This document shows positions 1 to 42,303 of a DNA stretch of 42,303 nucleotides, in pieces. The stretch's first letter is position 1. The number at the start of each line of letters is the position of its first letter. The DNA is from a virus, in IMG/VR virus record IMGVR_UViG_3300032050_012656, positions 1-42,303 of that record. One strand, given 5' to 3'. The translations under genes were made by a program, and so were the position numbers. Under the pieces are notes generated by a model that saw nothing but the letters and a program-made list of their open reading frames with translations, was not told where the DNA came from and did not search any database.

Positions 1-1
1 T

Positions 2-415
2 AGTGACGTAGTAACGGTACCAGTTATTGCTTGCGGTGGCATTCGTAACAGTGGTGATATTGCCAAGGCACTAGCAGTTGGAGCCAGTTCGGTTATTTTA
101 GGGTCACTGTTGGCAGGTACCAAAGAAGCGCCTGGTGCAATTATAGAGAAGTCAAACGGTCTGTATAAACGATACCGTGGAGCGGCATCTTTGGAAACAA
201 AAACGGTACACGGGCAAGCACCTAGAAATGTTGAAGGTGAATCAACCGTTGTACCATTTAAAGGTTCTGTCAATTTCACAATTGAAAGATTACTTGATGG
301 GCTACGTTCAGCTCTGTCTTATGCTGGAGCAAATAACCTTCAAGAGTTTCATCCAGAATATGTGGTGGTCACCAATGCTGGTGCACGGGAGGGTCAACCA
401 CATCTACTAACGTGA
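2..415 (+). CDS. GMP reductase / IMP dehydrogenase family protein, C-terminal part (5' end outside window)
   Basis: The reading frame is open from base 2, so the true start lies left of the window. About 137 residues of the C-terminal half of the (beta/alpha)8 barrel are visible. They include the phosphate-binding stretch [13 protein letters not shown], the GS-LLAGT strand-loop, the YKRYRGAAS segment at the start of the flap, EGE, VPFKG, and a TNAG-REGQPH tail. Enzymes of this family interconvert GMP or XMP with IMP using NAD(P)(H). Only about 14 residues separate GAAS from EGE. That short spacing is typical of GMP reductase rather than of IMP dehydrogenase with its long mobile flap, whereas the TNAG...PH tail is IMPDH-like. 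The catalytic cysteine would lie upstream and cannot be checked. In a phage this would be an auxiliary purine-metabolism gene. Family assignment is firm; the exact reaction is uncertain. Confidence 0.85.
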
Positions 416-422
416 GAATATT

Positions 423-947
423 ATGATGAAAAAACTAATTTTTATAAGTGTTTTGGCATTAGCCGTATTTATCACCGATAAATTACCCAACGTCACAGTA
501 AAAAAGATTCCAATGTCCCAACCAACGCAGGTTGAATTATTCATGAAACGAGTGGCATACATTGAAAGTGGTGGAAATCATAAAATTACAAATGAATTTG
601 GTATGATGGGTAAGTATCAATTTAGTCCAGGTACAGTAAAAGCGTTGGGATTTAATACATCACAAAAGCAATTTTTACGAGATTCCAAGTTACAGGATAG
701 TGTTATGTTAGCTTACATGAAAGCAAATCACCGAGAACTTGCCCCGTTGATTAGAAAATATAATGGTAAGGTCGTAAACGGTGTGAAAATAACACGAGCT
801 GGAATTTTAGCCGGTGCACATTTTGCAGGTAGTGGTGGGGTACGTGCTTTCTTAACGGGTCGAGGTGCAAATATTGCTGATGCACGAGGAACAACCATTA
901 CAAAATATATGAGTTATTTCAGTAACTTCAACTTACCGCAGATATGA
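423..947 (+). CDS. Lysozyme/transglycosylase-like endolysin with N-terminal membrane segment
   Basis: This is a 174-aa protein. Residues 4-18 form a hydrophobic stretch after MMKK, fitting a signal peptide or signal-anchor-release segment. From about residue 38 there is a lysozyme-like fold: Y-I-E48-S-G-G supplies the likely catalytic glutamate, followed by the G-M-x-G-KYQFSPGT motif typical of SLT-type muramidases and phage lysozyme-like proteins. A C-terminal AGAHFAGSGGVRAFL helix follows. It would cleave peptidoglycan glycan strands from the periplasmic side at lysis. ATG 426 is an alternative start one codon downstream. Its stop overlaps the next start (ATGA), so the two genes are translationally coupled. 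The next gene encodes a small membrane protein, which would suit a lysis pair, though that role is inferred. Confidence 0.75.
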   Translation: MMKKLIFISVLALAVFITDKLPNVTVKKIPMSQPTQVELFMKRVAYIESGGNHKITNEFGMMGKYQFSPGTVKALGFNTSQKQFLRDSKLQDSVMLAYMKANHRELAPLIRKYNGKVVNGVKITRAGILAGAHFAGSGGVRAFLTGRGANIADARGTTITKYMSYFSNFNLPQI

Positions 948-1219
948 TGATATTGACAGTATTTTTAGCAGTCTTATGTTTGATACTTTCTTATGTAGTG
1001 TGGAACTTAACAAAAAAGATTTCGGTGTACGAAGAGAGTATAGAAGAATTCTATTCAGCATTAACCGTAACGTTAGCAAACATGCGGTTAATAGATTCAA
1101 GGCAAATGTTTGAAACCGATGACGAGGTTGGGACTGTATTTCAACAGTTAGTTGATATACTTTCCAACCTTCGTCCTATTTTATATGGGGTAGATGTAGA
1201 TGAAAACAAAGAAAACTGA
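944..1219 (+). CDS. Small membrane protein, conserved-looking, function unknown
   Basis: This 91-aa protein has one N-terminal transmembrane helix (about residues 2-22, rich in L, V and I) and a cytosolic-looking acidic remainder. The remainder contains a helical YSALTVTLANMRLIDSRQMFE stretch broken by DDEVG and a final LVDILSNLRPIL helix. It starts in the ATGA overlap with the lysozyme-like gene and its 3' end overlaps the late sigma gene by 20 nt, so all three belong to one operon. Small one-helix proteins of this type occur near gp55-type genes in marine T4-like phages, as I recall. A holin or lysis role is possible because of the neighbour, but nothing in the sequence proves it. Confidence 0.7.
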   Translation: MMILTVFLAVLCLILSYVVWNLTKKISVYEESIEEFYSALTVTLANMRLIDSRQMFETDDEVGTVFQQLVDILSNLRPILYGVDVDENKEN

Positions 1220-1961
1220 TTTGGAAATTCGTAGAGCTAAATTAGGTAAGATGTATTTTACCGATGAAACTGAAAAGGCAATTGTGAAGTTTAATAAAAT
1301 GGATGATTTGGAGGAAAGAGAAATTATCTTTCGTGAAAAAATTCATCCAGCAATAGATAAACTTGCCGAAAATGTTATCAATAGATTTAAATTTCCCTAT
1401 ATAGATGGAAATTTCGAAGACATAAAAAATCAAGTGGTATCGTTCTTAGTGTTAAACCTACACAAATATACGGAGAACAAAGGAAAGGCATTTTCGTATT
1501 TTTCGGTGGTGGCAAAAAACTATCTAGTGTTACATAATAATAACTCGTACCGGGATGAATTGCGGTCAACGCATATAGTTGACCCGTCCAGTGACGAGTC
1601 TTTCTTATTAGAAGAGGTGCTCACTACAAAACCAGAGGTAGAATCATCTCAAAGGGATACTAGTGATTTTATGGAGTTATTGATTCAATATTGGGATTTT
1701 AATTTGGACCGCATTTTTAAGAAAAAACGTGATAAGGAAATTGCAAATGCGGTTGTTGAATTGATGAAACGGGCAAATACTATTGAAAATTTTAATAAAA
1801 AAGCCTTATACGTGCTGATACGTGAGATGACGGATAATAAAACAGTGCATATAACCAAAGTTATCAATAAAATGAAAGCACACGTACTACAGCAAATGAA
1901 AGAATATCGTAGGTCAGGACATTTATCCGATCCATCCATGTTTTTCGTCTGTAATCAATAA
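1200..1961 (+). CDS. 55: Late-transcription sigma factor, T4 gp55-like
   Basis: The 253-aa protein matches the pattern of T4-type gp55, the minimal sigma factor that directs host RNA polymerase to late promoters together with gp33 and the gp45 clamp. Visible features are the N-terminal FTDE-x(3)-AIVKFNKMDD segment, a helical LAENVINRFKFPY region, and the highly characteristic K-GKAFSYFSVVAKNYL block (about residues 94-108), which corresponds to sigma region 2-like DNA and core binding. The C-terminal third is basic and helical. The start lies within the upstream gene (20-nt overlap). A late promoter-like octamer, TATTTATA, occurs just downstream at 1969 and at four other block heads in this window, consistent with the phage using its own late sigma factor. 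Confidence 0.85.
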   Translation: MKTKKTDLEIRRAKLGKMYFTDETEKAIVKFNKMDDLEEREIIFREKIHPAIDKLAENVINRFKFPYIDGNFEDIKNQVVSFLVLNLHKYTENKGKAFSYFSVVAKNYLVLHNNNSYRDELRSTHIVDPSSDESFLLEEVLTTKPEVESSQRDTSDFMELLIQYWDFNLDRIFKKKRDKEIANAVVELMKRANTIENFNKKALYVLIREMTDNKTVHITKVINKMKAHVLQQMKEYRRSGHLSDPSMFFVCNQ

Positions 1962-1968
1962 AAATAAC

Positions 1969-1976
1969 TATTTATA
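1969..1976 (+). promoter_or_regulatory. Candidate late promoter (TATTTATA) upstream of the baseplate block
   Basis: The octamer TATTTATA, in the context CTATTTATAAATC, ends 25 nt before the ATG at 2002, in the 40-nt gap between the sigma gene and the first baseplate-region gene. The same octamer precedes four other block heads (15751, 33576, 40663, 42087). T4 late promoters read TATAAATA; this octamer is its reverse complement, and the context also reads TTATAAAT on the + strand. An AAGG Shine-Dalgarno-like tetramer lies between motif and start. The promoter role is inferred. Confidence 0.5.
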
Positions 1977-2001
1977 AATCAGACACTTTAAGGTAAATTA
2001 T

Positions 2002-2388
2002 ATGTCCTTAGACACAGAACTTTTCGATGGAAAAACATTATCAGACTTGTTTTCAGACATCTATAAAAATACAGATAAAAAGCGACAACAAATAGACCAA
2101 CTCGTATTAAGTATGTTAAAATTAATACGAACGCCTGAAGACGCTGCCGTGCTGGGCCCAGTGGTTAAAGATTTTCTAGAGGTCAATGTTAAAAACGATG
2201 AACATTTAGTTAGACTGGCTCAAATTGCACAAAGAATAGTCTCAGTTGGAACGAAAAGTAATTCTGCAGGCGATATGTTGAGTGAAGAAGAAAAATTGCA
2301 ATTATTAAATAATATAAAAACTGATTTTGAAACGGTTATTAATGAACAATATGAACTAGAACAGTCCATTCAACAACTGAACAAATAA
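2002..2388 (+). CDS. Hypothetical protein, first gene of the baseplate block
   Basis: This is a 128-aa, mostly alpha-helical, acidic protein with no recognisable motif. A leucine-rich central helix (LVLSMLKLI...) and a C-terminal coiled-coil-like stretch (residues about 95-126, ending EQYELEQSIQQLNK) are visible. It follows a promoter-like octamer and is joined to the gp5-like spike gene by a TAATATG stop-start junction with a single spacer base. Position suggests a small virion or assembly protein of the tail hub, but that is inference only. Confidence 0.65.
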   Translation: MSLDTELFDGKTLSDLFSDIYKNTDKKRQQIDQLVLSMLKLIRTPEDAAVLGPVVKDFLEVNVKNDEHLVRLAQIAQRIVSVGTKSNSAGDMLSEEEKLQLLNNIKTDFETVINEQYELEQSIQQLNK

Positions 2389-2389
2389 T

Positions 2390-3910
2390 ATGGCATCTGG
2401 GAATAGATACGTTACTAGAACAAAACCTTCGGGTTTATTAGCAACATCAACAACAAGTGATTCTGCAAAATCAGTAACTAAATCCTATTACGAAGCAATT
2501 GTGGTGGATGTGATTGTTGATCATTTCCACCCACAATACTCCGCAGATGGTTATAATGTCGGTATGATAAAGGTACGAATTTTTTCTGTACATGATGGTA
2601 GAGATGACGAGTTGTTGGATTGGGCAGAACCAATGGATACAACTATACAAGAATTACCATTACTTGGAGAGTTTGTTGTATTGCATAAGTTTTTAGGTAA
2701 CTTTTTCTATATGAGAAAGGTTAATATTGCACATAGACTGCAAGAAAATTCAATGTTAAAATTGAATGACGCATTAAATAATCGTTCTAAAAAATTAAGT
2801 TCACCCACTACGTCCGGTAATGGTGAAATTGAGTCAGAACCGCATCAATTTGGTGAATACTACAAACCTGATAGTAGAGTACGTCCTTTGAAGCACTTTG
2901 AAGGAGATGTATTATTTCAAGGTCGAATGGGACACTCTATACGGTTTGGTTCAAGTCAAATAGATCCAAGTAGTAAAGGAATGGCTCCTAATTTGATACT
3001 AAGAACTGGACAAGCAAAGGACGTTGAAACTGACGCATGTACAAGCGACAAAATCTTCGGATTAATTTTGGAGGATGTGAATAAAGATGCATCATCTATA
3101 TGGATGACATCAGACCAAGTAATTCCATACGAACCCACTACAATAAATGTAGGTTCATTTTATAGATCTATAAAAAACCCACCACAGCAGTATGATGGTG
3201 CGTCAATTATATTAAACTCCGACCGGATTGTATTGGGTGCAAAGAAAACGCACATCATGATGTTTGCCCAAGAAGAAATTTACTTGAACAGTTTTAAAAA
3301 TACGGCAGTAGATACCGACAGTAGTATCATATTAACTGCAAATATTGATATACGAAATTTGGCAAGCAGAAACATTGACAATATTGCAGACAATGATTAT
3401 ACGATATCTGTGGGTAATAACGTGTCGATTATTGCAGAAAACGCCATATCCTTTGTAGCAGATAAATTATATTTTGGTAGTGTAACGGGTGATGCTGAAC
3501 CTATGGTCGGTGGAACAAGTTTATCGAAGTGGTTGGCGAGACTCATCGTAACCTTGATGGGAACGCCTTCAGCAGTACTTCCATGGGTAGATGCAACTAC
3601 TACCATAGTCCCTCTCCCAGTCCCGGGCCCGGCTACTGCAGCACATGTAATCACGCCCGTTGGGCCGGGATTATTAAATCCAGATATTATGGCGGGACTG
3701 ATTAGGTTATATGGAGAGTTAGTACTGCCAAATCCTGGTCAATCTATTCCAACCGCATTTTCGGGTGCTCCGTTTAACAGTGGAGATGGATTTGTTAAGT
3801 TAGGAAATGAAGTGCCTGAGATAGTAGAAAATAACTTTAAAACGGGTAAACCGACAGTTATTGAAAACAACACATGGACATTAACTGATAACTACTATAG
3901 GACCGTATAA
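2390..3910 (+). CDS. 5: Baseplate hub/central spike protein, T4 gp5-like, without lysozyme domain
   Basis: In this 506-aa protein residues about 35-120 resemble the gp5 OB-fold (GMIKVRIFSVHDG... ELPLLGEFVVL). The next part has the FEGDVLFQGRMGHSIRFGS motif seen in gp5 homologues of marine T4-like phages and ILRTGQ...ILEDVNKDASSIWMTSDQ. Residues about 300-380 show alternating short beta strands (IDIRNLASRNIDNIADNDYT..., SVGNNVSIIAENAIS), fitting the trimeric beta-helix needle. The C-terminal 120 residues are Pro/Gly-rich. T4 gp5 carries a lysozyme domain between the OB-fold and the needle; I see no lysozyme signature here. It would form the membrane-puncturing tip of the tail tube. A TAATATG stop-start junction links it to both neighbours. 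Confidence 0.85.
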   Translation: MASGNRYVTRTKPSGLLATSTTSDSAKSVTKSYYEAIVVDVIVDHFHPQYSADGYNVGMIKVRIFSVHDGRDDELLDWAEPMDTTIQELPLLGEFVVLHKFLGNFFYMRKVNIAHRLQENSMLKLNDALNNRSKKLSSPTTSGNGEIESEPHQFGEYYKPDSRVRPLKHFEGDVLFQGRMGHSIRFGSSQIDPSSKGMAPNLILRTGQAKDVETDACTSDKIFGLILEDVNKDASSIWMTSDQVIPYEPTTINVGSFYRSIKNPPQQYDGASIILNSDRIVLGAKKTHIMMFAQEEIYLNSFKNTAVDTDSSIILTANIDIRNLASRNIDNIADNDYTISVGNNVSIIAENAISFVADKLYFGSVTGDAEPMVGGTSLSKWLARLIVTLMGTPSAVLPWVDATTTIVPLPVPGPATAAHVITPVGPGLLNPDIMAGLIRLYGELVLPNPGQSIPTAFSGAPFNSGDGFVKLGNEVPEIVENNFKTGKPTVIENNTWTLTDNYYRTV

Positions 3911-3911
3911 T

Positions 3912-4481
3912 ATGTCAGATGCAATATCCAATGCAATTAATGTAACAAAAAAGGCTGCCACTGGAGCAGCATCATCTGCGGCAAATGCTGCAGCCTCCTC
4001 TGCAGCTTCTGCGGCCACAGCAGTAATACCACCTGCTGCAGGTGCGGCTGCAGAAAAGTTAAAAAAACTACCAAGAACGAAAGACCCTGAATTATTAAAG
4101 CAACAAGCAAAAGCAGAAGCACAAAAGTTAGTCGGAGAGCAACAAACTAAGTTGGAGCAAGAAAAGGATAAAAAAATAGAAGAACTAAAAGATAAAGCGG
4201 CATTTCTTGGGCCATTACTTGCAGCAGGTTTGGCATTATATCTAAAACCTCCTATTTTAGATCCAAAAGTATTAGCAACAATTGTTTTTTTAAGAGCACA
4301 AAAAGAGTTACGAGAATTGAAACAGAAAGTAAGTAAGCAAAATTTAAAAAAAGCAAAAGAAAATTTTACATTTCCGATGAAACCACCGACATCGTTGACG
4401 GCACTTCCAAGTATTCCAAAGCCACCAACGATACCAAAATTACCAACACTCCCGTTATCACTACCAACGGTAAAAGAATAA
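3912..4481 (+). CDS. Ala-rich coiled-coil protein, probable structural or hub-associated
   Basis: This 189-aa protein has clear segmentation. Residues 14-48 are an Ala/Ser-rich low-complexity segment. Residues about 60-105 form a Lys/Glu/Gln-rich coiled coil. A hydrophobic stretch, LGPLLAAGLALYL (about residues 99-111), follows, then a second basic helix, and a Pro-rich tail with PPT/PKLP repeats. No enzymatic motif is seen. It lies between the gp5 spike and gp25 wedge genes, so a tail-tip, tape-measure-like or injected protein role is plausible but unproven. A long open frame on the opposite strand (3881-4528) mirrors the low complexity and is not a gene. Confidence 0.65.
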   Translation: MSDAISNAINVTKKAATGAASSAANAAASSAASAATAVIPPAAGAAAEKLKKLPRTKDPELLKQQAKAEAQKLVGEQQTKLEQEKDKKIEELKDKAAFLGPLLAAGLALYLKPPILDPKVLATIVFLRAQKELRELKQKVSKQNLKKAKENFTFPMKPPTSLTALPSIPKPPTIPKLPTLPLSLPTVKE

Positions 4482-4503
4482 CCCTCACATACAGGACATT
4501 TAT

Positions 4504-4833
4504 ATGGACAGGCAATTATTAAAAGCATATATACGAACTATAGTTGAAGAAGAGGTGAAGCGTGTATTACCAGAACTTCTTGCTGAAGCAGTTGTTGAAA
4601 TAAAACAACTTTCTGAGAATAAAACGCAACCACCCCAGAAAAAACCTACCTTGGACCGAGGTAGATTATCTGAACTCATGGGTCTTACATATGATGGAGA
4701 GACGTTACGTGCAACTACAAACAATATGGCGGTACCGTTACCAGAAAATGCACCAAGAGATGTTGATCCAGAAGTAGTGAAGGCGGTTACTAAAGATTAT
4801 TCACAGTTAATGAAGAAACTAAAACTCACTTGA
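4504..4833 (+). CDS. Hypothetical protein in baseplate operon
   Basis: This 109-aa protein starts with an amphipathic helix (MDRQLLKAYIRTIVEEEVKRVL), followed by a Pro/Lys linker at about residues 42-49 and an LSELMGLTYDGETL segment. A helical C-terminus with DPEVVKAVTKDYSQLMKKLKL completes it. I do not recognise the family. It sits 22 nt after the Ala-rich protein and 8 nt before gp25. The N-terminal helix is loosely like the N-terminus of the 40707 gene product (I-x-EEI-x-KI pattern), too weak to call homology. Confidence 0.6.
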   Translation: MDRQLLKAYIRTIVEEEVKRVLPELLAEAVVEIKQLSENKTQPPQKKPTLDRGRLSELMGLTYDGETLRATTNNMAVPLPENAPRDVDPEVVKAVTKDYSQLMKKLKLT

Positions 4834-4841
4834 GATGATAT

Positions 4842-5222
4842 ATGGCGCAGGGCATAGGAATTACTCTACCCCTTAAATTGGGAAATACTGGATATTTTGA
4901 ACAATCGTTCGATACGTTAACACAAGTTAAGTCAAATTTTATAAATCTGATACTTACTAGAAAGGGGGAACGAGTTCATCAACCCGAATTTGGTTGTGGT
5001 ATCCATGATTACTTATTTGAGCAACTTACCGCTGAAAATATTGAAGGGGCACGACTGTCGGTGGTTGACGCAGTAGAACGATGGATGCCGTTCTTAGAAC
5101 TGGTACAATTTGAGTTAAATTCTGCACCTATTGACATCGATAACAATAGACTACAATTATACGTGGGATATAGGCTCAGAAGAAATCCGAATATTAGAGA
5201 TACAATAATTTTGACGTTTTAG
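4842..5222 (+). CDS. 25: Baseplate wedge protein, T4 gp25 / GpW-gp25 family
   Basis: This 126-aa protein has the full length of the gp25 family. The diagnostic motif is visible: GERVHQPEFGCG with E43, R44, P48, E49 and G51, followed by the DYLFE helix. It corresponds to the EPR core motif of gp25-like sheath-initiator proteins. In contractile injection systems this protein binds gp6 and nucleates the tail sheath on the baseplate. It lies immediately upstream of gp6 as in many T4-like phages, separated by 10 nt containing an AGGAG Shine-Dalgarno. Confidence 0.9.
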   Translation: MAQGIGITLPLKLGNTGYFEQSFDTLTQVKSNFINLILTRKGERVHQPEFGCGIHDYLFEQLTAENIEGARLSVVDAVERWMPFLELVQFELNSAPIDIDNNRLQLYVGYRLRRNPNIRDTIILTF

Positions 5223-5232
5223 GAGATAATTA

Positions 5233-7218
5233 ATGGCAGTAAACCAATCTATAACTAAAAAATTTACACCAAATTTTAAAGATGTAAATTATTTATCAAA
5301 AAATTTCTCCGAATTCCGTCAAAATTTGATTGAATTTGCTAGAACGTACTATCCAAACACGTATACGGATTTTAATGAAGCGTCACCTGGCATGATGTTT
5401 ATGGAAATGGCAGCATATATCGGTGATGTAATGTCATTTTACATAGACAATCAATATAAAGAAAATTTACTACTGTTCGCCAAAGAAAGGCAAAATGTTG
5501 TAGCAATATCCCAAGCACTTGGATACAAACCAAAATTAACTGCAACTTCTACGGTGGAAGCGACCATATATCAGATGGTTCCAGCACTCGGCGCATTAAA
5601 CAATTACGAACCGGATAAACGATTTTTTTTGAGAGTACTGACAAACTCTAAATTTTCTACAGACGTTCCTCCGATACAATCATTTAGGTCAATTCAAGAT
5701 GTAGATTTTGCAGACGCGTCGGGTAGAACAATTAGAATTCTTTCCAGAGATATCAATAATGCACCTACAATGTATGTGGTATCTAAAAAAATAAAATTAG
5801 TGTCGGCAGATTTAAAAACAGTCACATTTACTTTTGGCTCTGCACAAAAATTTACGAGAGTAGAAATACCAGATTCGAATGTCGTTTCAATTGTTGGTGT
5901 AGTTGATAGTGAAAACAATCCTTGGTATGAGGTTGATTATCTCGGTCAAGATTTAATTCTAGAAGAAAAAAATATTTCTACACGTACGCCTGATGGATTT
6001 TTTGCAGAAGATACACTGGAAATAAACTCACTACCTCCTGCAAAATTGGCAGTGTTGCGTAGAAAACCTAGAAGATTTACTACTCGTGTAAATTCAAATT
6101 TAAAAATGGAATTATGGTTTGGGTCTGGAACTAATAACTTAGATGATGAACTAGTAACACTTAACTCCGGACAAATTGCAAATACAAAATATAATCAAGG
6201 AATTGCAAACGTAAGTTTAGACCCTTCAGATTTCTTACAGAGTGATAGTTTTGGATTGGCTCCGGCAAATACCACATTAACAGTGACGTATTTAGTTGGT
6301 GGTGGAATTGAATCAAATGTGGCATCAAATACCATAAATAAGGTAGATTTTCCATTAATTGCAAATTTGGGGTCCGATTACACTGCAGCAGAACAAAATT
6401 TATTTGCTGAAGTGGTGGCTAGTTTAGCAATAAAAAACGAAGAACCTGCTAGGGGTGGCGGTAATATAGAAACTGTTGAAGAAATTCGACAAAATGCCTT
6501 AGCATTTTTTAATGCACAAAACAGAGTAGTTACTGATAAAGATTACGTGGTTCGTTCGTTGGCAATGCCATCCAAATTTGGACAAATATCAAAAGTATTT
6601 GTTGTCAGAGACGAACAAATTAGCGAAATAGAATCTCAAAATCCAGAAACGTTGCTAGTAAATAATGACGCAAATCCGTTTAATAATAGAACGTATGTAT
6701 ACGATCCAGTTGCTCCAAATTCAATCAATTTGTACGTATTGGGATATAATGCCGAACGGCGTTTAGCACCACTTAACGCATTAGTTAAGAAAAATTTGGC
6801 AAAATATTTAGAACAATATCGTATGTTGACAGACGATGTAAATATTATTGATGCATTTGTGGTTAATATTGCAGTGGAATTTCGTATCATCGTGTACAGA
6901 AATTATAATATGAATGATGTAATTGCCCGATGTATCGATGCAATTAAACAATTTTTCAATATAGACAAGTGGCAAATTAATCAACCAATTATTATGAATG
7001 ATTTACGATTAACAATTGGGTCAGTGGAAGGAGTACAAACGGTCACCGACGTTATTGTTACCAACAAATATAAATTCAAAGATGGAAGAGATTATTTCGA
7101 ATATCGATATCCTATCGATGAGGCAATTGAAGATGACATTATCTATCCATCGCTTGACCCGTGTATATTTGAAATACGATATCCAGAAACCGATATTGTG
7201 GGCTACGCTAGACAATAG
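5233..7218 (+). CDS. 6: Baseplate wedge protein, T4 gp6-like (baseplate J family)
   Basis: This 661-aa protein is similar in length to T4 gp6. The N-terminal segment with FRQNLIEFARTYYP, DFNEASPGMMFMEMAAYIGDVMSFYIDNQ and ENLLLFAKERQNVVAISQALGYKP is the hallmark of gp6/baseplate J proteins. The C-terminal half shows ARGGGNIETVEEIRQNALAFF and VVTDKDYVVRSLAMPSKFG, again typical of baseplate J. gp6 dimers form the ring of the baseplate that holds the wedges and controls contraction. The start follows a good AGGAGA Shine-Dalgarno after the gp25 stop. Confidence 0.9.
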   Translation: MAVNQSITKKFTPNFKDVNYLSKNFSEFRQNLIEFARTYYPNTYTDFNEASPGMMFMEMAAYIGDVMSFYIDNQYKENLLLFAKERQNVVAISQALGYKPKLTATSTVEATIYQMVPALGALNNYEPDKRFFLRVLTNSKFSTDVPPIQSFRSIQDVDFADASGRTIRILSRDINNAPTMYVVSKKIKLVSADLKTVTFTFGSAQKFTRVEIPDSNVVSIVGVVDSENNPWYEVDYLGQDLILEEKNISTRTPDGFFAEDTLEINSLPPAKLAVLRRKPRRFTTRVNSNLKMELWFGSGTNNLDDELVTLNSGQIANTKYNQGIANVSLDPSDFLQSDSFGLAPANTTLTVTYLVGGGIESNVASNTINKVDFPLIANLGSDYTAAEQNLFAEVVASLAIKNEEPARGGGNIETVEEIRQNALAFFNAQNRVVTDKDYVVRSLAMPSKFGQISKVFVVRDEQISEIESQNPETLLVNNDANPFNNRTYVYDPVAPNSINLYVLGYNAERRLAPLNALVKKNLAKYLEQYRMLTDDVNIIDAFVVNIAVEFRIIVYRNYNMNDVIARCIDAIKQFFNIDKWQINQPIIMNDLRLTIGSVEGVQTVTDVIVTNKYKFKDGRDYFEYRYPIDEAIEDDIIYPSLDPCIFEIRYPETDIVGYARQ

Positions 7219-7230
7219 ATGAGATAATAT

Positions 7231-8268
7231 ATGAGAACGTTTTTATCACCCACACAAGATACCACAATATATCAACGATACCCGACCATTAATACCGGTT
7301 TGGATGAAATTTTAGAAATTGGTAAGTTAACTCGTACGCTTGACGGGGATGTTATGTATGCATCCTCATCAGTCCGTGCATTAATTAATTTTGATATACC
7401 ATCTGCGCAGCAATATCCAAGTAATGCAAAATATTATTTACATTTTCGTATAGCAAATGCAAAAAATGTAAAACGTTATCAGCAATTAAACGTATATCCG
7501 ATATCAAGTAGTTGGGTAGAGGGTAGTGGATATTTTTATCAAGATGTGAAAAATATGCAAGATGGTGCAACATGGAGTGAGTCTGACAGGTTGGTAAATT
7601 GGACAACATCTGGCAGTGATTTTGTATCTACTCCAAGTGCTTCATATGTAATGAAAAACGTGCCTATCGAAGATATTAAGATTGATGTTACAAGTATCAT
7701 TGCGCCCGTTGTATCTGGTAGTACATCGTTGTGGAATGGATTACTAATAAAATACCCCACGGGGGATGAACTAGATCAGAACAATAAAGGAAATATTAAA
7801 GTATTTTCTGGAAATACTCACACCATCTTTGCACCTAAGCTAGAAATTGTGTGGTCGGACCAGCAATTCCAAACGGGAAGTTTGAAACCAATACGTAACA
7901 GTAACGTGTCGATAATACCACGCAACATCAAAGAGGCATACACCCGTGGCGAGATAGATAAGGTGTATTTGGTTACCAGAGATTTATATCCAGATAAAAA
8001 ATACGACTCCGTACAACGATATCGTAATACATATTATTTACCGTCGCAATCATATTTCAGAATAACCGATGATGTCTCTGGTACAGTGTTGTATGATTTT
8101 GATCAATATTCTGCAATTAGTTGTGATGTGTCGGGTTCATATTTCGTACTGGATACATCCGCATTGGAAATAAATCGATATTACACCGTGGATATAAAAA
8201 TTAAATCCGGTAGTTTAGTGTTCTTCCCAGAATTTAAATATACATTCAAGGTAGATGCCGATGAGTAA
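7231..8268 (+). CDS. Baseplate-region structural protein with DNRLRE/CBM-like beta-sandwich
   Basis: In this 345-aa protein the first about 210 residues follow the pattern of the DNRLRE (disaggregatase-related/CBM96-like) fold. An N-terminal PTQDTTIYQRYPTINTG opening, R-x-LINFDIP, YYLHFRIANAKNV, then a SSSWVEGSGY-x(n)-TWSES segment and a V-x-IDVTSII strand are followed by a -GLLIKYP- strand. In bacteria this fold sits in secreted, sugar-associated proteins. The C-terminal third is beta-rich without recognisable motif. Next to gp6 and within a baseplate operon it is probably a virion protein, perhaps glycan-binding. Assignment of the fold is by pattern only. Its stop codon overlaps the next gene's start. 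Confidence 0.65.
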   Translation: MRTFLSPTQDTTIYQRYPTINTGLDEILEIGKLTRTLDGDVMYASSSVRALINFDIPSAQQYPSNAKYYLHFRIANAKNVKRYQQLNVYPISSSWVEGSGYFYQDVKNMQDGATWSESDRLVNWTTSGSDFVSTPSASYVMKNVPIEDIKIDVTSIIAPVVSGSTSLWNGLLIKYPTGDELDQNNKGNIKVFSGNTHTIFAPKLEIVWSDQQFQTGSLKPIRNSNVSIIPRNIKEAYTRGEIDKVYLVTRDLYPDKKYDSVQRYRNTYYLPSQSYFRITDDVSGTVLYDFDQYSAISCDVSGSYFVLDTSALEINRYYTVDIKIKSGSLVFFPEFKYTFKVDADE

Positions 8269-8671
8269 TTTTTTAGATTCATTCCTACAAAAATTTTTGG
8301 TGACATTACCAAAAAATAATGATGACATCATTACAGTAACAACTCAAAATTTTTCTCAAGAAGGTGACATATTTACCGTAGATACACGGGTTATAAATCC
8401 TAGTGTAATACCGACTACACAATCACTGGCAGAATTACAACCTGAAATTTCCTATACCCATCCGTTTAAAATTGTAACTCCGTTGGATTATGACGGGTCA
8501 ACCATTATAGTCAGTCCAAATATTGAAACGCAGCCAACTGCATCACAAGGATATTATGTTCCTATTTATTTTGAACGATATAATAGAGAAGTAATGGCTA
8601 ACATAGATAGAGATTTTACTGAATTAACACTAGTTTTTATTAGCGGTGATGACACCGTGGAGATTGGTTAA
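8261..8671 (+). CDS. Hypothetical baseplate-operon protein
   Basis: This protein is 136 aa from ATG 8261. An in-frame ATG at 8255 would add two residues, but an AAGG tetramer at 8248-8251 gives better spacing to 8261. The resulting ATGAGTAA overlaps the previous stop. It looks beta-rich, with DDIITVTTQNFSQEGDIFTVDTRV and a C-terminal YYVPIYFERYNREVMANIDRD segment. I do not recognise a family. It lies between the DNRLRE-like protein and another unknown, in a run of genes with 1-14 nt spacing, so it is likely a baseplate or fibre-network component. Confidence 0.6.
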   Translation: MSNFLDSFLQKFLVTLPKNNDDIITVTTQNFSQEGDIFTVDTRVINPSVIPTTQSLAELQPEISYTHPFKIVTPLDYDGSTIIVSPNIETQPTASQGYYVPIYFERYNREVMANIDRDFTELTLVFISGDDTVEIG

Positions 8672-8674
8672 TAT

Positions 8675-9532
8675 ATGCCAAATCAAACTAATTTTCGAAG
8701 TGATATTACCACCAAGACAGATATACGATTTTTAGCGTCTAGAGTAGTAAATAATCCAAGTGAATTAATTCTATTCGAAGAAATACCTGCCAGTTTTGGG
8801 TATGACAATAATGATAACGTAGAATTACATTTCTACTCTCTTATAACAAATGTGTTAGTACTAAGTATTACTGTCAAACTATCGGATGACGTATTAAAAG
8901 TGCATACTGTGAAGTATGCGGATAATACGTATAAAAATTACTTACGAATTGACTTTACTAAATTGTTTATAGATAAAAACATTATTCTAGTATCAGGTGA
9001 TTACAGAGTTGCAATCAACTTTTTTGCCGATGAAATTGGTACATATGAAAACAAAATTTTAAATATAGATGTAATATCAGATTCTAGAACAGAAGTACAA
9101 TTATCATTTAACAATTCAATTGACGCTCCAGCAATACGAAGTAATAATGTTTTAGCAAAAGAGTTTGTTGAAAAGGCATTCAATAAAATTGATGCAGCAG
9201 GAGTTGCAGAAAAGATATTTAAATCGGGTGTTCAATTAAACGACTCCACTGAAGGGGTAACTGCACGTAACATCATAGAACGCATAGAAGTGGTTGACCA
9301 GACATACGAACAAACAATAGGTAAAATTGACCGATTGGGTATACTCAGTGAGTTTGAAAATGATTTAAATGAATTTGTTATGAATTTATATCAATATGTG
9401 GTAGAAGAAATAATTATTAAAGGTGACGAACGTATACAAGAAGATGAATATAGAAATATTATAGAAAAAGTAGTTAATGAAAAAATTAATACGTTTTCGA
9501 ATAGTGCAGACAGACGAATACAAGTTAGTTAA
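8675..9532 (+). CDS. Probable structural protein, beta-rich N-terminus and helical C-terminus
   Basis: This is a 285-aa protein. Residues 1-145 have alternating strand patterns ([57 protein letters not shown]) that look like an immunoglobulin-like or baseplate beta domain. Residues about 160-280 are helical and acidic ([42 protein letters not shown]). I cannot assign it to a T4 gene; gp8-like or gp53-like roles would fit its position but no motif supports either. It follows the previous gene by a TAATATATG junction. Confidence 0.6.
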
Positions 9533-9555
9533 TATTATTTAAATGGAATATATAC

Positions 9556-10533
9556 ATGGCTATTGGTGACAGTTGTAGAACAGACTCAGATTGCAATTCA
9601 AATACCTTGTTTGACACGGCGCTAATTTGCGTTAGCGGGCAGTGTAGAGAGGCTTCGTCTGGTGGAGGGTCATCAAGACCAACACCGACGCCAACGACTG
9701 CACCAGTTCAAACCAGTGATTGTGATGTTGCGGCACAAAATTGCCCACCTGGGTCTGTATGTGTGTTCCAAGGGGTAACTCAAACGGGAGGAGTAGTTGG
9801 AATTGGTGTTGGAATGGGGACGGGGATAAATTTTACACCAATTTATAGATGCGTTCCAGTGATTCTCCCCACGCCAACACCAGTACCACCCACACCAACA
9901 CCAAGTCCAACACCAGGCCCAACACCAACACCAACGCCCACACCAACACCGGGCCCGTCACCAACGCCTACACCAACACCGGGTCCGTCACCAACGCCTA
10001 CACCAAGTCCAACACCAGGCCCAACACCAACGCCAACAGTGACGGGTCCAAGGCCAACGCCAACGCCCACGGCTGTCATAATAACACCAACGTCAACACC
10101 GCAAGTACCACCAACACCAACGCCAACTGTGGTACCATGGAGACGTTGTATAGATGGTACACTTAGTACAGCACCAATACCTACAGATTATAGGTCTGCT
10201 AACTATTTAGGGGTTGAAGGTGGTATTTGTTGGGAACCAACTACTATAGTAAGTTTTGAACCGGATTTAAATATTGCATTAAATTTTATATACAATAGAG
10301 GCACCAACAGGTATCCACCCCCTCAAGTTATTAGGGCATTTAATCCTTCGTACGCGAGTACTTTTCTCACAACGTTCCAAACCAATCCGGAAATTGTTAT
10401 AACACCTAGTACACTTACGTTGACACCTAGAGGTTCAACAACATTTACCGTAGGTATACGGTCGGAACTATATGATAAATTAGGTGACGGGGATTCAAGA
10501 ATTAAATTAAATGTAGATATAACGGAACTTTAA
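9556..10533 (+). CDS. Cys-rich, Pro-Thr-repeat protein inside the baseplate operon
   Basis: This 325-aa protein has four regions. Residues 1-100 carry two four-cysteine modules: C7-x5-C13-x11-C25-x4-C30 with a DSCRTDSDC...C-x2-GQC pattern like small disulphide-rich extracellular domains, then C56, C63, C69 and C99. A short (PT)n linker at 42-47 joins them. Residues about 104-193 are an almost pure [11 protein letters not shown] linker with tandem DNA repeats. Residues about 194-230 contain two more cysteines. The C-terminal about 60 residues ([20 protein letters not shown]...) resemble an Ig-like strand pattern. No signal peptide is seen. Such architecture is typical of secreted bacterial or eukaryotic proteins, not phage baseplates. 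It may be an exposed stalk or fibre. Function unknown. Confidence 0.65.
9867..10136 (+). repeat. Pro-Thr-coding tandem repeat tract
   Basis: This region is built from CCAACR-type hexamers encoding PT dipeptides. Inside it, 9941-9970 and 9971-10000 are a 30-bp tandem duplication differing at one base (GGGC versus GGGT). A 29-bp perfect direct repeat occurs at 9901-9929 and 10003-10031, 102 bp apart. All repeat distances are multiples of three, so length changes would keep the frame. This fits slippage or recombination-driven expansion of the linker of the 9556 gene. Confidence 0.85.
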
Positions 10534-10536
10534 TAT

Positions 10537-11046
10537 ATGCCTCTAAAAAATTTCACAACGGGCCAAGTACCATACTTGGAAAATTATACACCATTTCCAG
10601 AAATTGCAGAAATAACGACTGTTGGAGATATGTTTACGTATGATTTGGCGCCAAATACTAATCCAACTATTATAGAATATGCGTTGGGAACGGACAATTC
10701 ATATGTTGCTACACTTAATATACGTAATATTACTGCAAATGTTGATTTGGAAGCGGTAATTACGTATTCCAAAGATTGGTTTATTTTAAAGACTTCAACC
10801 GATGCGGTATTCGAAGATGCAGCAAATAATACGACGAAAATTACAAAGACGTTTAAACCGTCAGAAATACTAAATATTGATATTATGGTAAATAATTTTG
10901 TATTAGATTTGGCTCAGTTAGACAATCAACTTACTTCTATAAATGTAGCAGTAACAAATATAACTAATACGGATATTGCCAGAAGAAATGTTACTATTCA
11001 ACCGTATAATCGCCGTGTACTTCCAAATTCGTTGAGGATAGAATAA
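10537..11046 (+). CDS. Hypothetical beta-rich protein
   Basis: This 169-aa protein has predicted beta-strand alternation throughout (FTYDLAPNTNPTIIEYALG, YVATLNIRNITANVDLEAVITY, INVAVTNITNTDIARRNVTI). Its last half reads like an Ig-like or BIG-type domain, similar in feel to the C-terminus of the preceding Pro-Thr protein. No catalytic motif is visible. It lies between the Pro-Thr protein (TAATATATG junction) and the giant wedge protein (TAATATG junction), so it is probably part of the same exposed virion structure. Family unknown. Confidence 0.6.
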   Translation: MPLKNFTTGQVPYLENYTPFPEIAEITTVGDMFTYDLAPNTNPTIIEYALGTDNSYVATLNIRNITANVDLEAVITYSKDWFILKTSTDAVFEDAANNTTKITKTFKPSEILNIDIMVNNFVLDLAQLDNQLTSINVAVTNITNTDIARRNVTIQPYNRRVLPNSLRIE

Positions 11047-11047
11047 T

Positions 11048-14000
11048 ATGAGTAATATAATACCTCTCACGGAAGCAGAAGCACTTTCTTTAGAAACTGC
11101 TAACGAGATTCCTCCAAATTACGTTAGAATACGTACCACGTTGGGTGGATGGGTGTGGGTGGACGAACAGCGATATCCTCAACTAGCAAACAATTATAGA
11201 ACAGGTGTATTAACCGGTGGTGAAGCAGCACCTGCCGGTGTCTACCTACGTGCATTACCACCCGATCGAACTCCACAATCGCAAAGTGCCAGTATACCAC
11301 CCAATCAAAATACGTCAAGTACAAACACATATAATAACACGGTCACAACAACTGCAGTATTAAGAAGCAAAATTAAGGTCAATCTAACATATCCTATTAA
11401 AATAAGGGTTAATCCTGAAGTAACGGCACGGCAAACGGCAAATGTTCAGTACCAGTTTCAATTAAAAGTAGATTTAATTGATGTGAACATTTCTCAGCCA
11501 CTGATAAGTGCATCATTTGATTTCTTAAACGCTGCAATTAGAAATTATATAGATGAGGAGCGTGAACTTAAGACATTATTAAACTACGGTGACGATAAAC
11601 AGACAGTAGTGGTTGCACAGCGATATGGTCAACGAGATTTAAATACCGTAAATACTATTCAATTAAAATTATTGCAACCAATTCCCGACGAAATACAGAC
11701 ACAGACACCTGTGTTTTTGAGTAGAGAAGTTGCAAAAACAGTAATTGATAAAATTAGAGTACGATTCCCTCCACAGATAGATACAACACCATACTTAAGA
11801 CCAAAAAATTTAGGAGTAGCAACAGACTTTAGTCTCGGTAAGAGTTTAAACAATGTTACATTAAAATTATTATCACTGCAAACGGGTTCTGTAGGTGCAG
11901 ACGACCTATATAAGAATAAAACGTTTGAGGACGAAATATTCAGAAAGTGGTACTCATACGACTTTGACTCCGCAGAACTAAATCTAGATTTTACAGACTA
12001 TAATAAGTTTGTTTTTTATGGCTCTGCAACAATGCGTTTGCAGGCATTTAGAGAAAAATTAAAACTTATAGAAAACATCGAATATAACAGACAACAGTTT
12101 CTATCGTCATCTGTATATTCAATGCAAACATCTTCTGCTGCAGCAATTTTTATTCAAGATAAGAGTGCGCAATATGCGCTGGAAAAAGAAAACATCATTC
12201 GTTCATTTGATAGATATGAACAACACTTATACTTCACATCGGGGTCTACACTGCCATATACAGCATCTGCGTGGTATGCAGATACTGGAACGGAATTTAA
12301 TTCTTCGTCATATTGGCCAAAAATAGGAAATGTGATTGCACCAGTGTATAGTCCTGAAGTAGAGGAGTGGTTTAGTACACAACTTGAAATTGCACAACGA
12401 TACGATGAATTTAATGAAAATAATTTAATTAATACTATTCCAACGCACGTACGTGAACATGAGGAAAATTCTCCTTATATCACTTTTGTGACCATGATAG
12501 GACATTTCTTTGATACATTAAAACCATACGTTGATCATTTCCCATACATATACGACCGTGGTCTGGACCCAAATCAAGGATTATCGAAAGATTTAATCAA
12601 TGAAATTGCAGAAGCAGTTGGATTTACTATGCCAACGGTTAATTCAATATATAATCTTGCCGATAATATTCTTGGAACTTTAGAGGAAGAACCTCGTCGT
12701 GACATTACGGCAGAAGTGTACAAGCGATTGTTACATAACTTACCGTTCTTCGTAAAATCCAAGGGCTCCAGAACATCGCTATTAACTTTAATAAAAACAT
12801 TAGGCTTTAAAAATTCATTAGTAACTGTACGAGAAACTGGTATAGCAAGTTCAGGCTCATTTTATATTTTTGACGAAAATTCGACGGGATTGTATTTTAG
12901 TGCATCAACTGCAGTGAGTTCAAGTACAACGTCATCAATGATGCCGTATATACAAATTCCAATGCTGAACAATCCAGAAACATTACAACTGAATTTGGCA
13001 TTGGATACCAATAAAATTACAACTATCATCAATAGTAATAATGGATGGGAGTTATTAGCCGTACCTCATCCATCTATACCAAAAATTGGTAGACTTGAAT
13101 TACGTAATACGTCTGGGAGTTCTTCAATAATTACTAATTACGAAGAAATATTTGATAATGAATTATTCAATATTGCATTACGTAGTACTGTCGATGAAAC
13201 AAGTTTACGTTTGATAAAAACTGAAGGCGATGATATATTATTCGATTCATATACAACTGAATCTGTCACATTCAATTCGGCTTGGCAAAATACACAGACG
13301 ATATATCTCGGTGGTATAGGTACACTGTACGGGAATTCTTCATTCGTAGGTACTATCGATGAGTTCAGACTATGGAATGATTCTGTTTCTGATGAAATGA
13401 TATTAAATACTGCCTTTGATCCAGGTTCAAATGCAGGAGATACATATACGTCGGCAGTTGAAAACCTACTGGTACAACTGTCATTTAATAAGATTGATAC
13501 CGATCTACTCGTATCAAGTTCATTGTTATTAAATGAGACTTCTGTACCAATTAATCAATTATTACATGTATCTGCGTCAAACATATCAACGGGAAGTATT
13601 GCACGATTTAATAGAGTTATTCGACAGCTAGTGCCCACGGTTGGAACGACATCATATATATCTAATAAAATAAAATTATTGGAGTATCCTAGTAATGTAA
13701 CGGATGTAAATGGAGTCAAACGGCTCTATCGTTCGAAGAGTTTACTAAATCAAAAAAATAAAAAAGTTAGTAGAGGTAAGAACAGAGTAGTTCTAGCAAA
13801 CTGCCCAACAGAAATTGTAAATCAGAATATTATACGTAATTTTGGTATAGAAAATATAAATACTGCATTAGGTGTACCAACAACAACGTATAAAAATTTC
13901 GAACGTTCACTAGAACGACTAAAAAATTACTATAATAGATATTACTATGTGGATGTAGATGTAAATCAATATATCCGAATACTATCGGAAGTATCTTCGG

Positions 14001-15736
14001 TACTAGATCAGGTAGTTGATTATTTTATTCCGTCACGCGCAGCAACCTTAAAAGGAATAGTAATTGAACAATCAATACTAGAACAAACTAGAGTACCCGT
14101 AGTACGTGAGACACGAGTTTACGGAAATAACTCTAGAAAAACCTTACAAGCGGTTGGTTCGTTGACTGGTAGTAGACCTGATTATAGTGCAACGTATACC
14201 GTTTCTGGTTTAGTTGCACCCGAACCGGAAACTACGGCAAAATATACGTTGCTACAAGCAGAAATGGAAAGTACACCAGTTATCACAGCCACAACATCAT
14301 TACTGACATCTTCGGTGGACGTAACGGAAAATGTGATACTTGCAGATATGCAAGACATAAAGGGTGCAATACTTACTATCGATGAAAATGTACTAGTAAG
14401 TAATTATACTCCTATTAATGGTACCATCGAATCACGTTTCTATGACATGAATAAGATTCCATACAATGATAATAATTATGGGTCCGTGGGCGCTGAACCA
14501 TTTGATAGAATCTATCCGAGAAAATTATTAGGATTGGAAATCGAAAAAGACCGTAACGGTGGGACGAGAAGTATATATTTACCGGCATTATATGATATAC
14601 CACCAATTGCGGACTTCAGAGACTTGGGAGTATACACATTCTTCAATCATCCAGAAGGAGTGTATAAATTTCCAGTAATTAAAAAACGTGTTGCATATAT
14701 TCGTCCGTTAAATCAACAGTGGAATTATTCTACACAACAATTTGAAGGAATTACAACGTGGTCATTTGGTACATCATACAATTTAAACGATGTTGTTGTA
14801 CAAGAAGTCAAAGTAAGTGAAACTAGTAGTTTAAATTTACAAGTTATTTTAGATGCCCGTGCCGGTAATAAAAAATATTATGCGTTCAAAACTCGACCAT
14901 CATATACAGCCCCAGTCGATGGTACACGATTCTATTCGGGTAGCGTGCCATCCTATCTACCCCCTTCGTTAGATAAAGATAATTGGGAAGTGGTGCGGTT
15001 TACGCCGGAATTTGATTATCAACCTCGTCGTGTGGTATTTGACACATTTACGGTACCAGACCCGGTATTGACCAACTATAAATTAACTAGCGTTGAACTA
15101 GAGTCTGCAATTGATTTTCCGAATAGATTCGTGGATAATTATATTATACAAAATATATCTGGAAATTCTTTTATGACCGGCCAAATCATATTACAAAATA
15201 TTGCCGCATTGTTGGCAATTCAAGCAAATACTGCCGGTATCCGAGTACGATTGTATAGAACTCCGGAGGCTAGAGATACAGACATATACCGTCCCGTAAC
15301 ACAGGCACCTAATATTGACGACGGTGTACTCGTAGACCTTTCTATAGATGAAGAAAATACTGCACAAATAATAAATCCTATTGTGACATTGGTATCCGAC
15401 AGTTCGTTGTTGGAAGGTAAATTATATTATACTATAAATAACTTAACCCCTGCGGAGAAGATAGGATTTGTCTTGTCAATGTATTATTTTGCAATACAAA
15501 TTCAACGGCGCGTACCATTTGGTTATTTGAGAAAGCATTATAGATATTTTAGAGATAATTCAACCTCTATCAAACGACGAAATTATTTGGGATGTAAAAA
15601 TACTATTGATACTACAATTGATGGACTTTCTCCCATCCAAGTATTCTTGAGTGAAGGAACTGATTTAATTGTGGCCCCAACTCAAACGAACGAAGAAATA
15701 ATTACTGGCGGTGGAGGACAACTAAATGTTACTTAA
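11048..15736 (+). CDS. Giant baseplate wedge protein, gp7 / tail-protein-I-like, with LamG-like insertion
   Basis: This 1562-aa protein is the largest in the window. The segment at about residues 475-600 (FFDTLKPYVDHFPYIYDRG, LSKDLINEIAEAVGFTMP, DITAEVYKRLLHNLPFFVKSKGS, LLTLIKTLGF) follows the pattern of phage tail protein I/gp7 wedge proteins. Residues about 615-785 look like a LamG/concanavalin-like jelly roll, ending with the typical FVGTIDEFRLWNDSVSD strand. A helical YYYVDVDVNQYIRILSEVSSVLDQVVDYFIPSRA segment (about 955-1000) resumes the tail-I-like part. The C-terminal module (about 1370-1510: VRLYRTPEARD..., YYTINNL) recurs in the fibre at 28686. In T4 the gp7 wedge connects hub to periphery. 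The LamG domain would add a sugar-binding surface. Gene number 7 is plausible but not proven. Confidence 0.75.
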   Translation: MSNIIPLTEAEALSLETANEIPPNYVRIRTTLGGWVWVDEQRYPQLANNYRTGVLTGGEAAPAGVYLRALPPDRTPQSQSASIPPNQNTSSTNTYNNTVTTTAVLRSKIKVNLTYPIKIRVNPEVTARQTANVQYQFQLKVDLIDVNISQPLISASFDFLNAAIRNYIDEERELKTLLNYGDDKQTVVVAQRYGQRDLNTVNTIQLKLLQPIPDEIQTQTPVFLSREVAKTVIDKIRVRFPPQIDTTPYLRPKNLGVATDFSLGKSLNNVTLKLLSLQTGSVGADDLYKNKTFEDEIFRKWYSYDFDSAELNLDFTDYNKFVFYGSATMRLQAFREKLKLIENIEYNRQQFLSSSVYSMQTSSAAAIFIQDKSAQYALEKENIIRSFDRYEQHLYFTSGSTLPYTASAWYADTGTEFNSSSYWPKIGNVIAPVYSPEVEEWFSTQLEIAQRYDEFNENNLINTIPTHVREHEENSPYITFVTMIGHFFDTLKPYVDHFPYIYDRGLDPNQGLSKDLINEIAEAVGFTMPTVNSIYNLADNILGTLEEEPRRDITAEVYKRLLHNLPFFVKSKGSRTSLLTLIKTLGFKNSLVTVRETGIASSGSFYIFDENSTGLYFSASTAVSSSTTSSMMPYIQIPMLNNPETLQLNLALDTNKITTIINSNNGWELLAVPHPSIPKIGRLELRNTSGSSSIITNYEEIFDNELFNIALRSTVDETSLRLIKTEGDDILFDSYTTESVTFNSAWQNTQTIYLGGIGTLYGNSSFVGTIDEFRLWNDSVSDEMILNTAFDPGSNAGDTYTSAVENLLVQLSFNKIDTDLLVSSSLLLNETSVPINQLLHVSASNISTGSIARFNRVIRQLVPTVGTTSYISNKIKLLEYPSNVTDVNGVKRLYRSKSLLNQKNKKVSRGKNRVVLANCPTEIVNQNIIRNFGIENINTALGVPTTTYKNFERSLERLKNYYNRYYYVDVDVNQYIRILSEVSSVLDQVVDYFIPSRAATLKGIVIEQSILEQTRVPVVRETRVYGNNSRKTLQAVGSLTGSRPDYSATYTVSGLVAPEPETTAKYTLLQAEMESTPVITATTSLLTSSVDVTENVILADMQDIKGAILTIDENVLVSNYTPINGTIESRFYDMNKIPYNDNNYGSVGAEPFDRIYPRKLLGLEIEKDRNGGTRSIYLPALYDIPPIADFRDLGVYTFFNHPEGVYKFPVIKKRVAYIRPLNQQWNYSTQQFEGITTWSFGTSYNLNDVVVQEVKVSETSSLNLQVILDARAGNKKYYAFKTRPSYTAPVDGTRFYSGSVPSYLPPSLDKDNWEVVRFTPEFDYQPRRVVFDTFTVPDPVLTNYKLTSVELESAIDFPNRFVDNYIIQNISGNSFMTGQIILQNIAALLAIQANTAGIRVRLYRTPEARDTDIYRPVTQAPNIDDGVLVDLSIDEENTAQIINPIVTLVSDSSLLEGKLYYTINNLTPAEKIGFVLSMYYFAIQIQRRVPFGYLRKHYRYFRDNSTSIKRRNYLGCKNTIDTTIDGLSPIQVFLSEGTDLIVAPTQTNEEIITGGGGQLNVT

Positions 15737-15750
15737 TTTTTATGACTATA

Positions 15751-15758
15751 TATTTATA
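15751..15758 (+). promoter_or_regulatory. Candidate late promoter (TATTTATA) before the 15789 gene
   Basis: TATTTATA lies in the 52-nt gap after the giant wedge gene, 30 nt before ATG 15789. A CGGAG Shine-Dalgarno-like pentamer lies between motif and start. The same octamer heads four other blocks. This would give separate late expression of the following two virion-like genes. Inferred from recurrence and position. Confidence 0.5.
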
Positions 15759-15788
15759 TTAGACCTTTCATAATCGGAGTTTACACAT

Positions 15789-16430
15789 ATGGGATATTTA
15801 ACGGGAAATGAAATTACCGTGGATGCTATTTTAACAAAAAAAGGTAGAGAGTTGTTGGCAATGGGCCGGTCTGCTTTCGATGTTACGCAGTTTGCGGTTG
15901 CGGATGATGAAATAGATTATGGATTATATGACACGGCACATCCGCTTGGAACAGCATATTATGGTAGTGCAATTGAACGAATGCCAATTGTTGAAGCATC
16001 GCCAGATGAAACGCAAAATCTACGATATAAATTGGTGACATTAAATAGAGGAACAAATTCAATTCCAACGATACAAGTTGGAACGTCTGCAATTACGCTT
16101 ACGTACAGTAATACAAGTAATCCTTCGTTCCCTATAACCCCCACCACTAGCGAAGGTACATTAAACGGCCCATCGTTTGGATACACGGCAATATTATATG
16201 ATGCTGAAGCAGCCACGATAAGTAGTACGCCAGTACCAGGAACGAGTACCGTACCAGTATTCTTTGGTGATATTCCAATGACCAATGCAGTTGTTGTACG
16301 AGGATTAGATTTTACAATTAGACCCCGTGACGTAACTCGTAGAACTGAAACGCAGTTGGTAATTATAGGAAATCAAACCGGGGCAACTATAACCATCCCA
16401 GTTATAATTAATCCAGCAACTACTACCTAA
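15789..16430 (+). CDS. Conserved virion-like structural protein
   Basis: This 213-aa protein opens with ILTKKGRELLAMGRSAF-x-VTQFAVADDEIDYGLYD, followed by HPLGTAYYGSAIERMPIVEASPDETQ. I recognise this N-terminal pattern as recurrent in structural proteins of marine and freshwater T4-like phages, although its exact role is unknown to me. The C-terminal half is beta-rich with an RGLDFTIRPRD strand followed by an Ig-like TQLVIIGNQTGATITIPVII end. It heads a block with its own promoter-like octamer and precedes a second virion-like gene. Confidence 0.65.
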   Translation: MGYLTGNEITVDAILTKKGRELLAMGRSAFDVTQFAVADDEIDYGLYDTAHPLGTAYYGSAIERMPIVEASPDETQNLRYKLVTLNRGTNSIPTIQVGTSAITLTYSNTSNPSFPITPTTSEGTLNGPSFGYTAILYDAEAATISSTPVPGTSTVPVFFGDIPMTNAVVVRGLDFTIRPRDVTRRTETQLVIIGNQTGATITIPVIINPATTT

Positions 16431-16442
16431 TAGGAAATACAT

Positions 16443-17615
16443 ATGAGTATCTATACAGCACTCTCAACAGACGATATCGTACGGGCATATCCAACGGTGG
16501 TGACAACTGGGTTGTGGTCCAGTGATACGGGGTCGTTAACATCGGAACTATACATTGACACGCAAAATCAAATTCCATTCAGTAAAGAATATTATTTTGA
16601 TGTGTATAATTTGAGTCCAAGTGAATCGGCTGCAAATGCAGAAGTACAATTTTCCATTGCATACGGACACATTAACGGTGGCGGTTCACCTGGATTGGCC
16701 GAAAATCAAACTTCCACGTTATCTTCTAAGGCAATTTATAGTCAATATAGAAATTTATTATTAGACCCAAGCGATACAAAGTTTACATTTAATGGTGTTG
16801 AGTCTGACCATATTTATGTAATTAATATTCAACGAGCACGTATGCGTGAGCAGTTAGATCCGGGTAACTGGGAACTTCCGTTGTCGGGTGCAAACGGAAT
16901 TCGTACGTATATTGATAACAGTGGCGAAGCACGTCTCAGTTCGACATTAACATCCACGACAAAAGCAGGTCGTGCATATGCAATTATTTCTGGTGCATTA
17001 GATGGTTCGGCTGGTTCGGTAACCTCCTCCACTGCATACAGTGGTTCTGGTTATGGTATAGTATATCCTGATTTGGGAATCATCGTCCTTAATCCAACAG
17101 CAATTTGTCCAGATGTAGGATTTTTCAATAACACTTCGGGTACGACTACTGGACCAAACACGGTGGCACTATCCACGCCATACTACAGTAGTTCAATTTT
17201 CTCGGCAAATAAAATTACTAGTACTCGTCCGATGGCACCAACTACACATTCCGCTGGTATAACCTACGGGGTGGAAAAATCTGCGTTTAATCACGCTGGA
17301 CTATTTATTTCATTAAATTTAGCAACTAAGACAGGAAAAGCGTTCAAAGCGCGTTCTGCAGAAACTATTTCATCGACGCACTATTTCGTGCGATTAAGAA
17401 ATAAATCGTATAACTATTCAAATAATCCGACATTCTACAATCCTGACAACGGTTCATTGTTGTATGCGGATTTTAAGAATAATCCTAAAGTATACATCAC
17501 GACGGTAGGATTGTATAATAATCAAAACGAATTATTGGCGGTTGCAAAATTAAGTAAACCAGTTCCAAAGAGCTTCGATGAAGAAGTTCTACTTCGTGTA
17601 CGTCTTGATTTTTAA
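16443..17615 (+). CDS. Probable virion structural protein, paralogue of the 17702 gene product
   Basis: This 390-aa protein contains FSKEYYFDVYNLSPSESAANAEVQFSIAYG near the start, a VINIQRARMREQLDPGNWEL motif at about residues 128-147, and a C-terminal block reading PKVYITTVGLYNNQNELLAVAKLSKPV. The last block is repeated in the next gene (VTTIGLYNDKYELVAVAKLANPI), so the two are paralogues. The central region is Ser/Thr/Gly-rich beta structure. Comparable proteins occur in T4-like marine phages as virion components of unassigned function. It is followed by a long hairpin, probably the end of the transcript. Confidence 0.65.
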   Translation: MSIYTALSTDDIVRAYPTVVTTGLWSSDTGSLTSELYIDTQNQIPFSKEYYFDVYNLSPSESAANAEVQFSIAYGHINGGGSPGLAENQTSTLSSKAIYSQYRNLLLDPSDTKFTFNGVESDHIYVINIQRARMREQLDPGNWELPLSGANGIRTYIDNSGEARLSSTLTSTTKAGRAYAIISGALDGSAGSVTSSTAYSGSGYGIVYPDLGIIVLNPTAICPDVGFFNNTSGTTTGPNTVALSTPYYSSSIFSANKITSTRPMAPTTHSAGITYGVEKSAFNHAGLFISLNLATKTGKAFKARSAETISSTHYFVRLRNKSYNYSNNPTFYNPDNGSLLYADFKNNPKVYITTVGLYNNQNELLAVAKLSKPVPKSFDEEVLLRVRLDF

Positions 17616-17634
17616 TCAATAACAAGACACAGAA

Positions 17635-17685
17635 AATAACTGACCATTACTTATATACTAGGTATATAGGGAATGGTCAGTTATT
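17635..17685 (+). terminator. Long nearly perfect stem-loop, probable bidirectional terminator
   Basis: AATAACTGACCATT (17635-17648) is exactly complementary to AATGGTCAGTTATT (17672-17685). Inside it TATATAC (17652-17658) pairs with GTATATA (17662-17668) around a TAG triloop. Between the arms, C50-G70 and U51-G69 can also pair, leaving one A-G mismatch in a stem of about 24 pairs. It fills most of the 86-nt gap between two paralogous virion genes. There is no clear U-tract after it, so it may be a factor-assisted terminator, an RNA-processing site or an RNA-stability element. Confidence 0.65.
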
Positions 17686-17701
17686 CGTTGAGAAATAAAT
17701 T

Positions 17702-18634
17702 ATGAAAATGTTTGGTACAATAAATAAAAAAGATTATTTTGTTCAAGAAGTATATAGTTCAACTCCTATGTCATGGCAGTTGGTATCCTCCTCATATGGT
17801 ATGGAAATAACTTCTCCTGAGTTTTTACAAGGAGCAGTTATTGTAAATCGCGCAAACTTAAATGCAGAATTTGATGCATCAGATAAGGTAGTGCAGGGAA
17901 CTCAAAATCCTGACACTGGGTTTTTAGAATATTCTTTACATAAATCTATAAAACATCTTTTTTATGACCGAGGATATTTTTATACACATGGAACGATTAC
18001 GTCATCAAGTATTAGTGGACTTCCAGATGATGTATTCGTTATTAGTGTGGGACAATCATTTTATGGTGATAGAATTAAGCCTGGAAGCTTTTCTTTAACT
18101 ATAGATGAAATAGGAAAGGCCGTGTCGGATGATTCGTTTGGTAATTTGTACGTAAGCCAATCTGGAACAGGTTCGTATGTGGGTAATATCTTTTATTCAA
18201 ACGGTATTGCAGTAGTCAAACATGATACGGGTTCTATAACTACTGAAATTGGTTTGAATGGATTAAAATTAATAAGCAGTTCTATTCTATACCTAGACTA
18301 TGAGAGTGATGTTAAATATCATCGACATGAAACCGTCGTGACATTAAAACCGACTGACTATAATATATCGGTATTCAATCCATCTATGAAAAATGTATAT
18401 GAAATAAATGGAGAATTAACTGCATCATTAACGCAAAATAATATTAATCCAACTAGTGGTAGTAATGGATACAGTTTATACAATCTAATGGCTTCAAAAA
18501 TAATAAAACCGTATGTAACAACAATTGGATTGTACAATGATAAATATGAATTGGTGGCAGTTGCAAAATTAGCCAATCCAATACAACGCACTTTTGACAT
18601 TAACCAGATATTTATTATTAGGTTTGATACCTAA
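17702..18634 (+). CDS. Virion structural protein, paralogue of the 16443 gene product
   Basis: This 310-aa protein shares its C-terminal block (KPYVTTIGLYNDKYELVAVAKLANPI, ending IRFDT) with the upstream protein and, more loosely, the preceding region with YDRGYFYTHGTITSSSISGLPDDVFVISVGQ. The middle is beta-rich. N-terminal residues differ, so the pair probably share a domain for docking to the virion and differ in the exposed part. The gene begins right after the long hairpin; no TATTTATA octamer precedes it, so its transcription source is unclear. Function beyond virion association is not known. Confidence 0.6.
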   Translation: MKMFGTINKKDYFVQEVYSSTPMSWQLVSSSYGMEITSPEFLQGAVIVNRANLNAEFDASDKVVQGTQNPDTGFLEYSLHKSIKHLFYDRGYFYTHGTITSSSISGLPDDVFVISVGQSFYGDRIKPGSFSLTIDEIGKAVSDDSFGNLYVSQSGTGSYVGNIFYSNGIAVVKHDTGSITTEIGLNGLKLISSSILYLDYESDVKYHRHETVVTLKPTDYNISVFNPSMKNVYEINGELTASLTQNNINPTSGSNGYSLYNLMASKIIKPYVTTIGLYNDKYELVAVAKLANPIQRTFDINQIFIIRFDT

Positions 18635-18651
18635 TATTTTTGGAGAATAGT

Positions 18652-19155
18652 ATGGCAACTTTAAAAGAATTATATGACAAGTCTACCTCGGCTACAATTA
18701 GTGAAGCAAAAGCCTTGGGAACATCTGATGGAAGAAAGGGTGTAAACTTTTTTGATGGAACGGGTCGTGGTCCGTGGAATCCATTATACGAAGGAACGAA
18801 TGACGTATGGCAAGGTGAATTTGTTGAAAACAAAGAAGGAAAAAATGTAACTCCTGCAGCTACTAATAATAGCACATATCCACTTAGTAGATGGAAAGCC
18901 GATGCATTAAAGATTGCATTTGAAGGCAAGGGTCCAGCAAAACTGTCAGCCGGGTATTTTGGAAATACACGCTTTACCGAATTTAAAGATACTGCAGGTA
19001 GATGGACACCTGACGGTTCTAAATTACACAAATATGCGCCATTAAAAGGAAAACAATTTGCAGGTGGAAAGTCCGACCCAGGATTGAACGTATGGGCAAA
19101 CACTAGAGTTGTGTCCAGTGCAACGAGTACGAGTGTACGTGGTTCACAGGGTTAA
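18652..19155 (+). CDS. Hypothetical protein, probable virion or assembly factor
   Basis: This protein is 167 aa from ATG 18652, chosen because a TGGAGAA Shine-Dalgarno lies 7-8 nt upstream; an upstream TTG at 18640 overlaps that site. The protein is rich in Gly, Lys and aromatic residues, with KELYDKSTSATISEAKALGTSDGRKGVNFFDG near the start and WTPDGSKLHKYAPLKGKQFAGG near the end. No domain is recognised. It closes the structural run before the nuclease and primase genes. Confidence 0.55.
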   Translation: MATLKELYDKSTSATISEAKALGTSDGRKGVNFFDGTGRGPWNPLYEGTNDVWQGEFVENKEGKNVTPAATNNSTYPLSRWKADALKIAFEGKGPAKLSAGYFGNTRFTEFKDTAGRWTPDGSKLHKYAPLKGKQFAGGKSDPGLNVWANTRVVSSATSTSVRGSQG

Positions 19156-19175
19156 TTAATTTATAAAGAGGTTAT

Positions 19176-19535
19176 ATGAAAACTCGCTCCGCAAAAAATA
19201 AAGGAAAGCGTTTACAAAACGCTCTCCGTGATTTAATACTGGAACACTTTCCGCAATTAGAACCAGATGACGTAGTTTCTACGCTGATGGGAGACTCGGG
19301 GACGGATATCAAACTAAGCCCTGCAGCACGGAAAGTGTTCCCGTATTCCCCCGAATGTAAAAATCAAGAAAAATTGAATATTTGGGCATCGTTGGAACAG
19401 GCAGAAAAAAATACTAAAGAAGGGACAGCACCCGTACTATTCTTTAAAAGAAACCGTACCAAGATGTATGTGGCAATGGATGCAGAACATTTTTTTGAGT
19501 TGATAAACCGTCTCCAACAACTTGACAAAAATTAA
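19176..19535 (+). CDS. Small PD-(D/E)XK-type nuclease-like protein
   Basis: This 119-aa protein has GDSGTD44IKLSPAARKVFPYSPE60CK62NQ. This fits the minimal PD-(D/E)XK nuclease core with D44 and the E60-x-K62 pair, with a possible contributing E23 in the preceding helix. A helix with QEKLNIWASLEQAEKN and a C-terminal strand, PVLFFKRNRTKMYVAMD, match the usual alpha-beta order of resolvase-like or VRR-type nucleases. It stands directly upstream of primase and the Mre11-Rad50 fusion, consistent with a role in recombination or branched-DNA processing. Start follows an AAGAGG Shine-Dalgarno. Substrate specificity cannot be read from the sequence. Confidence 0.65.
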   Translation: MKTRSAKNKGKRLQNALRDLILEHFPQLEPDDVVSTLMGDSGTDIKLSPAARKVFPYSPECKNQEKLNIWASLEQAEKNTKEGTAPVLFFKRNRTKMYVAMDAEHFFELINRLQQLDKN

Positions 19536-19549
19536 TGTTGTTGTTAACT

Positions 19550-19571
19550 TGTAAGTATGATGATACTTACA
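19550..19571 (+). promoter_or_regulatory. Hairpin overlapping the primase start codon
   Basis: TGTAAGTAT (19550-19558) pairs perfectly with ATACTTACA (19563-19571) around a GATG loop. The ATG at 19557 begins in the left arm and the second in-frame ATG (19560) lies in the loop. No Shine-Dalgarno is obvious just upstream. In mRNA this 9-bp stem could limit initiation of primase. A weaker CAACAAC/GTTGTTG pair at 19515-19521 and 19537-19543 lies just before it. Confidence 0.45.
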
Positions 19572-20459
19572 CTTCTCCAAGAACTATTAGGTAGTTATAT
19601 TCAACAAAAGGACGAGTATTTATTTACTTGTCCTTTTTGTTCACATCCAAAAAAGAAATTATCAATTAATATTTTAACCAACAAATGGAAATGCTGGGTG
19701 TGCGGTAGTAAAGGTGGACATATTATTTGGTTATTAAAAAAACTAAATGTTGCCAAAGCGTTACTACAAAAATTTAAAGAAGAACTAGGTGAAGTAGAGA
19801 TTCAGAAGTACAAAACTACCACAGTAGAAACAACATTACAGCTGCCATATGAATACAAACCACTGTGGAAAGTAGAAAAAAATTATTCATATTACCACGC
19901 AATTAGTTACTTAAAACAACGAGGAATTACCGCAAATGACATTCTACGATACCGTATCGGATTTTGCACAGAAGGCCCGTATGCTAATCGAATTATACTT
20001 CCTTCATATGATAGGAACCATCAGCTCAATTACTTCACCGCCCGACTCTTCTACGACGAAGGAATGAAATATAAAAATCCACCTGTGAGTAAAAACATTA
20101 TATGTTTTGAAAATATGGTGGATTGGAATGAACCAATAATTTTATGCGAAGGGATGTTTGACGCAATCACATTGCGTAGAAATGTGATTCCATTACTTGG
20201 CAAAAATATACCAAAGGTATTAGAAAAGGCCTTGATTGAACATCATGTTAAAGATGTTATTATTTTTCTTGACGAAGATGCACGAACCGATGCGTTAAAG
20301 TTAGAACGACGATTATTGACACATAATATAAATGTTCGTGTAGTTTTTACACAAGGTAAAGATGCAAGTGATATGGGATTTGAACAAGCGTGGGAAGAAA
20401 TTTCTTATGCCAAGCAAACAAATTTTAAAGAATTTATTACGCACGGGTTATTTAAATGA
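19557..20459 (+). CDS. DnaG-type DNA primase (zinc ribbon plus TOPRIM)
   Basis: This 300-aa protein begins with a zinc ribbon, C25-P-F-C28...C46-W-V-C49-G, followed by KGGHIIWLL, as in DnaG-type primases. The catalytic half shows the TOPRIM glutamate in IILCE198GMFDAI and the metal-binding acidic triad D239-E-D241 in VIIFLDED. Between them RIGFCTEG and NRIILPSYD fit the RNA-polymerase-domain fold. It would make RNA primers for lagging-strand synthesis, the role of gp61 in T4. It is shorter than bacterial DnaG because there is no helicase-binding C-terminus. Its stop overlaps the next start (ATGA). Confidence 0.88.
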   Translation: MMILTLLQELLGSYIQQKDEYLFTCPFCSHPKKKLSINILTNKWKCWVCGSKGGHIIWLLKKLNVAKALLQKFKEELGEVEIQKYKTTTVETTLQLPYEYKPLWKVEKNYSYYHAISYLKQRGITANDILRYRIGFCTEGPYANRIILPSYDRNHQLNYFTARLFYDEGMKYKNPPVSKNIICFENMVDWNEPIILCEGMFDAITLRRNVIPLLGKNIPKVLEKALIEHHVKDVIIFLDEDARTDALKLERRLLTHNINVRVVFTQGKDASDMGFEQAWEEISYAKQTNFKEFITHGLFK

Positions 20460-23400
20460 AAATAAATGTTCCATTTACAAAATTACGACATATTGTACAT
20501 CTAGCAGATATTCATATTCGATTGTTTCGTCGTCACGAGGAATACGAACTTGCATTCGAACGACTGTATAGTGACATTCGTTCGAAGCAACTAGAAGATT
20601 TCGTCATCGTATTAGCCGGCGACATCGTTCATGCAAAGACGGACATGAGTCCAGAAATGGTTGAAATTACCTCTCGTTTCTTGAAAAATATTGCAGATAT
20701 TGCTCCAACGATTTTGATTGCCGGTAATCATGACTGTAATTTAGCAAATACTAATCGTATGGATGCATTGACTCCACTAGTGAATAATCTCCAGCACCCA
20801 CAGTTATATTATGTTAAGGATTCTGCAATTGTAACAGTGGCCGATACACAGTTTGCTGTCATGTCTATTTTTGACGAGCATGATACGTGGCCAGTTGCAA
20901 CAGAACTAAACACTCCACATAAAATTGCATTATATCACGGACCAGTTCATGGTGCTGTGACTGATGCAAACTTTACGATTACAAACCGTCATGTAAATAT
21001 TTCTACATTTGATGGATTTGATATGGTATTACTTGGAGATATTCACAAGCCGTCGCAGGTTCTTAAAGAACGTAATCCAATTATCGTGTATCCTGGTTCA
21101 CTTATTCAACAGAACCACGGCGAAACACTGGACCCACACGGGTGGTGTTTGTGGAATGTTGCGGCACGGTCATTTGAGTTTGTCCCATTAGAAAACGATT
21201 ATGGATATGTAACACTTGAAGTATATAACTCACGTATTACATACCCATCGAACATGCCTAAGAATGCTAGAGTGAGATTGTTCACGGGAGATATGGATAC
21301 TACGGAAGTTAAGAAACTCATTACAACACTTCGTAATAAGTACAACATCATCGAAATGTCGGTCAATAAGAATAGAAAGCCGTCAAACGTGAACACAAGT
21401 ACAATTCAGTCACATGATATATTAGATTTAACAAACGTTTCGTTACAGAATACGTTAATCAATGATTGGTTGGCACAGAAATATAGTACGTTGGATGATA
21501 CTGTATTGAAAGCAATAGAACAAATTAATAAAGATTTGAATTCCAAAATTGTTCATGATGACCAATCCCGAAATATTCATTGGCGCCCACTACTCTTTAA
21601 GTTTTCTAACATGTTTTCATACGGGGAAGATAATGAAATTAATTTCTCTGACATGAAAGGATTGTATGGAATTTTTGCTGCAAATGCCTCTGGAAAGAGT
21701 TCTATTATGGATGCACTCATGTTTTGTTTATACGACAAGACCCCGAGAGCATTTAAGGGTGACCATATTCTAAACAATCGTAAAGATTCATTTACCTGTG
21801 AACTTGCCTTTGAAATTAATCATGAAACGTTTGGTATTAAACGCGTCGGAACTCGTAAGAAAAATGGCGATGTAAAGGTAGATGCCTCGTTCTGGAAGAT
21901 ATTACCCGATGGAAGTCAGCAGAATTTAAACGGAGAAGACCGTCGTGATACGAATGCTAATATTCGTTCATATGTCGGAACCTATGAAGATTTTGTCATG
22001 ACTGCGTTGAGTAGTCAGAATAGTAATGCGCTCTTTATTGACAAGTCACATTCTGAACGGAAAGACCTACTCATTCAGTTTATGGGATTGAATATCTTTG
22101 ATAAATTATTTGATGCTGCACATGATGAAGCAAAAGAAATCACGGGCATTCTCAAACGGTTTAAGAAGTCTGATGTAACAGACCAACTGGCGGACGTGCA
22201 TCAAAATCTTGTAAAAGTCACCGATAGAATTGATGAATTTGAATCGGGGAAGGAAACGTTTGTACAGACATTATCAGATATAGAAACCCAGTATAAGGAG
22301 AAATATGCAACCAAGCGACCGGTTCCAGAGACTTCGGGTAATTGGACTGACTTACAAAATAGATTAGTAACTACTGAAAAGAAATTAAAGACTGCTCAGG
22401 AAGATGTTGCTATTGCGGAATACGCATTAATTTCCAGTGAAACCGATTTGAAGGAAGCCACCACACATTTCAATGATTATGATATGGTTGCCTTACAAGT
22501 ATCATTTGACAAGTGGAATGAGTTAAATGAGTTGTCTAAGAAGAAAAATAATAGTATTCGTGTATTGAATACTAAGATTCAAGAAAAGACATTGTTTAAG
22601 ACAAAATTGGAAGCATATAAGTATAATCCAAACTGTGATGTCTGTGTAGAAAATAATCGTTCTGTTATTGAAGACGTTAAGTTGACCAACGAAGAGTTAG
22701 ATAACTTGTATGCTGAACGAATTATTGAGGAAGATGCAATTCGAACTATTGCTACGGAATGTTCGGAACATGCGTGGAATAAAGATTCTTACGAAGAAGC
22801 ACTTGTTCTCAAAAAGGAATTAGTGGAACTTGGTCAAGAAGTGGAAAAATCAAAAAACGTATTAGTTACCGCAAAAAATACCTTGGAAAAGGTGGAAATT
22901 TCGTTGGGTAAGATTCATGATGAAATTTCGGTATACAAGACGAATGAAGAAAATATTCTACACAATCAGACGGTCGAGAAAGAACTACAAGTAATACATC
23001 GTAATATTGCAGATACCAAACAAAATATTGCCAATATAGACAGAGAACTTCGTTTATTACACGGTGACCTATCTGTACTTAATGCTAAGAAGACTGAGTT
23101 AAAAAATAAATTGAAAGAGGCTGAAGAACTGGAAATTACGTATGAAGCATATAATCATTATATGCTGGCAGTTGGTCGTGACGGGGTGCCATATGATTTG
23201 ATGAGTAAAGCAATACCAAATATTGAAGCAGAAATCAATAATATCCTATCTCAGATTGTTGACTTTTCGGTGTCACTTGAGGTGGATGGAAAGAACATTA
23301 ACGGAAAATTATCATATGATAACGATCGGATATGGCCACTTGAAAACAGTTCAGGTATGGAACGATTTATCACTAGTTTAGCAATCCGAGTTGCTCTACT

Positions 23401-23620
23401 GAACGCAAGCAATCTTCCGAAGTCCAACATGTTTATTATTGACGAAGGATTTGGGGTACTTGATGCCGACCATCTTCATTCTATGCAAATATTGTTTAAT
23501 TTACTTAAATCTCATTTCGACACTATACTTATAGTAAGTCACTTAGATACAGCAAGAGACATGGTAGACAACCTCATAGAAATTAAAAAAGAGGATGGAT
23601 ATTCCAGTGTATCTATATAA
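20456..23620 (+). CDS. Single-chain Mre11-Rad50 (SbcD-SbcC) fusion, T4 gp47-gp46 equivalent
   Basis: This 1054-aa protein encodes both subunits of the recombination nuclease in one chain. Residues 1-330 are the Mre11/SbcD/gp47 phosphoesterase: D18-x-H20, G55-D56-x-x-H59, G90-N-H-D93, YHGPVHG and G194-D-x-H197. From about 385 the Rad50/SbcC/gp46 ATPase follows: a P-loop at 405-416 ending N-A-S-G-K414-S-S, a long coiled coil with a zinc-hook C727-D-V-C730, the ABC signature S965-S-G-M-E, and Walker B FIID996-E997. In T4 gp47 and gp46 are separate proteins that process DNA ends for recombination-dependent replication. The gene overlaps the primase stop by 4 nt. Fusion is a direct reading of an uninterrupted frame. 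Confidence 0.92.
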   Translation: MKINVPFTKLRHIVHLADIHIRLFRRHEEYELAFERLYSDIRSKQLEDFVIVLAGDIVHAKTDMSPEMVEITSRFLKNIADIAPTILIAGNHDCNLANTNRMDALTPLVNNLQHPQLYYVKDSAIVTVADTQFAVMSIFDEHDTWPVATELNTPHKIALYHGPVHGAVTDANFTITNRHVNISTFDGFDMVLLGDIHKPSQVLKERNPIIVYPGSLIQQNHGETLDPHGWCLWNVAARSFEFVPLENDYGYVTLEVYNSRITYPSNMPKNARVRLFTGDMDTTEVKKLITTLRNKYNIIEMSVNKNRKPSNVNTSTIQSHDILDLTNVSLQNTLINDWLAQKYSTLDDTVLKAIEQINKDLNSKIVHDDQSRNIHWRPLLFKFSNMFSYGEDNEINFSDMKGLYGIFAANASGKSSIMDALMFCLYDKTPRAFKGDHILNNRKDSFTCELAFEINHETFGIKRVGTRKKNGDVKVDASFWKILPDGSQQNLNGEDRRDTNANIRSYVGTYEDFVMTALSSQNSNALFIDKSHSERKDLLIQFMGLNIFDKLFDAAHDEAKEITGILKRFKKSDVTDQLADVHQNLVKVTDRIDEFESGKETFVQTLSDIETQYKEKYATKRPVPETSGNWTDLQNRLVTTEKKLKTAQEDVAIAEYALISSETDLKEATTHFNDYDMVALQVSFDKWNELNELSKKKNNSIRVLNTKIQEKTLFKTKLEAYKYNPNCDVCVENNRSVIEDVKLTNEELDNLYAERIIEEDAIRTIATECSEHAWNKDSYEEALVLKKELVELGQEVEKSKNVLVTAKNTLEKVEISLGKIHDEISVYKTNEENILHNQTVEKELQVIHRNIADTKQNIANIDRELRLLHGDLSVLNAKKTELKNKLKEAEELEITYEAYNHYMLAVGRDGVPYDLMSKAIPNIEAEINNILSQIVDFSVSLEVDGKNINGKLSYDNDRIWPLENSSGMERFITSLAIRVALLNASNLPKSNMFIIDEGFGVLDADHLHSMQILFNLLKSHFDTILIVSHLDTARDMVDNLIEIKKEDGYSSVSI

Positions 23621-23632
23621 ATGGGATACTGA

Positions 23633-26152
23633 ATGCCAAGAACCAGAAAGTCCACATTAGCTTTAAATCTTCATAAATACGATGTATTAATTGAAGACCA
23701 AGGTACACGTTCCGACTACTTTAAAATTAGCCAATTTGACGGTTATTTTTACGGTGGTCGAAACGCGTTTCTTATTGCCGGTGCTGGAATATTAAAACCT
23801 AACTCAAAAATATTAGTAGAAATCTTGAATAAAGATGGGACATCGGTGTATAGTGCACCGGTGTCGAATTTTATTGAAGGTAACTCTAGATTGGTACAAA
23901 TTGAAGTATATAGTGATACGCCTATTGGACCGGGTAAGGTCGTAATACTGGGATGTGCAGAGTTTTACAAAAACGGAACACCGATACCACCAGAGTGGCG
24001 TGACAAATTTAATGTGAGATGGACTACCGATGTAATCATTTCACCACGAATTGAAAACAAAACTCCTATTCGATTTGCAAAACCACCGCAACTAGTCGTA
24101 GAGGAAAAATTCTACCTAGAACCCAGTTATTCTGCGTTTATACAACGATTACAAGAACCGTTGGATATTAAATTTGACCCCACATATCTAAATGTGTTTC
24201 CAAACGGGTATCTATTAGAAATAACTGGTCCTACCACTGCATCAAAATTTTCGTCGGAATTTTTAAACGGTAGAATTACTGGGTCACTGTCCTACTCAGC
24301 ACCCGGAGTTTCTCAAAATTTAAATGTATCGTTACCTATAACGAAAATTTTCAATAGTAAACTTGCAGAAAGTAATGGTTCTCTATTATATACCGATAAC
24401 AATACCTTAATACTGAATGGATTTTTTAGTAGTAGTACACTTTACACTACGAATCTTGATAAACTTGGTAATGTAACGGTAAGTGGCTCGTTGTCGTTGG
24501 AGTACGATAGGTTAGAGGTAGCTAATACGATTTATGATGTATCTTACGCAAAAATTCGTATTGTAAATCTAAGTACATTGTCCGGTGAAATTCATAAAAT
24601 TAGAATTTCGTATAAACCTGCCGCAGAACCTGGTGAATATGTTGTATTAGGCGATATCACCACGGATGTGGCAGAATTATTTGCAGTAGATAGTTCCAGT
24701 ACAGTTTTACCAACCGGTATATTTAATAGAAATTTACTTGTTGATGACTATTGGTATACTGCCACAATGTCATTGCAAAAAAATCAAATAGAACCAACCT
24801 TACCAACATACTATAATTCATCTTCATTAATAACTACGAAAATTACGTCTTCGCAAGTAGACTTACTGGACGCAATAAATGTAACTCCGCAGATTGTTGG
24901 TAGTTCGTATGTAAATAATGTGTCATACTTTATTGGTAACAGGTCTACAAATAGTCTTAGATTATTTCCGAACAGTGAATATACATTAACGTTTGATGCA
25001 ATTGCCAATAAGTACTCGGGCTCAACGGAGTTAGCACAGTCTGATTATTCTATGGAAGTGTATTTAATCACTCAAGAAACGAGTGGTTCTAGAATACTTA
25101 CACCCGATGCTCGTGGACAGTTAATTGGAACATTAACACCAAATGCAACGTTCAAAAAACAAAATTTTGAAAATACCCAGTTTAATTTTATACCAAACAT
25201 TAAAGATGCAAGTATAGTAGGTATACGATTCGTAGTGTATGGGGGCTGGTGGAGTATTTCAAATATTTCCGTAAAAACTGCAACTGAAGACTTCTTTAGT
25301 CCCGATGAAGTGGATACACTACTTCAAAACTTAAATTATCGAAATAAAGTTTTGACGTTCAAGGCAGATTATTTAGATATTAACAATAATTCTATTGGTA
25401 TATCGACGTTATCCACTCCAACCTATTTCGTTGGTTCAAAAACCACACCGTTTGATAGTAGTTCGGTTGCTTCATCAAGTTATGCATTTACTGCATCGTA
25501 TGCATTAAATGGTGGAAGTGGGGCTGGATTTCCGTTTACTGGAAGTGCTGTTATTACCGGCAGTCTTAATATAACGGGCTCATTTGCATTTACTGAAGGT
25601 GGTACCTATATCACCGGCTCTGCATCGTTGGCCGATATTGATGGTGCTGCATTTGCTTTGTCATCGCAATATTTAGTCCTTTCGCAAAGTAGTAATCTCA
25701 CCAATGAAAGAGTTTTATCGTTATCAAGTAGATTTTCTGCAAGCGATGGCGGGGCAAATAATAATTATACAGTAGATTTATCCAATAATATGAGAACGTC
25801 TACGGTTGGAATAATTATAGATGGTGGTGGCTCCGCAATAACCACCGGAGAAAAAGCAGAAATATTAATTCCATTTAGTGGTAGTATACAATCATGGGCG
25901 TTACTTGCAGATAGGTCGGGAAGTATTACAGTTGATATTTGGAAAAGTACATATGCAACATATCCACCAACGGCATCCAATAGTATTGTAGCATCAGAAA
26001 AACCATTTATATCTGCAAGTGTGAAAAATACATCATCGTCATTAGCAGGATGGACTGCCTCTATAAATAAAAATGATACATTAAAATTTTATGTGTCGGC
26101 AAGTAGTACTATACAACGTGTGAATTTAACTTTAGAACTTCTACGATTATGA
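23633..26152 (+). CDS. Tail fibre/virion protein with ASYAL-type repeats
   Basis: This 839-aa protein has an N-terminal 180 residues including DYFKISQFDGYFYGGRNAFLIAG, which look like an attachment domain of structural type. Residues about 190-560 are beta-rich. At about residues 610-665 comes the low-complexity fibre motif S-SSYAFTASYALNGGSG, followed by GSAVITGSLNITGSFAF, which recurs in the 28686 fibre. The C-terminal 120 residues form a beta-sandwich-like tip (GEKAEILIPFSGSIQSWALL, SITVDIWKS), typical of receptor-binding heads. It opens the fibre cassette right after the Mre11-Rad50 gene. Overlaps the next gene by 4 nt. Confidence 0.75.
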   Translation: MPRTRKSTLALNLHKYDVLIEDQGTRSDYFKISQFDGYFYGGRNAFLIAGAGILKPNSKILVEILNKDGTSVYSAPVSNFIEGNSRLVQIEVYSDTPIGPGKVVILGCAEFYKNGTPIPPEWRDKFNVRWTTDVIISPRIENKTPIRFAKPPQLVVEEKFYLEPSYSAFIQRLQEPLDIKFDPTYLNVFPNGYLLEITGPTTASKFSSEFLNGRITGSLSYSAPGVSQNLNVSLPITKIFNSKLAESNGSLLYTDNNTLILNGFFSSSTLYTTNLDKLGNVTVSGSLSLEYDRLEVANTIYDVSYAKIRIVNLSTLSGEIHKIRISYKPAAEPGEYVVLGDITTDVAELFAVDSSSTVLPTGIFNRNLLVDDYWYTATMSLQKNQIEPTLPTYYNSSSLITTKITSSQVDLLDAINVTPQIVGSSYVNNVSYFIGNRSTNSLRLFPNSEYTLTFDAIANKYSGSTELAQSDYSMEVYLITQETSGSRILTPDARGQLIGTLTPNATFKKQNFENTQFNFIPNIKDASIVGIRFVVYGGWWSISNISVKTATEDFFSPDEVDTLLQNLNYRNKVLTFKADYLDINNNSIGISTLSTPTYFVGSKTTPFDSSSVASSSYAFTASYALNGGSGAGFPFTGSAVITGSLNITGSFAFTEGGTYITGSASLADIDGAAFALSSQYLVLSQSSNLTNERVLSLSSRFSASDGGANNNYTVDLSNNMRTSTVGIIIDGGGSAITTGEKAEILIPFSGSIQSWALLADRSGSITVDIWKSTYATYPPTASNSIVASEKPFISASVKNTSSSLAGWTASINKNDTLKFYVSASSTIQRVNLTLELLRL

Positions 26153-27144
26153 TAATATACGAACAAAATTTTTTTGGTTTGACTACTTCCAATATAGCAT
26201 CAAATTTTAAACTAACTTACAATGTGCAAGGCGTGGGTGCCATCTATTCTAGATGGCCATCTAATACGTCTGGGGCAAATATGTATAATTCGTACCTACT
26301 TGCAGGTGTAACGGGTTCAAATCCAATATACTGTGGCATGGCAGTTCGCCAAACTGGAGGAACTTTTCTACTACTTATTAGACAGAATGGTACAACTCAC
26401 GTTGACCTCGTATCAAGCAATGGACTAATTACGGTGCGTAGAGGTGGCAGTACTACATTAGCAACATACACCATACCAAATTATGTGTCTAACAATTGGT
26501 ATTATTATGAATTTGGCGCAGTTATAGATGATATTTCCGGAAGTGTGCACGTAAGACTTAATGCACAAACGGTAATTAGTGCATCTGGACTAGATACGCG
26601 AAATGGTGTATTGGCATATGCTGATGAAGTGAGAGTTGATCAACAGAGCGACTTTACATATATAACGGATTGGTACATAACAAACACACAAGGAAGTAAT
26701 CCTGCAACCAACGGATTTTTAGGCGATATACGAATATTTTCAACGACACCAACCGCATCAGGTGATACGATAAATTTCACACCGCTGTCTAGCTCAAATG
26801 CATTAATGGTAGATGATGGAAACTCCCCCGATAACGATGTCACGTTTGTATCGGCATCGCTTCCAAATAGTATGGACCTATACAAAACGGTGGAATATAC
26901 CGGGTCAGTTACACAAATATATGGGTTAGGAGTTAAAGCACTTGCACGAAAGACGGAACCAGGTTCACGCGCTATGCAGATAGCAATTAAAAGTGGCAGT
27001 ACGTTTGCATACTCCCCAAGCGAATCAATATTGGACAGTTATCGATATCATGCAGGAATATTCGAAACAAATCCAAATACGGGGACACCATGGTCTTCGT
27101 TGTCTGATGTAAATAATACACAAATTGGTTTTACAATTTTATAA
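26149..27144 (+). CDS. Virion adhesin-like protein, LamG-like N-terminus (paralogue of the 27164 gene product)
   Basis: In this 331-aa protein residues 1-195 read as a LamG-type jelly roll: YEQNFFG opening, NNWYYYEFGAVIDDISGSVHVRLNAQTVISASGLDTR and a final DWYITNTQG strand. The rest contains GDIRIFSTTPTASGD...DDGNSPDNDVTFVSASLPNSMDLY and SRAMQIAIKSGS, ending FETNPNTGTPWSSLSDVNNTQIGF. This ending is a pattern I know from phage structural proteins of unknown function. The next gene has the same architecture. Start overlaps the upstream fibre stop by 4 nt. Likely a surface-exposed sugar-binding virion protein. Confidence 0.65.
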   Translation: MIIYEQNFFGLTTSNIASNFKLTYNVQGVGAIYSRWPSNTSGANMYNSYLLAGVTGSNPIYCGMAVRQTGGTFLLLIRQNGTTHVDLVSSNGLITVRRGGSTTLATYTIPNYVSNNWYYYEFGAVIDDISGSVHVRLNAQTVISASGLDTRNGVLAYADEVRVDQQSDFTYITDWYITNTQGSNPATNGFLGDIRIFSTTPTASGDTINFTPLSSSNALMVDDGNSPDNDVTFVSASLPNSMDLYKTVEYTGSVTQIYGLGVKALARKTEPGSRAMQIAIKSGSTFAYSPSESILDSYRYHAGIFETNPNTGTPWSSLSDVNNTQIGFTIL

Positions 27145-27163
27145 TTTTTATTGGAATAGTATT

Positions 27164-28249
27164 ATGACGTTATTACTCTACGAACCATTTGATGAATATG
27201 AATTAAATTCAACTGTGTTTAGAACAAAATATGGTATGGGTGGTAGTAATACTTCTACCTTAACTAGAAATCAATCGGGTATAACGGGTAGACCGTCCGG
27301 TTCAATATTTATGATAGGAAATAATATTAGTCCCTACACATCGGATTTCTCTTTTCAAAACAGTCATAGAGAAATTATTTGTTATGTGGCGGTATACCCG
27401 GTGACAAATGTCTCGACTGCCTTAATTGAATTCCGTAATATGGGGACGTTATTATTTGGTATAGCTCCTACTCCCAGTACTACTACTATATATAATTCTA
27501 TTGGTACAATATTCTCGTCAACTGCAACAGTTCGATTCAATTCATGGAATTTTCTTGAAATACGTTCGGTAATTAGTAGCGCTAGTCTTGGTAGTGGAAG
27601 TGTACAAATAAAAAATAATGGACAGTTATTATTTTCTGCAAGTGGTTTAAACGTGAATGCAAGTAATGTATTTCCAGCAGTCAATGTGTTTAGAATAGAC
27701 AATAGAATTAATCCTGATCGAATCATACTTATAGACGATTTACTAATATTAAATACCTCGGGAGTGTCATTTAATACGTCAATTGGAAATGGTAATTTTT
27801 TTATGGCAAGTTATGTTCCATCCGCATCTGGATTTTATACTCAAATGACTTCTTCCGGGGCAACGACTGATGCAAATGCAATTAACGAACGTCCAAACGA
27901 TGGAGACACGAGTTACCTAATTGCATCAGCTTCCGGAATCTTCCCCCTCAGAGAAACATTTACACTACGACCTGCAAACACCGCATCGGTATTTAGTACA
28001 ATACCAATATCATCATCAATTGAAGCAGTGTTAAAAAAATCAATTGTTAGAGCGGATGGACCGGATTTAATGGGAGTCGAACATTTATTACGTATTAATA
28101 GTACCGATTATACCGGAAGTAATGCTATTTCTGCATCTATAACATATACCGATCAATTCACTGGATGGGAGATAAATCCTAACACAGGAAACAAATTCAG
28201 ACCTGCAGAGTTTAATTCATTGGAGGTGGGTTTTAAAAGAGATTCATAA
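27164..28249 (+). CDS. Virion adhesin-like protein, LamG-like N-terminus (paralogue of the 26149 gene product)
   Basis: This protein is 361 aa from ATG 27164; the frame extends upstream to a TTG at 27125 but that lies inside the previous gene and lacks a ribosome-binding site, whereas GGAA precedes 27164. The protein opens YEPFDEYEL, then shows FNSWNFLEIRSVIS...GSVQIKNNGQLLFSASGLNVN and IILIDDLLILNTSG, the same order as the preceding gene's LamG-like domain. The C-terminus with RADGPDLMGVEHLLRINSTDY and GWEINPNTG matches the preceding gene's end, SRAMQIAIKSGS...FETNPNTG. Its stop shares one base with the next start. Confidence 0.62.
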   Translation: MTLLLYEPFDEYELNSTVFRTKYGMGGSNTSTLTRNQSGITGRPSGSIFMIGNNISPYTSDFSFQNSHREIICYVAVYPVTNVSTALIEFRNMGTLLFGIAPTPSTTTIYNSIGTIFSSTATVRFNSWNFLEIRSVISSASLGSGSVQIKNNGQLLFSASGLNVNASNVFPAVNVFRIDNRINPDRIILIDDLLILNTSGVSFNTSIGNGNFFMASYVPSASGFYTQMTSSGATTDANAINERPNDGDTSYLIASASGIFPLRETFTLRPANTASVFSTIPISSSIEAVLKKSIVRADGPDLMGVEHLLRINSTDYTGSNAISASITYTDQFTGWEINPNTGNKFRPAEFNSLEVGFKRDS

Positions 28250-28674
28250 TGTCCACTGATTTACGAGTTACCCAAGACTTAACCACTACATTAATAGGAT
28301 CCGGTAGTTCTGACGTTAGAATTACCCAAGATTTAACTACCGTACTAATAGGATCCGGTAGTTCTGACGTTAGAATTACCCAAGACCTAATAACACTAAT
28401 AGTCGGGGTAGCTGAAAGTAGTTCTTTAACAAGAGTGTCCTCTGTATTTGATAATATTTTATATACGAACACTGGTTCCGTAGTAAATGTCTCCTCAGTG
28501 TTTGATAATATTCTATACACAACCACGGGGTCAAACGTAAACGTATCATCGGTGTTTGATAATATCCTATACACGAATACCGGGTCAAACGTAAACGTGT
28601 CTTCAGTATTTTTAAATATAATTATATCAAACGTCACAAGTAGACCATTTGCATATGCATACATTATTGATTAG
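28249..28674 (+). CDS. Repeat protein built from two different 18-residue repeat families
   Basis: This 141-aa protein is almost entirely repeats. Residues 6 to about 53 hold two and a half copies of R-[VI]-TQDLTT-x-LIGSGSSDV. Residues about 63-126 hold three and a half copies of VSSVFDNILYT-x-TGS-x-VN. Both units are exactly 18 residues (54 bp). The strand-turn alternation suggests a beta-helix or beta-solenoid shaft. No catalytic motif is seen. It lies between the LamG-like proteins and a large fibre, so it may be a short fibre segment or adaptor. The last few residues (SNVTSRPFAYAYIID) are unique. Confidence 0.6.
   Translation: MSTDLRVTQDLTTTLIGSGSSDVRITQDLTTVLIGSGSSDVRITQDLITLIVGVAESSSLTRVSSVFDNILYTNTGSVVNVSSVFDNILYTTTGSNVNVSSVFDNILYTNTGSNVNVSSVFLNIIISNVTSRPFAYAYIID
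28264..28407 (+). repeat. 54-bp tandem repeat, first family (2.6 copies)
   Basis: Units start at 28264, 28318 and 28372 (the last partial). The 3' half of units 1 and 2, including AATAGGATCCGGTAGTTCTG, is identical, whereas the 5' halves differ by several bases. Recent duplication with purifying selection on the protein is likely. Each unit encodes 18 residues. Confidence 0.85.
28435..28626 (+). repeat. 54-bp tandem repeat, second family (3.5 copies)
   Basis: Units start at 28435, 28489, 28543 and 28597 (partial), each exactly 54 bp. Unrelated in sequence to the first 54-bp family just upstream but with the same period. Core codons spell SSVFDNILYT; many synonymous changes separate the copies, so this array looks older than the first one. 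Confidence 0.85.
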
Positions 28675-28685
28675 AGAATAACACT

Positions 28686-31511
28686 ATGGCAGGAATTATT
28701 GTAAAAAGTAACCCAACATCAGGTTCCACACCAGATCCACAATATTTGGCAGTCGGAGAATTAGCATTTAATTCTTACGATGGCCGGCTATTCTCTAAAA
28801 AACATAATGGTGAATTGGTATTACTGAATTACAAGCCAAATCCAACTGCCTCTATTGCGGACACAGCAAATTCTTCTTCATACGCATTAACTGCCTCGTA
28901 TGCGTTGAATGGCGGTGGCGGTGGAGGTGGTCAAGCAATTTATACGAAATATGACCCATTTGCTCCACCGACAAATCCGTCGGTCTTAAATGATGAGTTT
29001 ACCGTCAGTGGTAGTGGAATTCCATCGGGATGGACTTTGGCAACTGGCAGTGGAACAGTTACAGTATTGAACGGACGGTGTATCATAACTCCACTGACTG
29101 GTTCGGGGGACAACCCTACTGCCATAGAAAAAGTTTTACCTACTGGAGGTTTTACAGTACTTACTAGAATGGAACTTTTAGGGAAAAATACATATCATAA
29201 TTCTGCAATATACTTGAGAGATACGGTTAGCGGAAAAGTTACAGTCTTCAGAATTTTTTGTGGACCGAGTAATGATATTCGACTATTAAATACACAAGTT
29301 TTAAGATATAATAGTTTTACAAGTTTCAATTCAATTTCATATGAAGGTGGTGCATTTTCACCGACAGTATTTCATAGAATTGATTTTGATGGAACTACAT
29401 TATACTTTGCACGTTCGTTTGATGGTGTTGAATATGATATATTATTTAGTGAACCTGCTTCATCATGGTTTAGTACTCAACTCCCAAACCGCGTTGGTAT
29501 CTGTGCATCAACGATAAATACTTCAGTTGGCTGTAAAGCAGTATTTGATTTTTTCAGACATTCTTCCACACCATTTGCAGACCTCGGTCGAGAAGTTGGG
29601 GTTGGTTCAGATGGGAATGGTTCTACACAATCTAATGCAATTTCATCTAGTTGGGCATCCAGTTCAATCAGCGCAAGTTATGCAACAACTGCATTAACGG
29701 CATCGTTTGCTTTGAATGGTGGTGGAGGTGGTGCACCAATTAACACGGGTTCGTTTGCAACCACCGGTTCAAATATATTCATTGGAAATCAGACAATTAC
29801 GGGTTCGTTAACATTGTCTAGTAGTTTACCGGTAGAACTACGAGTTATCGGTGACACAGAAATTACCGGATCGTTAAGAACTTCTGGATTAAGCGTAGTC
29901 AGCGGTTCACTGGCCATATCCAGCCCAAATACATTAGTATTGGGTAGTCAAATATTTTATCCGCAATCAAGTAATGGGTTTAGTGTTAATGAAAACTTTG
30001 ACCCAAGTAATGATTCCAATCAAGTGGCATACCACTTTACTACAGGTACTTCGGCAAAAACCAGTGTAGTGTTTGGTTTAGCAAGAACAAATAGATTTAC
30101 CAGCTGGTTCGGGGTTACTGGGGATGTTTCAAATAACCAATTTGTTATTGGTTCAGAATTTGCCGGAACTGATTTTGAATTTAGAAGTAATCTTGGTATA
30201 CGTCCCGTTCAATTACAAGGTGGTAACTTATTGGCACGAATTACCAGAACGGGTCACGTATTAGCAAATGCATTTACCAGTTCTTTAGTAAATCAAGTTG
30301 GATTTTTAGGAACGAGTAGTTGGGCACGAAATAGTGCAACAGCAAGTACAGCAACTTCTGCTGCCACGGCTAGTCTATTACTGGGTTCAATCGAAAGTGC
30401 GTCATATGCAGCAACTGCTAGTGTATTATTAGGGTCTGTTCAAAGTGCGTCATATGCAGTAACGGCATCATTTGCATTAAATGGCGGGACTGGGGGAGGA
30501 AGTAGTGTTAGTGCAAGTTGGGCGTCGAGTTCTATTAGTGCAAGTTTTGCAACAAGTGCGTCATTTGCAAACACAGCAATAACATCAAGTTATGCACTAA
30601 CATCGTTATCTGGAATTACGGTTAATCTAACTGGAAGTACTGTCGGTGTGAATGTATATAGGTCGGCAAGTTTAACATTAACAGATAACAATTTGAACTA
30701 CATTCCGTTTACTACGGAACGTAGAGATGATTTGAATTTCTGGGATATAAGTGACCCAACAAAATTAATAGTACCAAATGGGGCAGACGGGTGGTATACA
30801 ATATCGGGGTATTGTCACTGGAACGCCAACACTGGCTTAGGTAGAAGAATATCGATTGTAGTAGATGGGACCGAAACGGTTGGGTATAGTTCTACTGTTG
30901 CATATTTTGAACACAACGACCCGGGTACACATGCGGGCGCAGTGGTATATCTAACGTCGGGTAGTTTTGTTCAACTAGGTGTTAGTGAAAATGACGGTGA
31001 CAACGTTCCTATAAATGCAAGTGCAAGTATTGGAATGGTGCGAATTGGGTCATCTACAAACGTTCCTTCTGCAAGTTTTGCAACAACGGCTTCATATGCA
31101 TTAAATAGTAATCAGTCACAAACTAGTTTGAGTAGAGGGACGGTTTCGGCAAATGTTGCAAGTATATCACCAAATCAAAATTACACCGGAAGTATTTCTC
31201 TTGGAAAAACGTTTATGTTACTTTCTACCCAAGTAAATACCGACGTGCGCCTTAGATTATATGGTTCTCAATCATACGTAAACAGTGATTTAACTCGACC
31301 AATCGGAACTGACCCTGCAAATAATTCTGGAATCATAACCGATTTGATTCTAAGCGGTTCTCCGGCGTTATATAATTATACATTGTCCCCTATAGCAAAC
31401 GGGGCAAACATGGATCCAGTGACGGTATCAACTATATATTATACAGTAACCAATCTGTCTGGAACTACCACTGACATTTCCATGTCATTCAATCGAATTG
31501 TGTTAGAATAA
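28686..31511 (+). CDS. Large tail fibre with ASYAL repeats, C1q-like head and wedge-like C-terminal module
   Basis: This 941-aa protein opens with GIIVKSNPTSGSTPDPQYLAVGELAFNSYDGRLF, a fibre-attachment pattern seen in many phage fibres. Low-complexity ASYALTASYALNGGGG-type segments occur at about residues 60-80, 310-345 and 545-620, separating beta-rich blocks. Residues about 655-790 resemble a C1q/TNF-like jelly roll (YIPFTTERRDDLNFWDISDP, WYTISGYCHWNAN, RRISIVVDGTE). The C-terminal about 125 residues (VRLRLYGSQSYVNSDLTRPIG, IYYTVTNLSG) match the C-terminus of the giant wedge protein at 11048. It would be the main long fibre or receptor-binding protein. Confidence 0.75.
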   Translation: MAGIIVKSNPTSGSTPDPQYLAVGELAFNSYDGRLFSKKHNGELVLLNYKPNPTASIADTANSSSYALTASYALNGGGGGGGQAIYTKYDPFAPPTNPSVLNDEFTVSGSGIPSGWTLATGSGTVTVLNGRCIITPLTGSGDNPTAIEKVLPTGGFTVLTRMELLGKNTYHNSAIYLRDTVSGKVTVFRIFCGPSNDIRLLNTQVLRYNSFTSFNSISYEGGAFSPTVFHRIDFDGTTLYFARSFDGVEYDILFSEPASSWFSTQLPNRVGICASTINTSVGCKAVFDFFRHSSTPFADLGREVGVGSDGNGSTQSNAISSSWASSSISASYATTALTASFALNGGGGGAPINTGSFATTGSNIFIGNQTITGSLTLSSSLPVELRVIGDTEITGSLRTSGLSVVSGSLAISSPNTLVLGSQIFYPQSSNGFSVNENFDPSNDSNQVAYHFTTGTSAKTSVVFGLARTNRFTSWFGVTGDVSNNQFVIGSEFAGTDFEFRSNLGIRPVQLQGGNLLARITRTGHVLANAFTSSLVNQVGFLGTSSWARNSATASTATSAATASLLLGSIESASYAATASVLLGSVQSASYAVTASFALNGGTGGGSSVSASWASSSISASFATSASFANTAITSSYALTSLSGITVNLTGSTVGVNVYRSASLTLTDNNLNYIPFTTERRDDLNFWDISDPTKLIVPNGADGWYTISGYCHWNANTGLGRRISIVVDGTETVGYSSTVAYFEHNDPGTHAGAVVYLTSGSFVQLGVSENDGDNVPINASASIGMVRIGSSTNVPSASFATTASYALNSNQSQTSLSRGTVSANVASISPNQNYTGSISLGKTFMLLSTQVNTDVRLRLYGSQSYVNSDLTRPIGTDPANNSGIITDLILSGSPALYNYTLSPIANGANMDPVTVSTIYYTVTNLSGTTTDISMSFNRIVLE

Positions 31512-31523
31512 AGGAGTCATGTA

Positions 31524-32393
31524 ATGGCATCATACTATAAATCAATATTAAATCCGAATATGCAGGTTGCCGCATCGTTAGTAGAAACGGTATCAAGTGT
31601 GCGTGAAGCATTTACTACATGCGGATTTACGAGAACGGTGCAATCGGGTTCATTAGATAATTTAAATACACTAACTCCATTTGGTACAGCAAATCAACAG
31701 TATACGTATGACGTATTTGCGTTCAATGATTCGTGGCAAAGTACGAATCCATTATTTATTAGAGTGCGATATTTTAGTGGCGGCCAAATCAATGGTGTAC
31801 AACTATATTGTCAAATGGGTACAGCACATAATAGTTCTGGATCGTTCACAGGAATTGATACGTTGACAGAAATATCAAATGTTGCCGCATACACCACAAC
31901 ACCAGTTTCCGGTAGTACTATACATGGTTGTGGAGATGGATCTTTTATGACGGTTGCCTATTTTCCACAAATGGCAACCGGTCAATTTTTTGTTTTTGAA
32001 CGACTGTATGGTACGAATGGTCAACCAACAGGCAGTGGATTTCATATGCTTGGTACAGAAGGAAATGTAGTTGCCACAAAAATTTTATATTCGCAAACTG
32101 CCATATACGGAAATGCACCGGCATCAAGAGAAAGCGGATTTATACCAAACTCTAAATCATCACGTAGGCCATCGTTGTATGACGGACGATTTGTGGCTGG
32201 TCTAATCTACCCGTTTGCAGGCCGACCACTGAACCCGACCCCAAATATATTAGTTGCATTTACTGCCGACGTAAACGCAATATTACAAACTGTACCATAT
32301 ACCGTGTACGGAACCCAACGAGATTACATAAATTTTGGAACAAATTCTCCAAATATGTACACAAACAACGTCTTTTTACTACGGAGTACTTGA
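31524..32393 (+). CDS. Fibre-cassette virion protein, paralogue of the 32390 gene product
   Basis: In this 289-aa protein an N-terminal helix (MQVAASLVETVSSVREAFTTCGF) is followed by beta-rich sequence with YTYDVFAFNDSWQSTNPLFIRVRY at about residues 60-83. The next protein has the same order: a helix with ESFTSFVKVIGDSLSAAGW, then YQVFSMNDVLHNNGYPVYIRLDY. Both also carry a LAT-/VAGL-IPF-type segment in the C-terminal half, so they are diverged duplicates. The gene has a strong AAGGAG Shine-Dalgarno and overlaps the next start by 4 nt. Function is not known; probable surface component. Confidence 0.62.
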   Translation: MASYYKSILNPNMQVAASLVETVSSVREAFTTCGFTRTVQSGSLDNLNTLTPFGTANQQYTYDVFAFNDSWQSTNPLFIRVRYFSGGQINGVQLYCQMGTAHNSSGSFTGIDTLTEISNVAAYTTTPVSGSTIHGCGDGSFMTVAYFPQMATGQFFVFERLYGTNGQPTGSGFHMLGTEGNVVATKILYSQTAIYGNAPASRESGFIPNSKSSRRPSLYDGRFVAGLIYPFAGRPLNPTPNILVAFTADVNAILQTVPYTVYGTQRDYINFGTNSPNMYTNNVFLLRST

Positions 32394-33334
32394 TGACAGT
32401 TATTGTTACATCCTCATTATTACATGCGGCATCGCCTGCAACGGCAACATCAGAATCGTTTACTAGTTTTGTGAAGGTTATAGGAGATAGCTTGTCGGCT
32501 GCAGGGTGGATAAACACCAATGCAGTCGGGGGTATTAACACAAGTTCAGCAACACCGCCGCCAGCAAGTACGAGATCGACGGGATATCAAGTATTTAGTA
32601 TGAATGATGTACTGCACAATAATGGGTATCCTGTATATATTCGATTGGATTATGGGAATATTGCCGTATCCACGACCCGATATAGTGTAGCAGTTACCGT
32701 TGGTTTTGACCACGATGGTAGTGGAAGTGTCGGGGGCAGTAATCGGTCGTTGGGAATTGGTAACACGGGAGCAACGTCGATGGTAATAACAACCGGCGGC
32801 GCACCCAACTCAGGTGCATTGTACGACCACCGAGTGTGTATTATTTCCGGTGGCGATATGGGTATACTTATTGCAGATAATTTGCCGGGTGCTGCAGCAT
32901 TTGGATTTGTAGAACGAACGAAGGATGTGTATGGAAATGTTACAAACGAGGGAGTAATTGTAGGAACACATAATGCAAATGCACCAGAATACAGACAATC
33001 ATATTTGATGTACACGCCACTCAGTGCAAGTCAAGTACCGGTTCCAGAAACATTTCAAAATTATGTACACAGTAGTTTGGCAACATCAAGAAATGCGCAG
33101 TTTCTTTCAGTAGGATTGTTTATACCGATGGTACAGTATGGACCACATAATCTGTTGCGTATGATGGGATTGGTAAAATCGTCCGACTTTGTCACCAACG
33201 CAACATATACTATTAATGTGTATAACACATCAAGTACCTATTTTGTTTCATCAAATATTGAATTTAGTGATAGTTCTATAGTAGCCGATAGAAGTTTTAC
33301 GACGAATAATCGGTTAATTATGAGAAGCGAATAA
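32390..33334 (+). CDS. Fibre-cassette virion protein, paralogue of the 31524 gene product
   Basis: This 314-aa protein starts with a helical segment with SESFTSFVKVIGDSLSAAGWINT, then has a beta-rich body containing GYQVFSMNDVLHNNGYPVYIRLDYGN and a Gly/Ser-rich loop (DHDGSGSVGGSNRSLG). ISGGDMGILIADNLPGAAAFGFVERTKD and a C-terminal SVGLFIPMVQYGPHNLLRMMG stretch follow. The overall order of segments matches the previous protein, indicating duplication. It joins the following 72-aa gene by a TAATATG junction. Probably part of the host-recognition apparatus; no enzymatic motif. Confidence 0.62.
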   Translation: MMTVIVTSSLLHAASPATATSESFTSFVKVIGDSLSAAGWINTNAVGGINTSSATPPPASTRSTGYQVFSMNDVLHNNGYPVYIRLDYGNIAVSTTRYSVAVTVGFDHDGSGSVGGSNRSLGIGNTGATSMVITTGGAPNSGALYDHRVCIISGGDMGILIADNLPGAAAFGFVERTKDVYGNVTNEGVIVGTHNANAPEYRQSYLMYTPLSASQVPVPETFQNYVHSSLATSRNAQFLSVGLFIPMVQYGPHNLLRMMGLVKSSDFVTNATYTINVYNTSSTYFVSSNIEFSDSSIVADRSFTTNNRLIMRSE

Positions 33335-33335
33335 T

Positions 33336-33554
33336 ATGTCAACCGGTTCTTTTTTAGACACAGGAATTGTAACAGCTTCTGTACAAGAAATGCAAATAAA
33401 TCTGAATTCGCATATTACGTATATGTTAACATATCCTACAATAATAGGATACTCTGGAAGTGAGCCTCGTGCAATTACACAACTTCCTACACAATCAGTG
33501 AGCGGAATGGTTGTTCCAACGGTCGGACAAGTGTGGCCAAGAGGCTCATGGTAA
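33336..33554 (+). CDS. Small fibre-cassette protein
   Basis: This 72-aa protein has no recognised family. It is mildly hydrophobic in the middle (SHITYMLTYPTIIGYSG) and ends with QSVSGMVVPTVGQVWPRGSW, Gly/Pro/Trp-rich. It is joined to the preceding paralogue by a one-base stop-start junction and is the last gene of the fibre cassette before the promoter-like region at 33576. It could be a fibre-assembly or capping peptide, but that is only positional inference. Confidence 0.5.
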   Translation: MSTGSFLDTGIVTASVQEMQINLNSHITYMLTYPTIIGYSGSEPRAITQLPTQSVSGMVVPTVGQVWPRGSW

Positions 33555-33561
33555 TGTTTTT

Positions 33562-33577
33562 TAGAGTAGAAACTCTA
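33562..33577 (+). terminator. Short stem-loop at end of fibre cassette
   Basis: TAGAGT (33562-33567) pairs with ACTCTA (33572-33577) around an AGAA loop. A T-rich run precedes it and TTTATA follows it. It lies between the last fibre-cassette gene and the next block, overlapping the promoter-like octamer by two bases. Possible weak terminator, or simply part of the promoter region. Confidence 0.3.
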
Positions 33578-33583
33578 TTTATA
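33576..33583 (+). promoter_or_regulatory. Candidate late promoter (TATTTATA) before the 1398-aa gene
   Basis: TATTTATA in the context CTCTATTTATAAG ends 32 nt before ATG 33616, in the 61-nt gap following the fibre cassette. Four other block heads carry the same octamer. The start at 33616 itself has no clear Shine-Dalgarno. Promoter function is inferred from recurrence and the presence of a gp55-like sigma gene. Confidence 0.5.
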
Positions 33584-33615
33584 AGAAGTTTATAATATTT
33601 ACCAAATACTACTTT

Positions 33616-36600
33616 ATGAAAGAAGAAAACAATCCGTACGATTCACCCGATTACGCATTAAGTGGGTTCACTGGAGCCTTTAAGAAAGTACCACCGCCGG
33701 AAGATAAGGAGGTACTTACAAAACGTTTTGCAGACTTGGACCCAATAGAAGAGGAAAAGTCCAGTACGGAACGTGTGCGTAGATATTATAAAAGACATCC
33801 AGAAAAAGTTAGAAAATATTTACGTGATACGCAAGATGATAGAGTCCAACGGAATCGTGATCGTGCAAAAGCAGTAAAAAAACACGGAAAAGCTAAAATG
33901 AAAAACCATGACGTTCATCATCCAGATGGTCCTGGCAACGGTTGGCGTTTAGCAAAAAAAGATCATGGTCGAGATAAAAAAGACGGAAGTCCGCCGGAAC
34001 CATCGACCAAGAAATCTACACCGTCAAAAAAACCCGAAAAGAAAACTACTGCGTCTACACCAAAAAAATCAACTAAAAAGTCTACACCAAAGAAACCATC
34101 GGCGGTAAAACGTCGTACACCGTCGAAGCAAGATGCCATCAAGAAAAGTATTGCTACATTTGTTCTGTATGCAATGAAACAGTTGGAAATTACTGACAGA
34201 CCAACATTTGTAATTATTGAACCTACGAAAGACATGATGAGTTTGGGTCATTATAATCCAAAACTAAATAAGGTTGCAGTAGTCGTAAAAAATCGTTTAT
34301 TAGCAGACATTTTACGTACGCTTGCACATGAATTGGTACATGTCAAACAAATGCAAAACGGGCAACTAACAACCCCATCAGTAGATACTGCAACGGGTTC
34401 GCCAATTGAAAATGAGGCAAATGCACTTGCAGGAGTATTGATGCGTAATTATGCAAAGATGAATAAGAACATCTTCCTTTCCGAAGGATTAATCGTGGAA
34501 GGAGGTGCTGCAGGACATTTAGCACACCCGTTTGAAGACGAAGATCTTTCCTTTGCTGACATGAAAGAAATGATTAATCGTGGATTGTTAGGTGGATTAG
34601 ACCAAGAAGCACCTGTCACCGAAAAGTTAGATGGGCAAAATATTGCATTTACCGTGCGTGATGGGCAAATTGTATTTGCACGTAACAAAAGTCATGTAAA
34701 AAATCGTGGAAAGAATGCATTAGATGTGGCAGGTATTCGTCAAATGTTTTCTGGGCGTGGCGGAATTGAAAAGGCATTTACTGGTGCCGCAGAAGATTTG
34801 CAGGCAGCAGTAGAAAGAATGACCCCTGAACAAATTCAGCAAATGTTTGGAAGTGGTTCTAAGTTCATGAGTTTGGAAGTTATCCTCCCAGATACACAAA
34901 ATGTCATTCCGTATGGGAAAAGTGTCTTGGTCATGCATGGAACTATCGAATATGATGAAGACGGAAATGAAATTGGTCGGTCAACAACCGATGGAAAGGA
35001 ATTTGCTGATGCAGTTACTGCGGTTGGAGCAGAACAACAAAAAACATTTGGTATTAGCGGTCCAAAAACTATTGTATTCAGTGATGCCGAAACAGAGACG
35101 TATCAACAGAAAGCTGAAGACTATTCTGGTCGGTTAGATAGAGTTGCTCAAGAATTTGAATTAGATGACAAAGCTACCCTAGCAGATTATCGTCGTGCTT
35201 GGTGGGAACGTGAACTTACTCAACAAATGCAATCTAAGGGAATCGAACTATCCGAGAAGGAATTTAATGGGTTAGTAGATCGTTGGACAGACGGTAGTAA
35301 AAAATTTGGGGTGAAAGATATTGAGAACGACGAAACCAAGAAGTGGTTTAGAGAGTTTGAGAAAAATGAATTAGCACAAAAACAAAAGGCAATGATTAAG
35401 CCGATAGAAACTACTTTCTTACAAGTCGGAACTGACTCATTGCGGAGAGTTACCAACTTCTTATCATCGAATAATCCAGAGGCCAGTGCCCAGCTCAAAC
35501 GGGACGTGCTGGAAGCCATTAAAGCAATCAGAGATAGTGACCAACCAGATAAGATTGCTAAGCTACAGAGGGAATTAGAACGTCTGGAGGGTATGGGAAT
35601 TGATAACATCGTCCCATCGGAAGGTGTGGTATTTATTTATAACGGGAAACCCTATAAGTTTACCGGACAATTTGCTCCTATAAATCAAATTACGGGAACA
35701 TTTAAGTTTGGAATGGCTCCAAAAGAATCGGAAGAACCAAAAACACCTGAACTAACTGATATAAAAGATGTGGCGTCTAAATTAGAATTTAAACCAACCA
35801 CAAAACAAGCAAAACAATATGCACAAGGCAATGACATAGGAGATGCCTCAGACTTAGAAGGTATGAAACCGATGTCGTTTGCAAAAAATACCGTTGACGG
35901 ATTGAAAGTTGTTACGGTGACAGCTGATGGTAAAGAAACTGAAAATGTGGCAGAAGTAGGCGACATTATTATGTCTGGACCGTCCGGCGAGCAATATGTG
36001 GTCAAGGCAGGTAAATTTGATAAATTGTATGCTGATGGACCAAACGGAACAAAAATACCTGAACAATCTCCTCGACAAGTAGCGGCATATACGGGAACTG
36101 AAGACATTACATTTACGGCTCCGTGGGGTCAATCAATGGTGATGAAGCCAGGTGATTATTTAGTGAAAGATGGTGATGGATATTATCGTGTTGCAAAACA
36201 AGAATACGAACAAACATACAATCCACCGGGTACCACGGAAACAGAACCTACGGCAGCAGAACCAACGGAACCCTCAGCAGAAACTCCACCAAAACGAACT
36301 ATTGCAATCTTTACGGGTCGATTCCAACCGTTCCATGCCGGTCATTATAGTATTTATGAAGGATTGGTGGAGAAATTTGGGAAAGAGAATGTATATATAG
36401 CTTCTAGCGGTAAGACGGATGCTATTAAATCACCATTTGAGTTCAGGGACAGACAAGAAATCATGACCCGAATGTTTGATATTCCGGAAGAGATGATTGT
36501 TCAAGTTAAAAATCCATATGCACCTGTGGAAATTCTAGAAAAAGTACCTGAAGATACTACGTATGTAACCGCAGTCAGTCAAAAGGACTCGGAACGTTTA

Positions 36601-37812
36601 AGTGGCGGTAAATACTTTAGAAATTTTGATGATGTACCGGAAGAAGAACGTAAAGGATTTAAAGACCAAGGATATTTTATTGTTGCACCAGAAATGCAAT
36701 TGTCAATTGACGGAAAAAATATCAGTGGAACACAACTTCGTGCCGTAATGGGTGACCCACAAATTACTGACCGTGCAAAACAAGAAATTTTCACAAAAGT
36801 GTATGGAAAGTTCGACCAAAAAATCTTTGATAAGATTGTAAAAACAACAACGGAATCGGAAGAAGCCAGAAAACTAACTGCTCAGCACGGTGAACCAACA
36901 AAACGTGGTAAGAAAAAACCAGATGAAAAAGCAGTAAAACGTGCCAAGTCGGTATTGCGACAACGAGTTGAAAACCCCGACACTGGTAGAAAAATTTTAG
37001 TTGCTACAGCATTAACGTATCCAAAAGAACATTCGGCTAGAAAAGCAGCAGAAGCATTGGTGCAAGCTGCAATGCAACAGAATGAGACAATGTTGATGGA
37101 AAGTAAATCTAGTTCTGAGAATTTAAAAGTCTATATATATGTGAAAGAACATACAGAAGAAGAATTGGAACATGAAATTGACGAGTATTTCAAGAACGAA
37201 CGAACGTTAAAAGCATTTCCAAATCTAGCAGATTCTTCATATGAATTAATTGATATGATTAAAAAGGCACCTGCCGAAGTGTTAGATATAAACGAATTAA
37301 AAGCATTAGAAAACAGTGACGTTGGTGATATTTTAAGTGGGAAAAATAAAACGCAAATTCTAAAACAAATGATTGGTAATAAGAAGGATGTTACGGGATT
37401 GTTAACAGATATTAAAGCAAAGAAACCAATTTCCATGCCAGTTGTTATTAAACATGTAAGTGGCTATTATTTGTTGGGTGGAAATACACGATTATCGGTA
37501 TTAGCATCACTGGGACATACGATGCCGGTAAAAGTACTCGGGAGAGCAGCACCATTCGATGCACCTATCTCCGTATATCCTGCTAAAAAAGATGGAAGTG
37601 CGTCAAAGAAAAAAGTAAACGCAAATACATTATTTAAATCGTTATTAAAAATGCGTATTACAAATCCAGAAACGGGTAACGAAATTAAAATTGACACGGC
37701 AATGGATTATAACAAAGAACATCCTGCACACAGAGCAGCAATGGCTGTTATTCGTCAAAGAATGCGTGGATTATCAAATAGAGCAGGTATACCAAAAAAC
37801 AGACAAGACTAA
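33616..37812 (+). CDS. Multi-domain protein: HNH-like motif, HELVH metallopeptidase, ligase-type adenylyltransferase, NadM-like nucleotidylyltransferase, ParB-like domain
   Basis: This 1398-aa protein carries several enzyme-like parts. Residues 85-115 contain DVH101H102-x-DG-x(2)-N, HNH-like. A Lys/Pro/Ser/Thr linker spans about 118-175. At 238-242 H-E-L-V-H with E267 downstream fits a zinc metallopeptidase. Residues about 325-700 have covalent nucleotidyltransferase motifs: K337-L-D-G-Q-N (motif I), SLE421V, E669-G-V-V (motif IV) and YK681F (motif V), with a long helical insertion. Residues about 893-1060 have GRFQPFH907-A-G-H910, SPFEFRDRQEIM and I1036-S-G-T-x-L-R, as in archaeal-type NMN adenylyltransferase. 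Residues about 1270-1300 show GGNTRLS, ParB-like. Two copies of a [RV]-x-NP-x-TG...KEH motif (1117-1141, 1347-1371) flank that domain. It has its own promoter-like octamer. Function is unknown; possible polyprotein. Confidence 0.8.
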   Translation: MKEENNPYDSPDYALSGFTGAFKKVPPPEDKEVLTKRFADLDPIEEEKSSTERVRRYYKRHPEKVRKYLRDTQDDRVQRNRDRAKAVKKHGKAKMKNHDVHHPDGPGNGWRLAKKDHGRDKKDGSPPEPSTKKSTPSKKPEKKTTASTPKKSTKKSTPKKPSAVKRRTPSKQDAIKKSIATFVLYAMKQLEITDRPTFVIIEPTKDMMSLGHYNPKLNKVAVVVKNRLLADILRTLAHELVHVKQMQNGQLTTPSVDTATGSPIENEANALAGVLMRNYAKMNKNIFLSEGLIVEGGAAGHLAHPFEDEDLSFADMKEMINRGLLGGLDQEAPVTEKLDGQNIAFTVRDGQIVFARNKSHVKNRGKNALDVAGIRQMFSGRGGIEKAFTGAAEDLQAAVERMTPEQIQQMFGSGSKFMSLEVILPDTQNVIPYGKSVLVMHGTIEYDEDGNEIGRSTTDGKEFADAVTAVGAEQQKTFGISGPKTIVFSDAETETYQQKAEDYSGRLDRVAQEFELDDKATLADYRRAWWERELTQQMQSKGIELSEKEFNGLVDRWTDGSKKFGVKDIENDETKKWFREFEKNELAQKQKAMIKPIETTFLQVGTDSLRRVTNFLSSNNPEASAQLKRDVLEAIKAIRDSDQPDKIAKLQRELERLEGMGIDNIVPSEGVVFIYNGKPYKFTGQFAPINQITGTFKFGMAPKESEEPKTPELTDIKDVASKLEFKPTTKQAKQYAQGNDIGDASDLEGMKPMSFAKNTVDGLKVVTVTADGKETENVAEVGDIIMSGPSGEQYVVKAGKFDKLYADGPNGTKIPEQSPRQVAAYTGTEDITFTAPWGQSMVMKPGDYLVKDGDGYYRVAKQEYEQTYNPPGTTETEPTAAEPTEPSAETPPKRTIAIFTGRFQPFHAGHYSIYEGLVEKFGKENVYIASSGKTDAIKSPFEFRDRQEIMTRMFDIPEEMIVQVKNPYAPVEILEKVPEDTTYVTAVSQKDSERLSGGKYFRNFDDVPEEERKGFKDQGYFIVAPEMQLSIDGKNISGTQLRAVMGDPQITDRAKQEIFTKVYGKFDQKIFDKIVKTTTESEEARKLTAQHGEPTKRGKKKPDEKAVKRAKSVLRQRVENPDTGRKILVATALTYPKEHSARKAAEALVQAAMQQNETMLMESKSSSENLKVYIYVKEHTEEELEHEIDEYFKNERTLKAFPNLADSSYELIDMIKKAPAEVLDINELKALENSDVGDILSGKNKTQILKQMIGNKKDVTGLLTDIKAKKPISMPVVIKHVSGYYLLGGNTRLSVLASLGHTMPVKVLGRAAPFDAPISVYPAKKDGSASKKKVNANTLFKSLLKMRITNPETGNEIKIDTAMDYNKEHPAHRAAMAVIRQRMRGLSNRAGIPKNRQD

Positions 37813-37821
37813 GAGGTTATT

Positions 37822-38412
37822 ATGGCAGACCATGAAGCAATTAATAATGTGCGACGAAAAATTAATGAAGTAATGAAAAAGACCGACGAACGTATTGTAG
37901 TCGGGTGGCGTCCAGGATTAAGTGAAACTCGTAATGAAGGCGATGTATGGGAAGATTTGGATGGGAAAAAGTGGACGGTTAAAAATGGTGTAAAACAAAA
38001 TGTTACCAAACTAGATTTGGCAAAAACGCCATGGTTCTGTCCTCAATGTGATAAAGCTATGGGACATCGCCTTGATACCAAATTTTGGATGATGCAAGGT
38101 AAATGTATGGATTGCGTCATTAAAGAAGAAACAGAAATTCGTCTGCAAGGAAAGTGGGATGAATATGAAAAGAGTAAATTACAAAAAAATTATGTAGCAT
38201 CATTACGTGACCATATTAAAGAATTACAGCATTATCATGATACGGTAACTTCTCCGTCATTTGTTCATGCCGATGAAGAACGAATCCTAATGATAGAGCA
38301 ATGGAATGTGGACATTGATAAGATAAAAGAAGATCTTAAAAAGGATATTCAAGAATTAACTGCTCATCTTTTAGAATGTGAGGCGCAAATGAATGACGGA
38401 AAAAATAATTGA
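37822..38412 (+). CDS. Zinc-ribbon protein with coiled coil, function unknown
   Basis: This 196-aa protein has an N-terminal part with DERIVVGWRP and GDVWEDLDGKKWTVKNG. A likely zinc ribbon follows, C73-P-Q-C76-x(18)-C95-M-D-C98, with WFCPQCDKAMGHRLDTKFW between strands. The C-terminal half is a long charged helix (about residues 100-190). Comparable zinc-ribbon proteins lie near the terminase gene in marine T4-like phages, as I recall, without known function. A start from ATG 37822 follows an AAGAGG Shine-Dalgarno. Its last 20 nt overlap the next gene. A packaging or DNA-binding accessory role is possible only by position. Confidence 0.68.
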   Translation: MADHEAINNVRRKINEVMKKTDERIVVGWRPGLSETRNEGDVWEDLDGKKWTVKNGVKQNVTKLDLAKTPWFCPQCDKAMGHRLDTKFWMMQGKCMDCVIKEETEIRLQGKWDEYEKSKLQKNYVASLRDHIKELQHYHDTVTSPSFVHADEERILMIEQWNVDIDKIKEDLKKDIQELTAHLLECEAQMNDGKNN

Positions 38413-39055
38413 AGCAACTCGTAAACTATTGAAAGAATTTGTCAAGTTGTCACAACTATCTCAAATAGTGGTGGCTGTGGTGCTAACAATCTTTGCATTT
38501 AGTATGGGACAATGTGAGAGTGATTCTAAATTAAATAAATTTAGAGCAGAATTTTCGATGTTACAAGAACAGGCCGAAAAAACAAAACAATTTGCCGATT
38601 CTGCAAAAACCGAAGTGGTAAGATTGTCAAATGAATCGAAGCAAAAAGATGCTACTATCACAAAATTGTCGTTAAAAGTAGAACTTGGAAACCAAAGTCG
38701 TGAACGACTACGGGGAGAACTTAGCGTACTGGAAGATAGTCTAGAAAGTGCAATGGATACCGCACAGGTCGTTCAAATACAAGAAGGTATTATTTACAAC
38801 TTAAAAGACCAATTAGAAACTGCGGAATGTACTATTACGACTCAGCGTGAAATAATTACAGCACAACAATTTAAAATTACAAAATTGGATAGTGCAATAG
38901 CATTAACAACTCAACGCGGTGATAGTTTACAAAACGTAGTTAATAACTTAATTAATATGCCAAAACCACCCCGCCAATGGATTAGTAAGAAAACTGCTGG
39001 AATTGTTGCATTCACCGCAGGTGTGATTGTTGGGGATAAATTGGCAAGGAGATAA
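38393..39055 (+). CDS. Membrane-anchored coiled-coil protein
   Basis: This 220-aa protein has a transmembrane helix at about residues 22-39 (SQIVVAVVLTIFAFSMG), followed by a cysteine. A long coiled coil (about 45-190) follows, with regular hydrophobic spacing and many K, E and Q residues. A second hydrophobic segment (about 199-215: KTAGIVAFTAGVIVGDK) precedes a basic ARR end. Such topology resembles i-spanins or phage membrane tethers, but i-spanins usually lack the second hydrophobic segment. It overlaps the zinc-ribbon gene by 20 nt and its stop precedes the terminase start by one base, so it is co-translated with packaging genes. Role unknown; spanin-like function is a guess. Confidence 0.62.
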   Translation: MTEKIIEATRKLLKEFVKLSQLSQIVVAVVLTIFAFSMGQCESDSKLNKFRAEFSMLQEQAEKTKQFADSAKTEVVRLSNESKQKDATITKLSLKVELGNQSRERLRGELSVLEDSLESAMDTAQVVQIQEGIIYNLKDQLETAECTITTQREIITAQQFKITKLDSAIALTTQRGDSLQNVVNNLINMPKPPRQWISKKTAGIVAFTAGVIVGDKLARR

Positions 39056-39056
39056 G

Positions 39057-40637
39057 ATGGGACAGGAGTTAAAGGAGTTAATTAAGCAGGAATATAAAAA
39101 ATGTGCAATAAGTCCAGAATATTTTCTATCAAAATATTCGTTCATACAACACCCGGTACGAGGTCGGGTGTTGTTTGATTTATATCATTATCAAAAAAAT
39201 TCTTTAAAAGATTTTCAACAACATGATTATAATATTGTACTGAAGGGGCGTCAGATTGGTATTTCTACGTTAGTGGCAGGATATTCTCTGTGGTTATTGT
39301 TGTTTCACCGAGATAAGAATATTCTTGTTATTGCAACTAAACAAGAAACAGCAAAGAACTTGGTCACAAAAGTAAGATTCATGCATCAAAATCTTCCCGT
39401 ATGGTTGCGTGGACAATGTATAACAGATAATAAACTCTCGTTACAATTTTCAAACGGGTCACAGATTAAAGCCGTGGCAAGTAGTAAGGATGCAGGACGT
39501 TCTGAAGCATTGTCATTGTTAATTCTTGACGAAGCAGCATTCATTGATGATGCAGACATTATTTGGACAGCCGCATCAAGTACGTTATCTACAGGCGGTC
39601 AAGCAATTCTTCTCTCTACGCCAAATGGTATTGGTAATTTCTTCCACAAAATGTGGCAACAAGCGGAGAATAAGGAAAACGGATTCAATCCCATTCTCTT
39701 AGACTGGCGAGTACACCCAGAACGTGATCAAGCTTGGCGTGACCGTCAGACAGAACTCATGGGTGAAATGCAAGCATCACAGGAACACGATGCCTCATTT
39801 ATCTTTTCTGGTAATACCGTGGTCCCACCAGATATTATTGAATTTTATAAAAAGACGTATGTACAAGAACCTATTTCTAAGCAAGGATTTGATGGAAATT
39901 TGTGGGTATGGGAATACCCTGTAGCAGGTAAATCTTATGTTGTTTGTGCTGACGTTGCCCGAGGCGATGGTGAAGATTATTCTACCTTCCATGTCATCGA
40001 TGTAGAAAAATCTATGCAAGTTGCAGAATATAAAGGTAAGGTGGAGACAAAACAATTTGGTAATATGTTAGTGTCTATTGCCACCGAATACAACGATGCA
40101 CTATTAATTCCCGATAACAGTTCTATCGGATGGAATTGCATTCAACAAATTATTGACCGTGGATATCGAAATCTCTTTTATATGTCAAGAGATTTACAAT
40201 ACGTTGATGTCGAACATCAAATAACAAATAGACATTATCGGGATGAACGAAACATGGTTCCAGGCTTTATGATTTCCCAACGCACTCGTCCACTCATCAT
40301 TGCACGACTCAAAGAGTATATGTTAGATAATTCGTTTACGATTCGGTCTGGTCGTATGATGGCAGAATTAGAAACGTTTATTTGGAAGAACGGTCGTCCA
40401 GAGGCATTGCAAGGATATAATGACGACTTGGTATTGGCACTGTGTATTGGATTATGGGTCCGTGATACAGCACTTCGTCTACGACAGGAAGGAATCGAAT
40501 TAACAAAAATGGCATTAGATAAAACGTCATACAATAGTATTCCTCTTGCAATCAAGCAAGGTGGTCTTGATCATAATCCATATGAAATGAAAATTGGTAA
40601 CAATCAGAGCGAAGATATTCGTTGGCTTATAGGATAG
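39057..40637 (+). CDS. 17: Terminase large subunit, T4 gp17-like
   Basis: This protein is 526 aa from ATG 39057, which follows an AAGGAG Shine-Dalgarno; an upstream in-frame start at 39027 lies within the previous gene. ATPase: K63-G-R-Q-I-G-I-S70-T at the Walker A position, the usual lysine before S/T replaced by Ile; ILVIATKQ; Walker B LLILD158-E159. Nuclease: VVCAD299VARGDGEDYSTF, LIPD353NSSIG and GYND456D457LVLA, the RuvC/RNase H-type acidic triad. It would translocate DNA into the prohead and cut the concatemer. The small subunit is not obvious in this window. Function is firm. Confidence 0.93.
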   Translation: MGQELKELIKQEYKKCAISPEYFLSKYSFIQHPVRGRVLFDLYHYQKNSLKDFQQHDYNIVLKGRQIGISTLVAGYSLWLLLFHRDKNILVIATKQETAKNLVTKVRFMHQNLPVWLRGQCITDNKLSLQFSNGSQIKAVASSKDAGRSEALSLLILDEAAFIDDADIIWTAASSTLSTGGQAILLSTPNGIGNFFHKMWQQAENKENGFNPILLDWRVHPERDQAWRDRQTELMGEMQASQEHDASFIFSGNTVVPPDIIEFYKKTYVQEPISKQGFDGNLWVWEYPVAGKSYVVCADVARGDGEDYSTFHVIDVEKSMQVAEYKGKVETKQFGNMLVSIATEYNDALLIPDNSSIGWNCIQQIIDRGYRNLFYMSRDLQYVDVEHQITNRHYRDERNMVPGFMISQRTRPLIIARLKEYMLDNSFTIRSGRMMAELETFIWKNGRPEALQGYNDDLVLALCIGLWVRDTALRLRQEGIELTKMALDKTSYNSIPLAIKQGGLDHNPYEMKIGNNQSEDIRWLIG

Positions 40638-40662
40638 AAACGTTTTAATATAAATTTAGTTA

Positions 40663-40670
40663 TATTTATA
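40663..40670 (+). promoter_or_regulatory. Candidate late promoter (TATTTATA) after the terminase gene
   Basis: TATTTATA sits in the 69-nt gap between the terminase stop and ATG 40707, ending 36 nt before the start. One of five occurrences of this octamer at block heads. The downstream genes (40707, 41082, 41752) are small conserved phage genes. Inferred promoter. Confidence 0.45.
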
Positions 40671-40688
40671 TAGTGATGTACTTTATAT

Positions 40689-40700
40689 TCTCCGCGGAGA
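40689..40700 (+). promoter_or_regulatory. Palindrome containing the Shine-Dalgarno of the 40707 gene
   Basis: TCTCCGCGGAGA is a perfect 12-bp palindrome whose right half contains GGAGA, the probable ribosome-binding site 6 nt upstream of ATG 40707. A folded RNA would pair the Shine-Dalgarno with TCTC. It could tune translation or be a protein-binding operator; a chance palindrome is also possible. Confidence 0.4.
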
Positions 40701-40706
40701 CTTTTT

Positions 40707-41033
40707 ATGAAACGTAGTGAACTGGAAGAAATTATTAAAGAAGAAATTTATAAAATAATAAATGAAATTCGATTCATGCGCGATGAATCGTTGGATGAAA
40801 AAACTGTTCCTCCGTACACTAAAGAAACGCGTAAAAATCGTCGTCGGATGTCACCTGCACAGATTGCAAAGAGAGACGAGATTGGTAAAAAGATGAAAGG
40901 TAATTCTAAAACGGTGGCACGATTTAAGAAAAACTACGGTGACGAATGGGAAGATTACCTGTGGGCCTCAGCGTCTAGTATAGCACTCGGCGGCGGATTT
41001 AAAAAGAAAGACGGTTCATCTGATGATGAATAA
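40707..41033 (+). CDS. Conserved hypothetical small phage protein
   Basis: This 108-aa basic protein starts with a helical MKRSELEEIIKEEIYKIINEI and an acidic/basic linker, followed by SPAQIAKRDEIGKKMKGNSKTVARFKKNYGDEWEDYLWASASSIAL. That second pattern (AKRDEIGKKM, KTVARFKKNYGDEW, ASAS-IAL) recurs in small proteins of marine T4-like phages near structural or terminase genes, as far as I can recall; its function is unknown. It follows a promoter-like octamer and a palindrome containing the Shine-Dalgarno. Confidence 0.62.
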   Translation: MKRSELEEIIKEEIYKIINEIRFMRDESLDEKTVPPYTKETRKNRRRMSPAQIAKRDEIGKKMKGNSKTVARFKKNYGDEWEDYLWASASSIALGGGFKKKDGSSDDE

Positions 41034-41081
41034 AATATTACATAGAATAGTTAAAAAGCTTAAACCAACGGGAGTACAACA

Positions 41082-41750
41082 ATGATTAGAATGATGGGAT
41101 TAGTAGACCTACGTGGAATCGGAGCCCCGGTTGGTTCACGTACTATCGAAGAAGACCTTACCGGCAATCAAAAAAAATTAGACGTTGATAAAGATGGGAA
41201 AATTGAAGGCGAAGATTTAGCAAAACTACGGACTAAGAAAGAAAATTTGAACGAAGAAAATCCAGACAATCCAGACGTTGTTGATGACCACGAAGGTCAG
41301 ATGGCAAAAGCAGATTTGATGGCAATTAATAAGCATTCAAAAGAAATTTATAACATGTTGGGTGACGATGAAGAACTAGAGGGATGGGTTCAGTCAAAAA
41401 TCACCAAGGCAGCGGAATACATGAATGCAGTATATAACAACATGAATTATGAGAAGAATAAACCAGGTTCATTGGGTGATGGGGAAGGAACACCTGCAGA
41501 TGCCACCGATGGTATGATGCCAGAAGGTACGCATTTAAACCCATCCAAAGACCACAAAGATCCACACAAAGATCCACACCTAGCTCATGAAAGTATTTGT
41601 GAAGGTGCAGATTGTATGGATGAAGTTGCTCCTGAAGGATGGGAAGGTACCGTCAAAGCAATGAAGAAATATAAGAAAATTGACAATCCGTGGGCGCTTG
41701 CTTATTACATGAAGTCCAAGGGATATAAATCACATAAAAAGGACAAGTAA
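41082..41750 (+). CDS. EF-hand/dockerin-like calcium-loop protein, phage conserved hypothetical
   Basis: This is a 222-aa acidic protein. Residues 34-45 form a canonical calcium-binding loop D34-V-D36-K-D38-G-K-I41-E-G-E-D45, followed by LAKLR as in EF-hand or dockerin half-sites. A helical core LEGWVQSKITKAAEYMNAVYNN (about residues 103-124) and a C-terminal EGTVKAMKKYKKIDNPWALAYYMKSKGYKSHKK follow. Both segments recur in marine T4-like phage proteins of unknown role, as I recall. A cysteine pair lies in SICEGADCMDE. It starts after a GGGAG Shine-Dalgarno and ends one base before the next start codon. Only one calcium loop is visible. Confidence 0.65.
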   Translation: MIRMMGLVDLRGIGAPVGSRTIEEDLTGNQKKLDVDKDGKIEGEDLAKLRTKKENLNEENPDNPDVVDDHEGQMAKADLMAINKHSKEIYNMLGDDEELEGWVQSKITKAAEYMNAVYNNMNYEKNKPGSLGDGEGTPADATDGMMPEGTHLNPSKDHKDPHKDPHLAHESICEGADCMDEVAPEGWEGTVKAMKKYKKIDNPWALAYYMKSKGYKSHKKDK

Positions 41751-41751
41751 C

Positions 41752-42114
41752 ATGGAACCGATTGCAAAGTTTTTAGGAACATTGATGTCCAGTAGAACGC
41801 AAGCACATGTGTTTCATTTACAAACACCGTCATTTGCCGCACATAAAGCATTGAATGAATATTATGATGAGATTGTTGATTTAATTGATTCCTACGCAGA
41901 AATGGCCCAAGGTCGATATGGAATTATTCGCGGATATGTTATGTCGAATCAGATTTTTGAAGATGATTCGGTGTTAAAATATTTTGCAGGATTGCAGAAG
42001 TTTGTTGATGAAATTCGCACACAATTACCTCAAGACGGAGAACTCAACAACACCGTGGATGAAATTTCTGGTTTAATTAGTTCAACTATTTATAAATTAA
42101 AATTTTTAAAGTAA
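41752..42114 (+). CDS. Small helical protein, DUF5856-like, ferritin-like bundle
   Basis: This 120-aa, all-helical protein has AKFLGTLMSSRTQAHVFHLQT-x-SFAAHKALNEYYDEIVDLIDSYAE in its first half. This gives an H-x(2)-H pattern and spacing that resemble Dps/ferritin-like bundles and a conserved family of T4-like phages (probably DUF5856, from memory). The second half continues with FAGLQKFVDEIRTQ and DEISGLISSTIYKLKFLK. A nanocompartment-like or DNA-protecting role has not been shown, and metal-binding residues cannot be confirmed from sequence alone. It follows the EF-hand-like gene at one base and is followed by a TAATATG junction. Confidence 0.7.
   Translation: MEPIAKFLGTLMSSRTQAHVFHLQTPSFAAHKALNEYYDEIVDLIDSYAEMAQGRYGIIRGYVMSNQIFEDDSVLKYFAGLQKFVDEIRTQLPQDGELNNTVDEISGLISSTIYKLKFLK
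42087..42094 (+). promoter_or_regulatory. Candidate late promoter (TATTTATA) inside the 3' end of the 41752 gene
   Basis: TATTTATA in context CTATTTATAAAT, very like the one at 1969, ends 21 nt before ATG 42116. It lies within the last codons of the 41752 gene, so it could also be a coding coincidence (ST-I-Y-K). Listed because it is spaced like the other four. Confidence 0.4.
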
Positions 42115-42115
42115 T

Positions 42116-42303
42116 ATGAAATACATTGATTTTTACGAAAATATTTGTCGATGTGATGAAGGATGCGGGTGTGAAGAAACTACCAACGAATACACGGGGG
42201 ATACGTTTTCTGCGCCGCAACCTGACTTTGACACATATTCAACGTATAATAATGACCCACATAAAAAGAAAAAGTTAGAAGAATTTTCTGCTTTACTTGA
42301 AAA
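42116..42303 (+). CDS. Hypothetical protein, 5' part only (runs off the right edge)
   Basis: The ATG at 42116 follows the preceding TAA by one base (TAATATG). About 62 residues are visible before the window ends. The N-terminus is cysteine-rich, with C11-R-C13, then C17-G-C19 (CRCDEGCGCEE), which could bind a metal. Then comes a Thr/Asp/Tyr-rich stretch and a basic helix, DPHKKKKLEEFSALLE. No family is recognised. It is preceded by a TATTTATA octamer. Because the end is missing, length and fold cannot be judged. Confidence 0.55.
   Translation, partial: MKYIDFYENICRCDEGCGCEETTNEYTGDTFSAPQPDFDTYSTYNNDPHKKKKLEEFSALLE

Follow-up and report, generated by a model that had tools for sequence, protein, structure and literature searches.

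Why a T4-like myophage should carry a peptidase, a ligase-type nucleotidyltransferase and a NadM-like adenylyltransferase in a single chain, and at what point of the infection such a chain would act, is the question raised by the polyprotein gene of the window (the whole 42.3-kb IMG/VR fragment analysed here). The reading favoured with moderate confidence is that its product is a head-core polyprotein, which would be cut by a gp21-type prohead protease and ejected with the DNA, so that enzymes for RNA repair and NAD+ synthesis would be at hand early in infection. What is new here is the observation that cleavage sites of the T4 gp21 type are enriched in the linkers of this protein family and not in its domains.

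Gene and genomic setting

Checking of the ORFs of the window confirmed that the polyprotein gene (33616-37812, plus strand) is one uninterrupted frame of 1398 aa without stops, as had been proposed (Table 1). The identical ORF is found in loci L002 and L004 and a copy of 99.9% identity in L003, while L005-L009 retain the same one-chain architecture at 58-69% identity, with the PGDYG part missing from L008 and L009. Given these copies and the conserved architecture, the ORF is not an assembly artefact as judged by comparison among loci. The genes around it in the window comprise baseplate genes, RusA, a primase, an SbcC/SbcD-like gene and the terminase, and no tRNA genes were found in the 42.3-kb window. 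The large terminase lies just downstream of the family gene in about 100 of 111 loci.

Several other genes of the window deserve mention. The 196-aa protein encoded at 37822-38412, with zinc-ribbon-like cysteines, is represented by a homologue close to the polyprotein gene in 101 loci, and its role is possibly packaging-related. SbcD-like and SbcC-like parts are joined in one 1054-aa frame (20456-23620). For a 1562-aa protein (11048-15736) there is no PHROG match; a stretch of approximately 100 aa close to its C-terminus is similar to the end of the protein encoded at 28686-31511 (29% identity). The protein encoded at 9556-10533 possesses long Pro-Thr repeats and Cys-containing segments.

Table 1. 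Features of the polyprotein gene and its downstream neighbours (window coordinates; ↓, predicted cleavage position)
Feature	Position	Strand	Remarks
Polyprotein gene, 1398 aa	33616..37812	+	near-identical copies in L002-L004
Basic N-terminal module, HNH-like (DVHH), aa 46-123	33751..33984	+	24 homologues; no Pfam match above cutoff
Zincin-like metallopeptidase, aa 166-286, HELVH 238-242, putative third ligand E265	34111..34473	+	
Predicted prohead-protease site 1, LSE290↓G	34483..34485	+	in low-confidence linker of model
Predicted prohead-protease site 2, IVE295↓GG	34498..34500	+	directly before ligase domain
Ligase-like nucleotidyltransferase, aa 296-699	34501..35712	+	motifs I K337-x-DG, III E421, IV E669-G, V K681
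PGDYG domain, aa 740-872	35833..36231	+	Pfam PF14083, 1e-7
NadM/NMNAT-like adenylyltransferase, aa 893-1092, HAGH 907-910, ISGTQLR 1036	36292..36891	+	Pfam PF01467, phrog_395; NMNAT fold/profile matches
Repeat motif NPDTGRKILVATAL, first copy, aa 1103-1149	36922..37062	+	
Predicted prohead-protease site 3, LME1162↓S	37099..37101	+	before ParB-like module
ParB-like module, aa 1172-1320, GGNTRLS 1288, weakly supported	37129..37575	+	
Repeat motif NPETGNEIKIDTAM, second copy, aa 1333-1379	37612..37752	+	
Conserved neighbour, 196 aa, zinc-ribbon-like cysteines	37822..38412	+	homologue in 101 loci
Terminase large subunit	39027..40637	+	downstream of polyprotein family in 100 loci

Domains and predicted folds

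All motifs named in the original prediction were located at the residues expected: HELVH at 238, KLDGQN at 337, E421 (in SLEVI), EGVV from E669, K681 (in YKFTG), GRFQPFHAGH at 901 (H907 and H910), ISGTQLR at 1036 and GGNTRLS at 1288. That prediction did not include the basic, HNH-like N-terminus, the PGDYG domain, the C-terminal motif that occurs twice or the predicted protease sites of the linkers. Pfam searches of the window protein gave CTP_transf_like and PGDYG above cutoff, with M78 falling just below it for the peptidase part (19.5 bits vs a cutoff of 22). The AlphaFold model of residues 166-703 has a mean pLDDT of 90.5, with a low-confidence break at 287-296. Foldseek searches of this model against the PDB matched the peptidase part to PprI/IrrE, abylysin and selecase, and the ligase part to T4 Rnl2, an archaeal RNA ligase, T4 Rnl1 and a fungal tRNA ligase; the matches of the latter are mostly RNA ligases with DNA ligases among them (E 0.013 or weaker). 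As the E-values of both parts are all above 0.001, support comes from the consistency of the matches and not from a single score.

The peptidase part combines HExxH and a conserved third acidic ligand with an IrrE/PprI-like fold; searching PDB profiles with its own profile found nothing. For the ligase part, motifs I (KxDG), III, IV and V are conserved and the fold matches the covalent nucleotidyltransferase superfamily, K337, E421, E669 and K681 lying at or beside strands in the model, as this fold predicts. A long helical insertion separates motifs IIIa and IV, and almost nothing follows motif V, so that no OB domain is seen. PF09414 (RNA_ligase) reached 17.5 bits against the domain, under its cutoff of 27, which places it outside the Rnl1/Rnl2 family proper, and the ligase alignment, searched against PDB profiles, returned chance matches only. 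The nucleotidyltransferase (NTase) part gave NMNAT matches by fold (Foldseek, E 2e-5) and by profile; it possesses HxGH and ISGTxxR in a nucleotidyltransferase fold nearest to NMNATs, and most of its closest annotated relatives in other phages are NMNAT/Nudix proteins of the NadM type, KVP40 NatV among them.

The modelling supports intact zinc-peptidase (IrrE/PprI-like), ligase and NadM-type NTase folds, and the motifs of all three occupy matching folds, in support of these members of the proposed four-part combination. Its ParB member is less certain: PDB profile matches to ParB are weak (0.015 to 0.5), the AlphaFold model of this part is of low confidence and no Pfam ParB match was obtained in the window protein, leaving a weak assignment for aa 1172-1320.

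The ligase family and its architectures

Alignment searches of IMG/VR confirmed at least 553 relatives of the ligase domain. Searches of Pfam and PHROGs for its family found none, and among known phages the domain occurs in three records only, namely Mel-JY01 and two uncultured phages. An alignment of 16 sequences shows no variation in motifs I, III, IV and V, and about 97-104 of 105 proteins possess them, conservation that sets them above chance. The domain represents a new ligase family, large and mostly unannotated, of uncultured phages.

Fusion to an HxGH-class NTase was seen in 61 of the 63 complete homologues (38 with the NTase first, 23 with the ligase first), and no described ligase-NTase pair was found in the literature consulted. 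The proposal that no described protein holds this set in one chain is in line with these results, an already characterised family not having been found and the ligase domain being absent from Pfam and PHROGs. GPHH replaces HxGH in some relatives of the NTase. Optional extra domains in the family are ParB-like, peptidase, P-loop kinase and HAD domains and, once, PolyA_pol (CCA-adding-enzyme type); the HAD domain matches the polynucleotide kinase phrog_415, and the P-loop kinase gives a weak match to phrog_505.

Individual loci show further arrangements. The 1907-aa relative in L111 (835-6555) unites a PolyA_pol domain (CCA-adding-enzyme type) with ParB-like, NTase and ligase domains in a single chain. 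In L122, a standalone HAD phosphatase (3878-4576, minus strand) is encoded between the gp21 and gp22 genes; its homologue in L021-L024 is the HAD domain that forms part of the polyprotein. A divergent ligase-NTase relative (L115, 6016-8427) is located on a candidate division WOR-3 MAG chromosome. The six contigs from a genome scan, mostly MAG contigs, may be phage, and a cellular origin is thus not shown.

Predicted prohead-protease sites in the linkers

The gp21 protease of T4 cleaves after L/I-x-E (PMC9026906). In the phage of the window, both gp21 and gp23 are encoded in a 145-kb contig, the gp21 homologue approximately 10 kb downstream of the polyprotein gene. In 86 of 102 homologues, the linker that leads to the ligase domain has [LI]xE at its end, 13 have Met in place of Glu, and [LI]xE↓[NA] is also present at the site-3 position in L005, L006, L008, L009 and L045. 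Among 47 representatives (<80% identity), [LI]xE[AGSN] was observed 104 times in linkers vs 36 in shuffles (z 12, although z-values overstate independence, as homologues share ancestry), and it was depleted in domains (19 observed vs 69 expected). The linker enrichment persists with 14 (<60%) and 7 (<45%) representatives.

None of the control motifs [VFMY]xE, [LI]xD, [LI]xQ and [LI]xK shows enrichment in linkers. E.[LI] does show it, in part owing to tandem sites such as LSEGLIVE. As a positive control, the first 75 residues of gp23 of the window phage and of gp23 of two other phages contain three [LI]xE-type sites each (9 vs 1.1 expected), while no excess was found in 25 window proteins (20 vs 22.8), the portal or the rest of gp23.

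The original prediction had suggested a virion-delivered or self-cleaving polyprotein. Self-cleavage as the main route was not upheld, the linkers carrying prohead-protease sites. Processing of the chain by the HELVH metallopeptidase that it contains, whether inside the virion or once injected, would suit a zincin-like domain of IrrE/PprI-like fold with HExxH and its third ligand, and self-processing by zincins is a published idea for polyvalent proteins (PMC5512222); yet only 8 of approximately 100 homologues possess the peptidase domain, whereas the [LI]xE linker sites are family-wide and fit a different protease encoded nearby, making such self-processing quite improbable.

[LI]xE also occurs within the first 22 residues of 32 of the 47 representatives (14.7 by shuffling), and the standalone ligase of L028 consists of a short N-terminal peptide ending in [LI]xE followed by the ligase domain. 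No [LI]xE, and thus no recognisable targeting signal, is present near the N-terminus of the window protein itself, which is the main gap of the packaging model.

Proposed head packaging and delivery

The other half of that suggestion, virion delivery, is probable, supported by gene position, cleavage-site statistics and the capsid-targeting-like N-termini of relatives. From its sequence features, the polyprotein is likely a cleaved head component, and ejection of its pieces with the DNA is likely as well, if a little less so. It would be made alongside the head genes and then enter the prohead core, where a gp21-type prohead protease would cut after Glu at the [LI]xE↓[AGSN] linker sites. The predicted pieces are a basic 33-kDa piece with the HNH-like and peptidase parts (1-290/295), a 97-kDa ligase-PGDYG-NTase piece (296-1162), in which ligase and NTase would stay joined, and a 26-kDa ParB-like piece (1163-1398). 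These would remain in the capsid with the DNA and be ejected together.

It is improbable that the protein is instead a cytoplasmic multi-enzyme protein of the ordinary kind, which would be synthesised in the course of infection for RNA repair and NAD+ synthesis and have no place in the virion. Genes for these functions in jumbo phages have been discussed as encoding cell-made enzymes (PMC7824862), and virion proteomics for the polyprotein family was not found in the literature. However, the constant gene position in the head module, the capsid-targeting-like N-termini and a site enrichment like that of gp23 propeptides, absent from non-head proteins, all argue for the head. Indirect evidence for delivery of the window protein may be drawn by analogy from cyanophage cytidylyltransferases. 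One was detected by mass spectrometry in S-CREM2 virions, the authors cautioning of possible co-purification (PMC10665884), and that of S-SRM01, which matches phrog_395 as does the window NTase, begins MKNFHQFITE↓A.

Proposed substrates and purpose

Once in the host cell, the ligase domain would probably seal RNA that host defences have cleaved, while rebuilding of NAD+, or of a related dinucleotide, would probably fall to the NadM-like domain. Both functions answer known host defences, as has been discussed for jumbo phages (PMC7824862). RNA is slightly favoured as the substrate of the ligase domain in view of the polynucleotide-kinase-like and CCA-adding-enzyme-like domains of relatives, and NAD+ synthesis by the NTase, on its likeness to NadM, is given a similarly narrow preference. 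The link originally drawn between adenylate/NAD+ chemistry and nucleic-acid repair is supported.

A ligase acting on DNA, either at nicks or at the ends of the genome in its packaged or incoming state, concerns the substrate alone and is compatible with head packaging. The gene adjoins that of the terminase, DNA ligases are among the Foldseek matches, and the ParB- and HNH-like parts suggest DNA contact, but the best Foldseek matches are RNA ligases, the Pfam hint is RNA_ligase, the accessory modules are CCA-adding-enzyme-like and PNK-type, and no OB domain is seen, with almost nothing after motif V; a DNA substrate is rated unlikely. It is doubtful that ligase and NTase, an almost obligatory pair, form one coupled pathway, in which the ligase would take AMP from NAD+ or another dinucleotide or act on NAD-type RNA ends, while the NadM-like partner, delivered ready-made in the virion, regenerates the donor.

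If head delivery for RNA repair and NAD+ synthesis holds, T4-like phages of a large aquatic family, mostly uncultured, would carry in the head a modular enzyme kit for the opening minutes of infection, the period in which the host's defences cleave RNA or deplete NAD+. The ligase domain would then count as a distinct family, whole enzymes would be among the products that prohead proteases release from a polyprotein, and injected proteins could be sought in metagenomes by a sequence rule, namely [LI]xE in linkers of proteins encoded near terminase.

Comparison with known systems

The window protein resembles the internal head proteins of T4 and Alt, itself an enzyme, which gp21 cuts at either end (PMC5694885), in its head-module gene, in [LI]xE sites outside folded domains, in the T4-type prohead protease of the same phage and in the capsid-targeting-like N-termini of many relatives (a short peptide ending in [LI]xE). 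It differs in having many enzymes per chain with sites between domains and no N-terminal site. The presence of the window protein in the virion is a prediction, and as it lacks the N-terminal [LI]xE peptide it is regarded as working like a T4-type internal protein and not as one of them.

Polyvalent proteins (Iyer et al. 2017, PMC5512222) are likewise large multidomain chains of disparate activities and reshuffled architectures, and the window protein shares with them several disparate enzymatic domains in one chain, a zincin and a possible ParB part. Processing here points to a prohead protease, however, and not to the zincin, and that paper was not found to describe a polyvalent protein with a ligase domain or an NMNAT-type NTase.

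The KxDG, motif III, IV and V residues and the best fold matches are common to the window ligase and the RNA ligases T4 Rnl1, Rnl2 and archaeal Rnl, but the former is too remote for the Pfam cutoff, has the long IIIa-IV helical insertion and is fused to an NTase. With NadM-type NMNATs (KVP40 NatV and phage NMNAT/Nudix proteins) the window NTase shares GRFQPFHxGH, ISGTxxR and fold and profile matches; unlike those proteins, it is partnered by a ligase, no Nudix domain was found in it, and its use of NMN is only predicted. The 'cytidylyltransferase like protein' of Microcystis phage Mel-JY01 (WWT39297.1), although 639 aa long, of opposite domain order and without peptidase, PGDYG or ParB parts, combines an NTase with the same ligase domain (36% identity) and is likewise encoded upstream of the terminase.
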